Below are positions 1-64,000 of a DNA stretch of 64,000 nt, piece after piece. The stretch's first letter is position 1; every line of letters starts with the position of its first letter. The DNA is from Curtobacterium flaccumfaciens. GTDB taxonomy: Bacteria; Actinomycetota; Actinomycetes; Actinomycetales; Microbacteriaceae. The translations under genes were made by a program, and so were the position numbers. The notes under the pieces were generated by a model. The model was not told the origin of the DNA and made no database searches. It worked only from the letters and a program-made list of their open reading frames with translations. The stretch lies in NCBI GenBank assembly GCA_029689965.1, contig CP121450.1, positions 2,790,001-2,854,000 on the forward strand, given 5' to 3'.

Positions 1-1010
1 CCTCGAGCGTCACGGGCTTGATCGTCCCCACGCGGTACAGCGTGACACCGGCCGGACCGACGATGTACCGCCCCGGCTCCACCGCGATCTCCGGCACCGG
101 GATGCCGCGCTCGGCGCAGGCCTCGGCGACGATGGTCGCGAGCGCGTCGGCGACGTCCTCGGGCTCGAACGCCGAGTCGGCCTCGGTGTAGTCGATGCCC
201 CAGCCGCCGCCGAGGTTAAGCTCCGGCACCGGCCGGACGCCACGAGGGTGGCGTGCACGTCCATCAGGCGCCGGGCGGCCTCGCGGAAGCCGGACTCGTC
301 GAAGATCTGCGAGCCGATGTGCGAGTGCAGCCCGACGAACGCGAGCGACGGCTCGGCCCGGACGGCCTCGGCTGCGGCGACGGCCTCGGTGAGCGGATCC
401 CGAACTTCTGGTCCTCGCGCGCCGTCGCGAGGTACTCGTGCGTCGAGGCGTGCACCCCGCTGTTGATCCGGATGCGGACCCGCTGCACGGCCCCGGCGTC
501 AGCCGCGGCCCGGGCGACGCGCTGTACTTCCTCGTGGCTGTCGAGGACGATCGTGCCGACCCCGACCTCGACCGCGCGGGCGATCTCGGCGTCCGACTTG
601 TCGTTGCCGTGGAACCCCAGGAGCGCGGGGTCGACTCCCCCGGCCAGGGCCACCGCGAGCTCGCCGCCGGTGCAGACGTCCACCCGGAGGCCCGCCTCGG
701 CCATCCACGCCGCGACCTGCGTCGTGAGGAACGCCTTGCCGGCGTAGTAGACGTGCGCCCGGGTGCCGATGCGCTCGAACGCCTCGGTGAACGCGTCCCG
801 CACCCGCACCGCGCGGGACTGCACGTCGCGCTCGTCCACGACGTACAGCGGGGTGCCGAAGCGCGCCACGAGGTCCGACGCGGTCACGCCGCCGACCGCG
901 AGCTCGCCGTCGTCCGTGCGCGTCGCGGAGGCGGGCCAGATCCGCGAGGTCAGCGCGGAGGCGTCCGTCGGGAACCGCAGTCGCTGCGGGGCAAGGGGGT
1001 TCTCGCTCAC
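1..1010 (-). CDS. lysA: Diaminopimelate decarboxylase, 3' part outside window, frame broken
   Basis: PLP enzyme of the alanine-racemase-like fold that converts meso-diaminopimelate to L-lysine, the last step of lysine synthesis. The GTG start at 1010 gives VSENPLAPQRL. The PLP lysine is K92 in VYYAGKAF; further on are GLHSHIGSQ, the glycine loop LNLGGGWGIDY and EPGRYIVG. The C-terminal part runs off the window. Two one-base shifts, near 397 (GGATCC where GGATCCC is needed for FGIPLTEA) and near 237, interrupt the frame; the protein on both sides is well conserved, so these look like sequence errors. It lies downstream of argS on the same strand, the usual actinobacterial order. Confidence 0.93.
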
Positions 1011-1068
1011 GGGACCCGATCCTACCGAGCCGAGCCGCGCCTCCCTGCCGTGTGACGCCGCCACGCGA

Positions 1069-1824
1069 CTACGAGCACTTCCCGACCGTCTGCAGCCCCT
1101 CCTCGTTGAGCGGCAGCGAGTCGGCCGTGACCCGCACCGATGCCTCCGACGAGGTGATGTCGAGCGAGCGGACTCGCCAGCTGCGACGGCAGGAACTGCG
1201 CGGTGCAGACCTGGACGGGCACGTTCGTGACACCAGGGATCGAGTCCACCTTGAGCCCGAGCGCCGAGTTCGTGATGCGGACGGTCTTCGGCGTGATCGT
1301 GATGCCCTTGCCGTCCTCCTGCGCGACGACGTGACCCCTCGCCGCGTAGGTGATGTCGTAGCCGAGCACGGCGGTCTCGCCGGACAGCTCGACGCCGCCG
1401 TCGACCAGGCTGAGCCGGTCGAACAGCGGGCTGTACTTCGCCAGGTCCTTCACGGAACCCGCGGCGAGCGTGACGTGCCCGTCGACGTCGTGGACGTCCC
1501 CCTTGCCGTCGACCGGGACGTCGCGTGCGGTGACGTCGGCCGCGAGCGGGATGCCGTCGATCGTGAGCTTCTTCGACGAGATCTCGACCTCGTCGAGCCG
1601 GCCGCCGATGAGCTGCGGGATGACGACGCCCTTCGCATGCGCCTGGACGTCGCCGGTGGCCCCGGAGGGCAGCGACTGCTCGACCTGCTGCGCGATGATG
1701 CGGTCCACGACGCCGCGCAGCACGAACTCGGCGATCACCACGAGGGCGGCGAGGACGACCACGACGACGATCAGCACGACTGGCCAGCGGCGGCGCTTCC
1801 GGGGGTCTCGATGGCGGCGGACAT
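1069..1824 (-). CDS. DUF2993 (LmeA-like) membrane-anchored protein
   Basis: LmeA-type proteins bind phospholipid and help cell-envelope lipoglycan assembly in mycobacteria; the role here is inferred from that family. The ATG at 1824 gives MSAAIETP, followed after a missing C (five Cs where six are needed) by a basic stretch RKRRRW and one membrane segment (VVLIVVVVVLAALVVIAEFVL), then an extracytoplasmic DUF2993 body with repeated VDGKGDV-like strands. A second shift near 1175, probably one extra base, must be repaired to reach the end LNEEGLQTVGKCS. About 251 aa. It sits between argS and lysA on the same strand. Confidence 0.75.
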
Positions 1825-1909
1825 GTCTCCCACCTTGCCAGGGCGCCCCGGTATCCAGCCTGGAGGCGCGGCGAGCGTCCGGCGCGTCGGCGTGGTCGAC
1901 ACCGTGCAA

Positions 1910-1947
1910 CGGACACAGCACCGCGACGTTCCGCGGTGCTGTGTCCG
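1910..1947 (-). terminator. Strong hairpin downstream of argS
   Basis: A perfect 16-bp inverted repeat (CGGACACAGCACCGCG at 1910-1925 and its complement at 1932-1947) with a 6-nt loop lies 30 nt after the argS stop. There is no T-run, as is common in GC-rich actinobacteria. It probably ends or attenuates the argS transcript before the LmeA-like gene. Confidence 0.6.
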
Positions 1948-1976
1948 GAACCTGGTTCCGGAGCGCCGCCGCGTCG

Positions 1977-3647
1977 CTACATGCGCTCTGGCGCGGTGAC
2001 GCCGAGCAGGCCCAGACCGTTGCGGACGACCTGGCCGGTGGCGTCGTTGAGCCAGAGGCGCGTGCGGTGCAGGTCCGTCACGGCCTCGTCACCGAGGGGC
2101 GTCACCCGGCAGGCGTCGTACCAGCGGTGGTACAGGCCCGCGAGCTGCTCGATGTACCGGGCGATGCGGTGCGGCTCACGGAGCTCGGCGGCCTGGCGCA
2201 CCACCCGCGGGTACTCCGCGAGAGCGCCGAGCAGGGCGCCCTCGGTCTCGTGCGTCAGGAGCGAGGCGTCGAACGCCGAGCGGTCGACCCCGGAGGCGGC
2301 AGCGTTGCGGGCCACCGACTGCGTGCGGGCGTGCGCGTACTGCACGTAGAAGACCGGGTTGTCGTTCGTGCGCTTCACGAGCAGGTCGAGGTCGATGTCG
2401 ATCGCGGTGTCGCTGGCGAACCGGACGAGCGAGTACCGGCCGGCGTCCACACCGACCGCGTCGACGAGGTCTTCCATCGTCACGATCGTCCCCGCACGCT
2501 TCGACATGCGCATCGGTTCGCCGTCCTTGAGCAGGTTCACCATCTGCCCGATGAGGATCTCGAGGTTCTTGCCCGGCTCGTCCCGAACGCGGCGCACATC
2601 GCCATCATCCGGCCGACGTAGCCGTGGTGGTCCGCCCCGAGCATGATCAGGTTGCGCTCGAAGCCGCGCTCGCGCTTGTCGAGGTAGTACGCCAGGTCGC
2701 CCGCGATGTACGCCGGCTCGCCGTCGGACTTGATGACCACGCGGTCGCGGTCGTCGCCGAAGTCCGTCGTCCGGAGCCACAGCGCGCCGTCCGCCTCGTA
2801 CATCTTCCCGAGCGACCGCAGCCGCTCGATGGCGCGCCCGACCGCCTTCGACTCGTGCAGCGCGTTCTCGTGGAAGTACACGTCGAAGTCGACGCCGAAC
2901 TCGTGCAGCGACGACTTGATGTCCGCGAACATGAAGTCGACGCCCTCGCGCCGGAAAAGCTCCTGCGCCTCGTCACGCGGCATCGCGGTGACGTCCACCC
3001 CGGGCTCCAGGGTCGCGATCACCCGTGCCGCGATGTCCGAGATGTACGCGCCGCCGTAGCCGTCCTCCGGCGTGGGCTCACCCAGCGCCGAGGCCACGAG
3101 GGACCGGGCGAACCGGTCGATCTGCGCGCCGTGGTCGTTGAAGTAGTACTCACGGGTGACGAGGCCGCCCTGCGCCTGGAACACCCGCGCCAGGCTGTCG
3201 CCGACCGCGGCCCAGCGCACACCGCCCATGTGGATCGGGCCGGTCGGGTTCGCGGACACGAACTCGAGGTTGATCCGCACGCCCTCGTACAGGTCGCCGT
3301 GGCCGAACGCCGTGGCCTGGTCGACGATCGTCCGCGCGATCTCACCCGCGGCCGCCGCCTCGAGCGTGATGTTGATGAAGCCCGGACCCGCGACGTCGAC
3401 CGAGGCCACGCCGTCCAGCTCGGTGAGCTCGCCGGCGATCTCGGTCGCGAGCTTCGCGCGGGTTCGTGCCGAGACGCTTCGCGAGCTGCATCGCCGCGTT
3501 CGAGGCCCAGTCGCCGTGCGCGCGGTTCTTCGGACGCTCGAGCGCCGCGTGGGACTCTCCGATGGTCACGGTGTCGGACGCGCCTCGTCGCTCGACGATC
3601 CCGGTCAGGATCGACAGGTACGCGGCGGAGAGTTCGGCAGGAGTCAC
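1977..3647 (-). CDS. argS: Arginyl-tRNA synthetase, frame broken
   Basis: Class I synthetase charging tRNA-Arg. The GTG start at 3647 gives [12 protein letters not shown]. The ATP-binding HIGH-type motif is HMGG in [15 protein letters not shown] and the KMSKS-type motif is MRMSKRAG; the C-terminal DALR anticodon domain ends [13 protein letters not shown]. Two frame shifts are seen: an extra T at 3453-3454 (AGCTTC; removing it restores [14 protein letters not shown]) and a missing G near 2583 (GGG for GGGG, restoring [10 protein letters not shown]). The errors cancel in length, giving 556 aa, normal for the family. A tRNA-Arg(CCG) gene lies 750 bp away. Confidence 0.95.
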
Positions 3648-3706
3648 GAGGATCGAGTCTACCGGGACGCTCAGGTCCTCCCCGGTCGATGCACCATCAT
3701 GTCGGG

Positions 3707-4282
3707 ATGACCACCCGCAGCCGCGCCCGGGCGATCACCCTCGCCGTGCTCACCGTCTCCACGTCGCTCGCGCTCGTGGCGTGCTCCGGCGGCGGCTCGG
3801 ACACCGCGACGCCGAGCGCGACCCCGGGACCGGTCGGCAAGCGCGTCACGCAGACCTGCGGTGAGCTCCTGCCCTCGGGGTCGCTCGACGTGTACGGCAC
3901 GTCGTTCGCGATCGACCGCTCCTACGAGCCGGAGAAGGGGTCGCCCGCCGCCCGGATCGCCGAGCAGCGCGGCCGTGTCTGCCGCTGGGAGGCGACCGAC
4001 GACGCCTCGACGACGATCACGCTGGCCGTCGCCGACCTGCCTGAGAAGTCGCTCACGAACCTCAAGGACGCGCTGTACGAGCGGGGCGGTTCCGTGCCCA
4101 CCTACCGGGTCGAGGGGTACTTCTCGCTCACGCACGGCGTCGGCCGGGCGGACGCGTTCGCCGACCCGTACTGGATCACCGCGTCCTCGACGCTCTTCAC
4201 CGAGCCCGGCGGCGCGCAACCGGTCATCGACGCGGTGCGGAACGTCGTGCGGCCGACCGCGTCGGCGACCCCCTCCCGCTGA
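3707..4282 (+). CDS. Secreted lipoprotein of unknown function
   Basis: 191 aa, intact. The ATG at 3707 begins a lipoprotein signal: basic MTTRSRARA, hydrophobic core and lipobox LVAC, so C25 or so should be lipidated. The mature part starts with a Ser/Thr/Gly/Pro linker and has two cysteines about 55 residues apart (QTCGELL and GRVCRWE), a possible disulfide. I do not recognise the family; it resembles the small actinobacterial DUF3558-like lipoproteins in size and layout only. It is divergent from argS with 59 bp between them. Confidence 0.7.
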
Positions 4283-4303
4283 CAGGACCAGCACCTGCGG
4301 CAC

Positions 4304-4345
4304 GGACTGGAGGCACGTGGCGGCCCCGCCACGTCCCTCAGGTCC
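4304..4345. repeat. GGAGGC-family hairpin repeat, copy 1
   Basis: Imperfect palindrome with 20-nt arms (about 17 of 20 pair) around CCCC, starting GGACTGGAGGCACGTGGCGG. It lies 21 nt after the lipoprotein stop, so it may act as its terminator. Related copies occur at 22953, 30064, 48991, 53193, 55096, 60021 and 61764. Confidence 0.6.
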
Positions 4346-4402
4346 GGCACACCCGTGGTCTCGGACACCGGCGCGGACCTGCTACGGTTGGTGTCACCCC
4401 GG

Positions 4403-4473
4403 GCCCCCATAGCTTAGGGGATAGAGCACTGCCCTCCGGAGGCAGGGGCGGAGGTTCGAATCCTCCTGGGGCA
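4403..4473 (+). tRNA. tRNA-Arg, anticodon CCG
   Basis: Cloverleaf: acceptor GCCCCCA, D arm GCTT-AGGGGATA-GAGC, anticodon stem CTGCC/GGCAG with loop CTCCGGA (anticodon CCG, reading CGG), T arm GGAGG-TTCGAAT-CCTCC, then TGGGGC and discriminator A. The 3' acceptor strand is one G short (TGGGGC instead of TGGGGGC), leaving 71 nt where 72 are expected; this matches the homopolymer errors seen in the genes. CCA is not encoded. Confidence 0.93.
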
Positions 4474-4650
4474 CTGTGACATTTCCGCGGAAGCAGACGA
4501 CTTCGCTTCGCTCAGGCGACTGCCCGCGAAGCCGCCTGCGCCGACCTTCCCCGCGGCTGAGTCCGGCACGCACGTCACCGGCTGCGCTCGGTCGGCTGCG
4601 CGCGATGCCGGCCCCGCCGGTCGAGGCAGGGCCTCGGGTAGCGTTCTCGC

Positions 4651-5713
4651 ATGACGATGACGTTTCCGGAGCCGCAGGTCGAGGCACTGCGGGGCGGTCC
4701 GCGCCTCGGGTGGGGCGTGATCGGTCCCGGCACCATCGCGAACGACTTCACCGAGACCCTGCACGCGAACTCCGACCAGCGCATCGTGGCCGTCGGCTCC
4801 CGCTCCCCCGAACGCGCCGCCGCGTTCGCGACACGACACGGGATCGAGGGCGTGCACGGCTCGTACGAGGCCCTCGTCGCCGATCCCGCGGTGGACGTCG
4901 TCTACGTCGCCTCCCCGCACCCCCAGCACCTCGGGCACGCCCTGCTCGCGATCGCCGCCGGCAAGCACGTCCTGGTCGAGAAGCCGATGACCACCTCCGA
5001 GGCCGACACCCGCACCCTCGCGGACGCCGCCCGCGACGCCGGGGTCCTCGCCATGGAGGCGATGTGGACGCGGTACCTGCCCGGCACCACCGTCATCGCA
5101 CGGCTCCTCGCCGACGGTGCCCTCGGTGACGTCCGGCTCGCGACCGTCGACGTCGGATGGCCGCACGAACCCGACCCGGCGGACCGGATGTTCGACCCCG
5201 CCGCAGGCGGGCGCGCTCCTCGACGCCGGTGTGTACGGGCACTGGTTCGCACGGTTCGCCACCGGCGCACCGGTGACCAGCCGCACGACGGGGGCGGTGT
5301 CGGAACGCGGGGTGGACCTCCAGTCCGTCACCGTGTCGACCGCGGACGGCGGCGCGCAGGCCGCGGTGACCACGTCGATGACGGCGTGGACGCCGGGCCT
5401 GGCGGTCGTCGCGGGCAGCCGGGCCACCGTCCGCTACACCGAGCACTTCGTCTTCCCGGCGTCGTTCGCGCTGCACCACGGCGCCGACACCGAAGGGTGG
5501 GAGGACAGGAGCGGCCTGCGCGGCAGGCACGGGCTCGTCTGGCAGGCCGCCGCGCTCGCGCGGTACGTCGACGACGGACGCACCGAGTCACCCCTGCACT
5601 CCCTCGACGACTCGATCGGGATCGCCGCCGCCCTCGACGCCGCACGCGCGGCGCTCGACCCCGGTCGCCCTGGTGTCAGCCGGCCGCGTCGGCCAGGTCG
5701 GGCTCGCAGCTGA
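4651..5713 (+). CDS. Gfo/Idh/MocA family oxidoreductase, frame broken
   Basis: NAD(P)-dependent oxidoreductase of the glucose-fructose oxidoreductase family, usually acting on sugars or inositols. The N-terminal Rossmann fold starts at GWGVIGPGTIANDF (residues about 24-37); the family signature EKPMTTSEAD follows YVASPHPQHLGHA. A one-base shift near 5213 separates MFDPAAGG from ALLDAGVYGHWFARF; the C-terminal beta-sheet domain continues in the next frame to a stop at 5713. The last dozen residues look unlike the family and may reflect another indel. The 3' end overlaps the convergent xre gene by 38 bp. The substrate cannot be told. Confidence 0.85.
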
Positions 5714-5945
5714 CCTCGGCCCAGACGGCGTCCAGCGACAGGCCGACCACGCCCGCGACCGACGCGATCGTGGAGAACGCCGGCGTCGCGATGCGCCCGG
5801 TCTCGATCTTCCGCAGGGTCTCCGGGGAGATCCCGGACTGCAGCGCGGTGTCGAGGATCGAACGCGGGCCACGGGCACGGCGGAGCAGCGCACCGAGGCG
5901 GCGCCCACGCGCGACCTCGTCGGGGCTGAGCGGGAGTCGGACCAT
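5676..5945 (-). CDS. Small XRE-type helix-turn-helix repressor
   Basis: 89 aa, intact. A lambda Cro/C1-type HTH covers most of the protein: ALLRRARGPRSILDTALQSGISPETLRKIETGRIATP, with the recognition helix around SPETLRKIETG, followed by FSTIASVAGVVGLSLDAVW. It has no sensor domain. It is transcribed divergently from map across 45 bp that hold two leaderless promoters and a perfect palindrome, so it probably represses itself and map. Confidence 0.85.
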   Translation of the reverse strand: MVRLPLSPDEVARGRRLGALLRRARGPRSILDTALQSGISPETLRKIETGRIATPAFSTIASVAGVVGLSLDAVWAEVSCEPDLADAAG

Positions 5946-5990
5946 GGCCCCATACTAATCCCGGTCTTTCAGTACCGGTATGATCATCCC
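5946..5990. promoter_or_regulatory. Overlapping divergent leaderless promoters for xre and map
   Basis: On the plus strand a -10 box TATGAT (5979-5984) lies 6 nt before the GTG of map; on the minus strand TAGTAT (5957-5952) lies 6 nt before the ATG of xre. Both transcripts would start at or next to the start codon, with no ribosome binding site. The perfect palindrome TACCGGTA (5973-5980) overlaps the map -10 and the expected xre -35, a good place for XRE binding. Confidence 0.55.
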
Positions 5991-6757
5991 GTGATCGAGA
6001 TCCTCACCCCCACCGAGGTCGAGAAGGCCCGTGCGACCGGTGCCCTCGTCGGCACGATCCTGCAGACCCTGCGCGACCGCACCCGCGTCGGCACGAACCT
6101 GCTCGAGATCGACCGATGGGCGAAGGCGATGATCGAGGACGCCGGTGCCGACTCCTGCTACGTCGACTACGCTCCGTCGTTCGGCCGGGGGCCGTTCGGG
6201 CACCACATCTGCACGGCCGTGAACGACGCGGTCCTGCACGGGCTCCCCCACGACCGGCGACTCGCGGACGGTGACCTCCTGACACTCGACCTCGCGGTCT
6301 CCCTCGACGGCATGGCGGCCGACGCGGCGATCAGCTTCGTCGTGGGCACGCCCGACCCCGCCGACCTCGCGCTCATCGACGCCACCGAGCGGGCACTCGC
6401 CGCCGCGATCGCCACGGCCGGCCCCGGTGTCCGCACCGGCGACCTCTCGCACGCGATCGGCTCCGTGCTCGAGGGGGCGGGCTACCCCGTGAACGTGGAG
6501 TTCGGCGGGCACGGCATCGGGTCGACCATGCACCAAGATCCGCACGTGTCGAACACCGGCCGCCCCGGGCGCGGCTACACGCTCCGACCAGGCCTGCTCC
6601 TGGCGCTCGAGCCCTGGGTGATGGCGGACACCGACGTCCTCGTCACGGACCCGACGGCTGGACGCTCCGCAGCGCCACGGGAGCGCGCACGGCCCACACC
6701 GAGCACACCGTGGCGATCACCGAGGACGGCGCTGAGGTGCTCACCCGACGACGGTGA
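5991..6757 (+). CDS. map: Methionine aminopeptidase, type I, frame broken
   Basis: Metal-dependent enzyme that removes N-terminal methionine from new proteins. The GTG at 5991 gives VIEILTPTEVEKA; the metal ligands appear in order in LLTLDLAVSLDGMAADAA (two Asp), GGHGIGSTMHQDP (His) and LALEPWVM (Glu). A missing G near 6653 (GACCCGACGG for GACCCGGACGG) must be restored to read DPDGWTLRSATGART and the end DGAEVLTRRR. About 255 aa, normal. A second, housekeeping map would be expected elsewhere; this copy under its own XRE regulator may be a conditional paralogue. Confidence 0.9.
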
Positions 6758-6780
6758 CGGAGGGGAGACGCTCCGCCGGT

Positions 6781-6984
6781 TCAGGCGTGGGTCAGGGCGA
6801 TGAGCGCGACGTTCATGGTGCTGTACAGACCCTCGGAGCGGGTCGCCTGGCGCACGCGGCCGCGGAGCACCTCGTACCGGCCGTCGTGCTCGCGCACGAA
6901 ACCGATCACGCCGCTCGCCGGCGTCGACACGCGGTGGTAGCCGTCCTCGAGTGGGACGACCTCGGTGCTGGTGGTTCGCTCCAT
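6781..6984 (-). CDS. Small conserved protein of unknown function
   Basis: 67 aa, intact, start ATG at 6984 behind the ribosome site AGGGGAA. The sequence (GYHRVSTPASGVIGFVREHDGRYEVLRGR) suggests a small beta-rich fold with no membrane segment and no cysteine. It is convergent with map, 23 bp apart. I do not recognise a named family. Confidence 0.6.
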   Translation of the reverse strand: MERTTSTEVVPLEDGYHRVSTPASGVIGFVREHDGRYEVLRGRVRQATRSEGLYSTMNVALIALTHA

Positions 6985-7192
6985 TGCAGTTCCCCTGTTC
7001 TCGTTCGTCGTCGAACGCGACCCCGAGCATACCCGGTCCGGGGACAAGACCTGCACAGCCTCGGTGTTCGACGAGGGTTCGCGAGGAGTCGGTCCGAGCG
7101 ACGCGCGGCGTGGATAGACTCCGGGCAACAGCGCTCCGGGCGCGGTTCCGAGGCTGCTCGGGGCGGCGACCACGGCGACGGACGGAGGACGG

Positions 7193-9221
7193 ATGCGAGC
7201 GGTCCAGAGCGGATCGGCCACGAGCAGGACGAGCACGGACAGGGGACAACACGACTGGTCGGCCGCATCGCGGCTGCGCTGCTCGCGATGTTCCTGGTAC
7301 TGGCACCTGCCGCGACCGCACGCGCGACCGCTCCCGTGGACCTCGGCGGTGCCTACGTGCTCGACGAAGCCGGGGCACTGAGTTCCTCGCAGCAGTCCAG
7401 CGTCGAACGTGCGGTCCAGAAGCTGTACTCGGACACACAGACGCAGCTCTACGTGGTGTTCGTCCCGACGTTCTCGGACCCCTCGGACCACACCGAGTGG
7501 GGCGCCGCCACGATGCAGCAGAACCAGATCGACACCGACGGCATCCTGCTGTCCGTCGCCGTGGACGATCGGAACTACGACGTCCAGCAGACGAACGAGA
7601 CGAGCATCTCGAGCTCGGACGTCCAGTCGGCGGTGAACGACGACCTGCTGCCGGCCCTGAAGCAGAACGACTGGTCCGGCGCTGCCGTGGCCTTCGCGAA
7701 CGGCCTGGCGGAGACCCAGGCGCCGCCCGACCTGACATGGCTGTGGATCCTGCTCCTCGTGGTCGTCGTCGCGATCGTCGTCATCGTGCTCGTCATCCGC
7801 ACCCGCAACAAGCGACGCAGCGCGGCGGCGACGAAGGCCCAGCAGGCCTCGCTCGCCGACCTCGAGCGGAAGGCCGGCGGGGCGCTCGTCACGATCGACG
7901 ACGAACTGCGCACCGCCGAGCAAGAGGTCGGCTTCGCCACCGCACAGTTCGGCGCCGATGCGGCCAAGCCCTTCGCCGAGGCGGTCGCAGCCGCGCAGCA
8001 GGCCGTCCGCAAGGCCTTCACCTTCCAACAGCAGCTCGACGATGAGATCCCGGACACGCCACAGCAGCGCGCCGACTGGGCGAACCAGATCATCGCCATC
8101 TGCGAGCAGGCGCACGCGTCGATCGAGGAACAGACCGAGTCGTTCGACGAGCTGCGCTCGCTCGAGGACGGCGTCGACGAGGCCGGCGTCGCCCTCGCGC
8201 AGGCCGTCGACGCCGCGCCGGCCTCGGTGCAGTCGGCCGGTGCCGCCCTGGAGCGGGTCCGCTCGGCCTACAGCGGACGGACGCTCGCCACCGTCTCCGA
8301 CAGCGTCGACCAGGCTCGGCAGGTCCTCGCCTACGCGACCGAGCGGTCCCAGGCCGCCACCGCCGCGATCGCCGCCGGCGACAAGGGCGAGGCCGTCGTC
8401 GCCGTGCGGGACGCCCAGCACGCCCTCGCCCAGGTGCAGCAGCTGACGTCGAGCGCGACCACCGCCGAGTCGGCCTTCGCCGAGGCGACCGCACGGGCCG
8501 AGGCCATGCGAGCGGACATCGAGGGCGACGTCGCGGCGGCACGGACCCTGACCGTCGGCGGCCCGGAGCTCACGGCTGCCGTCACCCGCGCCGAGACCGT
8601 CCTGCGTCAGGGGTTCGACCCGAAGGACCCGCTCACCGCGGTCGACGCGCTGACCAAGGCGAACACCGAGATCGACCAGGCCATCGCGGCCGCCCGAGGC
8701 GCCGAGGAGCAGCAGCGCCGCGCGGCGAAGGCGCTGGACGACGCGCTCCGCGACGCCCGCAACCGGATCAGTCAGGCCCGGGAGTTCATCTCCCTGCACC
8801 GCGGTGGCGTGGGGCCGACCGCCCGGACGCGCCTGTCCGAGGCCGAACGCGCGCTCGACGACGCGGTGCAGCTCGCGACCACGGATCCGGGCCAGGCGCT
8901 GCAGGCAGCGCGCGCCGCCGAGCAGTACGCCGCCGCCGCGATGGACTCCGCCAACGACGACATGGGCGGCTGGGGCGGCGGGCCGGGTGGCGGCGGCGGC
9001 AACGGCGCGCAGCTCGGGGACTCGTCACCGGCCTCGTTCTCGGCGGCCTGCTCGGCGGTCGAGGTGGCAGCTACGGCGGCGGCTCCTTCGGCGGGGCGGC
9101 TTCGGCGGCGGCGGCTTCAGCGGTGGGGCGGCTTCGGCGGCGGCGGCTTCAGCGGTGGGGCGGCTTCGGTGGCGGCGGCGGAGGCGGCGGAGGCGGGTTC
9201 TCCGGCGGCGGGCGCTTCTGA
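7193..9221 (+). CDS. TPM-domain protein with transmembrane, coiled-coil and Gly-rich tail
   Basis: Secreted and membrane-anchored TPM (TLP18.3/Psb32/MOLO-1) protein of about 676 aa. ATG at 7193 behind GGAGG. Layout: signal peptide to about residue 46 (ends ATARA), TPM domain about 48-175 (VDLGGAYVLDEAGALS... QTNETSISSSDVQSAV), one membrane segment about 182-203 (WLWILLLVVVVAIVVIVLVI), a cytoplasmic alanine-rich coiled coil to about 590, then a tail of repeated GGGGFSG units. Shifts near 7246, 9020, 9093 and 9136 (G runs one short) break the frame and fuse it artificially to pspA. It sits 79 bp before pspA, so a joint envelope-stress role is likely. Confidence 0.82.
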
Positions 9222-9300
9222 CCGACCGGCACGTCCGACACGACTCCCACTGCACCAACCGACACCACGGCACACACAGACCCAAGGAAAGGGAACAGCA

Positions 9301-10026
9301 ATGGCAAAGCAGACGATCTTCGGTCGCATCTCGACCCTCGTCCGGGCGAACATCGACCAGCTCATCGACAACGCCGAGGATCCCCAGAAGATGCTCGACC
9401 AGCTCGTGCGGGACTACACGAACAACATCGCGGACGCGAAGACCGCGATCGCGCAGACGATCGGGAACGTCCGGCTGCTCGAGCAGGACCACGAGGAGGA
9501 CAAGAAGGCCGCGGCCGAGTGGGGCCAGAAGGCAGCGAACGCGTCCACCGCGGCGGACAAGTACCGCGTCGACGGCAAGACGGCCGAGGCGGACAAGTTC
9601 GACAACCTCGCCAAGATCGCCATCGGCAAGCAGATCGCCGCCGAGCAGGAGGTCAAGGACGCCGAGCCGAACCTCGCCTCGCAGAACGAAGCGGTGGAGA
9701 AGCTCAAGGCCGGGCTCGCAGGCATGGAGCAGAAGCTCGAGGAGCTCAGGACGAAGCGCGACAACCTCGTCGCTCGTTCGAAGACCGCCGAGGCCCAGTC
9801 CAAGGTCAACGACGCGCTCGGCAACATCGACGTGCTCGACCCGACGAGCGACCTCGGCCGCTTCGAGGAGAAGGTGCGTCGCGAAGAGGCCAAGGTCCTC
9901 GGGCAGCAGGAGCTCCAGTCGTCGAGCCTCGACGCACAGTTCGAGAGCCTGGAGGACGTGGGCAAGGACGCCGAGGTCGAAGCGCGTCTCGCGGCTCTGA
10001 AGTCCGGTGGTTCGTCCAGCCTCTGA
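9301..10026 (+). CDS. pspA: PspA/IM30 family membrane-stress protein
   Basis: 241 aa, intact. A peripheral membrane protein that forms oligomers on stressed membranes. It starts MAKQTIFGRISTLVRANIDQLIDNAEDP, the usual amphipathic helix and family opening, followed by long coiled coil (RLLEQDHEEDKKAAAEWG, LAGMEQKLEELRTKRD). A good AGGAAAGGG ribosome site precedes the ATG. It follows the TPM-domain gene on the same strand; such pairs recur in Gram-positive psp regions. Confidence 0.93.
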   Translation: MAKQTIFGRISTLVRANIDQLIDNAEDPQKMLDQLVRDYTNNIADAKTAIAQTIGNVRLLEQDHEEDKKAAAEWGQKAANASTAADKYRVDGKTAEADKFDNLAKIAIGKQIAAEQEVKDAEPNLASQNEAVEKLKAGLAGMEQKLEELRTKRDNLVARSKTAEAQSKVNDALGNIDVLDPTSDLGRFEEKVRREEAKVLGQQELQSSSLDAQFESLEDVGKDAEVEARLAALKSGGSSSL

Positions 10027-10084
10027 GCCCAGGACGCTGAGTCTTCCACGGACGACGCCGGACCGCACCTGACAGACTGGCACG

Positions 10085-10904
10085 ATGCAGTTCCTCGTGG
10101 TCGGTCAGTGGCAGGGTTCGGCGTCGTCCCGTGCAATGCGTCTCGGGGACGGCGCGACCGCGATCGCCGCCGACCTCCCCGGGCGTCCAGCACCGTGATC
10201 GACGTCCCCGCGGGTGCGGGCGACCGGCTCGAGACCGCGATCGCCCGCTACACGTCGGTGCTCTCGGTCGCCGACCGGGTCGCCGAGGAGACCGGGGTCG
10301 CCACCGAACCCGTCCTCGTCGTCGGGGGTGACGGCGCGAGCGTGCTCGGCGCCACGGTCGGCCTCGGACCGGACACCGCGTTCGTGCGGATCGCCGGGTC
10401 CAGCGGGTTCCGGTCGCTCAACCGTGCACAGCCCGTGGCTGCCGAGACGGCGGTGCTGCGTCTCATCGTCGACCGAGCGGACGACCTGTTCCCCGCGCTC
10501 CCCGTGCTGCCCGCGACCTCGGTGGTCGTCGTCGGCGTCCGAGGAATGGAGGACGCCGAGACCGCCGCCCTGGACCGCGCCGGGATCGCGCACCTCGACG
10601 TCGATGCCGCGACCCCGGACGCGATCGCCGCGGCTGTGGACGCCACGGGTGCTGAGTCGGTGTTCGTGCACGTCGAGCTCGACGTCCTCGATCCGTCCGA
10701 GGTGGACGGACTGCTCGAACCCGTGCCCTTCGGGCTGGACGGAGCCGGGCTCGTCGAGCGGATCCAGGCGGCCACGCGCGGACGACGCCTGGCGGGTGCA
10801 GCGCTGACGGGGTTCGCCCGGTCAATCCCGACCGTGCCGTCGACGACCTCGGTGTGATCCTGCGGGCCGTCGGAGCCCTGACCAGTGCGTCCAGAGCCGT
10901 CTGA
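10085..10904 (+). CDS. Arginase-fold protein lacking the usual metal ligands
   Basis: About 273 aa after repairing two short runs (G near 10186, restoring [13 protein letters not shown] near 10817, restoring [24 protein letters not shown]). The order of blocks matches the arginase/agmatinase family, but the metal sites are altered: GGDH is GGDG (10322-10333), the DAHxD block is replaced by [11 protein letters not shown], and the SxDxDxxDP block reads [10 protein letters not shown]. This suggests a non-metal or non-catalytic member. ATG at 10085. It stands 58 bp after pspA. Confidence 0.7.
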
Positions 10905-10985
10905 CCAGCGCATCCAGAGCGTCTGACCAACGCATCCGGCGCGGTCCGGCCAGCGCGTCCAGGATGGTCCGACGCGCGGGTCCGG
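10883..10985. repeat. Degenerate tandem repeat, period about 22-23 bp
   Basis: Four to five imperfect copies of a unit like CTGACCAGCGCATCCAGAGC run from the last codons of the arginase-fold gene towards the next promoter. The first unit is inside the reconstructed coding end (ALTSASRAV). Confidence 0.55.
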
Positions 10986-11049
10986 CCGGTAGGGCAGGGT
11001 ACGCATCGCGCTCGGCAGGAGCCATGCCGTTCCGCGTACGCTCGGCCAC

Positions 11050-12449
11050 ATGACGGACTACGACCTCATCGTGATCGGCGCCGGCGCAGTCGGCGAGAAC
11101 GTGGCGGACTACGCCGGGAAGCGCGGCCTGTCGGTCGCCGTCGTGGAGGCCGAGCTCGTCGGCGGCGAGTGCTCCTACTGGGCGTGCATGCCGTCGAAGG
11201 CCCTTCTCCGCAGCGGCCACGCCGTCGCGGCGGCGAAGCGGGTCGACGGTGCGGAGCAGGCCGTCACGGGCGCCTCGACGCCGCGCGCGTGCTCGCCCGC
11301 CGGAACTCGTTCACGTCGGACTGGAAGGACGACGGTCAGGTGTCCTGGCTGGAGTCAGCGGGCATCGACCTCATCCGCGGTCACGCCCGGATCACCGGTG
11401 AGAAGACACTCGAGGTCGACGGCCGGACGTACACGGGCGGCGCGATCGCCGTCGTCACCGGGTCGTTGCACGCCCTCCCCGACGTCCCCGGGCTGGCCGA
11501 CGCGAAGCCCTGGGGCACGCGCGAGGGCACCAGCGCGCAGCACGTCCCGGAGAGCCTGCTCGTCATCGGCGGCGGGGTCGCCGGCTCGGAGCTCGCGACC
11601 GCCTGGGCCTCCCTCGGCACGAAGGTCACCCTCGTCGCTCGCCACGGACTCCTCGGTGGCATGGAGCCCTTTGCCGGAGAAGCTCGTGGCCGACGCCCTC
11701 CGCGAGCTCGGGGTGGACGTCCGCACCGGCGTGAGCCCGACACGGGTCGACCGCGACGAGCACGGCCTCGTCACCACCGAGCTGGACGACGGCACCACCG
11801 TCGTGACCAGCGAGGTCCTCGCTGCGACCGGCCGCACCCCGCACACGAAGGACCTCGGCCTCGAGTCCGTCGGGCTGACGCCCGGCGACTGGCTCGAGGT
11901 CGACGACACCATGCTCGTGCACGGCTCCGACTGGCTCTACGCCGTCGGCGACGCCAACCACCGCGCACTCCTCACGCACCAGGGCAAGTACCAAGCGCGC
12001 GCCGCCGGCGAGGCCATCGCCGCACGTCTCCGGGGCACTCCCCTGCACACCGAGCCGTGGGGCTCGCACGTCGCCACTGCCGACCACGCCGCAGTCCCCA
12101 GGTCACCTTCACGGATCCGGAGGTCGCGAGCATCGGGCTCACGGAGTCGAAGGCGCGCGCGCAGGGGCTGAACGTGCGCGCCGTCGAGTACGAGCTCGGG
12201 AGCGTCGCCGGAGCCGCGCTGCAGGCCGACGGGTACACCGGCCGCGCGAAGATGGTCGTGGACGAGGACCGGGGCGTCGTCGTCGGGGTCACCTTCGTCG
12301 GCCAGGACGTCGCCGAGATGCTGCACGCCGCGACGATCGCCGTCGTCGGCGAGGTCCCGATCAACCGGCTCTGGCACGCCGTCCCGGCCTACCCGACGAT
12401 GAACGAGGTCTGGCTGCGACTGCTCGAGACCTACGGCCGCCCGGAGTAG
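11050..12449 (+). CDS. Pyridine nucleotide-disulfide oxidoreductase, frame broken
   Basis: Class I FAD flavoprotein related to dihydrolipoamide dehydrogenase and mercuric reductase. ATG at 11050. FAD fold: [18 protein letters not shown] (residues 5-22); redox-active pair in [13 protein letters not shown] (Cys pair spaced CxxxxC); NAD fold [17 protein letters not shown]; second FAD motif [12 protein letters not shown]-terminal dimer domain to LLETYGRPE. Shifts near 11273, 11675 and 12102 break the frame. About 466 aa. The substrate is unclear: similar actinobacterial proteins are often annotated only as NAD(P)/FAD-dependent oxidoreductases. Confidence 0.88.
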
Positions 12450-12451
12450 CG

Positions 12452-12808
12452 GTGCGGAACCCGCTGCTCGACTCCCCGGTCTCACGCGCGGGGTGGGCGT
12501 TCGCGACCGCTGTCGGGCTCGCCGTCGGGGTGCCGCTGTCGACGGGCAGGGTGCGCATGGTCGACGGTCTGATCGTCTGCGCGGGGTTGCCGCGGTGGGT
12601 GTTCCGCCGCGGCGGCACGTGCGTCGGCTCGGTCTACCTCACGCGCGACAACGACGGCGACCGGGTGCTCCGGCACGAGCGCGTGCACGTCGCGCAGTGG
12701 CGGCGCTACGGGATGCTCATGCCCGTCGTCTACGCGCTGGCCGGCCGGGATCCCCTACGGAACCGCTTCGAGATCGAGGCCGGGCTCGAGGACGGCAACT
12801 ACCGCTGA
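12452..12808 (+). CDS. Small protein with HExxH motif
   Basis: 118 aa, intact, GTG start two nt after the flavoprotein stop, so probably co-transcribed. The middle carries RHERVHVAQWRRYG, in which HERVH fits the zinc metallopeptidase HExxH pattern; the segment after it (GMLMPVVYALAG) is hydrophobic, and a distal E in FEIEAG could be a third ligand. The N-terminal part has a short hydrophobic stretch (WAFATAVGLAVGVPL). Function is unknown; a protease role is only suggested by the motif. Confidence 0.6.
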   Translation: MRNPLLDSPVSRAGWAFATAVGLAVGVPLSTGRVRMVDGLIVCAGLPRWVFRRGGTCVGSVYLTRDNDGDRVLRHERVHVAQWRRYGMLMPVVYALAGRDPLRNRFEIEAGLEDGNYR

Positions 12809-13189
12809 CGGGTCCAGTCCGCACGGTCCGCGAGATGCCGAGATCCTGCACTCTCGGCGCTCTCACTCTCCGTTTCCGCCTCCTCGGCGAACGTGAGCGG
12901 CATGTCCTGGAACCTCACGCGGACGGACTGAAGTCGCGGTGCGGCCCCGGGGGCGTGTCTCCCGTACCCGGTCGCTTGCGCGGACCTCGACCGGATCGCC
13001 CACGCAGACCGGCCCCTGGCAGGCGCGCCCGAGCAGACGTGCCCGGGCGCCCGCGCAGGCGATGTCGAGGTTCCAAGACTCGCCGTGCACACGACGCCGA
13101 CGTGCGAGACCGGGCCAGACGGGGCGCGAGGTGCCACGATTTTGGAACCTCGGCGGGGCGAGGCCGCTCAGCGGCGGGCGGTGGGGCCG
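12809..13189. other. 381-bp gene-free stretch with an 11-bp inverted repeat
   Basis: Between two convergent units. No credible coding frame: the open frames are arginine/proline-rich shadows. It contains a perfect 11-bp inverted repeat CGAGGTTCCAA (13066-13076) / TTGGAACCTCG (13142-13152), and a third TGGAACCTC at 12908-12916. It may include the 3' end of the iron ABC transcript. Confidence 0.5.
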
Positions 13190-14014
13190 TCAGGCGGCGG
13201 GGCGCCGTGGGACCACGAGGGGCGTGCCCGTCTCGGGGTCGGCGACGACCACGCACGGCAGGCCGAACACATCCTCGACGAGGTCGGCCGTCACGACCGA
13301 CCCCGGCGGACCGGACGCCACGATCGAGCCGTCGCGCATCGCGATCACGTGCGTGGCGTACCGCGCCGCCTGGTTGAGGTCGTGCAGCACCGCGACGACC
13401 GTCCGGCCGGCGGCGTGCAGCGCCGAGGCCAGCTCGAGGACGTCGTATTGGTGCGCGATGTCGAGGAACGTCGTGGGTTCGTCGAGCAGGACGATGTCGG
13501 TCTCCTGCGCGAGCACCATCGCGATCCACACACGCTGCCGCTGCCCACCGGAGAGTTCGTCCACGCTGCGATCAGCGAGCGAAACGGTCTCCGTCTGCTC
13601 GAGCGCCGCCTGCACCGCGATCCGGTCCGACCCGGACGACGGGTGCAGTAGGTCCTGGTGCGGGAAGCGTCCGCGGGACACGAGGTCGCGGACCGTGATG
13701 CCGTCCGGAGCGATCGGCGTCTGCGGGAGCATGCCGACCCGACGGGCCACGGCCTTCGGACGCAGGGACGAGATCGGCGCTCCGTCGAGGAACACCGTGC
13801 CCGCGGCGGGCCGGAGAGTCCGGGCGAAGGACTTCAGCAGCGTCGACTTGCCGCACGCGTTCGGTCCGACGATGACCGTCAGCTCGCCGTCCGGGATGTC
13901 GACGTCGAGGGAGGAGACCACGACGCGGTCGTCGTAGGCGAGCGTGAGCCCGCGGGCACCGAGCGCGGTGGTCGGGACGGCAGCGACGTCGGCGTCGGCT
14001 GCGGCCCGGCTCAA
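13190..14014 (-). CDS. Iron-siderophore ABC transporter ATPase
   Basis: 274 aa, intact. FecE/FepC-type ATPase for ferric-siderophore or haem import. Walker A GPNACGKSTLL (the usual GAGKS alanine is here AC-G-K-S), signature LSGGQRQR, Walker B IVLLDEPTTFLDI and the switch HDLNQAARY are all seen. The start is TTG at 14014, overlapping the stop of the upstream siderophore-interacting gene (ATTGA), so the two are translationally coupled. The permeases and binding protein are not adjacent; it must pair with ones elsewhere. Confidence 0.88.
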   Translation of the reverse strand: MSRAAADADVAAVPTTALGARGLTLAYDDRVVVSSLDVDIPDGELTVIVGPNACGKSTLLKSFARTLRPAAGTVFLDGAPISSLRPKAVARRVGMLPQTPIAPDGITVRDLVSRGRFPHQDLLHPSSGSDRIAVQAALEQTETVSLADRSVDELSGGQRQRVWIAMVLAQETDIVLLDEPTTFLDIAHQYDVLELASALHAAGRTVVAVLHDLNQAARYATHVIAMRDGSIVASGPPGSVVTADLVEDVFGLPCVVVADPETGTPLVVPRRPAA

Positions 14015-14909
14015 TTCTCGGCCTTGCCGTGCCGCCAGTAGCCCATGAACGCGACCTGCTTCCGGTCGAGTCCCACGCCGCGCACGAGATGGCGGCGGAG
14101 CTCCTTCACGCAACCGGCCTCGCCCGCGATCCAGGCGTAGACGGGGCGCGTCTCCTCGGCGTCGGGGATGTCCCAGAGCACCTGCTCGTCGACGTCGACG
14201 TCCGCGAACTCGGCGGGCTCCGCGCACGTGGACGTGCCGGCCGCGACGGTCGACGCCCACGCGTGCACCTGGTCGGTCATCCGGACCCGTGCGAGGCGCC
14301 GTTCCGGGCGATCCAGCGCACCTCGACCCGGCGGGCGCGGACACCGGCAGCCGGTCGGCGTCGGTCGGCACCTCGATGAAGACGTGCCCGACGGTGGCCA
14401 CGTCGAGGGCCTCGAGGATGGCGCAGATGGCGGGCGCAGCGGTCTCGTCGCCGGCGAGCAGGATCCGGTTCGCGGCACCGGGGTCGAACTCCGCGGCGCC
14501 CGTCGGGAGCTCGGCGGGCGAGGACGGCACTGCTGGGCCGACGATGCGCAGCTCGTCACCGACGCGGCAGGCGGAGACCCAGCGGGAGGCGGGCCCGGCG
14601 TCGCCGTGCGCGACGAAGTCGATGTCGAGCTTCGCGGGCGTCCGGCCGGAACGACCGGACGGTGTAGGTGCGCAGCGGGTTCCGCTCCTCGTCCGGCAGG
14701 GCGCGCCATGCGCCGTACCAGTCCTCGCCGTCGGGCAGGTCGGTGAACCCGTGGCCCGGGATCGGCAGCACGATCTTGATCCGCTGGTCGAGTCCCACGG
14801 ACGAGAAGTCGGCGAGGGCGTCGCCCGTCAGGGTGACCCGGACGAAGTGCGGGGTGAGCGGGGTGACGGCCGCCACGCGGACGGAGAAGACACGGTACCG
14901 GGCTGCCAC
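14011..14909 (-). CDS. Siderophore-interacting protein (ferric-siderophore reductase), frame broken
   Basis: FAD/NAD(P)H enzyme of the ViuB/SIP family that reduces imported ferric siderophores and frees iron in the cytoplasm. GTG at 14909 gives VAARYRVFSVRV. The FAD-binding block is LRTYTVRSF, the middle has RILLAGDETAAPAICAILE, and the C-terminal SIP signature ends VYAWIAGEAGCVKELRRHL and GYWRHGKAEN. Shifts near 14645 and 14325 interrupt the frame. About 300 aa. It is coupled to the ABC ATPase and has a candidate iron box directly upstream. Confidence 0.88.
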
Positions 14910-14918
14910 GACGGCAAG

Positions 14919-14937
14919 TATGGCATGCCTTACCTAA
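14919..14937 (-). promoter_or_regulatory. Candidate DtxR/IdeR iron box
   Basis: Read on the minus strand the site is TTAGGTAAGGCATGCCATA, 13 of 19 positions matching the known DtxR-family consensus TTAGGTTAGGCTAACCTAA, with an 8-bp palindromic centre GGCATGCC. It ends 9 nt before the start of the siderophore-interacting gene, where a repressor would block transcription when iron is plentiful. Confidence 0.6.
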
Positions 14938-14973
14938 GACCCCCAAGGGGCCGCACGGTGCGAGGATCGACCC

Positions 14974-15993
14974 GTGCCCACCGACCCCGTGCCCGATGCC
15001 GACGACGAATTCGCAGACCTGGCCGACCTCGCCCACGCGAGCGGCGTGGCGGAACCGCTGCGCGCCTCCAGGCAGGTGGTCCGCACCACGGACGGACAGG
15101 AGATCGCCGCGATCCGGTGGGGAGACGACGGACTGGGCCCACGCCGCCGGTACCCGGCTGACGCGCCAGTGGCAGACGGGCCGAGCCGGTGGGGAGAGGC
15201 GCGGATCACCTACCTGCACGGGCTCGGCATCGACGCCCACAGCTTCGACCAGACCGCGCTCGCCGTCGGCGAGCCGGCGGTCGCCCTCGACCTGCCGGGA
15301 CACGGCCGCTCCGGGTGGCGGGACGACGCCGACTACGCGGCCACGGCGACCGCGCCGAGCGTGCTCGCCGCACTCGACGCCCTCGGCGTCCCGCCGGGGA
15401 TCGTGGTCGGGCACTCGCTCGGCGCGATCCTCGCCGCCCGGGTTGCCGCCCTCGCCCCGGAGCGTGTCACGGGACTCGTGCTCGTCGACATGTCGCCGGA
15501 CTTCGCACAGCGGGCCGTCGACCGCATCGCCCGCGCGCTCGAGGCCGAGGAGCCGTTCGCGTCACTGCAGCAGGTGGTCGACCGGGCGGTCGAGGCCCGG
15601 GTGGGCGACGACCGCACCGTCCTCCTGCGGGAAGCCCGGCACACCACGCGCCTCGGCGCGGACGGGCGGCTCGTCCGACGGCACCACTTCCCGCACCTGC
15701 CCGCGGGACGGACGTCGTCGGTCGGGCGGTTCGCGGACGCGTGGCCCGACCTCGAGGCGCTCGACGTGCCGATCCTGCTCGTGCGGGGCGACCGCGGCTA
15801 CGTCTCGCCGAAACTGGAGGCGCAGTTCGCCGAACGCCTGCCCGACGCGGAGATCGTCACGGTCCCGGCCCGGCACGCGGTCCAGAACCAGGCGCCCCTC
15901 GAACTGGCGTCGGCGATCCGGGCATGGGCCGAACACAACGATTTGTTGCACGGGATCGAAGAACCGTCGCCGGAGCGCATCCGCCGCCGCTAA
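14974..15993 (+). CDS. Alpha/beta hydrolase
   Basis: 339 aa, intact, GTG start. Nucleophile elbow VVGHSLGAI (Ser near residue 150), oxyanion region YLHGLGIDAHSF, acid in LLVRGDRGYV and catalytic His in VPARHAVQNQ. It is divergent from the siderophore operon over 64 bp holding the iron box, so it might be iron-controlled, perhaps a siderophore-ester hydrolase; that is only a guess from position. The family also includes many unrelated esterases. Confidence 0.85.
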   Translation: MPTDPVPDADDEFADLADLAHASGVAEPLRASRQVVRTTDGQEIAAIRWGDDGLGPRRRYPADAPVADGPSRWGEARITYLHGLGIDAHSFDQTALAVGEPAVALDLPGHGRSGWRDDADYAATATAPSVLAALDALGVPPGIVVGHSLGAILAARVAALAPERVTGLVLVDMSPDFAQRAVDRIARALEAEEPFASLQQVVDRAVEARVGDDRTVLLREARHTTRLGADGRLVRRHHFPHLPAGRTSSVGRFADAWPDLEALDVPILLVRGDRGYVSPKLEAQFAERLPDAEIVTVPARHAVQNQAPLELASAIRAWAEHNDLLHGIEEPSPERIRRR

Positions 15994-16050
15994 CCTCGTC
16001 CAAGCGCGTGCGACGACCGTCGCCTCCGCGCCGGAAGGAACCCACGACCC

Positions 16051-17637
16051 ATGAGTCCGCTCCACAGTGCTCGTCCGTTCCGCAGCGCCCGTCCGCTCCG
16101 CAGTGCTGACGAACGACGCCGCAGGACATCCCGCATCGGCCGGGCGACCCTCGCCGCCACCGCGGTCGCCGTCGCCTCGGCGCTCGTGCTCTCCGGCTGC
16201 TCCGGATCCTCGAAGGAGAACGGGGGCGCCGACGCCACCGTTCGCGTCGGGCTCGTGCTCGAGCCGACCAGCCTCGACATCCGCACGCAGTCCGGTGCGG
16301 CGCTCGACCAGGTGCTCATCGACAACGTGTACCAGGGACTCGTCGGCCGTACGGCGGACGGGGACATCCGCGACGTGCTCGCCTCGAAGCACGACGTCTC
16401 CGACGACGGGCTCACCTACACGTTCACGCTGCGCACGGGCACGACGTTCCAGGACGGCAAGGACGTCACCGCGGACGACGTGGTCTGGTCGCTGCAGCAG
16501 GTGAAGTCGAACGCGTCGTACGTCGACTCCGCACAGCTCGCGAACGTGACATCGATCACCTCGCCGTCCTCAGGTGTGGTCGAGCTCAAGCTCGCGAAGC
16601 CCGACTCCGACCTGCTCTGGAACCTCACCGGGCGGGCCGGGCTCGTGCTCGAGAAGGCGGCGGAGAACGACCTGTCCGACACCGCGAACGGCACCGGTCC
16701 GTACGAGGTGTCGAGCTGGAAGCAGGGCGACTCGCTCACGTTCAAGCGGAACGCGGACTACTGGGGCACGAAGGCGAAGGTCGCGAAGGTCGTCTTCCGG
16801 TACATCACCCAGCCCTCGACCGCGGTGAACGCCATGGCGAACGGCGACCTCGACGTGCAGACCGCGGTCGACGGCACCCTCAAGAGCCAGCTGCAGGGCA
16901 ACTCCGACATCACGCTCCACACGGGCAAGACGACCGACAAGTACACGCTCGCGTTCAACGACCAGAAGGCGCCGTTCACCGACAAGCGGGTCCGCCAGGC
17001 GATCCGGCAGGCGATCGACACGAAGGCGGTCATCAAGGCGATCGGCGGCACCGGCGTGCAGCAGGGCGGCCCGATCCCCGAGCTCGACCCGGGCTACGAG
17101 GACCTGACGGACGTCGACGCGTACGACCCGTCGAACGCGAAGAAGCTGCTGTCCGAGGCCGGTGCGACGAACCTGAAGCTGACCCTGACCTACGCGAACA
17201 TCTACTCGGCGACCATCGGCGACGTCCTCAAGTCGCAGCTCGCCGACGTCGGCATCACCCTGACCGTCAAGCGCGTCGACTTCGCCACCTGGCTCTCGCA
17301 GGTGTTCGAGGCACCGAAGAGCGGCACGCGCGACTTCGACCTGTCGATGGTGGACCACGTCGAGGCACGCGACTTCGGCAACTGGGCGAACCCGGACTAC
17401 TACTTCGGGTACGACAACGCCGAGGTGCAGTCGCTGTACGCCGACTCGGTCGCCGCGACGAGCGAGGCCGACAAGGTCGCCGACCTGAAGAAGGCCGCGA
17501 AGATCGTCAGCGAGGACGCGGCCGGCGAGTGGCTCTACACGGCCACCTCGATCACGGCGGTCCGGAAGGGCGTCACCGGCGTGCCCTACAACGGCACGAA
17601 CTCGCGCCTCGACCTGTCGAAGCTCGCCGTCAAGTGA
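16051..17637 (+). CDS. Oligopeptide ABC transporter substrate-binding lipoprotein
   Basis: 528 aa, intact. Extracytoplasmic solute-binding family 5 (DppA/OppA-like). Ribosome site GGAAGGAA, ATG at 16051; the signal has a long basic N-terminus with repeated SARPxRSA and ends at lipobox LSGC. Family marks: GLVLEPTSLDIRTQ, DGLTYTFTLRTGTTFQDGK, GTGPYEVSSWKQG and RQAIRQAIDTKAV. It is the first gene of a five-gene import operon, followed by two permeases and two ATPases. Confidence 0.93.
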   Translation: MSPLHSARPFRSARPLRSADERRRRTSRIGRATLAATAVAVASALVLSGCSGSSKENGGADATVRVGLVLEPTSLDIRTQSGAALDQVLIDNVYQGLVGRTADGDIRDVLASKHDVSDDGLTYTFTLRTGTTFQDGKDVTADDVVWSLQQVKSNASYVDSAQLANVTSITSPSSGVVELKLAKPDSDLLWNLTGRAGLVLEKAAENDLSDTANGTGPYEVSSWKQGDSLTFKRNADYWGTKAKVAKVVFRYITQPSTAVNAMANGDLDVQTAVDGTLKSQLQGNSDITLHTGKTTDKYTLAFNDQKAPFTDKRVRQAIRQAIDTKAVIKAIGGTGVQQGGPIPELDPGYEDLTDVDAYDPSNAKKLLSEAGATNLKLTLTYANIYSATIGDVLKSQLADVGITLTVKRVDFATWLSQVFEAPKSGTRDFDLSMVDHVEARDFGNWANPDYYFGYDNAEVQSLYADSVAATSEADKVADLKKAAKIVSEDAAGEWLYTATSITAVRKGVTGVPYNGTNSRLDLSKLAVK

Positions 17638-17665
17638 GGACGTCGGTTCCCGGAGCATCGAACAC

Positions 17666-18618
17666 GTGACCCGGTTCCTGGTCGGCAGGTTGCTGCTGCT
17701 CGTCGTCGGCCTGCTCGTGGCGAGCGTCATCGTCTTCGCCACCCTCCGGGTGCTGCCGGGCGACGTCGCGCAGGTCGTCGCCGGCACACAGGCGTCCCCG
17801 CGCAGGTGGCGGAGCTCCGGCAGCAGCTTCGGCCTGGACCGGCCGATCGTCGTGCAGTACCTCGACTGGATCGGTGGACTGTTCCGCGGTGATCTCGGCC
17901 GCTCGCTCGTCACCGACGGCCGCGTCGCGCCGGAGATCGTGCAGAAGCTGAGCGTGACCTTGCCGCTGGCGGCGATGTCCCTCGTGGCCGCGCTCGTCAT
18001 CGGGGTGCCGCTCGGGTGCTCGCCGCGGTGCTCCGGCGCCGTGCCGGCGGCGCGGTCATCGCGTTCGTGGCGCAGGCCGTCGCCGCGGTGCCGGTCGTCT
18101 GGGCCGGCATGCTGCTCGTCGCGCTGTTCGCCGTCACGCTGCACTGGTTGCCGACGCAGGGGTTCCCGCTCGACGGCTGGGACGAACCCGGCCGGGCGTT
18201 CGCCGCGCTGGTGCTGCCCGCGCTGACGATCGGTGCCGTCGAGGGCGCGGTGATCCTGCGCTTCACGCGGTCCGCGACGCTCGGCATGCTCGACGCCGAC
18301 CACGTGCGGACGGCGGCCGCGATCGGGCTCACCCGGACGCAGGCGCTCCTGCGACACGGACTGCCGTCGGTGGCGCTCACGGTGCTGGCCGTGCTCGGCG
18401 TGCAGATCGCCGGGCTCCTGGTAGGAGCCGTCGTGGTGGAGCAGCTGTTCTCGCTCCCCGGCGTCGGCCGGATGCTCGTGACCGACGTCGGCCGACGCGA
18501 CATCACGAAGGTGCAGTCCGAGCTCCTCGTGCTCACCGGCCTCGTGCTGCTCGTCGGCTTCGCGGTCGACGTCGTGCACCGCACGCTCGACCCCCGGCAG
18601 CGGGAGGTGTCCGAGTGA
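17666..18618 (+). CDS. Oligopeptide ABC transporter permease 1 (DppB-like), frame broken
   Basis: BPD_transp_1 inner-membrane permease, about 317 aa, GTG start. Starts RFLVGRLLLLVVGLLVASVIVFATLRVLPGD as DppB proteins do; the EAA loop is near DHVRTAAAIGLTRTQALL. Three shifts: one near 17803, an extra T at 17828-17829 that compensates it, and a missing G near 18017 (GGG for GGGG, restoring GVPLGVLAAVL). The stop overlaps the next start (GTGA). Confidence 0.9.
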
Positions 18619-19511
18619 TCCGCCGACTCGTCGCCCGGCCGACCGGGGTCTTCGCCGTGATCGTCCTCGGCCTGCTCGTCGTCCTCGCCGCCGTGTCGCT
18701 GTTCTGGACGCCGCAGGACCCGTTCCGCGCCGACCCGTTCCACCAGTGGGAACCGCCCGGTGCCGCGCACTGGTTCGGCACCGACGCCTCCGGTCGGGAC
18801 ATCGCGAGCTACCTGCTCGCCGGCACCAGGACGACGGTCCTCGTGGCGGTCGGCTCCGGCGTCATCGCGAGCGTGGTCGGCATCGTGCTCACCGCGATCG
18901 GCTCGCTCACGGCGCGCTGGGTCCGTGAGGGCACGGCGGTCCTGCTCGACATCCTCGTGGCGTTCCCGACGCTCCTCACCGCGATGCTCCTCACCGCGAT
19001 CGCCGGCGGCTCCCTGGGCGTCGTGATCGTCAGCGTCGGGCTGTCCTTCGGCGTGACGATCGCACGGGTCGCCCGCGGGGAGATCCGCCGCATCGCCCGG
19101 AGCGACTACGTCACGGCGGCGCGGGCGTCCGGGGTGGGCGGGTTCGGTGTGCTGTTCCGGCACCTGATCCCGAACGCGGCGCCGCTGTTCACCGTGCAGC
19201 TTCTCACTCGCGATGGCGACCGCGGTCCTCGCCGAGGCCGGGCTGTCGTACCTGGGCTACGGCGCCGGGTCGAACACGGCGTCGTGGGGCAGCCTGCTGT
19301 CCGACCTGCAGACCTACATCGGCGTGCACCCGTGGAGCGCGACCTGGCCGGGCGCGGCCATCGCCCTCGTGGTGGCGGCGCTGTCGCTGCTCGGGACGCG
19401 GTGCGGGACGCGACCGACCCGCGCCTGACGACGAACGACCGCGCGGACGACCGGACCGCGACCGACCGACGGGTGCGACCGACGACCCGACCGCGACCAC
19501 CACGGGAGTGA
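18615..19511 (+). CDS. Oligopeptide ABC transporter permease 2 (DppC-like), frame broken
   Basis: DppC-type permease, GTG start inside the stop of permease 1. The N-terminal block HWFGTDASGRDIASYLLAGTR is the family signature; the EAA loop is DYVTAARASGVGGFGVLFRHLIPNA. An extra T at 19201-19202 (AGCTTC for AGCTC) and a missing G near 19395 (restoring LLGDAVRDATDP) cancel, so the C-terminus returns to the first frame. About 298 aa with a charged Arg/Thr-rich tail. Confidence 0.9.
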   Translation: MIRRLVARPTGVFAVIVLGLLVVLAAVSLFWTPQDPFRADPFHQWEPPGAAHWFGTDASGRDIASYLLAGTRTTVLVAVGSGVIASVVGIVLTAIGSLTARWVREGTAVLLDILVAFPTLLTAMLLTAIAGGSLGVVIVSVGLSFGVTIARVARGEIRRIARSDYVTAARASGVGGFGVLFRHLIPNAAPLFTVQLLTRDGDRGPRRGRAVVPGLRRRVEHGVVGQPAVRPADLHRRAPVERDLAGRGHRPRGGGAVAARDAVRDATDPRLTTNDRADDRTATDRRVRPTTRPRPPRE

Positions 19512-19515
19512 CCGC

Positions 19516-20367
19516 ATGACCGCCCCCACGGACCGAACCGGCCCCACGGACCGAACCGGCCCCACGGACCGAACCGCAGCCTCCGGGCTCGAGGTGCGCG
19601 GCCTGACGGTCCGCATCGACCGCCGGACGATCCTCGACGACGTGACGTTCACCGTGCCTCCAGGCCGTCGCGTCGGCGTGATCGGCGCCTCCGGATCCGG
19701 GAAGTCCATGACCTCGCTCGCCCTGATGGGGTTGGAGCCGACCGGCGCCGACGTGACCGGCAGCATCCGGCTCGACGGCACCGAACTCGTCGGCCTGCCC
19801 GACCGCGAGCGCGCCCGGCACCGGGGCTCGGGCATCGCCATGGTCTTCCAGGAGCCGGGCACCGCCCTCGACCCGCTCCGTCGCGTCGGCGCCCAGATCG
19901 CCGAACCGCTGCGCCTGCACCGCGGCCTCGATCGACGTGGTGCGACCGCGGCCGCCGTCGACCTCGCGGTGTCCGTCGGCCTGCCCGACCCGGAGTCGCT
20001 GCTCCGGCAGTACCCGCACCAGCTGTCCGGCGGGCAGCGACAGCGGATCTGCATCGCGATGGCGCTGGCGGGCGAGCCGTCGTACGTCGTGGCGGACGAG
20101 CCGACGACCGCGCTCGACGTCACCACCGAGGCGCGCATCCTCGAGCTGTTCGAGCGGATGACCGCCGGAATGGTGTTCGTCACGCACGACCTGGCGGTGC
20201 TCGCTCGGATCGCCGACACCGCGGTGGTGCTCGACGCCGGGCGGGTCGTCGAACAGGGGCCGGTCGCGGGGTTGCTCGCCGCGCCGCAGCACCCGGCCAC
20301 CGCCGCGCTCGTCGACGCCGCCCGAGCCACCGCGCGCCGCGTCCGTCCGTCCGGAGGGACCGCATGA
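19516..20367 (+). CDS. Oligopeptide ABC transporter ATPase (DppD-like)
   Basis: 283 aa, intact. Walker A GASGSGKSM, signature LSGGQRQR, Walker B YVVADEPTTALD, switch THDLAVLA. The N-terminus carries a sixfold-residue repeat GPTDRT (two and a half copies) encoded by an 18-bp tandem DNA repeat, unusual for this family. It overlaps the second ATPase gene by 4 bp (ATGA). Confidence 0.93.
   Translation: MTAPTDRTGPTDRTGPTDRTAASGLEVRGLTVRIDRRTILDDVTFTVPPGRRVGVIGASGSGKSMTSLALMGLEPTGADVTGSIRLDGTELVGLPDRERARHRGSGIAMVFQEPGTALDPLRRVGAQIAEPLRLHRGLDRRGATAAAVDLAVSVGLPDPESLLRQYPHQLSGGQRQRICIAMALAGEPSYVVADEPTTALDVTTEARILELFERMTAGMVFVTHDLAVLARIADTAVVLDAGRVVEQGPVAGLLAAPQHPATAALVDAARATARRVRPSGGTA
19522..19575. 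repeat. 18-bp tandem repeat at the 5' end of the DppD-like gene
   Basis: Nearly three copies of CCCACGGACCGAACCGGC in frame, encoding TDRTGP units. The identical copies suggest recent slippage. Confidence 0.7.
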
Positions 20368-21155
20368 CCGCCGTCCTCGACGCAGCCGGGCTGCACCGCA
20401 CCTACCGGCTCCCCCGCCGCGGGCCGTTCGAGCCCGGCCCGGTGCGCACCGCCGTCGACGGCGTCGATCTGTCGGTCGCGCTCGGCGCGCGCCTCGGGAT
20501 CGTCGGCGAGTCCGGGTCCGGCAAGTCCACCCTGGTGCGGCTGCTGGCCGGCCTGGAGGCGCCTTCCGCCGGCGTCGTGACCGCCTCCGGTCGTCCGGTG
20601 GTCGCGTCCGGGTCCTCGGCCGGGATGCGCTGGTTCCGTCGCGAGACCGGGGTGGTGTTCCAGGACCCGTACGCCTCGCTCGACCCGCGGATGCGCGTCG
20701 GTTCGATCGTCGCCGAGCCGCTCCGGGCGCTCCGGATCGGGGACTCGGCGGCGGCGCGTGCGTCGCTCGTGCGGGACGTGCTGGAACGGGTCGACCTGCC
20801 GGCCGACGCCGTCGACCGGTACCCGCACGAGTTCTCCGGCGGCCAACGCCAGCGCATCGCGATCGCCCGGGCGGTCGTGCACACGCCGCGGATCCTGTTC
20901 GGCGACGAGCCGATGAGCGCCCTCGACGTGGTCGTTCGCGCCCGCGTGATCGACCTCCTCCGATCGCTCGCCGACGATCTCGGGCTGACGCTCGTGCTCG
21001 TCTCGCACGACATCGGCGTCGTGCAGCGGCTGTGCGACACCGTGGCGGTCATGGCGGCGGGGCGGATCGTCGAGCACGGCCCGGTGTCCCTGCTCGAGGC
21101 GCCGCAACACCCGGTGACGCGGGCCCTGGTGGAGGCGGCGCCGACGCTGCCGTAG
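20364..21155 (+). CDS. Oligopeptide ABC transporter ATPase (DppF-like)
   Basis: 263 aa, intact. Walker A GESGSGKSTL, signature FSGGQRQR, Walker B ILFGDEPMSALD, switch SHDIGVV. Opens with YRLPRRGPFEPGPVRTAVDGV as the second ATPase of dipeptide systems does. It ends the five-gene operon; a member of the TCGTACGA repeat family lies 45 bp beyond. Confidence 0.93.
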   Translation: MTAVLDAAGLHRTYRLPRRGPFEPGPVRTAVDGVDLSVALGARLGIVGESGSGKSTLVRLLAGLEAPSAGVVTASGRPVVASGSSAGMRWFRRETGVVFQDPYASLDPRMRVGSIVAEPLRALRIGDSAAARASLVRDVLERVDLPADAVDRYPHEFSGGQRQRIAIARAVVHTPRILFGDEPMSALDVVVRARVIDLLRSLADDLGLTLVLVSHDIGVVQRLCDTVAVMAAGRIVEHGPVSLLEAPQHPVTRALVEAAPTLP

Positions 21156-21198
21156 CGGGGGGCGGGGCGCGGGCGCGGTCCGCCGGTTCCGACCCGGA

Positions 21199-21236
21199 TC
21201 GACATGTCCGATGTCGTACGACGTCGGAGTTGTCGC
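21199..21236. repeat. TCGTACGA palindrome family, single copy A
   Basis: Imperfect palindrome centred at 21217/21218. The arms CGACA..TCCGA.GTCGT pair at about 15 of 18 positions. The same core and flanks occur in pairs at 31830-31944 and 61568-61684. It lies in the 203-bp space between the peptide importer and the DUF4832 gene. Confidence 0.65.
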
Positions 21237-21358
21237 ACTGCCTCGACACCATGCACCCCCGTGTGCGAGTCCTGTTCGACTGAGCGGGAGTCCTTGCCCC
21301 TGTGCGGGACCCTCGGGAGCATCGACGTGCATCGATCGCTTCTCGAAGGGGAGAACGC

Positions 21359-22945
21359 ATGAGCACGTCGAACGACATCACCAGGCGGACGGCACTCGGA
21401 CTCGGGGTCGTCGCGACCGCATCCGCCGCGAGCGGACTGCTCGGCACGTCGCCGGCCTCCGCGCACAGCGCCGGCCACCCGGTCGCGGGTCCGGGTCGCG
21501 GCCACGGCAACCCGCACCTCGCCGCGGCCGTCAGCAAGGAGTTCCCGGCCGACACGACCACACTCCTGAAGAACCCGCTCAACGGCTGGGCGCTCTACGG
21601 CTCGTCGGCCCCGGCGGCGGACTTCTGGACCCAGTACGACGACGTCCCGATGCCCGACGGCACCACGATCACCGTGTCGGACTACGCCTCGGTGATGTAC
21701 ATGCGGGTTTCGTGGACGATCCTCGAGCCCTCCGAGGGCGTCTACGGCTGGGACACGAACGCGGCCTTCGCCGGCATCCTCGCCGAGGCCCGCCGCCGCG
21801 GACTCCGCCTGGCCTTCCGCGTCGTGGTGGACAGTCGTGACAAGGCGTCGAACTTCACACCCGACTGGGTGCGGGCAGCCGGTGCCGCCGGCTACGAGAC
21901 GCAGACCGGCAGCAAGACCGTGTGGTCGCCGTACCCGGACGACCCGGTGTTCCAGGCGAAGTACGCCGCGTTCGTCGCCGCCTTCGCCGCGGAGTACGAC
22001 GACGCCGCCACCACCGACTTCATCGACGGGTACGGCCTCGGCAAATGGGGCGAGGGCCACTCGATGATCTACCGCGATGCCGCGAACCGTGAGCCGGTGT
22101 TCGACTGGATCATCGACCTGTACCAGGAGCACTTCACGAAGGTGCCCCTCGCGCTGAACTACCACCGGATGATCGGCGCCGGGAAGGACTGGGGCAGCCC
22201 GGACCCGGACAGCGAGCGGATGCTCGACGGCGCGTACGAGAAGGGCTACGTCCTCCGCCACGACGCCTTCGGGATGACCACGTACTACTCCGACTGGGAG
22301 AAGTCGATGGCCGCGAAGTGGCGGTACAAGCGGCCGATCATCATGGAGGGCGGCTGGGTCACCGCCCAGCACGACGTCACGCAGGACCCTCGCGGCTACG
22401 TGACGGTCGCCGACGTCCGACAGGGCGAGTTCGACGACTCCGCCGAGGCCCACGTGAACATGATGGACCTCCGCAACGGCGAGACGCTCTCGTGGTTCGC
22501 CGCCGAGACGTACCCGCTCACGCAGCGGTTCGACGCCGAGGGCGGCTACCGCATCTACCCGTCGAAGGTCGTCGCTCCCGGTGCGGTGGCCGCCGGTGCG
22601 ACCGTCGAGGTCACGCACGAGTGGACCAACATCGGCTGGGGCTACCTGCCCGACAACATCCCGGTCTGGCAGGGCAAGTACAAGGCCGCACTCGCGCTGC
22701 TCCGGGCGGACGGGACGGTCGTGAAGACCTTCGTTGACACGGCGTCCGACCCCTCGAAGTGGCTGAAGGGCACGCCGACCTCGTACGTGTTCCAGCCGTC
22801 GCTGTCCGGCGTGGCGAAGGGCGCCTACCGCTGGGGCATCGCGATCGTGGACACCACGGCGGGCAACGCCCCCGGCATCCAGCTCGCCGCGAAAGGCACG
22901 AAGCAGAACGGCTGGCTCGTCGTCGGCGACGTCACGGTCGCCTGA
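21359..22945 (+). CDS. Secreted DUF4832-type glycoside hydrolase
   Basis: 528 aa, intact. ATG at 21359 behind GAAGGGGAG. The N-terminus has a Tat signal (TRRTALGLGVV...ASA). The body opens LLKNPLNGWALYG, then a TIM-barrel-like part with VSWTILEPSEGVYGWD and GYGLGKWGEGHS, and ends in a beta-sandwich with HEWTNIGWGYLP, typical of the DUF4874/DUF4832 beta-galactosidase-like proteins. It probably trims a plant or microbial polysaccharide outside the cell for the locus that follows. Substrate unknown. Confidence 0.8.
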   Translation: MSTSNDITRRTALGLGVVATASAASGLLGTSPASAHSAGHPVAGPGRGHGNPHLAAAVSKEFPADTTTLLKNPLNGWALYGSSAPAADFWTQYDDVPMPDGTTITVSDYASVMYMRVSWTILEPSEGVYGWDTNAAFAGILAEARRRGLRLAFRVVVDSRDKASNFTPDWVRAAGAAGYETQTGSKTVWSPYPDDPVFQAKYAAFVAAFAAEYDDAATTDFIDGYGLGKWGEGHSMIYRDAANREPVFDWIIDLYQEHFTKVPLALNYHRMIGAGKDWGSPDPDSERMLDGAYEKGYVLRHDAFGMTTYYSDWEKSMAAKWRYKRPIIMEGGWVTAQHDVTQDPRGYVTVADVRQGEFDDSAEAHVNMMDLRNGETLSWFAAETYPLTQRFDAEGGYRIYPSKVVAPGAVAAGATVEVTHEWTNIGWGYLPDNIPVWQGKYKAALALLRADGTVVKTFVDTASDPSKWLKGTPTSYVFQPSLSGVAKGAYRWGIAIVDTTAGNAPGIQLAAKGTKQNGWLVVGDVTVA

Positions 22946-22952
22946 CCCGACC

Positions 22953-22999
22953 GCCTGGAGGCTCGGGCCGGTCCCGGGACCGGCCCCGCGCCTCCAGGC
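22953..22999. repeat. GGAGGC-family hairpin repeat, copy 2
   Basis: GCCTGGAGGC...GCCTCCAGGC palindrome, 47 nt, with an inner GGGCCGGTCCC/GGGACCGGCCC stem, starting 7 nt after the DUF4832 stop. Likely works as its terminator. Confidence 0.65.
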
Positions 23000-23018
23000 A
23001 GTCACCTGGCCCGCTCTC

Positions 23019-23171
23019 GCGAGCGGGCGAAACACGTCCCCATCGCATGCCGACAGGCGCACACATCGCCCGCTCGCCGGACCGGGCCCCGGCATAAACG
23101 GGAGGAGCGGGCGCGAGCGGGCGAAATACCTCCCGATCGCATGCCGAACGGCGCACATTTCGCCCGTTCGC
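23019..23171. repeat. Two tandem copies of a GCGAGCGGGCG palindrome
   Basis: Copies at 23019-23077 and 23113-23171, 94 bp apart. Each is an imperfect palindrome with outer arms GCGAGCGGGCGAAA / TTTCGCCCGTTCGC and a shared centre ATCGCATGCCGA. The two copies are about 85 percent alike. They fill the 264-bp space between two convergent units. Confidence 0.65.
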
Positions 23172-23209
23172 GAGTGGGACGGGACGCACGCGGCGGGCGC
23201 GGCGCCGCG

Positions 23210-23877
23210 TCAGGCGGCGGTGCCCGCCAGGAAGCGGAGCGCCTGCCGAGGAGCCGGCGGTGCGACGCCGACTCGAACGACGCCGCGGCGTGGCCGAGCC
23301 CGCTGTACACCGTCATGCCGCCGCCCGGGCGCTCGTGCACCCAGACGAGCGGATGTGCGCGGCCCTCGTGGGCGTGGTCGACGAGCACACGGACGTCTGG
23401 CGACACGCGCTGGTACGAGTAGCGCTCGTCGTCGAGGGCGAAGTCCTGCAGGCCGGCGGTCACCGGGTGCCCCGCGTCCACCACGCGGACGGTGCACGGT
23501 CCGGACGGCGGGTGCATCGTCATGCCCCGCACCCAGACGCCCCCGAGTGCGCGTTCCCAGTCCGGATCGCCGGCGAAGGAGGTCGACGACACGTGCAGTG
23601 CGAGCATCGGGACGGTGCTGTGCAGGAGCCGCCGGAACCCGGCGTCCGCTCCGGGCAGGGGCACCGGCTGGTCGTCCCGCGGCAGCCCGAGGTTCCACAC
23701 CACCAGATCCGGCAGCGGCCCGCTCGCGAACCGCTCGAGCGCCTGGTCGACGTCGTGCACGGGCGTGAGCGGGACGCCGACGTCGGCGGCCGTGTCGACG
23801 AGCGCGCGGTTCGTGTCGGCGAACGGGTGCCACGGGTCCGTCCACCGTCCGGTGCCGCCGAGCAGGAGTGCGCTCAC
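23210..23877 (-). CDS. ThuA-like protein, frame broken at the end
   Basis: About 222 aa of the trehalose-utilisation (ThuA) / class I glutamine amidotransferase-like fold. GTG start at 23877 overlaps the stop of the heparinase gene (GTGA). Marks: SALLLGGTGRWTDPWHPF, LPDLVVWNLG, ALHVSSTSFAGD, GAVWVRGMTMHP-like block and YSYQRVSPDVRVL. A shift near 23247 hides the true end QALRFLAGTAA. Such proteins often sit in sugar-use operons, possibly acting on keto-sugars. Confidence 0.78.
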
Positions 23878-25744
23878 GCGGCTCCCCTGGTGATGCGGAC
23901 CGTGTGCGATCCGGACCGGGCGGCGGTCCGCTCGACGAGTCGGATGCGGTGGAGTGCGGGGCCCCACGCGGCGCGGAGCTTCTCGTCGTCGAGGTCCCGG
24001 CGTTCGACCACCACCTCGAAGCGCTCGGCGTCGTAGGAGATGCGGGCGGGTCCGACGGCGAGCCCTCCGTCGACGGGCAGGGCGTCGTGCAGGGTCATGA
24101 GGACGAGTGTCATCGTGCCCGGCTCGGCGAACGCCCAGTCGTCGTGGAGTTCGACGGTCTCGGCGCTGCGGTGGAGCACGGCGGTGCGGCCGGCGCGGAC
24201 GAGACCGGCGGCCACGGGGTACGCGTGGGTCAGGTCCGCCGCCAGGCTCGCAGGGTCCCCGTCGTCGGTGAACGTGGTGCCGGTGGCTCGGTACTCGGCA
24301 CCCTCGTGCTGTTCGACGCCGTTCGGCCAGGGGACGCTGTGCCAGCTCGACCGCATCGTCCAGATGCCGTACCGGTGCTCCGGCATGAAGGTCTCGCGGT
24401 GGTAGACGCCGACGCCGGCGTCCACGACCACGGGTTCGCCGTCGAGGCAGACGATCACGGACCCGACGTCGTTGTGGTTGTGGCTGACGTCGTTGTGGCC
24501 GCCCTTCGCCGACAGGAAGAGCGTCTCGGAGCGGGCGACGGCGACCTCCGTGCCGGGCAGGTACAGCGAACGGGGCATCCCCGCGGCGGCCGGCCCGTCG
24601 TCCTGCCACCCCGGAGCTCGGAGCTCCGCGAGGGTGCGGAGGAACAGCGGCGCGAGCTGCCCGTCGAAGCGCAGCGGGTGCTGCCGCGCCATCCAGCGGG
24701 CGTGGGCCACGACCTCGTCGTCGTCCACGGTCTCACCGAAGCGCGCGAGCAGGTACCAGTTGGCGTTCTCGGGCAGGACCGGCGACCCGTCGGAGTAGTT
24801 GACCTGGCGTCGGCCGTCGATCTGCATGCTCATCGGGAAGCGCGCCATCGCCGCGACGGGCGGCACGACGAAGCCGTCGCAGGCGCCGCCGGTGAGGGTG
24901 CGGAGCAGGTCGAGTCCCTCGAAGAGCGTGGCTCCGGCCCACCACCAGTAGGTCGCGCCCTCGTCGCAGCTGCCGTCGGACTCGTAGCCGTCCCGGAAGC
25001 GGTCCAGGATCACGAGGGCCCGTTCGACGGTCGCGGCGAGCCGGTCAGCGTCGGGTTCGACGACCGCGGCGCAGACCAGGACGTTCGACACGATCCAGGG
25101 TGCCCAGTTGTTCGGTGGCGCGTCGACCCCGTGCCAGAAGTACTCCTCCTGTTCCCAGGGGTCGAGCACACGGCGTCGGATCTCGTGGTGGACGCGGGCG
25201 CGGATGCCGGGGAAGTCCTGCTCGAGGCGTTCCCCGGCGACCGTGTCGATGGCCGCGAGCATCCCGCCGAGTGACGCGTCGTTGAGGTCGAGGACGTCCC
25301 GTCCGGGGATCGGCAGGAACGGTCGTGAGCCGTCCTCCGGGAGGGCGTAGTGCGACGGCAGGCACCAGGCACTGAGTTCGCACAGCTGCCAGACGGCGTC
25401 GCCCAGCGTCGCCACCCAGGTCTGGTCGTCGGTGACGCCGAGGGCGAGGGTCGCGGTGGCCGCGCACTCCATGAGGTTGCGGAGCGACCGCTCGTACGGT
25501 CGGCGGTCGCCGTCACGGCTGTAGGTGGCCCACCGGGCGAGCGTCGGGTACTCGACCGCGCCGTGTCGCGACGCGCCGCGGCGGTCGTGAGCAGCGCCTC
25601 CCGGTCCGCCTCGGCGGTCCCCTCCCACACGACGCGGTCGGTGACGGGAGGCGCGGCTCGCCACGTGCGCGGACGGAGCGCCCGCCGCGCGGCGGGTCCG
25701 AACGTCGCGGAGAGGGTGGTCGGGACGTCGACGGTGACGGTCAT
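23874..25744 (-). CDS. Heparinase II/III family protein, frame broken
   Basis: About 623 aa. ATG at 25744 gives MTVTVDVPTTLSATFG. An alpha/alpha toroid N-terminal half (WVATLGDAVWQLCELSAWCLPSHY) is followed by the heparinase II/III beta-sandwich signature KGGHNDVSHNHNDVGSVIV. A shift near 25560 separates TAAARRD from GAVEYPTLARWATYS. It lacks a signal peptide, so it would act in the cytoplasm on imported oligosaccharides, as lyase or hydrolase. Coupled to the ThuA-like gene. Confidence 0.85.
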
Positions 25745-25759
25745 GACGGGACGGCTTCC

Positions 25760-26830
25760 TCATGCTTGGACGGCGAAGCCGTCGGGGACGATGGGGTCGG
25801 TGAACGCACCGGTGGCGGCGAACGCGATCGTCTCGCGGACGGCGTTGCCGGCGAGGCGTCGGAGCTCGTTGCCGAGCGAGCCGGCGATGTGCGGGGTGAT
25901 GAAGGTGTTCGGCGTGGAGCGGAGCCGGGCGCCGACGGGCAGGTGCTCGGGTTCGGTGACGTCCAGGACGGCAGCCAGGTCTCCGCGGTCGAGGCGGTCG
26001 GCGAGGGCGTCCTGGTCGACGATGCCGCCCCGAGCGGTGTTGACGAGCGTCGTCCCCGGACGCATCCGTGCGATGACGGACCGGCCGATCATGCCGCGGG
26101 TCGACGGCAGGAGCGGTGCGTGCAGGGTGATCACGTCGCTCCGGCCGGCGAGGGTCTCGAGGTCGACCGTCGTGACGCCGAGCCCGCGGGCGTCCTCGTC
26201 GTCGAGGAACGGGTCGCTGACGAGCACGCGGACGTCGTAGTCGCGCAGGCGTTCGATGACCGCGCGGCCCACGCGGGACGCTCCGACGACCCCGACCGTG
26301 ATGCCGTGCATGCCGATGACCGGCCAGGAACCCTCGACGTCGACCGGGCCACCGTCGGGGTCGGCGGCGATCGCGGCAGCGGTGGCGAAGGCCCGCTTCG
26401 CGGCGAGGACGATCATCGCCACGGCGAACTCGGCGACGGGGACGGCGTTCGCGGCGGCCGAGGAGGTGACGGCCAGGGCCCGGTCCCACACGTCGTCGTC
26501 CACCACCGGCTTCACGGACCCCGCGGAGTGTGCGATCGCGCGGAGCCTCGGCATCCGGTCGAGCAGCGCGCTGTCGAGCACGGGACTCCCCCAGCCCGTG
26601 ATGATCACCTCGACGTCGGCCAGGAGCGCGGCGTCGCACGGGTCGTCGGGGTCGAGCGGCCGGTCGGCGACGAGTCGCACGGCCGGCGAGGAGTGCAGGG
26701 CCGCGAGGTCCCCCGTGTCGAACACCCGCGTGAAGGTCGCGTCGGGCAGCACGAAGGCCACGGGGACCTGGGTGCGCCCGCCCGGCGGCGGGACGGCGGT
26801 GGCGGGCGGTGTGACGGGGCGTGACGTCAT
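25760..26830 (-). CDS. D-isomer 2-hydroxyacid dehydrogenase
   Basis: 356 aa, intact; ATG at 26830 preceded by GGAGAGGAG. NAD fold GITVGVVGASRVGRAV (the usual GxGxxG reads GASRVG), catalytic Arg in LVNTARGGIVD, Glu in VTEPEHLP and His in ITPHIAGS. Fits the family of sugar-acid or phosphoglycerate dehydrogenases. It lies between the regulator and the heparinase gene, 15 bp upstream of the latter, so it belongs to the saccharide locus. Confidence 0.88.
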   Translation of the reverse strand: MTSRPVTPPATAVPPPGGRTQVPVAFVLPDATFTRVFDTGDLAALHSSPAVRLVADRPLDPDDPCDAALLADVEVIITGWGSPVLDSALLDRMPRLRAIAHSAGSVKPVVDDDVWDRALAVTSSAAANAVPVAEFAVAMIVLAAKRAFATAAAIAADPDGGPVDVEGSWPVIGMHGITVGVVGASRVGRAVIERLRDYDVRVLVSDPFLDDEDARGLGVTTVDLETLAGRSDVITLHAPLLPSTRGMIGRSVIARMRPGTTLVNTARGGIVDQDALADRLDRGDLAAVLDVTEPEHLPVGARLRSTPNTFITPHIAGSLGNELRRLAGNAVRETIAFAATGAFTDPIVPDGFAVQA

Positions 26831-26914
26831 CGTCGGACGGCTCCTCTCCGGAGTGCAGCGGTCCCCATGCCAGCGCGCGCGGATGTTCGGAGTCAAGCCG
26901 ACGTCGTCAAACGA

Positions 26915-28047
26915 TCACGAATCGAACACCGTCGGCCGGGCGGTCGATCCGCGGACGCTCAGCGTGGGTGCGAGCGTCATGTGCCGGCGGGCGAACCCGG
27001 TCTGCGCCGTGGCCGAGATCCGCTCGAAGCACATGGTCGCGGCGAACCGGCCGACGTCGTTCTTCGGCGGAGCCACGGCGGTCAGCGGGACGTCGGCGAG
27101 CGCCGCGACCTCGTCGTCGTAGGCCACGACGGACAGGTCGTCGGGGATCGAGAGTCCCATCTCAGTGACGGTCTCGACGAACTCGACGGCGTAGTGGTCC
27201 GAGTGGACGAACACCGCGGTGGTGCCGGTGTCCAGGCAGCGCCGGATGTACGCGGCCGTGGCCTCGCCCACGCCGACGGACTCGTCGATGACCTCGACGG
27301 GGCGTCCGGGTCGAGGCCGAGCTGCCGGACGGTCCGTTCGTACCCGGTGCGGAGTTGCGGGGTGGTCGGGGTGTCGAAGACGGCCATGCCGATCCTGCGG
27401 TGTCCGAACGTCGCGAGGTGCCGGATGGCGAGCGCCGCGCCGGACTCGTGGTCGCTGCGGACGGATTCGAGGTCGGCGCCGACTGGCGCTTCGGACACGG
27501 AGCGCTCGACGACGACGACGGGCATGGGCGCCTGGTCGAGGAGTTCGAGGGTGTCGAACGCGTCGGCGACGGTGGTCGTGACGAGGAGTCCGTCGACGCC
27601 GGCCGCGATGAGTCGCTCCACCTGCTGCCGCTCGCGTGCCGGGTCGTACCGGGAGACGCCGAGGACCACGCGTCCGCCGAGGGCCTCTGTCCGTTCGGCG
27701 ACGCCCGCGACGATCTTGGGGAAGTAGTACCCGGGGTCGGGGACGACGAGTCCGATGGTGAACAGTGCACCGCCGCCGTCGGTGTTCCCGGGGGCGTCCA
27801 TCCCCGGGGGTCCGGGGCGGGACGGGCGTGGTGCGGGGCGGTGCGGTGCGCCGGCGGTGGGCAGTGTCTCCACCGACACCGCGCCACCGTGCACGCGGCG
27901 GACGAGCCCGCGTTCCGCGAGCTCGGCGAGGTCTCGTCGCACGGTCATCGCGGAGATGCCCTCGCGCTCGGCGAAGTCCGAGGCGGACAGGCTGCCGTGG
28001 ACGCGGAGTTCGGCGAGGATGCGCTCCTGGCGTCTGGTCGGGTGCAT
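26915..28047 (-). CDS. Transcription regulator with DeoR-type HTH and LacI-type sensor, frame broken
   Basis: About 377 aa. N-terminal winged helix RQERILAELRVHGSLSASDFAE...MTVRRDLAELAERGLVRRVHGGA is of the DeoR type; from about residue 95 the protein is a periplasmic-binding-like sensor (FTIGLVVPDPGYYFPKIVAGV, FGHRRIGMAVFD, AVFVHSDHYAVEF) as in LacI/GalR. A shift near 27300 breaks it. ATG at 28047 is preferred over 28059 because GGGAG lies five nt before it. It is divergent from the ABC importer and presumably controls both arms of the locus in response to a sugar. Confidence 0.85.
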
Positions 28048-28179
28048 CGTCGCTCCCATGTTCGTTTCGTGTGCGGGTGAATACGCCCGCTTGACCGTCA
28101 TCATACGGACGTCACAGGATGACGAAACCGCAGCCCCGTCGAGGCTGCGCGACCCCAGCCACGTGAGCAAAGGAGCCAC
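28048..28179. promoter_or_regulatory. Divergent control region of the saccharide locus
   Basis: A -35-like TTGACC (28091-28096) and a -10-like CAGGAT (28115-28120) point to the importer. Candidate operators: an 18-bp near-palindrome GCGGGTGAATACGCCCGC (28073-28090) just before the -35, a 27-bp element with arms GTCATC/GATGAC (28097-28123), and GTTTCGT/ACGAAAC arms at 28063 and 28122. Any could bind the DeoR/LacI hybrid. Confidence 0.45.
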
Positions 28180-29161
28180 ATGAGCGCGACGCTGGTCGAC
28201 CCGACCACCCGGGCGAGGACGGAGCCGTCCGAGGACCCCCGGTGGCGCGGAGGGTGTCGTTCCGCGCGAGGCTGCGACGCGACTACCCGCTGCTCCTCAT
28301 GGTGGCGCCCGCGGTGGTCCTGTTGCTGCTGTTCGTCTACGTGCCGTTGATCGGCAACGTGATCGCGTTCATGGACTACCAGCCGTACATCCCGATCGCG
28401 CAGAGCCCGTGGGTCGGGTTCCAGAACTTCCAGGTGATGTTCGCCGACGCCGACTTCTGGCGCGCGACCGTGAACACCCTCGAGATCACGTTCATCCAGC
28501 TGGTGCCGTTCTTCCCGGTGCCGATCGCCCTCGCGCTCCTCATCCACTCGCTGGTGTGGCCGTGGCTCCGGGCGACCGTGCAGTCGGTGTTGTACCTCCC
28601 CACTTCCTGTCCTGGGTGATCGTCGTCGGGTTCTTCCAGCAGTCCCTCGGGTCGGGTGGCGTGGTCAACCACGTGCTCCGGCAGTTGGACATGGGGACCC
28701 TGTCGGTGATGAGCGACCCGTCGACGTTCAAGTTGCTGCTGACGAGCCAGGTGATCTGGAAGGACGCGGGCTGGGGGACGATCATCTTCCTGGCCGCCCT
28801 CGCCGCGATCGACGACAACCTGTACGAGGCGGCGGCGATCGACGGATCGGGTGCCTGGAGCCGGTTCTGGCACGTGACGCTGCCGGGCATCCGCCCGATC
28901 ATCGTGCTGCTGCTGATCCTCCGGCTCGGCGAGGCCCTGTCCGTCGGCTTCGAGCAGATCATCCTGCAACGCAACGCCGTCGGGGCGAACGCGGCCGAGG
29001 TCCTCGACACGTACGTCTACTACCACGGCGTCATCGACGGGAACTGGTCCACGGGCATCGCCGTCGGCCTGGTGAAGGGCGTCGTCGGCTTCGTCCTGAT
29101 CATGGCGGCGAACAAGGCCGCCCACATGCTCGGCGAGCAGGGAGTGTATTCGCGATCATGA
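28180..29161 (+). CDS. Carbohydrate ABC transporter permease (LplB-like), frame broken
   Basis: About 327 aa inner-membrane permease of the LplB/YteP group that imports oligosaccharides such as aldouronates. ATG at 28180 behind AGGAG. After MSATLVDPTT a missing C near 28238 hides PPVARRVSFRARLRRDYPLL; a second missing C near 28603 restores YLPHFLSWVIV. EAA loop: LYEAAAIDGSGAWSRFWHVTLPGI. The stop overlaps the next ATG (ATGA). Confidence 0.92.
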
Positions 29162-30050
29162 GCACCATCGTCCGTCCGGCATGGGCCGGCAAACCGAAGC
29201 CCGTCGTGCTCGGACTCAAGGCGGTCGGCATCGTGCTGATCTTGGCCGTCGTCCTGTTCCCGTTCCTGATCGTGTTCTCGACGAGCATCTCGAGCCAGGA
29301 CGACATCACCGCCGCGGGCGGGTACGTGGTCTGGCCGCGGTCGTTCGACCTGACCGCCTACGTGCAGATCCTGTCCGGTGGCGTCGTCACCCGCGCCGTG
29401 GTCGTCACGCTGCTCGTCACCGTCGTGGGCACCGCGATCAGCCTGGCGTCGACGGTGCTCGCGGCCTGGGCGCTCAGCAGGACCGGTTCGCTCTTCCAGC
29501 GGCCGCTGCTGACGTTCGTGCTCATCACGTTCCTGTTCGCTCCCGGGATGATCCCGCTGTACCTGATGGTCAAGCAGCTGGGGCTCCTCGACAACTACTG
29601 GGCGCTGATCCTGCCCGGCGCGTTCAGCGTCTTCAACATGGTCGTCGTGCGGGGCTTCATGATGAGCATCCCCAGGAGCTGATCGACAGCGCGAAGATCG
29701 ACGGAGCGGGCGAGCTGCGGGTGCTGTGGCAGATCGTCCTGCCCCTGTCCCGCGCCGTGATCGCCGTCGTCGGGCTGTTCTACGCGGTCGGCTACTGGAA
29801 CGCGTTCTTCAACGCGCTGCTCTACCTGTCGGACTCGACGAAGTGGACACTGCAGCTGGTCCTCCGCACCTACGTCCTGCAGGGCTCGAACCTGGTGTCC
29901 GGCGCCGGTTCGGACGCCACCATGCAGCCCCCGGCCGAGTCGATCCAGATGGCCGTCGTGATGATCGCGATCATCCCGATCCTCGCGGCCTACCCGATGG
30001 TGCAACGACACCTCACCAAGGGCGTCCTCACCGGCGCCGTCAAGGGCTGA
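29158..30050 (+). CDS. Carbohydrate ABC transporter permease (YtcP-like), frame broken
   Basis: About 297 aa, partner permease. Typical points: FPFLIVFSTSISSQDDI, LYLMVKQLGLLDNYWALILPGAF and the EAA loop ELIDSAKIDGAGELRVLWQIVLPLS. One C is missing near 29673 (MSIPQELID). No ATPase is encoded here; LplABC systems normally share an MsmX-type ATPase. Confidence 0.92.
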
Positions 30051-30063
30051 CGCCACCGCCTGC

Positions 30064-30106
30064 GGACCGCAAGGCGCGTGGCGGTCCCGCACCGCGCCTC
30101 CAGTCC
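30064..30106. repeat. GGAGGC-family hairpin repeat, copy 3
   Basis: GGACCGC...AGGCGCGTGGCGG / CCGCACCGCGCCTCCAGTCC, 43 nt, lying between the second permease and the binding-protein gene of the same operon. It could lower or set the balance of expression between the two. Confidence 0.6.
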
Positions 30107-30147
30107 GACGTCCACCACCACCCGCCCCTCGCTTCAAGGGAGAAGCC

Positions 30148-31798
30148 ATGTCCGAAACCACCACCGGCATCAGCCGCCGCACCCTGTTCTCCGGCGCCGC
30201 GTTCGGCCTCGTCGCCCTCGGCGCCGGAGGATCGCTCGCCGGGTGCTCCGGCGGCGGGACCGCCGCGACCATCTCCGACACGGTGGCCGCGCTCCCCACC
30301 TACGTCCCGATCACGAAGGGTCCGAAGCCCGACCTGCCGGGCAACGACAAGGTCCAGCCGGTCTACTACTCGTACCCGGAGGACAGCGAGCTCTTCCGCT
30401 CCGTGACCAGGGACGTGAAGGTCGGCGGCACCACCACCGGCTTCGTCGTCACCTACGCCGCACCGCCACCCGCGAACAACTCCTTCCTCGACTACATCGG
30501 CGACGTCACGGACACGCGGTACGACCTGACCTTCGTCCCCGGCGACTCGTTCGACACGAAGTTCGCCACGATGACCGCGGGCAACGACATCCCGAACATC
30601 GTCGAGTTCCTCACGTTCGCGATGCCGCCGCGGTTCCCGCAGCTGCTCGACGCGAAGTTCTCCGACCTGTCCGAGTACCTCTCCGGCGACGCCGTGAAGG
30701 AGTACCCGAACCTGGCGAACATCCCCACCGCATCGTGGCGGAGCGCGCGGATCAACGGCAAGATCTACGGCGTCCCGGAACACCGGCCGCCGTTCGGGTC
30801 CGTGATGATCTGCCGCCCGGACCTCATCGAGCAGTACACCGGTGCCGAACCGGCACCGAAGGACAAGGACGAGTTCTTCGAGCTGTGCAAGGCGGTCACC
30901 GACGCGAAGGCCGGCCGGTACGCGATCGCCGGCGGCGGCGGTTCGTCCGGCGTCGACTGGTCGTACGACTTCATCGGCGCCACCTTCGGCGTCCCGAACC
31001 AGTGGGCGAAGTCGGACGGGCAAGCTCGTCCACAAGAACGAGACCGAGGCCTGGCTCGAGACGCTGAGCTACATCAAGAAGCTTCTGGAACGCCGGCGTC
31101 TTCCACCCGGACACCCCGAGCCTGGAGAGCGCCAAGGCGAAGACCTACATCAACAACGGCACCGTGCTCATGCACCTCGACGGCATCTCCGCGCTGCTCG
31201 ACGTCACCATGCCGAAGGGGATCGTCACGGGCGGCATCGTGCCGTTCGGAGCGGACGGCGGCAAGGGCGCGAACTACCAGGGCACCTCGAGCTTCTCGTT
31301 CGCGGCGCTCAAGAAGACCACGCCGGAGCGCATCAAGGCCCAACTCCGGTTGATCGACTACCTGTCCGCGCCGTTCGGGTCGAAGGAGGCGTTCACCCTC
31401 ACCCACGGCAAGAAGAACGTGCACTACACGGGCAGCGGGCCGAACGCCGCACTCACGAGCGCCGGCGAGCAGATGATCAACGCCAGTGCGCTCTACCGCC
31501 TCGGAGCGGGGCCGCAGGTCCTCAACACCGCGGTACGCATCGACGAGCAGCTGCGCCAGTCGCACAAGTGGCAGGTCGCGACGCAGGACATGCTGCTCAC
31601 GAACCCCGTCGACGGGTACTACTCCCCGCGGCGTCGTCCACGCAGTCGGCGAGCCAGGCGTTCAACAGCGTCTGCAACGACTACGTCCTGGGGCGCACGA
31701 ACCTGGCGGCGGTCAAGTCGGGCGTGACGACGTGGACCGCGGCCGCGGGGAACACGATGCGGAAGGAGTACACCGAGGCGATGGAGAAGCAGGGCTGA
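30148..31798 (+). CDS. Carbohydrate ABC transporter substrate-binding lipoprotein (LplA-like), frame broken
   Basis: About 549 aa, solute-binding family 1. The signal has twin arginines (ISRRTLFSGAAFG) and a lipobox LAGC, so a Tat-exported lipoprotein. The body has VPGDSFDTKFATMTAGNDIP and GKIYGVPEHRPPFGSVM as in LplA/YtcQ. An extra G near 31020, an extra T at 31083-31084 (KKLWNAGVFHPD is restored when removed) and a missing base near 31629 break the frame. Third gene of the importer. Confidence 0.9.
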
Positions 31799-31829
31799 GG
31801 CGGCGCGGCGGGGCGCGGCGGCGGACTCA

Positions 31830-31944
31830 GTACGACAGATCCTTTGTCGTACGACGTCGGTCCCGTCGCCCGCGCGTGTGCAACAGTTGCGGCCGCCCGG
31901 TTGCGACAACACCGATGTCGTACGACCTCGACGATGTCGCACCA
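31830..31944. repeat. TCGTACGA palindrome family, pair B
   Basis: Two palindromes with centres at 31850/31851 and 31921/31922, 71 bp apart. The first has GTACGACA (31830-31837) facing TGTCGTAC (31845-31852). Between them is TGCAACAGTTGCG, and the second begins GGTTGCGACAACACCGA. The order, spacing and spacer match pair C at 61568-61684. It lies between convergent genes. Confidence 0.7.
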
Positions 31945-32016
31945 CAGCGCACCACACCGCAGCGCACCACACCACAGCGCACCACACCACACCACACCAC
32001 AGCGCACCGCACCGCA
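31945..32016. repeat. ACCAC/CAGCGCACCACAC low-complexity repeat
   Basis: About five slipped units of CAGCGCACCACAC with internal ACCAC runs, 72 nt, directly after the second palindrome of pair B and 24 bp before the amidase stop. Confidence 0.7.
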
Positions 32017-32039
32017 GGCATCGCCCCGCCGCACCGCCC

Positions 32040-33479
32040 TCACCACACCGGCGGGTGCCTCCGCTGCCACCGCAACCGCCGCTCGAGCTGCGCGCCGATC
32101 GCGAGCAGCACGCGCTCCCCGCCCGGCCGCCCGATCAGCTGCACGCCCATCGGCAGGCCCGCTCCGTCCGGATGCCCCTCCGACGTGACGCCCACGGGTA
32201 GCGTGATCGCCGGCAGCCCCGCGACGTTCGCCATCGAGGTCCAGGGCGAGTAGGCGCACTGCCGGCGAAAGTCCTCCTCGGGGTCGTCCCCGTACCAGCC
32301 GAGGGGCCGCGGCGTCAGGGCGAGCGTCGGCGTGAGGACGGCGTCGAACCGGTCGAAGGTGCCGATCAGGGCGGCGGAGAACGTGTCGAGCGCGGTCATC
32401 GCGTCGAGCACCTGCGTCCCGGTGAGGGACTGCCCACGGGCCACCAGCCACGACACGAGCGGTGTCAGCTCGGCCAGGTCGATGCCGGGCACCATCGGGA
32501 GCCGTGCAGCGGAGCTCTCCCACGCCACCCGGAACGCGGCGGCGTACGGCGCGCGCGGCATCGCGACGTCCTCGACGCCGTGTCCCACCTCGCCGAGCAC
32601 CCGCACCGCGGTCGCCACGGCGGCCCGGGCAGCGGGATCGACCACCACGTCGACGGTGTCGTCCCACGGCGAGCCGTTCAGGAGTCCCACCACGAAGCGC
32701 CCCTCGCCACGGACGGCCGCCGCGGTGAACGGCCCGTCGCCGACCTCGGGGGTGACGAGCGCGTACGGGCGGGGCTCGGGCAGCCCCGTCGGCGACACGA
32801 GGGCGTCGAGCAGCATGCCGGCGTCGGCGACGGTCCGGGCGAGCGGCCCGGCGACGGACAGCCCACCGACCCCGGAGCGGCCGGGCATCGACGGCACGCG
32901 ACCACGGCTCGGCTTGAGCCCGACGAGGCCGGTGGCCGCCGCCGGGATGCGCACCGAGCCTCCGCCGTCGGACCCGACCGCCGCGGGGAGCAGTCCGGCG
33001 GCGACGGAGACCGCGGCACCGCTCGACGACCCGCCGGGCGCACGTGTGGTGTCGTACGGGTTCCGGGTGACACCGAGGCGGGTCTCGGACGACGACGACA
33101 TGCCGAACTCCGGGCCGGCCGTCTTCCCGAGGCTGATCGTGCCCGCCGCGTCGAGGGCTGCGACGAGCGGGTGGTCGGCCGTCGCGGGCCGCTCCGGCAG
33201 TGCGACGGTGCCGCTGCGCGTGGGCACCCCGGCACGGTCGTACAGGTCCTTGTCGGCGGACGGGAGGCCCCACAGCGGTCTCGACGTCGGCACCCGGTCG
33301 CCCAGGTGGTCGGCCCGGTCCTGCGCGGCCCCGGCCGTGACCGTCACGAACGCGCCGAGCTCCGGGTCGAGTCGCGCGATGCGGTCCAGGAAGTGGTCGG
33401 TCACCTCGCGTGCCGTGGACTCGCCGCGGCGGATCCAGTCCCAGAGTTCCTGCGCGGTGAGGTGGTGGAGTTCGAACAT
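32040..33479 (-). CDS. Amidase signature family enzyme
   Basis: 479 aa, intact, ATG at 33479. Ser-Ser-Lys catalytic set: Lys in LPSADKDLYD, the glycine/serine block APGGSSSGAAVSVAAG with the cis-Ser, and nucleophile Ser in SDGGGSVRIPAA. Members hydrolyse a wide range of amides; it is not in a GatCAB context, so it is probably not the tRNA amidotransferase subunit. Stands alone, convergent with the saccharide importer. Confidence 0.9.
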   Translation of the reverse strand: MFELHHLTAQELWDWIRRGESTAREVTDHFLDRIARLDPELGAFVTVTAGAAQDRADHLGDRVPTSRPLWGLPSADKDLYDRAGVPTRSGTVALPERPATADHPLVAALDAAGTISLGKTAGPEFGMSSSSETRLGVTRNPYDTTRAPGGSSSGAAVSVAAGLLPAAVGSDGGGSVRIPAAATGLVGLKPSRGRVPSMPGRSGVGGLSVAGPLARTVADAGMLLDALVSPTGLPEPRPYALVTPEVGDGPFTAAAVRGEGRFVVGLLNGSPWDDTVDVVVDPAARAAVATAVRVLGEVGHGVEDVAMPRAPYAAAFRVAWESSAARLPMVPGIDLAELTPLVSWLVARGQSLTGTQVLDAMTALDTFSAALIGTFDRFDAVLTPTLALTPRPLGWYGDDPEEDFRRQCAYSPWTSMANVAGLPAITLPVGVTSEGHPDGAGLPMGVQLIGRPGGERVLLAIGAQLERRLRWQRRHPPVW

Positions 33480-33597
33480 CGTGCCCGAGCCTATGCCGCC
33501 CCCATCGCGCACCGCGGCTTGCATCCTTCGGCGGAACCCCGCGATCGCCTCCGTTCGCCGGTCGTCCCGCACGCCCGCCGTTCCTAGCGTCGAGGAC

Positions 33598-34564
33598 ATG
33601 ACGATCACCACCGAAGACCGGCACACCGCCGGCACCGTCCCCGCAGACCGGACGGGGTGCGCGGGCTCGTCGCCCGGCATCCCCTCGTCTCGTTCGCCGC
33701 CCTCGCGCTCGGCCTGAGCTGGGCCGCCTGGGTCCCGTACATCCTGTCGCCGCACGGCCTCGGGGTCTGGGACCTGCACTTCCCGGAACTCCTCGGCACC
33801 GCGCAGTTCACCGGCGTCCTGCCCGGCGCGCTCCTCGGCCCGCTCGGCGGCGCGTTCGTCGTCACCGCCCTCGCCGACGGTCGTCCGGGGCTCCGTCGCT
33901 GGGTCGGCCGACTGTGGCGCTGGCGGGTGGCCTGGTACTGGTACGCCCTCGCCCTCGTGGGCGTCCCGGCCCTCATCGTGGTCTCCGGTCTGCCGTTCGC
34001 CGGCGGGCAGGTGCAGGCTCCGACCGCGCTCGCCCTGCTCGCCCTGGTGCCGGGGCTCGTCGTCCAGCTGTTCACGACCGGCCTGTCCGAGGAGCCTGGC
34101 TGGCGCGACTTCGCCCTGCCCCGGCTGCAGGAGCGCTTCGGGCCGCTCGGCGCCGTCGCCGTGCTCGGGCCGCTCTGGGCGCTGTGGCACATGCCGCTCT
34201 ACCTCAGTGACTGGGCGGCTGGCCGGACGCCCACTGGACGGAGCCGCTCGTCTTCGCCGTCTTCACGATCACGTTCAACGTGGTGATGACCTGGGTGTTC
34301 AACCGCACCGGGGAGAGCCTGCCGGTCGCCCTGCTGCTGCACGTCGGCGTGAACAACACCATCTCCACGCTCTGGGCCGACATGTACCCCGGGATGACCG
34401 CGGGCACGATGCTGCACGGGCTCGCGATCGTCTCCACGGTGGCGGCGGCCGTCCTGCTCGTGGCGACCCGGGGACGTCTGGGCCACCCCGGCACGCCACC
34501 CGGAACCGCGACCGCACCCGCCGACCTCGCCCGACTCGTAGGATCGAACGATGGCACCCGCTGA
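33598..34564 (+). CDS. CPBP intramembrane metalloprotease, frame broken
   Basis: About 322 aa, multi-pass membrane. ATG at 33598; a missing G near 33655 restores TGVRGLVARHPLVSF. CPBP motifs: LSEEPGWRDFALP (EExxxR), LWALWHMPLY (FxxxH type) and LLLHVGVNN (HxxxB). A second shift lies near 34222. Such proteases act in bacteriocin immunity, protein processing or signalling. It overlaps the histidine kinase start by 14 bp, suggesting a shared operon. Confidence 0.87.
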
Positions 34565-35968
34565 CGCGCGCGACCTGCGCAACGCGCGCGAACCGCGCGT
34601 CCGGTTCGCCCGACGCACCGACGTCCTCGTCGCAGCCGGGACGGCCGTCCTCGCGCTCGGTCTGCTGCTCGGTCTCCCACCGCTGGACGCGGTGGACCCG
34701 GACGGCACCGGAACGGGCATGCGGTACCCCGCCGTCGGCGGCGTCGCCTGGACGGCCCTGGCGGTCGCCCTCCTCGCCCAGGCGGCGGTGCTCCTGGCCG
34801 CCCGACGAGCGCCCCGCACGACGCTCGTCGTCGTCGCCGGGCTCACGGCCGTGCTGGCGCTCACCTCGACAAGCCAGCTGTTCGGGCTGAGCGCGCTGCC
34901 GGTCGTCGTGGCGGTGGTCCTCGCCGCCCTCCGCATCCCGCTCCCCGCCTCTGGCCGGCGGTCGTCGTGGCCGCCGTGCTCGTCGTCGTCGGCACGGCCG
35001 TCGAGTGGGCAGCGACCTCCGGTGCGCTCCGCTCCGGCGTCGCCCACGGCCTCGCCGCGTCGCTCGGGCAGGGCGTGCTGCAGGCGGTCGGGGCCGTCGG
35101 TCTCCCGCTCGTCGTGACGCTGGTCGTGCGATCGCGCCGAGAGCTCCGCGCCGCCCGGGCGGCAGAGGCCGCGGCACGCACGGCCGAGGCGGACGCCCGC
35201 ACCGCCGCGGCGGACGCTCGGACGGCCGAGGCCGACGCCCGCACCGCCGAAGCCGCCGCCGTCGGGCGTGAGCAGGACGCGCGCGTCGAGGCCGCAGTCT
35301 CCCGCGAACGCGCCGCCATGGCCCGCGAGCTGCACGACATCGCCGCCCACCACCTGTCCGGCATCGCCCTGATGTCGGCCGTCGTGGACCGGCAGATCGA
35401 CACCGAACCGGAGCGTGCGCACGAGGGTGTCCGACAGGTCCGGGAGCAGAGCACCGCCGTCCTCGAGGACCTCCGCCGCCTGGTCGGCCTCCTCCGCGAC
35501 GACGCCCCCGCCGAACGCGCGGTCGAGACGGTGGCCGGGATCGTCGACCTGGTCGAGGGCGCCCGCGCCCGGATCGACGCGACGCTCGACGTGCGACCGG
35601 GCGACCACGTGCTCGCCGACGGCATCGGTCCGCTCACTCAGCTCGTCGCGTACCGCACCGTGCAGGAGGCGCTGGCCAACGTCGCGCTGCACGCCGCCGG
35701 CGCGGCCTGCACCGTCACCGTCGACGACAGCGACCCCGACCACCTGACGGTCCGCGTCGAGAACGGGGCGCCCACCGCACCTTCCGTCGGCAGCACGCCG
35801 GCGGGTGGGAACGGACTCCGCGGCATGCGTGAGCGGGCGAAGCTGGTCGGGGCGCGCCTCCAGGTCGGCCCCACCGGTCCCGGTGGGTGGGCGGTCCAGC
35901 TGGAGACCGGCCGGGAGGCGCGCCCCGCCCCCGACACGACGGCGCACGATCCGGAGGTGGCCAGGTGA
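34551..35968 (+). CDS. Two-component sensor histidine kinase (HisKA_3), frame broken
   Basis: About 472 aa. N-terminal membrane segments (VLVAAGTAVLALGLLLGL, WTALAVALLAQAAVLLA, LPVVVAVVLAALRI and more), then a coiled coil with four TAEADAR-type heptads (about 206-238), phospho-acceptor His near 259 in MARELHDIAAHHLSG, and an ATPase with NGLRGMRERAKLVGA. One shift near 34950. The stop overlaps the regulator start (GTGA). Likely senses a membrane or envelope signal. Confidence 0.88.
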
Positions 35969-36666
35969 TCCGGGTGCTGGTGGCGGACGACCAGCCGCTC
36001 GTCCGGGCGGGCGTCTCCGCGCTGCTCGCCGCCGAACCCGACATCGAGGTGGTCGGCGTCGCCGCCGACGGCGGCGAGGCCCTCTCGCTGGCGCGGAGCA
36101 CGCGGCCGGACGTGGCCTGCCTGGACATCCGGATGCCGGTACGGAACGGGATCGAGGTCGCCCGGGAGCTCTGCGCGCCGGACGCCGACCCCGCGGTACC
36201 GGTCCTGATGCTCACCACGTTCGACATGGACGACCTCGTGTTCGGCGCGCTCGAGGCCGGGGCGTCCGGGTTCCTCCTCAAGGACGCCGAGCCGGACGTC
36301 ATCGTCGGCGCCGTCCGCCACGTCGCCGCCGGCAACGGCACCATCGATCAGGCCCTGACCCGGCGGGTCCTCCGCGAGTTCGTCTCGCGCCGGAGCCTGC
36401 AGCCGGTGTCGGGCGACCGAGCCGACGACGTCCTGACGGCGCGCGAGCGGGACGTGCTGCTGCTCCTGGCGCAGGGCATGTCGAACGAGGAGATCGCCGC
36501 CGCGCTCGTCGTCGAGGTCTCCACCGTGAAGTCCCACCTCGCGCGGATGCTGCCGAAGCTCGGCGTGCGATCGCGTCTGCAGGCCGTGGTCTGGGCGTAC
36601 CAGAACCGCATCGTGACCGTGCCGGGCGGGGCGCCACAGGACGGGGCACCACCGGACGGTGCTTGA
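35965..36666 (+). CDS. NarL/LuxR-type response regulator
   Basis: 233 aa, intact, GTG start. Receiver: VADDQPLVRAGVSALL, phosphorylation Asp54 in CLDIRMP, Lys in FLLKDAEP. C-terminal LuxR helix-turn-helix LTARERDVLLLLAQGMSNEEIAAALVVEVSTVKSHLARMLPKLG. The tail is rich in GAPxDGA. Coupled to the kinase upstream; target genes are not shown but the CPBP protease gene is a candidate. Confidence 0.95.
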   Translation: MIRVLVADDQPLVRAGVSALLAAEPDIEVVGVAADGGEALSLARSTRPDVACLDIRMPVRNGIEVARELCAPDADPAVPVLMLTTFDMDDLVFGALEAGASGFLLKDAEPDVIVGAVRHVAAGNGTIDQALTRRVLREFVSRRSLQPVSGDRADDVLTARERDVLLLLAQGMSNEEIAAALVVEVSTVKSHLARMLPKLGVRSRLQAVVWAYQNRIVTVPGGAPQDGAPPDGA

Positions 36667-36681
36667 GCGCGCGGCGGCGGG

Positions 36682-37290
36682 TCAGCCGCGCCGGCGGTAG
36701 CGTACGTGCGTCGTCAGCGGTGAGTGCAGCACCTCGACGGGCTCGAAGTCGAACGACTCGGACCCGTCCGCGAAGATCCGCTCCCCGGAGCCGAGCAGCA
36801 CCGGTGCGATGTCGAGCGTGAGCTCGTCGACCACGCCCGCGGCGAGCGCCTGCCGCACCGTCGAGGCTCCCCCGGCGATGTCCACGCCCGCGTCGCCCGC
36901 CACGGCGAGAGCCTGCGCGTACGCGGCGTCGAAGCCCTCGGTCACGAAGTGGAAGATCGTGCCGCCCTCGAGCTCGATCGGCTCGTGCTCGTGGTGGGTG
37001 AGCACGAAGACGGGAGCGTGGTAGGGCGGCTCGGAGCCCCACCAGCCCTGCCAGTCCTGGTCCCACTCGCCGCGGATCGGGCCGAACATGTTGCGCCCCA
37101 TCACGTAGGCGCCGCGCGGACGCATCAGCCACTCCCCAGCGGTGCGGTCGGCCTCGCCGACGTCCGCGCCGGGCAGGTGCCAGGTGTGCAGCTCGCCGCC
37201 GCGCCTGCCGAGGGGCTGGTCGAGGCTCTGGTCCGGGCCGGCGACGAAGCCGTCGAGCGAGATGGACATGTGGCAGGTGGTGTCGGCCAT
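36682..37290 (-). CDS. Dihydrofolate reductase family protein (RibD C-terminal type)
   Basis: 202 aa, intact, ATG at 37290. Marks: CHMSISLDGFVAGPDQS, PRGAYVMGRNMFGPI, FVLTHHEHEPIE, GASTVRQALAAGVVDELTLDIAPVLLGSGERIF. This YyaP/RibD-C type usually has unknown substrates and is not the folate enzyme. Convergent with the response regulator, 15 bp apart. Confidence 0.88.
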   Translation of the reverse strand: MADTTCHMSISLDGFVAGPDQSLDQPLGRRGGELHTWHLPGADVGEADRTAGEWLMRPRGAYVMGRNMFGPIRGEWDQDWQGWWGSEPPYHAPVFVLTHHEHEPIELEGGTIFHFVTEGFDAAYAQALAVAGDAGVDIAGGASTVRQALAAGVVDELTLDIAPVLLGSGERIFADGSESFDFEPVEVLHSPLTTHVRYRRRG

Positions 37291-37318
37291 CGGGTGGCTG
37301 CTCCCTCGATCGGTCCGG

Positions 37319-38250
37319 TCAGGTGGCGAGGTGCGCGGCGAGGACGTCGCGCACCGTCGTCCAGTCGTACGCGCCGTACCGGTCGTTGTCGACGTGGTGC
37401 AGCGCGGCCTCGCCGCTGAACATGCTGACGAAGTACTGCATACCCTGCCAGGCCGGGAAGGGCTCGTCATCCCCGGCCCGCGACAACCGCCGGCCGAGGC
37501 GTGCCATCGCCGACAGGGTGCCCGTGGTGCCCGCCCACTGCAGACGGAACCGGGTGCCGGTCAGACGCGACATCGTGTCGGCGATGCTCCGCGCGGTGAC
37601 CCGGTCGCCGGCGACCTCGACGACCCGCGGTGCTGCCGGGTCGAGCGCGACGAGCGCGGTCGTGCGGGCGACGTCGTCCTTCGTGGTGAAGTCCAGTACC
37701 TGGTCGGCGGAGGACCAGTAGAGCACCCGCCGTCGGTCGAACAGGACGAGGGGCGCCTGCCCGGTGAGCATGTCGGTGAAGGCGCCGTTGAGCACCGAGG
37801 TCGCCCGGATCGGTGCGGCGTCCAGGTCGGCGGCGAACTCGCGGCGCAGCTCGAAGTTGCGGTTCGTCCCCGGGTGACGGCCCGGTAGTCCGCGGCGTAG
37901 TCGGACGGGACGAACCGTTCGACGCCGGCCTCGACCGCGGCCCGGAGCAGGGCGCGCTGGGCATCGACGATGACCCGGCGGGTGCCGCTCACCGCGGAGA
38001 CGACCACGTCGACGCCGGCGAGCGCCGTGGTCAGCGCCGCAGGGTCCGTGTACTCGGCCCGGACGACGTCGACGCCGTCATCGGTGGCGAGGCGCCCAGC
38101 GGTGGAGGCGCTCGTGCCGCCCGTTCCCGTGTCGCTCTGGGGCCGGGTGAGGACGCGCACCCGCACGTCGTGCGCCCGCAGTGCTCGGACGATGCGGCCG
38201 CCGAGGTCGCCCGTGGCGCCGGCGACGAGGACGGTGGGAGCGGTCGTCAT
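37319..38250 (-). CDS. NmrA-like NAD(P)-binding protein, frame broken
   Basis: About 310 aa, ATG at 38250. Atypical short-chain fold: VLVAGATGDLGGRIVRALRAHDVRVRVLTR (GxxGxxG), VVSAVSGT, ERFVPSDYAADYRAV. A missing C near 37872 restores RAVTPGTNRNFELRREF. Isoflavone-reductase/NmrA-like proteins are redox sensors or reductases. 28 bp upstream of the DHFR-family gene on the same strand. Confidence 0.85.
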
Positions 38251-38336
38251 GGGGCCAGTGTTCTCTCCTGCAACCGTGTCGGTACGGTTGCGTCGGCCGC
38301 GCCCTCGTCAGCGGCTCGGCCCGTCAGACGGAGCGC

Positions 38337-38477
38337 TCAGAAGTCGGGGTCCCGGCGATCCTGGTCCTGCCACGGCAGCATCCTGCCCGCGACGAGTGAC
38401 AGGACGCCCCCGAGGACGAACACGAGCGCGACGGCCCACCGCGGATTGCGCCGCTCTCGATCCTGCTGACCGCTCAT
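38337..38477 (-). CDS. Small single-pass membrane protein
   Basis: 46 aa, ATG at 38477: a charged head MSGQQDRERRNPR, one membrane helix WAVALVFVLGGVLSLVAG and a tail DQDRRDPDF. The reading fits a short actinobacterial membrane peptide but no family is known to me. Confidence 0.5.
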   Translation of the reverse strand: MSGQQDRERRNPRWAVALVFVLGGVLSLVAGRMLPWQDQDRRDPDF

Positions 38478-38571
38478 GCGGTCACTGTAGCGGCTCCGGG
38501 TCCTGCCCGGCAGGTCGTGGTGCCGCTGACGCAGGCCAACGTCCGGACGCGGCCGGACGCTCACTGCTTGC

Positions 38572-38859
38572 ATGGTGAGCATGGAGCGACAGCCGCCACA
38601 TTCGAACCACCACCGGCGTCGTCGGCGCCTGGTGATCCTGCTCGGAGGCATCGCGGCTGCCCTCTGGGTCGTCGCCATCACGCTCCCGATCGTCGTGCTC
38701 GTCCTCATCGGCAACCTCCCCGGTGACGACCCGGCGCGTACCCAACGGTCCCTGACCATCGCATCCGGTGCGTTCTTGGGCTTCGCCCTCCTCGCGATTC
38801 CCGTCACGATCGCCGTCATCGTCGTGCACCGCGCGCAGATCGCCGGCTACGAGACCTGA
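38572..38859 (+). CDS. Small two-pass membrane protein
   Basis: 95 aa from ATG 38572 (or 92 from 38581). Basic, His/Arg-rich head (HSNHHRRRRRL) and two membrane helices (VILLGGIAAALWVVAITLPIVVLVLI and GAFLGFALLAIPVTIAVIVV). Divergent from the small protein at 38337-38477. Function unknown. Confidence 0.55.
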   Translation: MVSMERQPPHSNHHRRRRRLVILLGGIAAALWVVAITLPIVVLVLIGNLPGDDPARTQRSLTIASGAFLGFALLAIPVTIAVIVVHRAQIAGYET

Positions 38860-38894
38860 CGGCGTCCCAGCGACGTCGCTGCTCCGTCACGGGT

Positions 38895-39221
38895 TCAGCG
38901 GGCGTGTTCGACGCCCCACCGGTGGAGTTCCGCGAACACCGGACTGAGACTCCGTCCCTCGGTGGTGATGCGGTACGTGACCTGTGGCGGAACCGCGGGA
39001 GTGACCTCGCGGTCGACGAGACCGGCGTCCACGAGCTTGCGAAGCTTACCGGAGAGCACCTTCTGCGAGATCCCGATGACACGGCGTTGCAGGTCGGCGT
39101 AGCGACGTTCGTCCTGCAGGAGCTCCCACAGCACGAGCATCGACCACTTCCCGCCGATCAACTCGATCGTGCGTCGGGCCGTCGACTCACAGAAGCCGAC
39201 CGACTGCTCGCCTGTACTCAT
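38895..39221 (-). CDS. HxlR-family transcription regulator
   Basis: 108 aa, intact. HxlR winged helix: RTIELIGGKWSMLVLWELLQDERRYADLQRRVIGISQKVLSGKLRKLVDAGLVDRE, then YRITTEGRSLSPVFAEL. A Cys near residue 11 (GFCESTARR) is where redox- or aldehyde-sensing members carry theirs. Divergent from a tautomerase gene it probably controls. Confidence 0.92.
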   Translation of the reverse strand: MSTGEQSVGFCESTARRTIELIGGKWSMLVLWELLQDERRYADLQRRVIGISQKVLSGKLRKLVDAGLVDREVTPAVPPQVTYRITTEGRSLSPVFAELHRWGVEHAR

Positions 39222-39301
39222 CGTGTCCTTCCTCGAGGTTCGTTCCTGACGTGAACGTGCCGTCTTCCGCGACCACGCCCCGGTCCCGCAAGCTCGTCAG
39301 G

Positions 39302-39326
39302 TCGAACCGACGACTCGAACCGACGA
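39302..39326. promoter_or_regulatory. Direct repeat, candidate HxlR operator
   Basis: TCGAACCGACGA occurs twice (39302-39313 and 39315-39326) one base apart, 13 nt before the tautomerase start and inside the HxlR/tautomerase divergent space. Confidence 0.4.
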
Positions 39327-39338
39327 GAGGACCGCAAC

Positions 39339-39560
39339 ATGCCCATCATCCACGTCGACACCGTGCCCGAGCTCATGCACGGGGACCGGCAGGAGCAGTA
39401 CACGACGATGGCCGCCGGCATCACGGAAGCCTTCGTCGCGAGCACCGGAGCGCCCGTCGAGTCGGTCCACGTGCTCATCACCGAGGTCTCGGACACGAAG
39501 TACTCCGTCGGCGGCGTGCTGCTCCGCGACAAGATGGCCGACACCCGTCCCGCCGACTGA
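39339..39560 (+). CDS. 4-oxalocrotonate tautomerase-like protein
   Basis: 73 aa, intact, ATG behind GAGAGGA. After Met removal Pro1 (MPIIHVDT) is the expected catalytic base. Further marks VHVLITEVSDTKYSVGG match small 4-OT family members. These enzymes tautomerise or dehalogenate small keto acids. Divergent from HxlR. Confidence 0.88.
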   Translation: MPIIHVDTVPELMHGDRQEQYTTMAAGITEAFVASTGAPVESVHVLITEVSDTKYSVGGVLLRDKMADTRPAD

Positions 39561-39597
39561 TCACCGCAGTCGACGGCCGGCAGCGGGGGCGCCCGGC

Positions 39598-39899
39598 TCA
39601 GGCGTGCGCGATCCGTCCCGGTCCGAAGGGCAGCCACCCCGCGCGGTGGACGAGCCGGTCGGAGTCGTCGGCGGACACGACCGTCGTCGCCGTGCCGAAC
39701 CGCCACACGCGGTTGTACAGGTACACCCCGATGGCGGTGCCCCGTCGTGGGGCACCGCCCACGTGCCGGTCCCCCACTGCGCCGGGTGCCCGACGCCGTC
39801 GATGGTCACGGTCGGCCGGGCGAACCACGTCAGGGCCGGACGGGTGATCCGGAGTTCCACGCGGCGTCTCGTCGTGCCGGAGGGCTGTGTCGCTTCCAC
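39598..39899 (-). CDS. Small hypothetical protein, frame broken
   Basis: About 100 aa from GTG 39899: ELRITRPALTWFARPTVTIDG then, after restoring one G near 39752, GGTAIGVYLYNRVWRFGTATTVVSADDSDRL and end PGRIAHA. Mostly beta-strand; it may resemble a small membrane-pore or calcium-binding-like fold but I do not know the family. Convergent with the tautomerase. Confidence 0.5.
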
Positions 39900-39956
39900 T
39901 GCCGCAGGATACGGCCCCGGCGGACGGTCCCGCGCCGCGGTCGGCTCCGGCGAAGA

Positions 39957-40568
39957 TCAGGCCCGGCGCGGCGGCGCCTCGACGACGACCGCCTCGAACC
40001 GCGGCGGCACCCACGTCAGGATGCCCTCGAACAGCTGCGCCGCGGAGAAGAGCACGAGGAAGACCGCGCTCGACGCCGTGGCCGCGCGGACACCGATCGC
40101 CGGGTAGAGCAGCAGGGCGACGGCGATGCAGATGCAGACGACGGCGGCGATCAGCGTGAGCGAGCGGACGGCCGAGAACGTCGAGCCGGTGAGGATCACG
40201 GCGGCCTCGAGGAACCAGGCCAGGGAGATCACGAAGACCCAGACGCTCAGCTCTCCCGGCGGATGGACGACCGCGATGACACCGGCCACGAGCACGAGGC
40301 TCCCGAGCACCGCGTGGATCACCCGCCGGACCATCGCCATGCCGTCCCCGGCCTGGGCCCTGCCGATGCGGAGCAGTCCCGCGACGACCATGTAGGAGCC
40401 GAGCAGGTGGACTTCGGCGTCGAGCGCGGCGCCGGGCCTCGTCAGGATCAGTACCGCCACCAGGAACCCGACGACGCCGGTGATCACGAGCACCATCGCC
40501 TGCCGCGCTCGTCGTGCTGCGGGCCGTGGGGTGTGCGCCGACCAGTTCGGCGTCCTCGGTTCGTCCAT
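39957..40568 (-). CDS. HdeD-family (DUF308) membrane protein
   Basis: 203 aa, intact. Six membrane helices typical of HdeD (MVLVITGVVGFLVAVLILTRPGAAL, GSLVLVAGVIAVVHPPGEL, FVISLAWFLEAAVILTG, LIAAVVCICIAVALLLYP). In E. coli HdeD serves acid resistance at high cell density; the role here is inferred. ATG at 40568 with CGGAGGA. Divergent from a second HdeD gene across 173 bp. Confidence 0.82.
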   Translation of the reverse strand: MDEPRTPNWSAHTPRPAARRARQAMVLVITGVVGFLVAVLILTRPGAALDAEVHLLGSYMVVAGLLRIGRAQAGDGMAMVRRVIHAVLGSLVLVAGVIAVVHPPGELSVWVFVISLAWFLEAAVILTGSTFSAVRSLTLIAAVVCICIAVALLLYPAIGVRAATASSAVFLVLFSAAQLFEGILTWVPPRFEAVVVEAPPRRA

Positions 40569-40601
40569 CGCCGTCCTCCGTGATCCTGCCGTGCCGCACG
40601 T

Positions 40602-40677
40602 CTACACCCGCTGACGCGGTCGTGCCCGCTCGATGTGCACGCATCGACACCGGACAAGACCTCAGCTCCGGGTGTAG
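40602..40677. promoter_or_regulatory. 9-bp inverted repeat between the two hdeD genes
   Basis: CTACACCCG (40602-40610) and CGGGTGTAG (40669-40677) flank 58 bp midway between the divergent hdeD genes. This could be a pair of half-sites for one regulator acting on both. Confidence 0.4.
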
Positions 40678-40741
40678 GTCTGGCGGAGCAACCCGAAGTG
40701 CAGTGAGTTCCGGAACCTTTCAGGGAAGGTCGGAGGACGTC

Positions 40742-41328
40742 ATGGATGCAGAGCGTGCCACGGAGGGGGCGGCCCCGCCGATCGTCGACTGCGGTCGGTT
40801 TTCGCCGTCCTGGGTTCCGTCGCGCTGCTCGCCGGGCTCGCGGCACTCGTCCTCCCGCACGCGACGCTCGTCGCCGTCGTCTGGGTGTTCGGCATCTACC
40901 TGCTCGTCGCCGGCGGTGCCCTGCTCGTCCGGGCGTTCTCGAGCGGCCCGACGGCGACGTGGCGACGGATCGGCCTCGTGGTCCTCGGCGTGCTCGTCGT
41001 CGCCGGCGGCGTCTTCGCGATCCTCCACCCGCCGGTCGGGCTCCGGTGGCTGACCCTCGCCATCGGGTTCGCCTGGCTCCTCGAGGGCATCACGCTGCTC
41101 TACGCGCCGAGCACGGGGAACCGCGCCCTCACCGTCCTCGGATCCGTGCTCAGCTTCCTCAGTGGGCTCCTCATCATCAACCTGCCGTACCTCGGCGCGG
41201 TGTTCGCCGTCGCCGCCGTCAGCAGCGTCCTCGTCGTCTCCGGCATCGTCCAGCTCGTCATCGCGATCACGTGGTGGCGGGTGAGCGACACCGACGACGC
41301 TCGGGAACCGGACGCTCCCGCGATCTGA
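40742..41328 (+). CDS. HdeD-family (DUF308) membrane protein, second copy, frame broken
   Basis: About 195 aa. ATG at 40742 behind GGAGG; a shift near 40790 hides the first helix (VFAVLGSVALLAGLAALVLPH). Then GIYLLVAGGALLVRAFSSG, GLVVLGVLVVAGGVFAILHPPVGL and GFAWLLEGITLLYAP. Only moderately like its divergent partner. It opens a run of same-strand stress genes with ArcD and ArcA. Confidence 0.82.
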
Positions 41329-41383
41329 TCCGGACCGCGCCACACCGCAGACCACGCGCTCGAGCACCGACGGGGGAGCTCAC

Positions 41384-42866
41384 ATGACGGTCGAGGAACA
41401 GGGCACCGCCACGACGACGGGAGACCGGTCGCTGTCCGTGATCGCCCTCGCGGCGATGGTGGTCGGCTCGATGGTCGGCGCCGGGTGTCTCGCTGCCGCG
41501 GAACTTCGCCAGCGGTGCAGGTGTGGTCGCGACGGTCGTCGCATGGATCGTCGCGGGCATCGGCATGCTGATGCTGGTCTTCGTGTTCCAGGCGCTCGCC
41601 ACGCACCGTCCCGACCTCGACGCCGGCATCTTCGCCTACGCCAAAGCCGGGTTCGGGAACTACGTCGGCTTCTTCTCGGCGTTCGGGTACTGGGCGAGCG
41701 CATGCGTCGGGAACGTCACGTACTGGGTGCTCATCGGTTCGACGCTCGGCTCGGTGCTTCCCGCCTTCGGCGAGGGCGACACCCTGCTGTCGGTGCTGGT
41801 CACGTCGGCGCTCCTCTGGGCGTTCCACCTCTTCGTCCTGCGCGGCACCAGGAACGCCGCGGTCCTCAACACGATCGTCACGGTCGCGAAACTCGTCCCG
41901 ATCCTGCTGTTCCTGATCGTCGGAGCGGTGGTCGGCACCCACTGGGACACGTTCCGTCTGAACCTCTGGGGCGGTGCGGAGCCGAGCGCCGCGGAGCTCT
42001 TCTCGCAGGTGCGATCGACGATGCTCATCACGGTGTTCGTGTTCCTCGGCGTCGAGGGGGCAACCGTGTACTCCCGCTACGCCCGGCGCCGGGAGGACAT
42101 CGGACGTGCGACGGTCAGCGGGTTCCTCGGCGTCCTCGCCGTGTTCGCCCTCGTCACGCTCGTGTCCTTCGCCGCCCTCCCCGCCGCGGAGCTCCGCGGG
42201 CTCCGTCAGCCCTCGATGGCGGGCGTGTTCGGGGAGGTCGTCGGCACGTGGGGTGCGGTGCTCATCAACGTCGGACTCGTCGTGTCGGTCCTGGGCGCGT
42301 ACCTGGCATGGACGCTGATGTCGAGCGAAGTGCTCTTCCAGGCCGCCCGTCAGGAGGACGCCCCGCGCTTCCTGACCGTCGTGAACCGGCACGGCACGCC
42401 GTGGATGGCGCTCCTGTTCACCAGCGGACTGATCCAGGTGTTCCTCGTGATCACGATGTTCTCGGACGACGCGCTGACGTCCATGCTCGAGCTCTGCAGT
42501 TCGCTGTCCCTCGTCCCGTACTTCCTCACGGCGCTGTACGCCGTGCAGTTCGGCCTTCCCGGGTGGTCCCGTGGCGCGCACGGTGGCGTCGAGCCGCCGG
42601 GTACCTCGGGGCGGCTCACACGGCGCAGCCTGACGGCGGCGTTCGTCGCGGTCGTCTACACGGTGTTCCTCGTGATCGCGGCCGGACCCCAGTACCTGCT
42701 GCTCTCCTTCCTCATCTACGCTCCCGCGACCGTGCTCTACGTCGTCGCGCGACGCGAACGGCGGCTCCGGGTCTTCACCCGAGCGGAGGTCGTCCTCTGC
42801 GTCATCGCCGTCGCCGGTGCCGTCGTCGCACTCATCGGGCTCATCACCGGCTTCATCACGCTCTAG
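41384..42866 (+). CDS. arcD: Arginine/ornithine antiporter-like APC transporter, frame broken
   Basis: About 494 aa, amino acid-polyamine-organocation family with 12-13 helices. ATG at 41384. The first helix reads SVIALAAMVVGSMVGAG-V-FSLPRNFASGAG once two bases near 41495 are restored; then WIVAGIGMLMLVFVFQAL, AFGYWASACVGNVTYW, TVFVFLGVEGATVYSRYARRREDIG. Placed directly before arcA (9 bp), it should swap arginine for ornithine or citrulline. Confidence 0.88.
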
Positions 42867-42874
42867 GAGGCACC

Positions 42875-44152
42875 ATGCACAGCGACACGACGTCCGACGA
42901 CCCGAGCGCGTCGGCACCGCCGGCGTTCGGGCGTTCTCCGAGGTCGGGCGGCTCCGGAAGGTCCTGGTCTGCGAACCCGGGCTGGCCCACCGACGGCTGA
43001 CGCCGAGCAACAACGACGCGCTGCTGTTCGACGACGTGCTCTGGGTCGAGAACGCGCAGGAGGACCACCGCGCCTTCGTCGCCAGCATGCGGTCCCGCGA
43101 CGTTGAGGTGCTCGAGCTGCACGAGGTCCTCGCCGAGACCCTCGCCGTCCCGGGTGCTCGCGACTGGCTGCTGCAGCGCAAGGTGACCCCGAACGAGGTC
43201 GGGCCGCTCCTCGTCGATGCCACGCTCGACCACCTCGCCGGGTACGGGGAACGGGAGCTCGCCGAGGTGCTCATCGGCGGTCTGAACATCGAGGACCTCG
43301 ACCCGGCGAGCGCCCGGACATGCTCCGGCTGCACGGGACGGCCTCGGCCGCGGACTACCTGATGCCGCCCCTGCCGAACATGCTCTACACGCGGGACACC
43401 ACCTGCTGGATCAACGGCGCCTTCACGCTCAACCCGCTCTACTGGCCCGCCCGGCACGACGAGACCCTGCTCATGAAGGCCGTCTACACGTTCCACCCCG
43501 ACTTCGCGCCCGCGCTCGACCGACTGGCATGGGCGACCCGGAGCGCGACTGGGGGCTCGCGACGATCGAGGGCGGCGACGTGCTGCCCGTCGGCGAGGGC
43601 GTGGTGCTCATCGGGATGAGCGAGCGGACCTCGCGGCAGGCGATCACGCAGGTCGCGGCGGCGCTGTTCGAACGAGGGGAGGCCGAACGCGTCGTCGTCG
43701 CGGGCATGCCGAAGCTCCGCGCCGCGATGCACCTCGACACCGTGCTCACCTTCGCGGACCGGGACGTCGTCACCGTCTACCGGGCGATCGTCGACCACGT
43801 CCACCCGTTCACCCTGCGCCCGGGCGCGGGTCCGGGCTCCGTGGACGTGACCGACGAGTCCCGGCCGTTCCTCGAGGTGATCGCCGACGCGCTCGGGCTC
43901 GACGACCTGCGGGTGGTCGACACGGGAGGTGACGAGTACGCGGCCGAGCGGCAGCAGTGGGACAGCGCGAACAACGTCGTCGCGCTCGAGCCCGGGGTCG
44001 TCTACGCGTACGACCGCAACACCGTGACGAACGATCTGCTCGGTGCCGCCGGCATCGAGGTCCTGACGATCAGGGGTGCGGAGCTCGGTCGCGGCCGGGG
44101 CGGCGGCCACTGCATGACCTGTCCGCTCCTGCGCGACCCCCTGCCGGCATGA
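42875..44152 (+). CDS. arcA: Arginine deiminase, frame broken
   Basis: About 426 aa; hydrolyses arginine to citrulline and ammonia, raising pH and feeding the ADI pathway. ATG at 42875 behind AGGAGG. Motifs: [58 protein letters not shown] and the catalytic Cys in [14 protein letters not shown]. Shifts near 42921, 43313 and 43530 break the frame. No arcB or arcC follows; the next gene overlaps (ATGA). Confidence 0.93.
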
Positions 44153-45240
44153 CTGCGGCCGCCGGTCGTGGCCCGCGGTCCTGGGCCGTCCTCGCGGGAT
44201 GCGTCGTCGCCGTCGTCGCGGTGGGCGCGGCGGCGGGTTGGGTCGGCGCGAGCACCGGCGGCGGGGCCGGCCGCACGGGCGCGTCAACGGCCACCGACGC
44301 CTCGGCGTGCGACGCGGCCGACGTGGCGGAGCGGGTGCTGCCGAGCGTGGTGACGATCGAGGTCGGTGGGGACGGGGCGGGGGCTCGGGCAGCGGCGAGG
44401 TGATCGACGCGTCCGGGATCGTGCTGACGAACGACCACGTGATCGCGTCCGGAGCCGACGATCCCGTGACGGTCCGGCTCGACGACGGAACGGAGCTCGA
44501 GGCAGCCGTGATCGGACGCGACCCACGGACCGACCTCGCCGTGCTCCGTGCCCGCACGGACGCCCGGCTGCCGGCGCTCCCGTGGGGCGCGTCGGACTCG
44601 CTCGTCGTCGGCCAACCCGTCGTCGCGCTCGGTGCGCCGCTCGGGCTGTCCGGCACGGTCACCACCGGCGTCGTGAGCGCGCTCGGTCGTGACGTCCCGG
44701 TACCGACCGGGACGGCACCGGCAGCACGGTGCTCACCGGTGCCATCCAGACGGATGCGTCGATCAACCCCGGCAACTCCGGCGGTGCCCTCGTGGACTGC
44801 ACGGGACGGCTCGTCGGCATCAACACGGCGATCGCGACCGTGCCGAGCGCCGGCGGAGCGAGCAGCGGCAGCGTCGGCATCGGGTTCGCCGTCCCGTCCG
44901 CGGTCGCGCGGCCGATCGCGGAGGCGCTGCGCGCGGACGGCAGCGTCGCCCACCCGACGCTCGGGGTCAGCACCCTCCCGGTGGCGCTGCACCACGCGGA
45001 CGGCTCCGTCGCCGTCGGGCTCCGGCTCACCGCCGTCTCGGACGGCGGCCCCGCGGACGACGCCGGGATGCGGCCGGACGACGTGGTCACGGGCATCCGG
45101 GACGTCCCCACGCTCCACCCCGACACGATCGCGCACCTGGAGGCGACGCGCAGCGTGGGGACGACGTCCGCGTCACGTTCCTCCGCGCCGGCGAGGAGCA
45201 CGACGTCACGCTCACCCTCCGTGCGCAACGCACGGGCTGA
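44149..45240 (+). CDS. HtrA/DegP-type serine protease with PDZ domain, frame broken
   Basis: About 364 aa, anchored by one N-terminal helix ([19 protein letters not shown]). Trypsin-like triad: His in VLTNDHVIA, Asp in [11 protein letters not shown], Ser in [10 protein letters not shown]. The C-terminal PDZ domain carries [17 protein letters not shown]. Shifts near 44392, 44715 and 45160. Envelope quality control during stress is the expected role; it overlaps arcA and is probably co-transcribed. Confidence 0.88.
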
Positions 45241-45321
45241 CCGACGACGAGCAGACCACGACCCGGACCAGACACGGGCCGGACCGGACCGGACCACCAC
45301 GAGCACAGGACGGACACGCAC

Positions 45322-46186
45322 ATGAGCACGGACGACTTCGGACGGATCATCGTCGGCTTCGACGGATCGGAGCCGGCGATCGCCGCGCTCGACCGCGGTC
45401 TCACCCTCGCCGAACGGCTCGGCGCCCGGTCGACGTCGTCACGTCGTGGCGTTGGCCGCTGACGTGGAGCACGCTGCCGGTGGCGAACACCTGGTCGCCC
45501 CTGCACGACGCCGAGGAGATCCGGCAGCAGGCCGTTGAGCTCCTCGGCCGGCACACCCCGCGCAGCGTCGAGGTCGACACGCGGATCGAGGAGGGCAGTG
45601 CCGCCGAGGTGCTCCTGGGCGCATCGGCGGGAGCCGGGCTGCTCGTCGTCGGGAGTCGCGGTCGTGGTGGGTTCCGCGGGCTCCTGCTCGGGTCCGTGAG
45701 CACGGCGTGCATCCAGCACGCGACCTGTCCGGTGCTCGTGGATCGAGGCGGCCCGATGACGGAGGGCCGGGACACCGTCGTCGTCGGCGTCGACGGCTCG
45801 CCGGAATCAGGTCGCGCCCTGCGGTTCGCGGTGACACTCGCCCGCCGTCTCGGTCTCCGGGTCCGGACGATCACGACGTGGCAGTGGCCGGCCGCGCTCA
45901 ACCGGGACGAACCCCCGTTCGACCACTGGACCCCGGAGCAGGACGCGCTCGCGACGGCCTCGTCCGCACTCGACGCCGCCGAGGACCTCATCGACGACGA
46001 CGTGCGGGTCACGTCCGAGCTGGTCGAGGGGCCGCCGGCCGCAGTCCTGCTCGAGGCCGGCCGCGACGCGGCGTTCCTCGTGCTCGGCAGCCGCGGACTC
46101 GGCGGGTTCCGGGGCTGCTCGTCGGTTCGGTCACGCAGGAGTGTGCGCAGCACGCGTCGTGCCCGGTGGTGGTGCACCGGTCGTGA
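45322..46186 (+). CDS. Universal stress protein with two UspA domains, frame broken
   Basis: About 288 aa. Domain 1 starts IIVGFDGSEPAIAALDRGL and ends with the ATP motif VVGSRGRGGFRGLLLGSVS; domain 2 starts TVVVGVDGSPESGRALRF and ends VLGSRGLGGFRG-LLVGSVT. Both match the ATP-binding GxxGxxGxxxxxxGS type. Missing bases near 45429 and 46117. Double-domain Usps are typical of actinobacterial dormancy and low-oxygen regulons. Confidence 0.9.
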
Positions 46187-46236
46187 ACGCGCACGGCGAC
46201 CGGCGGAGCGGGTGCCACGGCCGGTAGGTTGAGCCC

Positions 46237-46993
46237 GTGACGACGATCGACCTCAACAGCGACCTGGGCGAGGGCTTCGGCGCCTGGAGCATGGGCGACG
46301 ACGCGGCGATGCTCGACGTCGTCTCGTCGGCGAACGTCGCCTGCGGGTTCCACGCCGGCGACCCCGCCATCATGCTCGCCACCTGCCGTGCCGCCGCGCA
46401 GCGGGACGTCGCGATCGGCGCGCACGTGGCGTACCGCGACCTCGCCGGCTTCGGTCGCCGACCGGTGCACGTCACACCGGACGAGCTGTACGCCGACGTC
46501 GTCCACCAGCTCGGCGCGCTGGTCGCCACCGCACGGGTGGCCGGGACCGCCGTGACGTACGTGAAGCCCCACGGAGCCCTCTACAACACCGCCTGCGCGG
46601 ATGCGGTCCAGGCCGACGCGGTCACCCGGGCCGTCGCCGACGTCGATCCGGGGCTCGCCGTCCTCGCGCTCCCCGGATCGCAGCTGCTGCTCGCTGCCGG
46701 ACGACACGGACTGCGTGCGGTGGGCGAGGCCTTCGCCGACCGCGCCTACGAACCCGACGGCTCGTTGGTCCCCGGAGCCGTCCGAGGTCGGTGCTGCACG
46801 ATCCCGACGAGGTCGCCGCCCGGGTGCTCCGGATGGTGACCGAAGGATCGGTGACCGCCGTCGACGGCTCGGAGATCCCGGTCCGGGCCGACTCCGTGTG
46901 CGTGCACGGCGACTCCCCGACGCCGTCGCGATGGCGCGGGCGATCCGCGAGCTGCTCACCGGGCACGGAGTCGCGATCGCCCCGTTCGCATGA
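46237..46993 (+). CDS. pxpA: 5-oxoprolinase subunit A (LamB/YcsF family), frame broken
   Basis: About 252 aa; with PxpB and PxpC opens 5-oxoproline (pyroglutamate) to glutamate using ATP. GTG at 46237. Signature [49 protein letters not shown]. Shifts near 46788 and 46920. ATGA overlap with pxpB. Confidence 0.93.
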
Positions 46994-47619
46994 CGCCCGA
47001 CGTCCGGGCCGCGGGCACCTCCGCGCTGCTCCTCACGTTCGACTCGCTCGACGAGGTGGTCTCGTTCCGTGCCGGCCTGACCACGGCGACGCTGCCCGGC
47101 GTGACCGGTGTGGTGTCGGGCGCGAGGACGCTCCTCGTCCGCTTCGACCCCCGCCTGACCGACGCCGGACGTCTCCGGGGCGGCCTCGCCGACGTCACCC
47201 CGCACGACCCTGCCCCACGCGACCCCGCCGTCGCGACTGTCGTCGTCCCGGTCACGTACGACGGCGAGGACCTCGACACGGTCGCCGAGACCACCGGACT
47301 GACCCCCGCCGAGGTCGTCGCGTGGCACACCGGCCAGCTTCTGGACGAGCGCCTTCTGCGGGTTCGCGCCCGGCTTCAGCTACCTCACCGGCACGGGCCG
47401 CCCGCTCGACCTCCCCGCCGTCAGACCGCTCGCACCATCGTCCCGAGCGGCGCCGTCGCCCTCGCCGGCGAGTTCAGCGCCGTGTACCCGCGAGCCTCGC
47501 CCGGCGGCTGGCAGCTCATCGGACGGACAGCGGTCCCGATGTGGTCGCTCGACCGCGACCCGCCGGCGCTCGCTCCGGCGGGCACCCGCGTCCGCTTCGT
47601 CGAGGCGGGCCCGGTGTGA
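46990..47619 (+). CDS. pxpB: 5-oxoprolinase subunit B, frame broken
   Basis: About 209 aa, allophanate-hydrolase subunit 1-like. VVVPVTYDGEDLDTVAE and GWQLIGRTAVPMWSLDRDPPALAPAGTRVRF are typical. An extra T at 47339-47340 (AGCTTC; removing it restores LWTSAFCGFAPGFSYLTG) and a compensating deletion before RTIVPSGAVALAGEF scramble the middle. GTGTGA overlap with pxpC. Confidence 0.92.
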   Translation: MTPDVRAAGTSALLLTFDSLDEVVSFRAGLTTATLPGVTGVVSGARTLLVRFDPRLTDAGRLRGGLADVTPHDPAPRDPAVATVVVPVTYDGEDLDTVAETTGLTPAEVVAWHTGQLLDERLLRVRARLQLPHRHGPPARPPRRQTARTIVPSGAVALAGEFSAVYPRASPGGWQLIGRTAVPMWSLDRDPPALAPAGTRVRFVEAGPV

Positions 47620-48498
47620 GCACCCTCACCGTCCTGCGGGTCGGCCCGGGCACGAGCACGCAGGACCTGGGCCGACCCGGCCTCAGCGACATGGGTCTCG
47701 GAGCGTCCGGCGCCGCCGACCGGGCGCCGCCGCGCTCGCCAACCGTCTGGTCGGAAACCGTCGCGATGCGGCCGTCCTGGAGGCACTGCTCGGCTCCGTC
47801 GCGCTCCGTTCCGACGCGCACGTGGTCGCCACCACCACCGGCGCGCCCTGCCCGGTCGAGGTCGAGTCCGCGGACGGACGGGTCCGCGGCGCAGCCGCGT
47901 ACGAGGTCCTGCGGCTCGCCCCGGCGACACCCTGCGACTCGGGGTGCCGAGCACCGGACTCCGCGCGTACCTCGCAGTCCGCGGTGGCTTCGCCGTGGAC
48001 CCCGTGCTCGGCAGCCGCTCGTGGGACTCCCTCGCGCGCCTCGGACCCGCACCCCTGGCCGCCGGCGACGTGCTCCCCGTCGGCGGCGACGCCGAGGCCT
48101 GGCCGCTCGTCGACGCCGTCGCACCGCCGCTCGTCCCGGCTCCCGGCGAACCGGTGGTCCTCGACGCCGTGCCGGGTCCCCGCGACGGCTGGTTCACGCC
48201 GGAGTGGCGCACGCTCCTCACCGACCAGGCGCACCGAGTCACGCCGGACAGCGACCGCGTCGGCGTCCGGACGACGGCGGGCCGACCGCTGTCGCGTGCG
48301 ATCACCCGCGAGCTCCCGAGCGAGGGCGTCGAGACCGGGTCGCTCCAGGTGCCGCCGGACGGCCACCCGATCCTGTTCCTCGCCGACCACCCCGTCACGG
48401 GCGGCTACCCCGTCGTGGCGGTCCTCACCCCCGCGTCGGTGGACCGCGCCGCCCAGCTCCGTCCGGGCGACCCCGTCCGGTTCCGCATCACCGGCTGA
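47616..48498 (+). CDS. pxpC: 5-oxoprolinase subunit C, frame broken
   Basis: About 294 aa, biotin-dependent carboxyltransferase-like fold (allophanate-hydrolase subunit 2). GTG at 47616. LRVGPGTSTQDLGRPGLSDMGLGASGAADR, VPSTGLRAYLAVRGGFAVDPVLGSRSWDSLARLG and DHPVTGGYPVVAVLT are typical. Shifts near 47727 and 47935. Confidence 0.92.
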
Positions 48499-48561
48499 GG
48501 TGCCCGCGCCGACCCGATCGGCACCAGGCGCCCGCGCCGACCCGACTGGTTCCCCGGCCCG

Positions 48562-48978
48562 TCACTCGAACATCTCGGCGAGGGCCGCGTGCGGATCCCC
48601 CTCGACCACGTGCGCCGACGGCGGTTCCGGCCAGTGGACCGTGCCGTCGTCCGGCCAGCACGGCACGACGTGGACGTGCAGGTGCCGGACGCTCTGCCCG
48701 GCGTCCTCGCCGGAGGCCTGGAGCAGCACCGTGCCGGTCGCGCCGAGCGCACCGCGCATCGCACGCGCGACCCGTTGCGCCAGCGCGAACGTGGCCGCCA
48801 CACCGACCGGTCCGGCGCTGATCAGGTCGTCCGTGTGCTCGACGGGGACGACGAGCGTGTGCCCCGGGGCGAGCGCCGATCCGGGAAGCGGCGCGAACGC
48901 GACGGCGTGCGCCTCGCGCTCGACCCACCTGGCCGGAGCGTCCCCGGCGATGATGCGACAGAAGATGCAGGACTCCAC
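48562..48978 (-). CDS. HIT-family nucleotide hydrolase
   Basis: 138 aa, intact, GTG at 48978. Starts with the usual CIFCRIIAGDAPA and ends the HIT motif HLHVHVVPCW (HxHxH), where the middle His is the nucleophile. Acts on AMP-linked small molecules. A GGAGGC-family repeat sits 12 bp upstream of the start. Confidence 0.92.
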   Translation of the reverse strand: MESCIFCRIIAGDAPARWVEREAHAVAFAPLPGSALAPGHTLVVPVEHTDDLISAGPVGVAATFALAQRVARAMRGALGATGTVLLQASGEDAGQSVRHLHVHVVPCWPDDGTVHWPEPPSAHVVEGDPHAALAEMFE

Positions 48979-48990
48979 TCGGCCATCCTG

Positions 48991-49035
48991 CCGTCCGGAG
49001 GCACGTGGCGGGCCGGCACCGCGCCTCCAGTCCGG
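48991..49035. repeat. GGAGGC-family hairpin repeat, copy 4
   Basis: CCGTCCGGAGGC...GCCTCCAGTCCGG, 45 nt, between the divergent HIT and ABC-F genes, so here it cannot be a terminator for either neighbour. Confidence 0.6.
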
Positions 49036-49105
49036 CCCGGCGCGACCGGACGCGACCGGGCGCGGGACGGTCCGTCTCGTCCCTGCGGGATGGGACGATT
49101 GGTGG

Positions 49106-50789
49106 ATGACCGCCACGCTCGTCGCCAAGGGGCTCGCCGGTGGCTACGCCGCTCGCACGCTGTTCGACTCCCTCGACCTCACCGTCGCTCCCGGGGACGT
49201 GATCGGCGTCGTCGGTGTGAACGGTGCCGGCAAGTCGACACTGTTGCGGCTCCTCGCCGGTGTGGACGAGCCGCTCGCCGGCACCGTGTCGCTCGCGCCG
49301 ACGGACGCGTTCGTCGGCTGGCTGCCGCAGGAGCACGAGCGCGTCGAGGGCGAGACCGTCGCCGCGTACATCGCGCGCCGGACCGGCTGCGCCGAGGCCA
49401 CCGCGACCATGGACGCCGCCGCCGCGGCGCTCGGCCGGCCCGACGCGGGCGACGACGCCGGCGACGCGTACTCCGCGGCGCTCGACCGGTGGCTCGCGGC
49501 AGGCGCGGCGGACCTCGACGAACGGATCCCCGTCGTGCTCGCCGAACTCGGCCTCGCGGTCGGGACGGACGACGACGGGGTCGGCCCGGACTCCTTGATG
49601 ACGGGGTTGTCGGGCGGACAGGCCGCCCGGTCGGACTCGCTGCGCTCCTGCTGTCCCGGTTCGACGTCGTCCTGCTCGACGAGCCCACGAACGACCTCGA
49701 CCTGGACGGACTCGACCGGCTGGAGGCCTTCGTGCGAGGACTGCGGGGCGGTGTCGTGCTCGTCAGCCACGACCGGGAGTTCCTGGCACGGTCCGTCACG
49801 GCGGTCCTGGAGCTCGACCTCGCACAGTCGTCCAACCGGCTGTTCGGCGGCGGCTACGACTCCTACCTGGAAGAGCGCGAGATCGCCCGGCAGCACCGGC
49901 GCGACGCCTACGAGGAGTACGCCGCCACGAAGGCCGACCTGGTGTCCCGGGCGCGGACGCAGCGGGAGTGGTCGAGTCAGGGCGTGCGCAACGCCATGCG
50001 GAAGAACCCCGACAACGACAAGATCCGACGCCGAGCTGCGAGCGAGTCGAGCGAGAAGCAGGCGCAGAAGGTCCGGCAGATGGAGTCCCGGATCGCCCGC
50101 CTCGACGAGGTCGAGGAGCCGCGCAAGGAGTGGCAGCTCGCGTTCACGATCGGCAGCGCGCCCCGCTCGTCGGCGGTCGTCGCGACCCTGTCCGACGCCA
50201 CGTTCACACAGGGAGCGTTCACCCTCGGCCCGGTGTCGCTGCAGGTCGACGGCGGTGACCGCATCGGCATCACCGGACCGAACGGCGCGGGCAAGTCCAC
50301 CCTGCTCCGAGCACTGCTCGGCAAGCAGGCACCGTCGACCGGCACGGCGTCACTGGGGTCGAGCGTCGCGATCGGTGAGATCGACCAGGCTCGCGCGGCC
50401 TTCACCGGCGAGCAGCCGCTGGCGGCCGCGTTCGAGGCGATCGTCCCCGAGTACACGACGGCGGACGTCCGGACCCTGCTCGCCAAGTTCGGGCTGAAGG
50501 CGGACCACGTCGGCCGTCCGGCCAGCGCGCTCTCCCCGGTGAGCGCACCCGCGCGGGGCTCGCGCTGCTGCAGGCCCGCGGGGTGAACGTCCTCGTGCTC
50601 GACGAGCCCACGAACCACCTCGACCTGGCGGCGATCGAGCAGCTCGAACAGGCACTCGAGTCCTACGACGGCACCCTGCTGCTCGTGACCCACGACCGCC
50701 GGATGCTGGAGACGGTCCGGCTCGACCGGCAGTGGCGCGTCGAGGGCGGCCGCGTCGTCGAAGGGATGGCGACACGGGATCCCGCGTAG
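49106..50789 (+). CDS. ABC-F type ATPase, frame broken
   Basis: About 561 aa, two ABC domains without membrane segments. Domain 1: Walker A VGVNGAGKSTLL, signature LSGGQAARVGL (hidden by a shift near 49632), Walker B VVLLDEPTNDLD. A charged linker (ARQHRRDAYEEYAATKADL) leads to domain 2: GPNGAGKSTLL, a signature broken near 50537, LVLDEPTNHLDL and VTHDRRML. ABC-F proteins act on the ribosome, in translation control or antibiotic protection. Start ATG 49106. Confidence 0.9.
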
Positions 50790-50818
50790 GCTCCTCCTGA
50801 CGAGCGAGGGGACGAGCG

Positions 50819-51807
50819 ATGCGTCGGAGGGCCTGGATCGCGACCGCAGCAGCGGCGGCGCTCGTGGTCGGCGTCGGGGTGGGCATCACCGTCGGACGTG
50901 ACGCGCGAGAGACGCCGGACACGCCGGGCGCGTCGAAGCCCACGCGCATCGCCGTGGTCACACCCACCCCGGCACCCGCCGACGTCCCTGCTGCGCCGTC
51001 GCAGGCTGCCCTCGCACGGCTGCCGCTCGCCTACCACGACGCGGTCGTCCCGCAACTCCTCGACGGCAGCCAGGTCGGGCCCGAGGACACCTGGCAGAGG
51101 GCCACCCCCAAGGCACCCCTCGTGGCACTGTACGCCAGCACGGACGCAGACGCCCGTCCGGTGGCGGCGCTGTCGCACCTGGTGTCCACGATCGACCGAC
51201 CTACCGCGACCGCCGTGTGGGGTCGCTCCCCCGGCGCGGACGGCGGCATGTTGCTGGTGTCGACGCCGGCGCGGAACCGGACACCGGGCGACGGCGGCAA
51301 CGCGCGTGCGCCGAGCGCGACGTTCGCTTGGGCGCGTGCCGTCGACTTCACCGTCACCGCGACGGACCGTGCGATCCGGGTGGACACTGCCACCAGCACC
51401 GTGTCCGTCGTCGACCGGGCCGGCCGGACCATCGCGAGCGAGCCCGCGCGGCTCGGCACGCCCGAGGATCCCACGCCGATCGACACGGCGACCTACGTCG
51501 AGGCCGCCTACGTCGACGCTCGAGTCACCTACACGCAGGGCAACCCGATCATCCTGACGGGGCGCACTCCTCGACGATCCCGTCCTACGGCGGCAACGCG
51601 GCACTGACCGCCTTCCATTATTACCCGGACCCGACCGGCGGCTCGCACGGGTGCGTCCGGATCTCCGCGGCGATGACGCGGACGCTCGCGGCGCTCCCCG
51701 TCGGGACGGCCATCCGCTTCGGCGAGTTCGGTCACGCGGTGCGGTCGCCGTCGTGGGAGAAGCTGGACGTCCACTGCCCCCGCACCAGCAGCGCGAGTTC
51801 CCGATGA
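50819..51807 (+). CDS. L,D-transpeptidase (YkuD), frame broken
   Basis: About 329 aa, exported cell-wall enzyme. ATG at 50819; signal helix WIATAAAAALVVGVGVGITVG. The catalytic block H...SHGCVRIS is seen in FHYYPDPTGGSHGCVR (Cys nucleophile). A missing base near 51567 separates ILTG from HSSTIPSYGGNAAL. It cross-links peptidoglycan by 3-3 bonds or attaches proteins. Confidence 0.87.
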
Positions 51808-51936
51808 GCCGCAGTGGCACGGCACGCGCTCCTGGACGGGCCCGCAGCCAGATGTGCTCGCCGAGCCGTACCGGCGGGTGAGCAGAGCGAGGGACTCGTC
51901 GATCTTCGTGCCGCCGTGCTGCCGGAGGTCGCCCGA

Positions 51937-52461
51937 TCAGCCTCTCGCGGTCGGGCGGAGACCGAGCCGCTCGACGACCTCGGCGCTCTCCTCCTCCGGC
52001 GTTCGGTCCGCCGCGACCGTGATGTGCACCTCGTCGTCCTGCGGCGGCTCCAGCGTGGCGAGCTGCGACGCCAGCAACGACGTCGGCATGAAGTGTCCCG
52101 AGCGCTGGGACATCCGGGTCTCGATCAGGTCCCCGGTACCCGCCACGTGCACGAACACGACCCCGGGCGCGCGGAGCACGTCGCGGTAGGAGCGCTTCAG
52201 CGCCGAGCAGGTCACGACGCCCGGCGTTCCGGCGTCCAGGTGCGATCGGATCCACGTCGCGACGACGTCGAGCCACGGCCAGCGGTCCTCGTCCGTCAGG
52301 GGCGTGCCGGCGTGCATCTTGTCGACGTTCGCCTGCGGGTGCATCGCGTCGCCCTCTGCGAAGTCCCACCCGAGCTGCTCGGCGACGCTCGCGGCGACCG
52401 TCGACTTGCCCGAACCGGAGACGCCCATCACCACGAGGACGCGTGCATCGATGCCGCTCAA
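51937..52461 (-). CDS. gntK: Gluconokinase
   Basis: 174 aa, intact. Phosphorylates gluconate to 6-phosphogluconate. Walker A VMGVSGSGKST, then GDAMHPQANVDKMHAGTPLTDEDRWPWLD and CSALKRSYRDVLR, all typical of GntK. TTG start at 52461 overlaps the gntP stop (TTGA), coupling the two. Regulated with gntP by the divergent GntR. Confidence 0.93.
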   Translation of the reverse strand: MSGIDARVLVVMGVSGSGKSTVAASVAEQLGWDFAEGDAMHPQANVDKMHAGTPLTDEDRWPWLDVVATWIRSHLDAGTPGVVTCSALKRSYRDVLRAPGVVFVHVAGTGDLIETRMSQRSGHFMPTSLLASQLATLEPPQDDEVHITVAADRTPEEESAEVVERLGLRPTARG

Positions 52462-54002
52462 TGGATGAACACCCCCGCGAGCAGGACGCCGAGCAGGCCG
52501 AACACCGAGATGAGGCACTCGAGCATCGTCCACGTCTTGAAGGTCTGCCCGACGGTGGTGTTGAGGTACCCCTTCACGAGCCAGAACCCGGCGTCGTTCA
52601 CGTGCGACAGGAACACCGAGCCGGCACCGATCGCGAGCACGAGCAGCGAGGTCATCGGCGAGGACAGGTCGTGTGCGATGGGCGCCATGATGCCCGCGGC
52701 GGTCACCGTGGCGACCGTCGCGGACCCGGTCGCCACGCGCACGAGCGCCGAGACGACCCACGCCACGAGCAGCACGGAGATCCCGGAGTCCTTCACGGCG
52801 TCGGCGATCACCCCGCCGATGCCGGTGTCGATGAGGACCTGCTTGAACCCACCGCCGGCTCCGACGATGAGGAGCACGCCGGCGACCGGCGGCAGCGCGC
52901 TCTCGAGCGACTTCGACACGGCGGACCGGTCCATGCCGCCGCCGAGGGCGAAGAACACCATGGCGTAGACCGCGGCGATCCCGATCGCGATCATCGGCGA
53001 CCCGAGGAAGTCGAGCAGGCTGACCCACGAGCCGGACGCGTTCGGCGCCGTCGCCTCGCGGATCGCCTGGGCGAGCATGAGCACGACCGGCAGCAGGATG
53101 CCGATCAGGGCGACCGCGAAGGACGGGCTGCGCGGTTCGCTGATGACGCGGGTGAAGTCGCTCTTGCCGTGGGGCAGGGAGGCGGTGTCCTGCGTGGCGG
53201 GACCGCGCCGTGCCTCCCGTCCTTCGTGCGCCGGGTCCTGCGAACCGGAGCCGCCGCCACCACGCGACCCGAAGAGGTCCGGCGCGGGGATGTCGACCCA
53301 GCGTGCCGCGAAGCGGGCGAAGACCGGGCCGGACAGCACGATGACCGGGATGGCGAGCACGATGCCGAAGGCGAGGGTCGTGCCGAGGTTCGCGCCGACC
53401 GTCGAGATCGCGACGAGGGGACCGGGGTGGGGCGGGACGAAGGCGTGCATCGTCGAGAGGCCGACGAGGGCGGGCACGGCGATCCTCATGATCGGGACGG
53501 AGCTGCGCTTGGCCACCAGGACGATGATCGGGATGAGCAGGACGAGGCCGACCTCGAAGAACATCGGCAGGCCGATCAGCGCGCCGATGAGGGCCATCGT
53601 CCACGGCAGCGCCGCCTTCGACGACCTCCGCACGAGGGTGTCCACGACGCGGTCCGCAGCACCGGAGTCGACGAGCATCTTGCCGAACATCGACCCGAGG
53701 CCGACGAGGATACCGACGCTCGTCATGGTCGCGCCGAACCCGTTCCCGAAGCTCGTGACCGCCTTGTCCGGGGCGAGGCCGGCACCGATGCCGACGCCCA
53801 GCGCGCCGATCGTCAACGCGATGAAGGGGTGCACCTTGAGCCAGGTGATGAGCGCGATGATGACGACGATGCCGATAACCGCCGCGATGACGAGCTGTGC
53901 GACGGGGCCGGACGGGTCGACGGTGTCGGTTCCGCCGCCCTCCGCTGCGAGGACGGTGGCCGCGTGGGCCGTGGCCACGTGGGCCGGGAGCGCGTGAGGC
54001 AT
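52458..54002 (-). CDS. gntP: Gluconate permease
   Basis: 514 aa, intact, GntP family with about 12 helices (ATMTSVGILVGLGSMFGKML, AFVPPHPGPLVAISTVGANLGT, SGSATVATVTAAGIMAPI, SHVNDAGFWLVKGY). A poorly conserved cytoplasmic loop near residues 240-280 (GSRGGGGSGSQDP...ATQDTASLPHGK) includes an in-frame piece of the GGAGGC repeat family. ATG at 54002. Confidence 0.93.
   Translation of the reverse strand: MPHALPAHVATAHAATVLAAEGGGTDTVDPSGPVAQLVIAAVIGIVVIIALITWLKVHPFIALTIGALGVGIGAGLAPDKAVTSFGNGFGATMTSVGILVGLGSMFGKMLVDSGAADRVVDTLVRRSSKAALPWTMALIGALIGLPMFFEVGLVLLIPIIVLVAKRSSVPIMRIAVPALVGLSTMHAFVPPHPGPLVAISTVGANLGTTLAFGIVLAIPVIVLSGPVFARFAARWVDIPAPDLFGSRGGGGSGSQDPAHEGREARRGPATQDTASLPHGKSDFTRVISEPRSPSFAVALIGILLPVVLMLAQAIREATAPNASGSWVSLLDFLGSPMIAIGIAAVYAMVFFALGGGMDRSAVSKSLESALPPVAGVLLIVGAGGGFKQVLIDTGIGGVIADAVKDSGISVLLVAWVVSALVRVATGSATVATVTAAGIMAPIAHDLSSPMTSLLVLAIGAGSVFLSHVNDAGFWLVKGYLNTTVGQTFKTWTMLECLISVFGLLGVLLAGVFIH
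53193..53222. repeat. GGAGGC-family element inside gntP
   Basis: 30 nt matching 25 of 30 bases of the arm at 30077-30106. It is read in frame in gntP as part of GREARRGPATQ, in a loop between helices. Confidence 0.6.
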
Positions 54003-54090
54003 CGGTGCCCCTTCCTGGAGCCGCTGCCGCGCGGCTCCGTCGCCTTCGTGTCGAGTGCGGTCTGGCGCACGAGGTGCCGACCGTCAATAA

Positions 54091-54104
54091 TCTGATTAAT
54101 CAGA
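54091..54104. promoter_or_regulatory. Palindromic operator of the gnt genes
   Basis: Perfect 14-bp palindrome TCTGATTAATCAGA, strikingly AT-rich in this genome, 89 bp before gntP and 105 bp before gntR. Its form fits a GntR-family operator controlling both directions. Confidence 0.65.
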
Positions 54105-54208
54105 CTATACGACGATCCACCGCGCGGCACCCGCCCTCGCTCGCAGTCTGCCGATTCGATGGACACCGCGTCACACCCGCCACGTGACGCGTACTGCATG
54201 GAGGAACG

Positions 54209-54906
54209 ATGCCGACCGCACGCGGACTGCACGCACAGGTGCTCGACACGCTCGGACGGCGCATCGTCGACGGTGCGCTCGCCCCCGGCACGGTCGTGCG
54301 CCCGACGCGGTCGCGGACGAGTTCGGTGTCTCGCGATCGGTCGTCCGGGAGGCCTTGCGCGTCCTGCAGTCGCTCGGACTCGTCGAGCCCCGGCAGCGCG
54401 TCGGGACCCAGGTGCTCGGCATCGGGTCGTGGGAGCTCCTCGCACCGACGGTCATCCGGTGGCGCGGCGATTCGCCGTCGTACTTCGTCCAGCAGCGGGA
54501 GCTCCTCGAGCTGCGGCTCGGCGTCGAACCCGTCGCTGCGACGCTGGCCGCCGGGACGCCCGGAGCGGCAGCGGTGCTCGACGCGGCGTCGGACATGCTC
54601 GGTGCCTGCGCGCGGGAGGACAGCCGCGCCTACCTCGAGGCCGACGTGCGGTTCCACCGCGCCCTGCTCGCGGCCTCCGGCAACGCGGTGTTCACGCACT
54701 TCGCCGGCACCGTCGAGGCGTTGCTCCGCACGCGCACCTCCGAGTCGCGGGACACGATCACGCGGTGGACCAGGGACGCCGCCGCACGGCACGTCGCGGT
54801 CGGGCGGGCGCTCGTCGCCGGCGACGCCGCGGCCGCCTCGGCGGCGGCCGGCGAGCTGGTGCGCGTGACGCGCGACGAGTTCATCGCCGAGGCGCCGTCC
54901 GCCTGA
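54209..54906 (+). CDS. gntR: FadR/GntR-family regulator of gluconate genes, frame broken
   Basis: About 232 aa. ATG at 54209 behind GGAGGAACG. GntR winged helix with AVADEFGVSRSVVREALRVLQSLGLVEPRQRVGT; a missing C near 54306 hides the start of this helix. The C-terminal FCD domain has REDSRAYLEADVRFHRALLAASGNAVF, with metal-binding Asp and His. Divergent from gntP. Confidence 0.9.
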
Positions 54907-54952
54907 CGGCGGCGCGGCCCGCGGCGGCGCACGCCCGCGCGCGCCCCGCGCC

Positions 54953-55249
54953 CGTTCCTTCCCATGACGCGGGACCTGGGATGCCGAATCGCGCGTAGGA
55001 GACATGAAGAACCAGTCCCCTACGCGCGAAACCACCACCTAGGCGCGAAACGCCCGCCTACGAGCGGCTTCGTGGGGTCGACGCGACCCGGCGACGGCCT
55101 GGAGGCACGGTGCGGGCCCGCCACGCGCCTCCAGTGCGGTACCCGCGCACGTTCCTTCCCATCACACGCGACCTGGGATGCCGAATCGCGCGTAGGAGAC
55201 ATGAAGAAACAGTCTCCTACGCGCGAAACGACCACCTACGCGCGGAACG
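54953..55249. repeat. Two 100-bp direct repeats with a 14-bp stem
   Basis: Copies at 54953-55052 and 55150-55249, about 90 percent identical, 197 bp apart. Each contains GGATGCCGAATCGCGCGTAGG and a stem CGCGCGTAGGAGAC / GTCTCCTACGCGCG with an 11-nt loop (perfect at 55187-55225). This is part of the 385-bp space without a gene between convergent gntR and the GNAT gene. Confidence 0.7.
55096..55137. repeat. GGAGGC-family hairpin repeat, copy 5
   Basis: CTGGAGGCACGGTGCGGG / CCCGCCACGCGCCTCCAG, between the two 100-bp direct repeats. Confidence 0.65.
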
Positions 55250-55290
55250 GCTCCCCACGCGCGGAACGGCTCCCTACGCGCGGAAGCGCC
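55217..55290. repeat. Degenerate 19-bp tandem repeat
   Basis: About four units of CTACGCGCGGAACGGCTCC type, ending at the stop of the GNAT gene. Confidence 0.6.
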
Positions 55291-55291
55291 C

Positions 55292-55894
55292 CTACCGGCG
55301 CGCGAAGAGGCGCGGGCCGCGCAGGCGCAGGCGCATCGTCACCGTGCCGAGCCACCGGTCGTACTTGTAGCCGACCTTGCCCATCCGGCCGACCTCCTCG
55401 AAGCCGAGCCGCTCGTGCAGCCGGATCGACGCCTCGGCCTGACGGTCGGCGATGACCGCGACGACCTCGCGCACGCTGGCGGCGCGGCACTCGTCGAGCA
55501 GCGCTTCCATGAGGGCCCGCCCGAGGCCCTTCCCACCGGACGCTGCGCCGAGGTAGATCGAGTCCTCGACGACGCGGTTCGACCGGTCCCGAGGGTTCCA
55601 CGCGTCCACCAGGGCGTACCCGAGGATCTGCCCGGACGGGTTCACGGCGACCAGGAACGGGAGCCGCCGCTTCCGGATGTCGTCGTACCGGTGCTTCCAG
55701 GCGGCGAAGGTGAACGCCGACGCGTCGAAGGTCACCGAGGAGTTGCGGACGTAGTGCGTGTGGATCTCGCGGACGTCGGGCAGGTCCGTGGGCTCCGCGG
55801 CACGGATCGTGTACGTGAACGCGGCCTCGGGCGGAACCGGGGCGCGCAGGTGTCGCGGCAGGACCCGCCGCCGCTGGTATTCCTCCTCGAGCAC
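55292..55894 (-). CDS. GNAT acetyltransferase (phosphinothricin-acetyltransferase-like)
   Basis: 200 aa, intact, GTG at 55894. [28 protein letters not shown] opens the fold; the acetyl-CoA loop reads [14 protein letters not shown], later [23 protein letters not shown]-like members acetylate amino-acid analogues. It appears joined to ung in one open frame only because of a missing base in ung. Confidence 0.85.
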
Positions 55895-55904
55895 GCGTCC
55901 GAGC

Positions 55905-56608
55905 CTAGGCCGCGGCCGGGTCGCGGGTCCCGACGGAAGGGCCCAGTCGACGGGTGCCGCTCCCTGCGCGGCGAGCAACTCGTTCACCTGCGAGAACGGT
56001 CGACTGCCGAAGAACCCGCGCGACGCGCTGAGGGGCGACGGATGCGCCGACGCCACCACCGGGGTGTCACCGAGGAGCGGGCGGACGGAGCCCGCCTGTG
56101 CGCCCCAGAGCACCGCGACGAGGGGCTTCCCACGGCCGACGAGTGCTCGGACGGCCTGGTCGGTGACGGCTTCCCACCCCTTGCCCCGGTGACTCCCGGC
56201 ATCGCCCGCGTGCACGGTCAGCACCCGGTTGAGCAGCAGCACGCCCTGCGCGGACCAGGCTCGGAGGTCTCCGTGCACGGGCGGCGTCAGACCGAGGTCG
56301 GACTCCAGCTCGCGGTAGATGTTCGCCAGGCTGCGCGGAACCGGTCGCACGTGCGGGTCGACGGCGAACGACAGCCCGATCGGGTGTCCCGGTGTCGGGT
56401 ACGGGTCCTGCCCGATCACGAGCACCTTCACGTCGTCGAACGGGTCAGCGAACGCCCGGAGGACGTTGCTCCCCGCGGGCAGGTAGCGCCGACCGGCGGC
56501 GACCTCGTCGCGGAGCCAGTCGCCCATCCGGTGGACGTCGTCCTCGACCGGGCCGAGCGCTCGCGCCCAGCCCGGGTCGACGAGGTCCGCGAGGGGGCGG
56601 GGCTGCAC
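55905..56608 (-). CDS. ung: Uracil-DNA glycosylase, frame broken at the end
   Basis: About 234 aa; removes uracil from DNA. GTG at 56608 five nt after the peptidase stop. Water-activating loop [16 protein letters not shown] and Leu-loop [11 protein letters not shown]. Restoring one G near 55932 gives the end [14 protein letters not shown] and a TAG stop at 55905; without it the frame runs into the GNAT gene. Confidence 0.92.
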
Positions 56609-56612
56609 GGCT

Positions 56613-57335
56613 CTACGCCCCCATGGTCGCGACGGAGACCGACTCGTCACCGGCGACGACCCGCCAGACGCTGCCGGTGCCGCGGACCTCGAGCGCGCCC
56701 TCGCCGACGACGAGCGTGGTGTCCTCGTCGATGGCGATGCCCGCGGTGACGAACTCGGCCTCGGCGCTCGCGACGAGCCGGGCGAGCGTGCCGGCCTGGA
56801 CGGCGTGCACGTCGATGGTGAGGTCGACGAGCCCCAGCCCTTCGCGGAGCTCGACCTCGTCCAACCCCTCGGACGCGTCCTCGGGGCAGACCTCGACGCC
56901 GCCGATCCGCCACCCGCCGACGAGCGCCCGGTCGGACGCGATCATCGCCCCGGCCGAGTACCCGAGGTACGGCAGCCCGTCGGACACGAGCAGCCGGACC
57001 TGGTCGACGAGCGGAGCGACGGCGTCGAGGTAGTGCGGCGTGACGCCACCACCGACCACGAGGGCGTCGACGTCGCTGAGGACCGTGGTGCTGAAGGCCT
57101 CGCCCGGCGCGATCTCGGTGACGAGGACCTCGGCCTGGCGGGCGCCGCCGAGGACCTCGGCGATGTCGGCCGTGGACGGAGAGACGGGACCGGCGGACGC
57201 GCCGGCGACCGAGAGCAGTCCGATGCGCGGCACGGTCCGGCCGACGGCGGCCGACCGTGCGGTGGCCTCGGCGAGGAACGGCGCGGCGGCGTCCGAACCG
57301 GCGAACGGCCCGCCGCCGACGAGGTGGATGCTCAC
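56613..57335 (-). CDS. Peptidase S51 (peptidase E/cyanophycinase-like) protein
   Basis: 240 aa, intact, GTG at 57335 overlapping the upstream stop. Class I glutamine-amidotransferase-like fold: [25 protein letters not shown] and the nucleophile Ser in YLGYSAGAM. Family members cleave Asp-X dipeptides or cyanophycin. Operon with a phosphoribosyltransferase and ung. Confidence 0.88.
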
Positions 57336-57865
57336 GACTCGGCCGTCACCGGGGCGAGGGCACTCCACGGGAAGGTGATCCACCCGTCGACACGTCGCCA
57401 CACGTGGTCGGGCTCGAGCACCGTGCCGGGCTTGGAGTACAGGCAGGCGCTGCGGACGTCGGCGCCGGCGTCCCGGATGATGTCGACCACGAGGCGCAGC
57501 GTGCGGCCGGAGTCGGACACGTCGTCGACCACGAGCACGCGCTTGCCGGCGAGGCTCGGGGCGTCGAGGGCCGGTGCCAGCACGACCGGCTCGTCGAGGC
57601 GCTGCTCGACGTCGGTGTAGAACTCGACGTTGATCGAGCCGCACTCCTTGGTGCCGAGCGCGTAGGCGACGGCTCCGGCGATGATGAGACCACCGCGGGC
57701 CACCGCGACGACGACCTCGGGCTCGAAGCCGGAGGACAGGACGTCCTTGGCGAGCAGGCGTGCAGCGTCACCGAACTCGAGCCACCCGAGCACCTCCGGC
57801 CTGCTCGTCACGGTCACGGTCGAGGGAGCCTGGGCGGGTGCCCCGGAGTCGCTGCTGATCGGCAT
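57332..57865 (-). CDS. Phosphoribosyltransferase
   Basis: 177 aa, intact, ATG at 57865. Type I PRTase PRPP loop VLVVDDVSDSGRTL; ARGGLIIAGAVAYALG is the PPi loop region. Likely a purine or xanthine-type phosphoribosyltransferase of actinobacteria; exact base unknown. Confidence 0.9.
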   Translation of the reverse strand: MPISSDSGAPAQAPSTVTVTSRPEVLGWLEFGDAARLLAKDVLSSGFEPEVVVAVARGGLIIAGAVAYALGTKECGSINVEFYTDVEQRLDEPVVLAPALDAPSLAGKRVLVVDDVSDSGRTLRLVVDIIRDAGADVRSACLYSKPGTVLEPDHVWRRVDGWITFPWSALAPVTAES

Positions 57866-57931
57866 CCGACCACGGTAGCGGCACGGACCCCGCGCCCGCG
57901 ACCCGCATGTGCCGCCCGGGCGCGTGCGGAC

Positions 57932-57981
57932 CCGCCCACGTGCGGACGGCCCACGTGCGGACGGCGCACGTGCGGACGGCC
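57932..57981. repeat. 15-bp tandem repeat
   Basis: Three copies of CCCACGTGCGGACGG type, each with a CACGTG core, between the SDR gene end and the phosphoribosyltransferase start. Confidence 0.7.
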
Positions 57982-57986
57982 CGGCG

Positions 57987-58757
57987 CTACGGCCGGGCGT
58001 GAGCCGACCGCGCGCGAGCCTGTGCTGCGCGGACTGCGCCACGGGCCGGATCGTCACGAGGTCGAGGTTCACGTGCGCCGGCAGCTCGACCGCGTGCACG
58101 ATCGCCTCGGCGACGTCCTCGGCCACGAGCGGCTCCGGCACGTCGTCGTACACCGCCGCGGCCTTCTCGGCGTCGCCCCGGAACCGGGTCAGCGCGAACT
58201 CGTCGGTCTTCACCAGGCCGGGGGCGATCTCGACGACCGGATCGGCTCGCCGTTCAGCTCGAGCCGGAGCGCCGCGACCAGGGCGTGCTCGGCGAACTTC
58301 GCGGCGTTGTACCCGCCGCCGTTCTCGTAGGCCACGTGTCCCGCCGTGCTCGTCACGGTGACGATGTCCGCGCTCCCCGCGGACAGGGCACGACGACGCA
58401 GGTGCGGGAGGAGCGCGGCGACGACACGCTTCGTGCCGATCACGTTCACCTCGAACATCGCGCGCCAGTCGTCCACGTCGGACTCCTCGACGCTCGCCGA
58501 GCCGAAGGCACCGCCGGCGTTGTTCACGAGCACGTCCGCTCCCCGAGCTCCTCGACCCGGGCGGCGAGCGCCTCGACGTCGGTCGGGTCGGTGATGTCCG
58601 CGACGAGCACGTCCGTCCCCGTCGAGCCGGCGAGCGCCGAGAGCTTCGACTCCCGCCGGGCGACGGCGAGGACCTCCCAGCCGCGGTCACGGAACAGCCG
58701 GACGGTGGCCGCCCCGATGCCCGAGCTCGCTCCGGTGACGACTGCGCGACGTGCCAT
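57987..58757 (-). CDS. Short-chain dehydrogenase/reductase, frame broken
   Basis: About 257 aa, ATG at 58757 behind GGAGGAAG. Cofactor loop VVTGASSGIGAATV, NNAGGAFG, catalytic YNAAK in GGGYNAAKFAEHAL (Tyr and Lys), and VVEIAPGLVKTDEFA. Shifts near 58540 and 58240. The stop given (TAG at 57987) needs one more base near 58005; otherwise the frame runs on towards the next gene. Confidence 0.85.
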
Positions 58758-58839
58758 GTGCTTCCTCCAGTGCTGGGACCCAGATGTCCTGACCACGGTA
58801 CCGATCGAGCAAGGTCACGATCAGGTAACGTGACGGGCG

Positions 58840-59927
58840 ATGACGACGGATGCCGCCCCTCCCGCGCCCTCGGCGCCCGCCACACAGCTCGAACCGGGTC
58901 GTGCGAAGCGTCGTATCCCGATGTGGGACACGGCGCGGTTCCTCGCGGTCACGCTCGTGGTGATCGGGCACGCGATCCAGCGGCAGACGACGGCGAGCGA
59001 GCACGCCCTGGCGCTGTACACGTTCATCTACGCGTTCCACATGCCGGCGTTCGGCGTGATCAGCGGGTACTTCTCGTCGGCGGACACCCCGACGACGAAG
59101 CGGATGCGCCGGACGATCACCGACATCGTGGTGCCGTACATCATCATGCAGACGATCTGGACCGTCGTGCAGGCACTGGTCGAGGGCGGAAGAAGTTCAA
59201 CCCGACCCAGCCGACCTGGACGCTCTGGTTCCTGCTCGCCCTCGGCATCTTCCGGCTGATCCTGCCGTACCTGGCGCAGCTGCGGTGGCCGCTGCTCTGG
59301 GCGGTGGTGTTCAGCATCGGCGTGGGCTACTTCGACAACGTCGACTCGACGCTGTCCCTGTCGCGGGCGATCAGCCTGCTCCCGTTCTTCCTGGTCGGCT
59401 GGCAGGTGAAGCAGTGGGGGTTGTTCGACCGCTGGTACGAGGCACCACGGCGCACGGTGGTCCGGATCCGCATCGCCGCCGCGGCGGTCTTCGCGGCATG
59501 GGCGGTCGCGTGCGCCATCTGGATCCCGCAGTTCAAGGAGTTCGACCTGCACCACTGGTTCTTCTACGACGACTCGTACTCGGGTCTCGGCGAGGACGCC
59601 TGGTGGGCCGGTGCCGTCCGCTTCGGGTTGATGCTGCTCGCGGCGCTGCTGACGGCGTGCTTCCTGCTCCTCGTGCCCCGTCGGAACATCTGGATCACGC
59701 AGTTCGGAGCCGCGACGATGTACGTCTACCTGCTCCACACGTTCCTGCTCTACCCGATCCGCGAGTCCGGGATCCTGGCCGGGCCGCACTCGGCGTGGCC
59801 GTTCGTGCTGCTCATGGTCGCGATCGCCTGTGCGGTGAGCCTGTTCCTCGCACAGCCCTTCGTGCGCCGCGGGATGCGCTGGCTGCTCGAACCGAACGTG
59901 CGCTGGCTGTTCCGCCGCGACGCGTGA
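58840..59927 (+). CDS. Acyltransferase family 3 membrane protein, frame broken
   Basis: About 362 aa, some ten helices. PMWDTARFLAVTLVVIGHAIQ opens with the family Asp/Arg and catalytic-type His; IYAFHMPAFGVISGYF and PRRNIWITQFGAATMYVYLLH follow. A missing G near 59192 restores VEGGKKFNPTQPTWTLWFL. Such enzymes add acetyl groups to sugars or glycans at the membrane. Divergent from the SDR gene. Confidence 0.88.
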
Positions 59928-59942
59928 CATCTCCGCGCAAGC

Positions 59943-60017
59943 CCGCAGTGTGCGAGGTGCCGCGCACTGTGCGAGGGCGCTCGCGTCCCACAGAGCGCGG
60001 AGCCTCGCACACTGCGG
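59943..60017. repeat. 15-bp perfect inverted repeat
   Basis: CCGCAGTGTGCGAGG (59943-59957) and its exact complement (60003-60017), 45 nt apart, with a further related CGCACTGTGCGAGG inside. It follows the acyltransferase gene by 15 bp and may form a large hairpin. Confidence 0.7.
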
Positions 60018-60020
60018 CGG

Positions 60021-60143
60021 CGGCCGGGAGGCACGGTGCGGCTCCGGCGCGCGCGTTACGTCCCGAGGCGGGTGCGCTGGTACCGGCGCGGCCACCTGCG
60101 TACCGTGGCGTGCGACGCGAAGCTGCGCCGTGCCTCCCGGCCG
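60021..60143. repeat. GGAGGC-family element with a long loop, copy 6
   Basis: Arms CGGCCGGGAGGCACGGTGCGG (from 60021) and the complement at 60123-60143 pair at about 20 of 23 positions but enclose about 77 nt, unlike the tight hairpins elsewhere. It fills most of the space before metY. Confidence 0.6.
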
Positions 60144-60189
60144 AGCGCAAGGCGACCCGACGACCAGCGCACCGGACAGGAGCACCAAG

Positions 60190-61520
60190 ATGAGCACGAA
60201 CGACGCAGCCCAGTGGCGGTTCGAGACCACGCAGGTCCACGCCGGCGCGCAGCCCGACCCGGCGACGGGGGCGCGCGCGACGCCGATCTACAAGACGACC
60301 TCGTACGTGTTCGAGAACTCGGACCACGCGCGCGACCTGTTCGCCCTGGCGCAGCCGGGCAACGTCTACTCGCGCATCATGAACCCGACGAACGACGTCG
60401 TCGAGCAGCGCATCGCCGCGCTCGAGGGCGGTTCCGGCGCGCTCCTGGTGTCGAGCGGCCAGGCCGCGGAGACCTACGCCGTGCTCAACATCGCCGGCGC
60501 CGGTGACCACATCGTGTCCTCGTCGTCGATCTACGGCGGCACCTACAACCTGTTCAAGTACACGCTGGCGAAGCTCGGCATCGAGACCACCTTCGTCGAG
60601 GACCAGGACGACCTCGACGAGTGGCGTCGTGCGGTGCGTCCGAACACGAAGCTGTTCTTCGCGGAGACGATCGGCAACCCGAAGATCAACGTCCTCGACA
60701 TCGCCGAGGTCAGCGCCGTCGCGCACGAGGCCGGCGTGCCGCTCATCGTCGACAACACGATCGCGACGCCGTACCTCATCCGGCCGTTCGAGCACGGGCG
60801 GACGTCGTCGTGCACTCCGCGACGAAGTTCCTCGGCGGGCACGGGACGGTCATCGGCGGCGTCATCGTCGACGGTGGGACGTTCGCGTGGTCGCAGCACC
60901 CGGACAGGTTCCCGGAGTTCAACACGCCCGACCCCTCGTACCACGGGGCCGTCTTCGCCGAGGCCGTGGGCAACGAGCTCGCCTACATCGTGAAGGCCCG
61001 GGTGCAGCTGCTGCGCGACCTCGGGGCGTCGAACTCGGCGGACACCGCGTTCGCACTCCTGCAGGGCATCGAGACGCTGTCGCTCCGCATCGAACGGCAC
61101 GTGCAGAACGCCCAGGAGATCGCGGAGTGGCTCGATCGCCACCCGGACGTGGCGACGGTCGCGTACGCCGGGCTGCCGACGTCGCCGTGGTACGCGGCGG
61201 CGAACAAGTACGCGCCGAAGGGCGTGGGCGCCGTGCTGTCGTTCGAGCTCAAGGGCGGCGTGCCCGCGGGCAAGGCGTTCGTGGACAACCTGCGGCTCTT
61301 CTCGCACCTGGCCAACATCGGCGACGTGCGCTCCCTGGTCATCCACCCGGCGTCGACCACGCACTCGCAGCTCACGCCCGAGCAGCAGCTCACGACCGGT
61401 GTCACGCCGGGCCTGGTGCGGCTGTCGGTCGGGATCGAGAACGTCGAGGACCTGAAGGCGGACCTCGAGGCCGGTCTCGCGGCGGCCCGTGCGGTCGCGC
61501 AGGAGGGCCTGCGCGCGTAG
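60190..61520 (+). CDS. metY: O-acetylhomoserine sulfhydrylase, frame broken
   Basis: About 443 aa PLP enzyme making homocysteine from O-acetylhomoserine and sulfide. ATG at 60190 behind AGGAG. NVYSRIMNPTNDVVEQRIAALEGGSGAL, IYGGTYNLF, VDNTIATPYLIRP and the PLP Lys in VHSATKFLGGHGT. One base is missing near 60805. Followed by metX, which makes its substrate. Confidence 0.95.
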
Positions 61521-61556
61521 GAGCACTGCTCCGCGCACAGGAGCACTGCTCCGCGC
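61520..61556. repeat. 17-bp direct repeat at the metY stop
   Basis: GGAGCACTGCTCCGCGC at 61520-61536 and again at 61540-61556; each is itself near-palindromic (GGAGCA/TGCTCC). Confidence 0.7.
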
Positions 61557-61567
61557 GTGCCGACCCC

Positions 61568-61684
61568 GAACGACAAACCCGACGTCGTACGACGTCGGGT
61601 TTGTCGTTCCTGCGCGCATGCAACTGTTGTGCGAGCGCGGTTGCGACAAGACCGCTGTCGTACGACGTCGACGTTGTCCCACCA
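61568..61684. repeat. TCGTACGA palindrome family, pair C
   Basis: First member 61568-61609 is a perfect 42-bp palindrome with centre GTCGT/ACGAC. Second member, centre 61661/61662, begins GGTTGCGACAAGACCG. The centres are 73 bp apart. The spacer has TGCAACTGTTGTG, matching pair B. Lies between metY and metX. Confidence 0.8.
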
Positions 61685-61763
61685 CGTCGCTCCGCACACA
61701 CCCCGCGCGTGCACCCGACCCGACCACGTGCCGTGGACCCGGCGACGCGCCGGACGTGACGTA

Positions 61764-61803
61764 ACACGGCGGTCCCGCACCGCGCCTCCCGGCAGACTGG
61801 ACC
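61764..61803. repeat. GGAGGC-family half element, copy 7
   Basis: ACGGCGGTCCCGCACCGCGCCTCCCGG, matching the right half of the family with only a short left arm, ending just before the metX start. Confidence 0.5.
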
Positions 61804-61805
61804 CG

Positions 61806-63002
61806 ATGGACTGGCAGACGACCCCGAGGACTCCGTGCCGTCCACACTCGTGCCCGGCGCCGAACTCGGCACGCTCGGCAAGCCCCCGTCACCGGCGCCT
61901 GGCGACCGGGTGACCACCCCGGTGCCCGTCGCTTCGAGGCGCTCGGCGAGCAGTGGGTGCGCGGCGGACGGATCGCGTCGGTCCGCGTGGCGTACGAGAC
62001 GTGGGGAACGCTGTCGCCCGAGCGTGACAACGCCGTCCTGGTCTTCCACGCGCTCACCGGCGACTCGCACGTCGCCGGGCTGCCCGGTCCCGGCCACCGG
62101 ACCGCTGGATGGTGGGGCGACGTGGTCGGGCCGGGTCGGGCGATCGACACCGACCGCTGGTTCGTGATCGCCCCGAACATGCTCGGCGGCTGCCAGGGCA
62201 CGACCGGACCGTCGTCCGTCGCTCCCGACGGGGTGGAGTGGGGCTCGCGCTTCCCGTTCGTGACCGTGCGCGACCAGGTGTCCGTGCAGGCACAGCTCGC
62301 CGACCGTCTCGGCATCGACACGTTCGCCGCGGTCGTCGGCGGCTCGATGGGCGGGATGCACGCGCTCGAGTTCGCGGTCGAGCACCCCTCGCGAGTGCGA
62401 CGGTTGGCGGTGCTCGCGTCGACGGCGCAGACCACCGCGGACCAGATCGCCGCGAACTCCCTGCAGCGCGCGGCGATCCAGATGGACCCCGCGTTCGCCG
62501 GTGGCGACTACTACGAGGCCGACGCCGGCGAGGGACCGCACCGCGGGCTCGCCCTCGCACGTCGGATGGCGCTGATGACCTACCGGGCCTCGGACGAGCT
62601 GAACGGGCGGTTCGCCCGCTCGTGGCAGAGCGACGTCTCCCGCTCGGCGACGACGGACGGTTCTCGGTCGAGAGCTACCTCGACTTCCACGGCAACAAGT
62701 TCACGCGGCGGTTCGACGCCAGCTCCTACGTGACGCTGACGCACGCGATGGACTCGCACGACGTCGGCGCGGGCCGTGGCGGGGTCGCCGCGGCGCTCGA
62801 GCGGGTCACGGCCCGGACGCTCGTGGTCGGCGTGTCCAGCGACCGGTTGTTCCCGATCGAGGATCAGCACCGGATCGCGGCCGGCGTGCCGGACACCCTC
62901 GACGGCGACCGGGCGGCCGTGATCGAGAGCGAGTTCGGACACGACGGCTTCCTCATCGAGCACGAGGCCGTGGGCGCGCACCTGCGTCGGCTGCTCGACT
63001 GA
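61806..63002 (+). CDS. metX: Homoserine O-acetyltransferase, frame broken
   Basis: About 399 aa alpha/beta-hydrolase-fold enzyme making O-acetylhomoserine from homoserine and acetyl-CoA. ATG at 61806. RIASVRVAYETWGTLSPERDNAVLVFHALTGD opens the core; nucleophile Ser in VVGGSMGGM; Asp in VVGVSSDRLFPI; His in FGHDGFLIEHEAV. Missing bases near 61828, 61888 and 62647. Supplies metY. Confidence 0.95.
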
Positions 63003-63177
63003 CGGGCCGACGCTTTTCGTCGCAGTTGCAACAACAATCACGGAACCATCCGGATCGGCTCGCGCGCCGAACACCCCCAACGGGTGTCGCGCGTGGAATG
63101 ATGGCGTGGTGCCCGGGCTGACCGAGGCTCGGTTTCCCGCTCACCACAACTCACCACACGTCATCACCAGGACATCG

Positions 63178-64000
63178 ATGGACTTCATCGCACAGGAACG
63201 CGACCGGTTGCTCCGGTCGACGACCCGTGTCGTGGGCATCGTCTGCGCGCTGGTCTCGGTCGTCGGCACCGTCTGCGCCCTCGCCGTCCCCGTGGTCCCC
63301 TGCTCGGCGGTCTGGCGTGCATCGCGATCATGATCGGCGCCCTGCTCGTGTTCGGGTGGAACGGGTCGCTCTGGTGGACGTCGCTCGTGCTCGCCGCCGG
63401 CCTCGGCGCGCTCGCTCTGCTGCTCCTCGGCGTCGACGAGTCCGTCCGACCGGTGATCGCCGCCGCGGTCGTCCCGCTCGCCGCCGGCGGTCTCTCCGCA
63501 CCGCTCATGTCCCAGCGAGGCCAGCCCGCCGGCCTCGGCCTGACGATCGCGGCCGGCGTCGTCGCCATCGCCGCCATCGTGTGGGCGACCGGCAGCATCC
63601 TGGCGGCCCCGTCACCGGCGCGATCCTCGGGTGGGTGCTGATCGCGGTGGTGACGATCTGGATCTCCCGGAGCATCCCCGCGTCGCCCGCCGGATCTACA
63701 GCATCGGGACCGCGCACCGGGCCGAACGCCAGGCGAGCGAGACCGAGGCGCAGCGACGTCAGGGCGCCCGGCTCCTGCACGACACCGTGCTCGCCACCCT
63801 GACCCTCCTGGCGCACTCCGGCGTCGGTGTCTCCGAGCAGGCCATGCGCGAGCAGGCCGCCGAGGACGCACGGCTCCTGCGTCACCTCCGGCTCGGCGCG
63901 ACCCCGCAGCCGCAGCAGTCCGGCGACTACTCGCTCACGCGCGAGGAGGAGTCGCCCCTCGGCCAGACCCTCGAGTCCGTCAAGCAACGGTTCGGCCGGA
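63178..64000 (+). CDS. Sensor histidine kinase, 3' part outside window, frame broken
   Basis: Starts at ATG 63178 behind AGGA; an in-frame GTG lies at 63106. Several membrane helices (VVGIVCALVSVVGTVCAL, MIGALLVFGWNGSLWW, GLTIAAGVVAIAAIVWATG, GAILGWVLIAVVTIWI), then a charged linker (HRAERQASETEAQRRQ) and RLLHDTVLATLTLLAHSG, a HisKA_3-like phospho-acceptor helix with His. Shifts near 63300, 63607 and 63688. The ATPase part is cut off at the window end. Confidence 0.75.

Follow-up and report, generated by a model that had tools for sequence, protein, structure and literature searches.

Genomes of Curtobacterium carry a family of interspersed palindromes, here called T1. We read it, at a probability of about 0.6, as a Curtobacterium-specific REP/BIME-like family whose frame is recognized in duplex DNA, which spreads by a non-RAYT route, gains and loses units, and has in some cases been exapted as hairpins. 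'REP/BIME-like' refers here to appearance and location and not to membership, because we found no Y1_Tnp domain, no transposase among the genes read beside or between elements, and no readable target duplication. The palindromic unit (P) has the frame CGAC-N9-GTCG-NN-CGAC-N9-GTCG, with TA as its central core.

The window, a stretch of 64,000 nucleotides of the C. flaccumfaciens chromosome, contains seven copies of TCGTACGA against 0.96 expected, a number reached in none of 100 shuffles. Two of these copies, at 31847–31854 and 31918–31925 with centres 71 bp apart, belong to pair B, which also contains GGTTGCGACAACACCG at 31899–31914; another two, at 61585–61592 and 61658–61665 with centres 73 bp apart, belong to pair C, which contains GGTTGCGACAAGACCG at 61639–61654. 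As the original prediction proposed, both pairs follow one plan, in which a dyad P is followed 71 or 73 bp on by a second dyad P, with a GCAACnGTTG dyad midway. The element is slightly longer than the extent of about 115 bp given there, at about 31823–31949 and 61561–61689. A third intergenic member of the family is a lone P at 21190–21245. The copy of TCGTACGA at 30961 lies within the reading frame of a solute-binding protein, and neither it nor the copy at 4861 is among the matches of a covariance search of the window. That search, with a model built from 31 palindromes of the same genome, found five palindromes at 50.6 to 72.4 bits (better strand), the next match scoring 22.5 bits. The features of the window are as follows.

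20364–21155, plus strand: gene for an ABC-transporter ATPase, upstream of the single-P element (PF00005, E 1.7e-30).
21190–21245, no strand: single-P T1 element 3' of the ABC-transporter ATPase gene (66.8 bits; RNA fold z −3.49; orthologous gene end in relatives).
30148–31798, plus strand: extracellular solute-binding protein gene that ends before pair B and whose frame is broken in the assembly (first piece PF01547, second piece without family match).
31823–31949, no strand: pair B, a two-palindrome T1 element with convergent genes on either side (sequence, covariance matches 31823–31878 and 31894–31949, context).
31823–31878, no strand: first palindrome (P1) of pair B, centre between 31850 and 31851 (50.6 bits).
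31879–31890, no strand: central spacer dyad of pair B, TGCAACAGTTGC (sequence; spacer consensus of 28 own 73-bp pairs).
31894–31949, no strand: second palindrome (P2) of pair B, centre between 31921 and 31922 (64 bits).
32040–33842, minus strand: amidase gene converging on pair B, start left open (PF01425, E 5.7e-84).
60807–61520, plus strand: metY-like gene of the O-acetylhomoserine sulfhydrylase family, 3' part, upstream of pair C and with a broken frame in the assembly (PF01053, E 5.8e-66 on 60621–61517; NCBIfam below curated cut-offs with only the piece as query).
61561–61689, no strand: pair C, a T1 element of two palindromes, flanked by a metY-like and a metX-like gene that both lie on the plus strand (sequence, covariance, context).
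61561–61616, no strand: P1 of pair C, containing a perfect 42-bp palindrome at 61568–61609 (72.4 bits; 21-nt arms 100% complementary; RNA fold z −7.28).
61620–61629, no strand: central spacer dyad of pair C, GCAACTGTTG (sequence).
61634–61689, no strand: P2 of pair C, with imperfect arms (59.6 bits; RNA fold z −0.10).
61957–62733, plus strand: metX-like reading frame (homoserine O-acetyltransferase family) downstream of pair C, the gene continuing in another frame at 62637–63002 (PF00561; NCBIfam MetX models below cut-offs with only the piece as query).

The solute-binding protein gene (30148–31798) and the metY-like gene (59950–61520) are both split by frame changes, perhaps through sequencing errors in the assembly, for which a genome completeness of 65.51% is given. 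Just upstream of metX, at about 61745–61805, lies a GACGTAACACGGCGG-bearing stretch that by eye recurs in many Curtobacterium loci and is a possible leader element; Frigoribacterium has, also by eye, a GTAACA-bearing hairpin at the corresponding position.

Copies of the palindrome occur throughout the C. flaccumfaciens genome, which is 3.84 Mb in a single contig. With up to two mismatches allowed, a 16-letter core pattern has 77 matches on one strand and 83 on the other, its reversed control having 0 and 2, and a covariance search that scored 150 of 17,993 first-look candidates returned 152 matches, both strands counted. Scanning 35 genome stretches and the window (350,535 bases in total) with a weight matrix gave 81 P matches at 43 loci, a lower bound in that the stretches were picked from the pattern and covariance matches; palindromes scoring below 20 were left out. 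One of the 81 (L111, score 28.5) overlaps the palindrome next to it, at a distance of 19 bp, and probably should not be counted separately, and the set lacks one L084 partner that has 15 of the 16 frame letters. The 43 loci are spread along the chromosome, so that the copies are neither restricted to the window nor parts of one duplicated segment, either of which would have told against the original prediction.

Both the frame and the spacing of the units are regular. All 16 frame letters are present in 71 of the 81 P, the best background position having 12 of 16, and the rigid frame letters contrast with wide variation at the positions interleaved between them. This constancy is partly built into detection, which went from a seed pattern to a weight matrix, yet it did admit copies that have 12 or 13 of the frame letters. 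Among 33 neighbour spacings (frame with at most one mismatch), 27 are 73 bp, two are 71 bp, two are 72 bp, and one each is 74 and 130 bp; two loci hold four-unit arrays. Inspection of the positions 71–74 bp outward from the element ends (n = 86) revealed one unlisted partner, with 15 of 16 frame letters. The consensus of the 28 C. flaccumfaciens pairs at 73 bp runs from an outer end GCCGACnCGG through P, a spacer with CGCGnnnGCAACnGTTGCnnnCGCG and a second P to an outer end CCGnGTCGGC; in the spacer and the outer ends most letters have majorities of 60–90%. The inverted outer ends are not present at every element, and both can be read in about half of 11 singles.

The two palindromes of a pair resemble each other directly, a result that fits duplication and deletion of units. 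Within the C. flaccumfaciens pairs the likeness of the left arms was reached in 0 of 2,000 shuffles and that of the right arms has p = 0.026; for pairs of other species the count is 0 of 2,000 for both arms, and for pairs of the sister family T2, described below, the values are p = 0.001 and 0 of 2,000. Duplicate sequences were left out of the spacing, consensus, likeness and compensation counts.

The elements lie between genes and favour gene 3' ends. At none of the 43 loci does the element share more than 15 bp with a predicted coding segment. Their flanking genes are convergent at 19 loci, tandem at 22 and divergent at 2, compared with 28, 102 and 41 for other intergenic spaces of 60–600 bp in the same stretches (Fisher tests, convergent excess p = 0.0003, divergent deficit p = 0.003); the gene calls come from a codon-usage script of our own, applied to an assembly in which frames are broken, and for the background spaces a slightly different filter, for higher-scoring genes, was used. 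At 18 of the 22 tandem loci the element is closer to the 3' end of the upstream gene (p = 0.004; median distances 49.5 versus 159 bp).

Several local features accompany the elements. Short tandem repeats occur at or near element edges in 27 of 77 cases and in 39 of 179 control intergenic pieces (Fisher p = 0.03; for example at 31950–32013, and at L090, L093, L094, L108 and L115), and may arise by replication slippage at the palindromes. A second dispersed hairpin, GGAGGCnCGG...CCGnGCCTCC, has 17 pattern matches in the 350,535 bases and lies within 220 bp of 9 of the 43 elements (sites include 22957 in the window, L106, L108 and, in the related genome G017, stretches L266 and L269); it has the appearance of an ordinary hairpin at a gene end. 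Of the two divergent loci, L103 carries a degenerate palindrome near 3754 and is neighboured by a fusion gene encoding helix-turn-helix and EPSP/MurA-like parts and by a gene with an FlbD domain. We considered an autoregulated binder encoded beside the two divergent loci, namely this HTH/EPSP-synthase-like fusion by the degenerate palindrome, and rejected it as too weak.

A sister family, T2, has the core AT, a 71-bp period and a spacer dyad of about ATGCRCRCGCAnCSGGTGCGYGYGCAT (16 pairs). It sits at the same gene ends as T1 in related species, and mixed arrays exist. Exact T1 frames occur in 51 of 66 Curtobacterium genomes (0–86 each) and exact T2 frames in 43 (0–28 each); some genomes, such as G001 and G040, have no exact frame of either family, and a shorter core pattern is present in 63 of the 66. 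In a broader sample, T1 frames were found in 8 of 10 Curtobacterium genomes and in 5 of 388 other Microbacteriaceae genomes, at one or two sites each. An order-wide sample, in which the C. flaccumfaciens genome was the only Curtobacterium, had frames with any WW core in that genome and in 3 of 296 others, one site each. T1 is specific to Curtobacterium, with only isolated matches outside the genus. One perfect frame palindrome with different inner letters occurs in another Microbacteriaceae genus (G198:C1:2419259–2419294) and could be a chance match or a distant third family. No match was found in viral contigs, searched with one exact pattern, or in plasmid and phage records, searched with pair C.

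Comparison with relatives shows that corresponding sites vary in whether they hold an element, in the number of its units and in its family. At the 12 C. flaccumfaciens loci for which both flanks were found in G017 (12 of the 43; the G017 stretches compared did not contain both flanks of the other 31, and in many cases did not include the matching region at all), flank identity is about 84–98%, and G017 has T1 at six, two of which also carry T2 palindromes, only T2 at three, and neither family at three. The last group supplies the empty sites for which the original prediction suggested a search in sister strains. Two of them retain a separate hairpin with GGAGGC/GCCTCC arms that is kept in both genomes. 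The junctions at all three are too diverged for a target-site duplication to be read, so that insertion, rather than loss in G017, is our inference. At the pair B locus G017 has one unit fewer, a single palindrome whose left part equals P1 and whose remainder equals P2 except for one letter that matches neither; judged from its letters it is a one-unit recombinant but for that position. At the same locus a pair is present in G061, whereas the intergenic space of G028 is short and holds no element.

The 3' side of the metY-like gene carries T1 or T2 in 13 of 21 loci (L119–L139, two cut short; at most three mismatches), and several species with no element there have unrelated inverted repeats by eye. 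Among the 30 loci scoring best for each gene in the 66 genomes, a frame match of at least 14 of 16 letters is present 3' of the ABC-transporter gene in 21 and 3' of the amidase gene in 22, many of these being one element seen from both genes. The 9 ABC-gene and 8 amidase-gene loci with no such match sit badly with our main reading.

Whether the palindromes are read as duplex DNA or as hairpins can be addressed through compensating changes between their arms. In an alignment of 31 palindromes, 70.8% of cells show pairing between the arms, compared with 71.5% when columns are shuffled. A test on seven variable positions, with the families kept apart, one mismatch allowed and 2,000 shuffles, gave no compensation in five of six sets of paired palindromes (P1 and P2, respectively: C. 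flaccumfaciens, p = 0.75 and 0.75; other species, p = 0.40 and a weak 0.02; T2, p = 0.58 and 0.45). A looser count, with two mismatches allowed and T1 and T2 interchangeable, had shown pair compensation in other species but was confounded and is superseded by the family-separated test; under the two-mismatch T2 consensus, 2 of 23 'T2' pairs in fact belong to T1 with a 71-bp spacing, pair B of the window being one of the two. Single palindromes, by contrast, compensate in all three sets (C. flaccumfaciens, n = 13, p = 0.0005; other species, n = 26, and T2, n = 22, each 0 of 2,000 shuffles). Two other counts agree with the contrast between pairs and singles. The behaviour of the singles is RNA- or cruciform-like, is not predicted by duplex reading and counts against it.

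A structured RNA, an alternative in the original prediction, is as a general reading not supported by the counts for the 31 palindromes and for the pairs. At the gathering score, Rfam matches only a tRNA in the whole window and none of the elements, and the fold z-scores, which for pair B are −0.97 (P1) and −2.88, also speak against a general RNA element. For singles, and for the palindrome that comes first after metY, an RNA reading may be correct. A long hairpin joining P1 to P2 around the spacer dyad was rejected: in C. flaccumfaciens the outer and inner arms pair less than shuffled ones, and no set passes 0.05 with families kept apart. The looser, family-mixing count had given p = 0.0055 for the outer arms of T1 in other species and, for T2, p = 0.013 for the inner arms and p = 0.004 for the outer flanks.

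We infer that the frame is read in duplex DNA and that singles, like the palindromes at certain gene ends, face hairpin formation as an extra demand. The reader would be a putative dimeric protein that binds duplex DNA, given the constancy of the frame amid variable interleaved letters and the independent variation of the two arms in paired palindromes. Copies would reach new gene ends through a mobilizing activity other than RAYT, and the number of resident units would change, in either direction, when similar P cores recombine or replication slips between them. At some loci (for example behind metY), and in many singles, the palindrome would now be a better hairpin and may act as a termination or 3'-end hairpin of the mRNA. 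The original prediction of a small mobile or BIME-like unit agrees with the dispersed copies, pairs with fixed spacers, arrays, 3'-end location and presence or absence between relatives; movement itself was not observed.

A tentative extension, to which we give roughly one chance in four, would make T1 (TA, 73 bp) and T2 (AT, 71 bp) parts of a palindrome-spreading system in its own right, with the common frame CGAC-N9-GTCG-WW-CGAC-N9-GTCG but different inner letters and spacer dyads, in which each family is read and moved as duplex by its own version of the putative dimeric protein, as a non-HUH counterpart of RAYT/REP.

It is unlikely, in our estimate, that the elements are primarily dispersed bidirectional transcription terminators or hairpins stabilizing mRNA 3' ends, with P kept for an RNA hairpin behind genes. 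The 3'-end bias and convergent excess would suit such a role, as would the distance of 41–68 bp from gene end to nearest P centre at 23 of 60 gene ends, the compensation in singles and the other inverted repeats behind metY in several species without the element. The first palindrome behind metY pairs at 18–21 of 21 positions in seven loci (L122, L123, L125, L126, L128, L130 and L133), at 17–19 of 21 in the T2 cases L120, L121 and L131, and fully in pair C of the window, but at only 11, 16 and 13 of 21 in L119, L129 and L132. A terminator scan of 52000–64000 predicted none at pair C, where no T-run follows the hairpin, and P2 of pair C folds no better than its shuffles, with P1 of pair B also scoring poorly. 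The absence of compensation in most sets of paired palindromes and the retention of a separate GGAGGC/GCCTCC hairpin at two empty G017 sites also argue against this explanation, and termination needs neither a conserved spacer dyad nor a 73-bp period.

We regard it as rather improbable that the palindromes, selected by the host and not mobile at present, serve to bind an architectural or regulatory protein of the chromosome. Such sites would account for a frame that is constant across species at the same gene ends, as behind the ABC-transporter gene, and the P centres would be separated by about seven helical turns. They would be harder to reconcile with the range of exact T1 frames between genomes, with genomes that have no exact frame of either family, and with the empty sites and family replacement, and the rarity of divergent genes at the loci argues against a transcription regulator.

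True RAYT-mobilized REP/REPIN elements are largely refuted and very improbable: the palindromes, pairs, arrays and genomic location are REP-like as PMC3733652 describes REPs, but the RAYT-type domain Y1_Tnp (PF01797), whose gene the original prediction suggested looking for, is found in 0 of 66 Curtobacterium genomes, including that of C. flaccumfaciens (positive control, 5 of 14 known genomes), the consensus has no GTAG head, and no transposase was recognized among those genes that were read beside or between elements. Palindrome-flanked genes were also considered as a parent element and rejected, two cases in C. flaccumfaciens and five regions of G008, G062 and G019 containing no transposase by eye.

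Our preferred reading, a duplex-read and REP/BIME-like family, leaves a genus with up to 86 T1 and up to 28 T2 exact-frame copies per genome, no RAYT domain in 66 genomes and fast turnover between close relatives. The spread of palindromes without RAYT thereby becomes a testable question, in a genus that can be cultured and for which many genomes exist, and with its rigid frame P offers a clean bait for a binding protein.

Among known systems, mycobacterial interspersed repetitive units are actinobacterial intergenic tandem repeats of tens of base pairs with variable copy number. By this description T1 resembles them in being actinobacterial, intergenic and variable in copy number; they are not known to be dyad-built. 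MITEs are short, non-coding elements with terminal inverted repeats, a target-site duplication and ends in common with an autonomous transposon. T1 shares with them its shortness, lack of coding capacity, presence or absence between relatives and, in the 28-pair consensus, inverted outer ends, but differs in that its internal units are palindromic and variable in number. No parent element was seen among the genes read beside or between elements. The strong hairpin of intrinsic terminators is present in some copies only. The prediction that no described family has this core agrees with the Rfam result and with a literature search of partial coverage, most subscription journals lying outside it, in which we recognized no report of the T1 repeat and searches on the core letters led only to other organisms and topics.

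T1 is like the CGTC-tagged REPs described in PMC3733652, a source whose main text lacks the word Actinobacteria, in that these repeats are reported without a dedicated transposase and lie at 3' ends. Those REPs have an 8–9-bp stem, a 4–5-nt loop, one unpaired tag and a CCA-like tail, according to the same source, whereas the T1 dyad is symmetric to its centre. The likeness to REP/BIME elements of the GTAG superfamily, as PMC3733652 and PMC2817692 present them, extends to short palindromes in pairs and arrays, intergenic location near 3' ends between convergent or same-direction genes, lineage specificity and hybrid arrays of two families. GTAG-type REPs are explained by RAYT transposases (PMC2817692), whereas no RAYT domain was found in the 66 Curtobacterium genomes and T1 has no GTAG (or GTGG) head. 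T1 further differs in its near-symmetric arms of about 18–21 bp around an unlooped core, in its period of 73 or 71 bp and in the second dyad that lies halfway between the palindromes. REP palindromes in BIMEs are reported to retain complementary changes (PMC2817692). Single T1 and T2 palindromes compensate too, whereas paired ones keep their frame letters while, in five of six tests, their arms vary without compensation.
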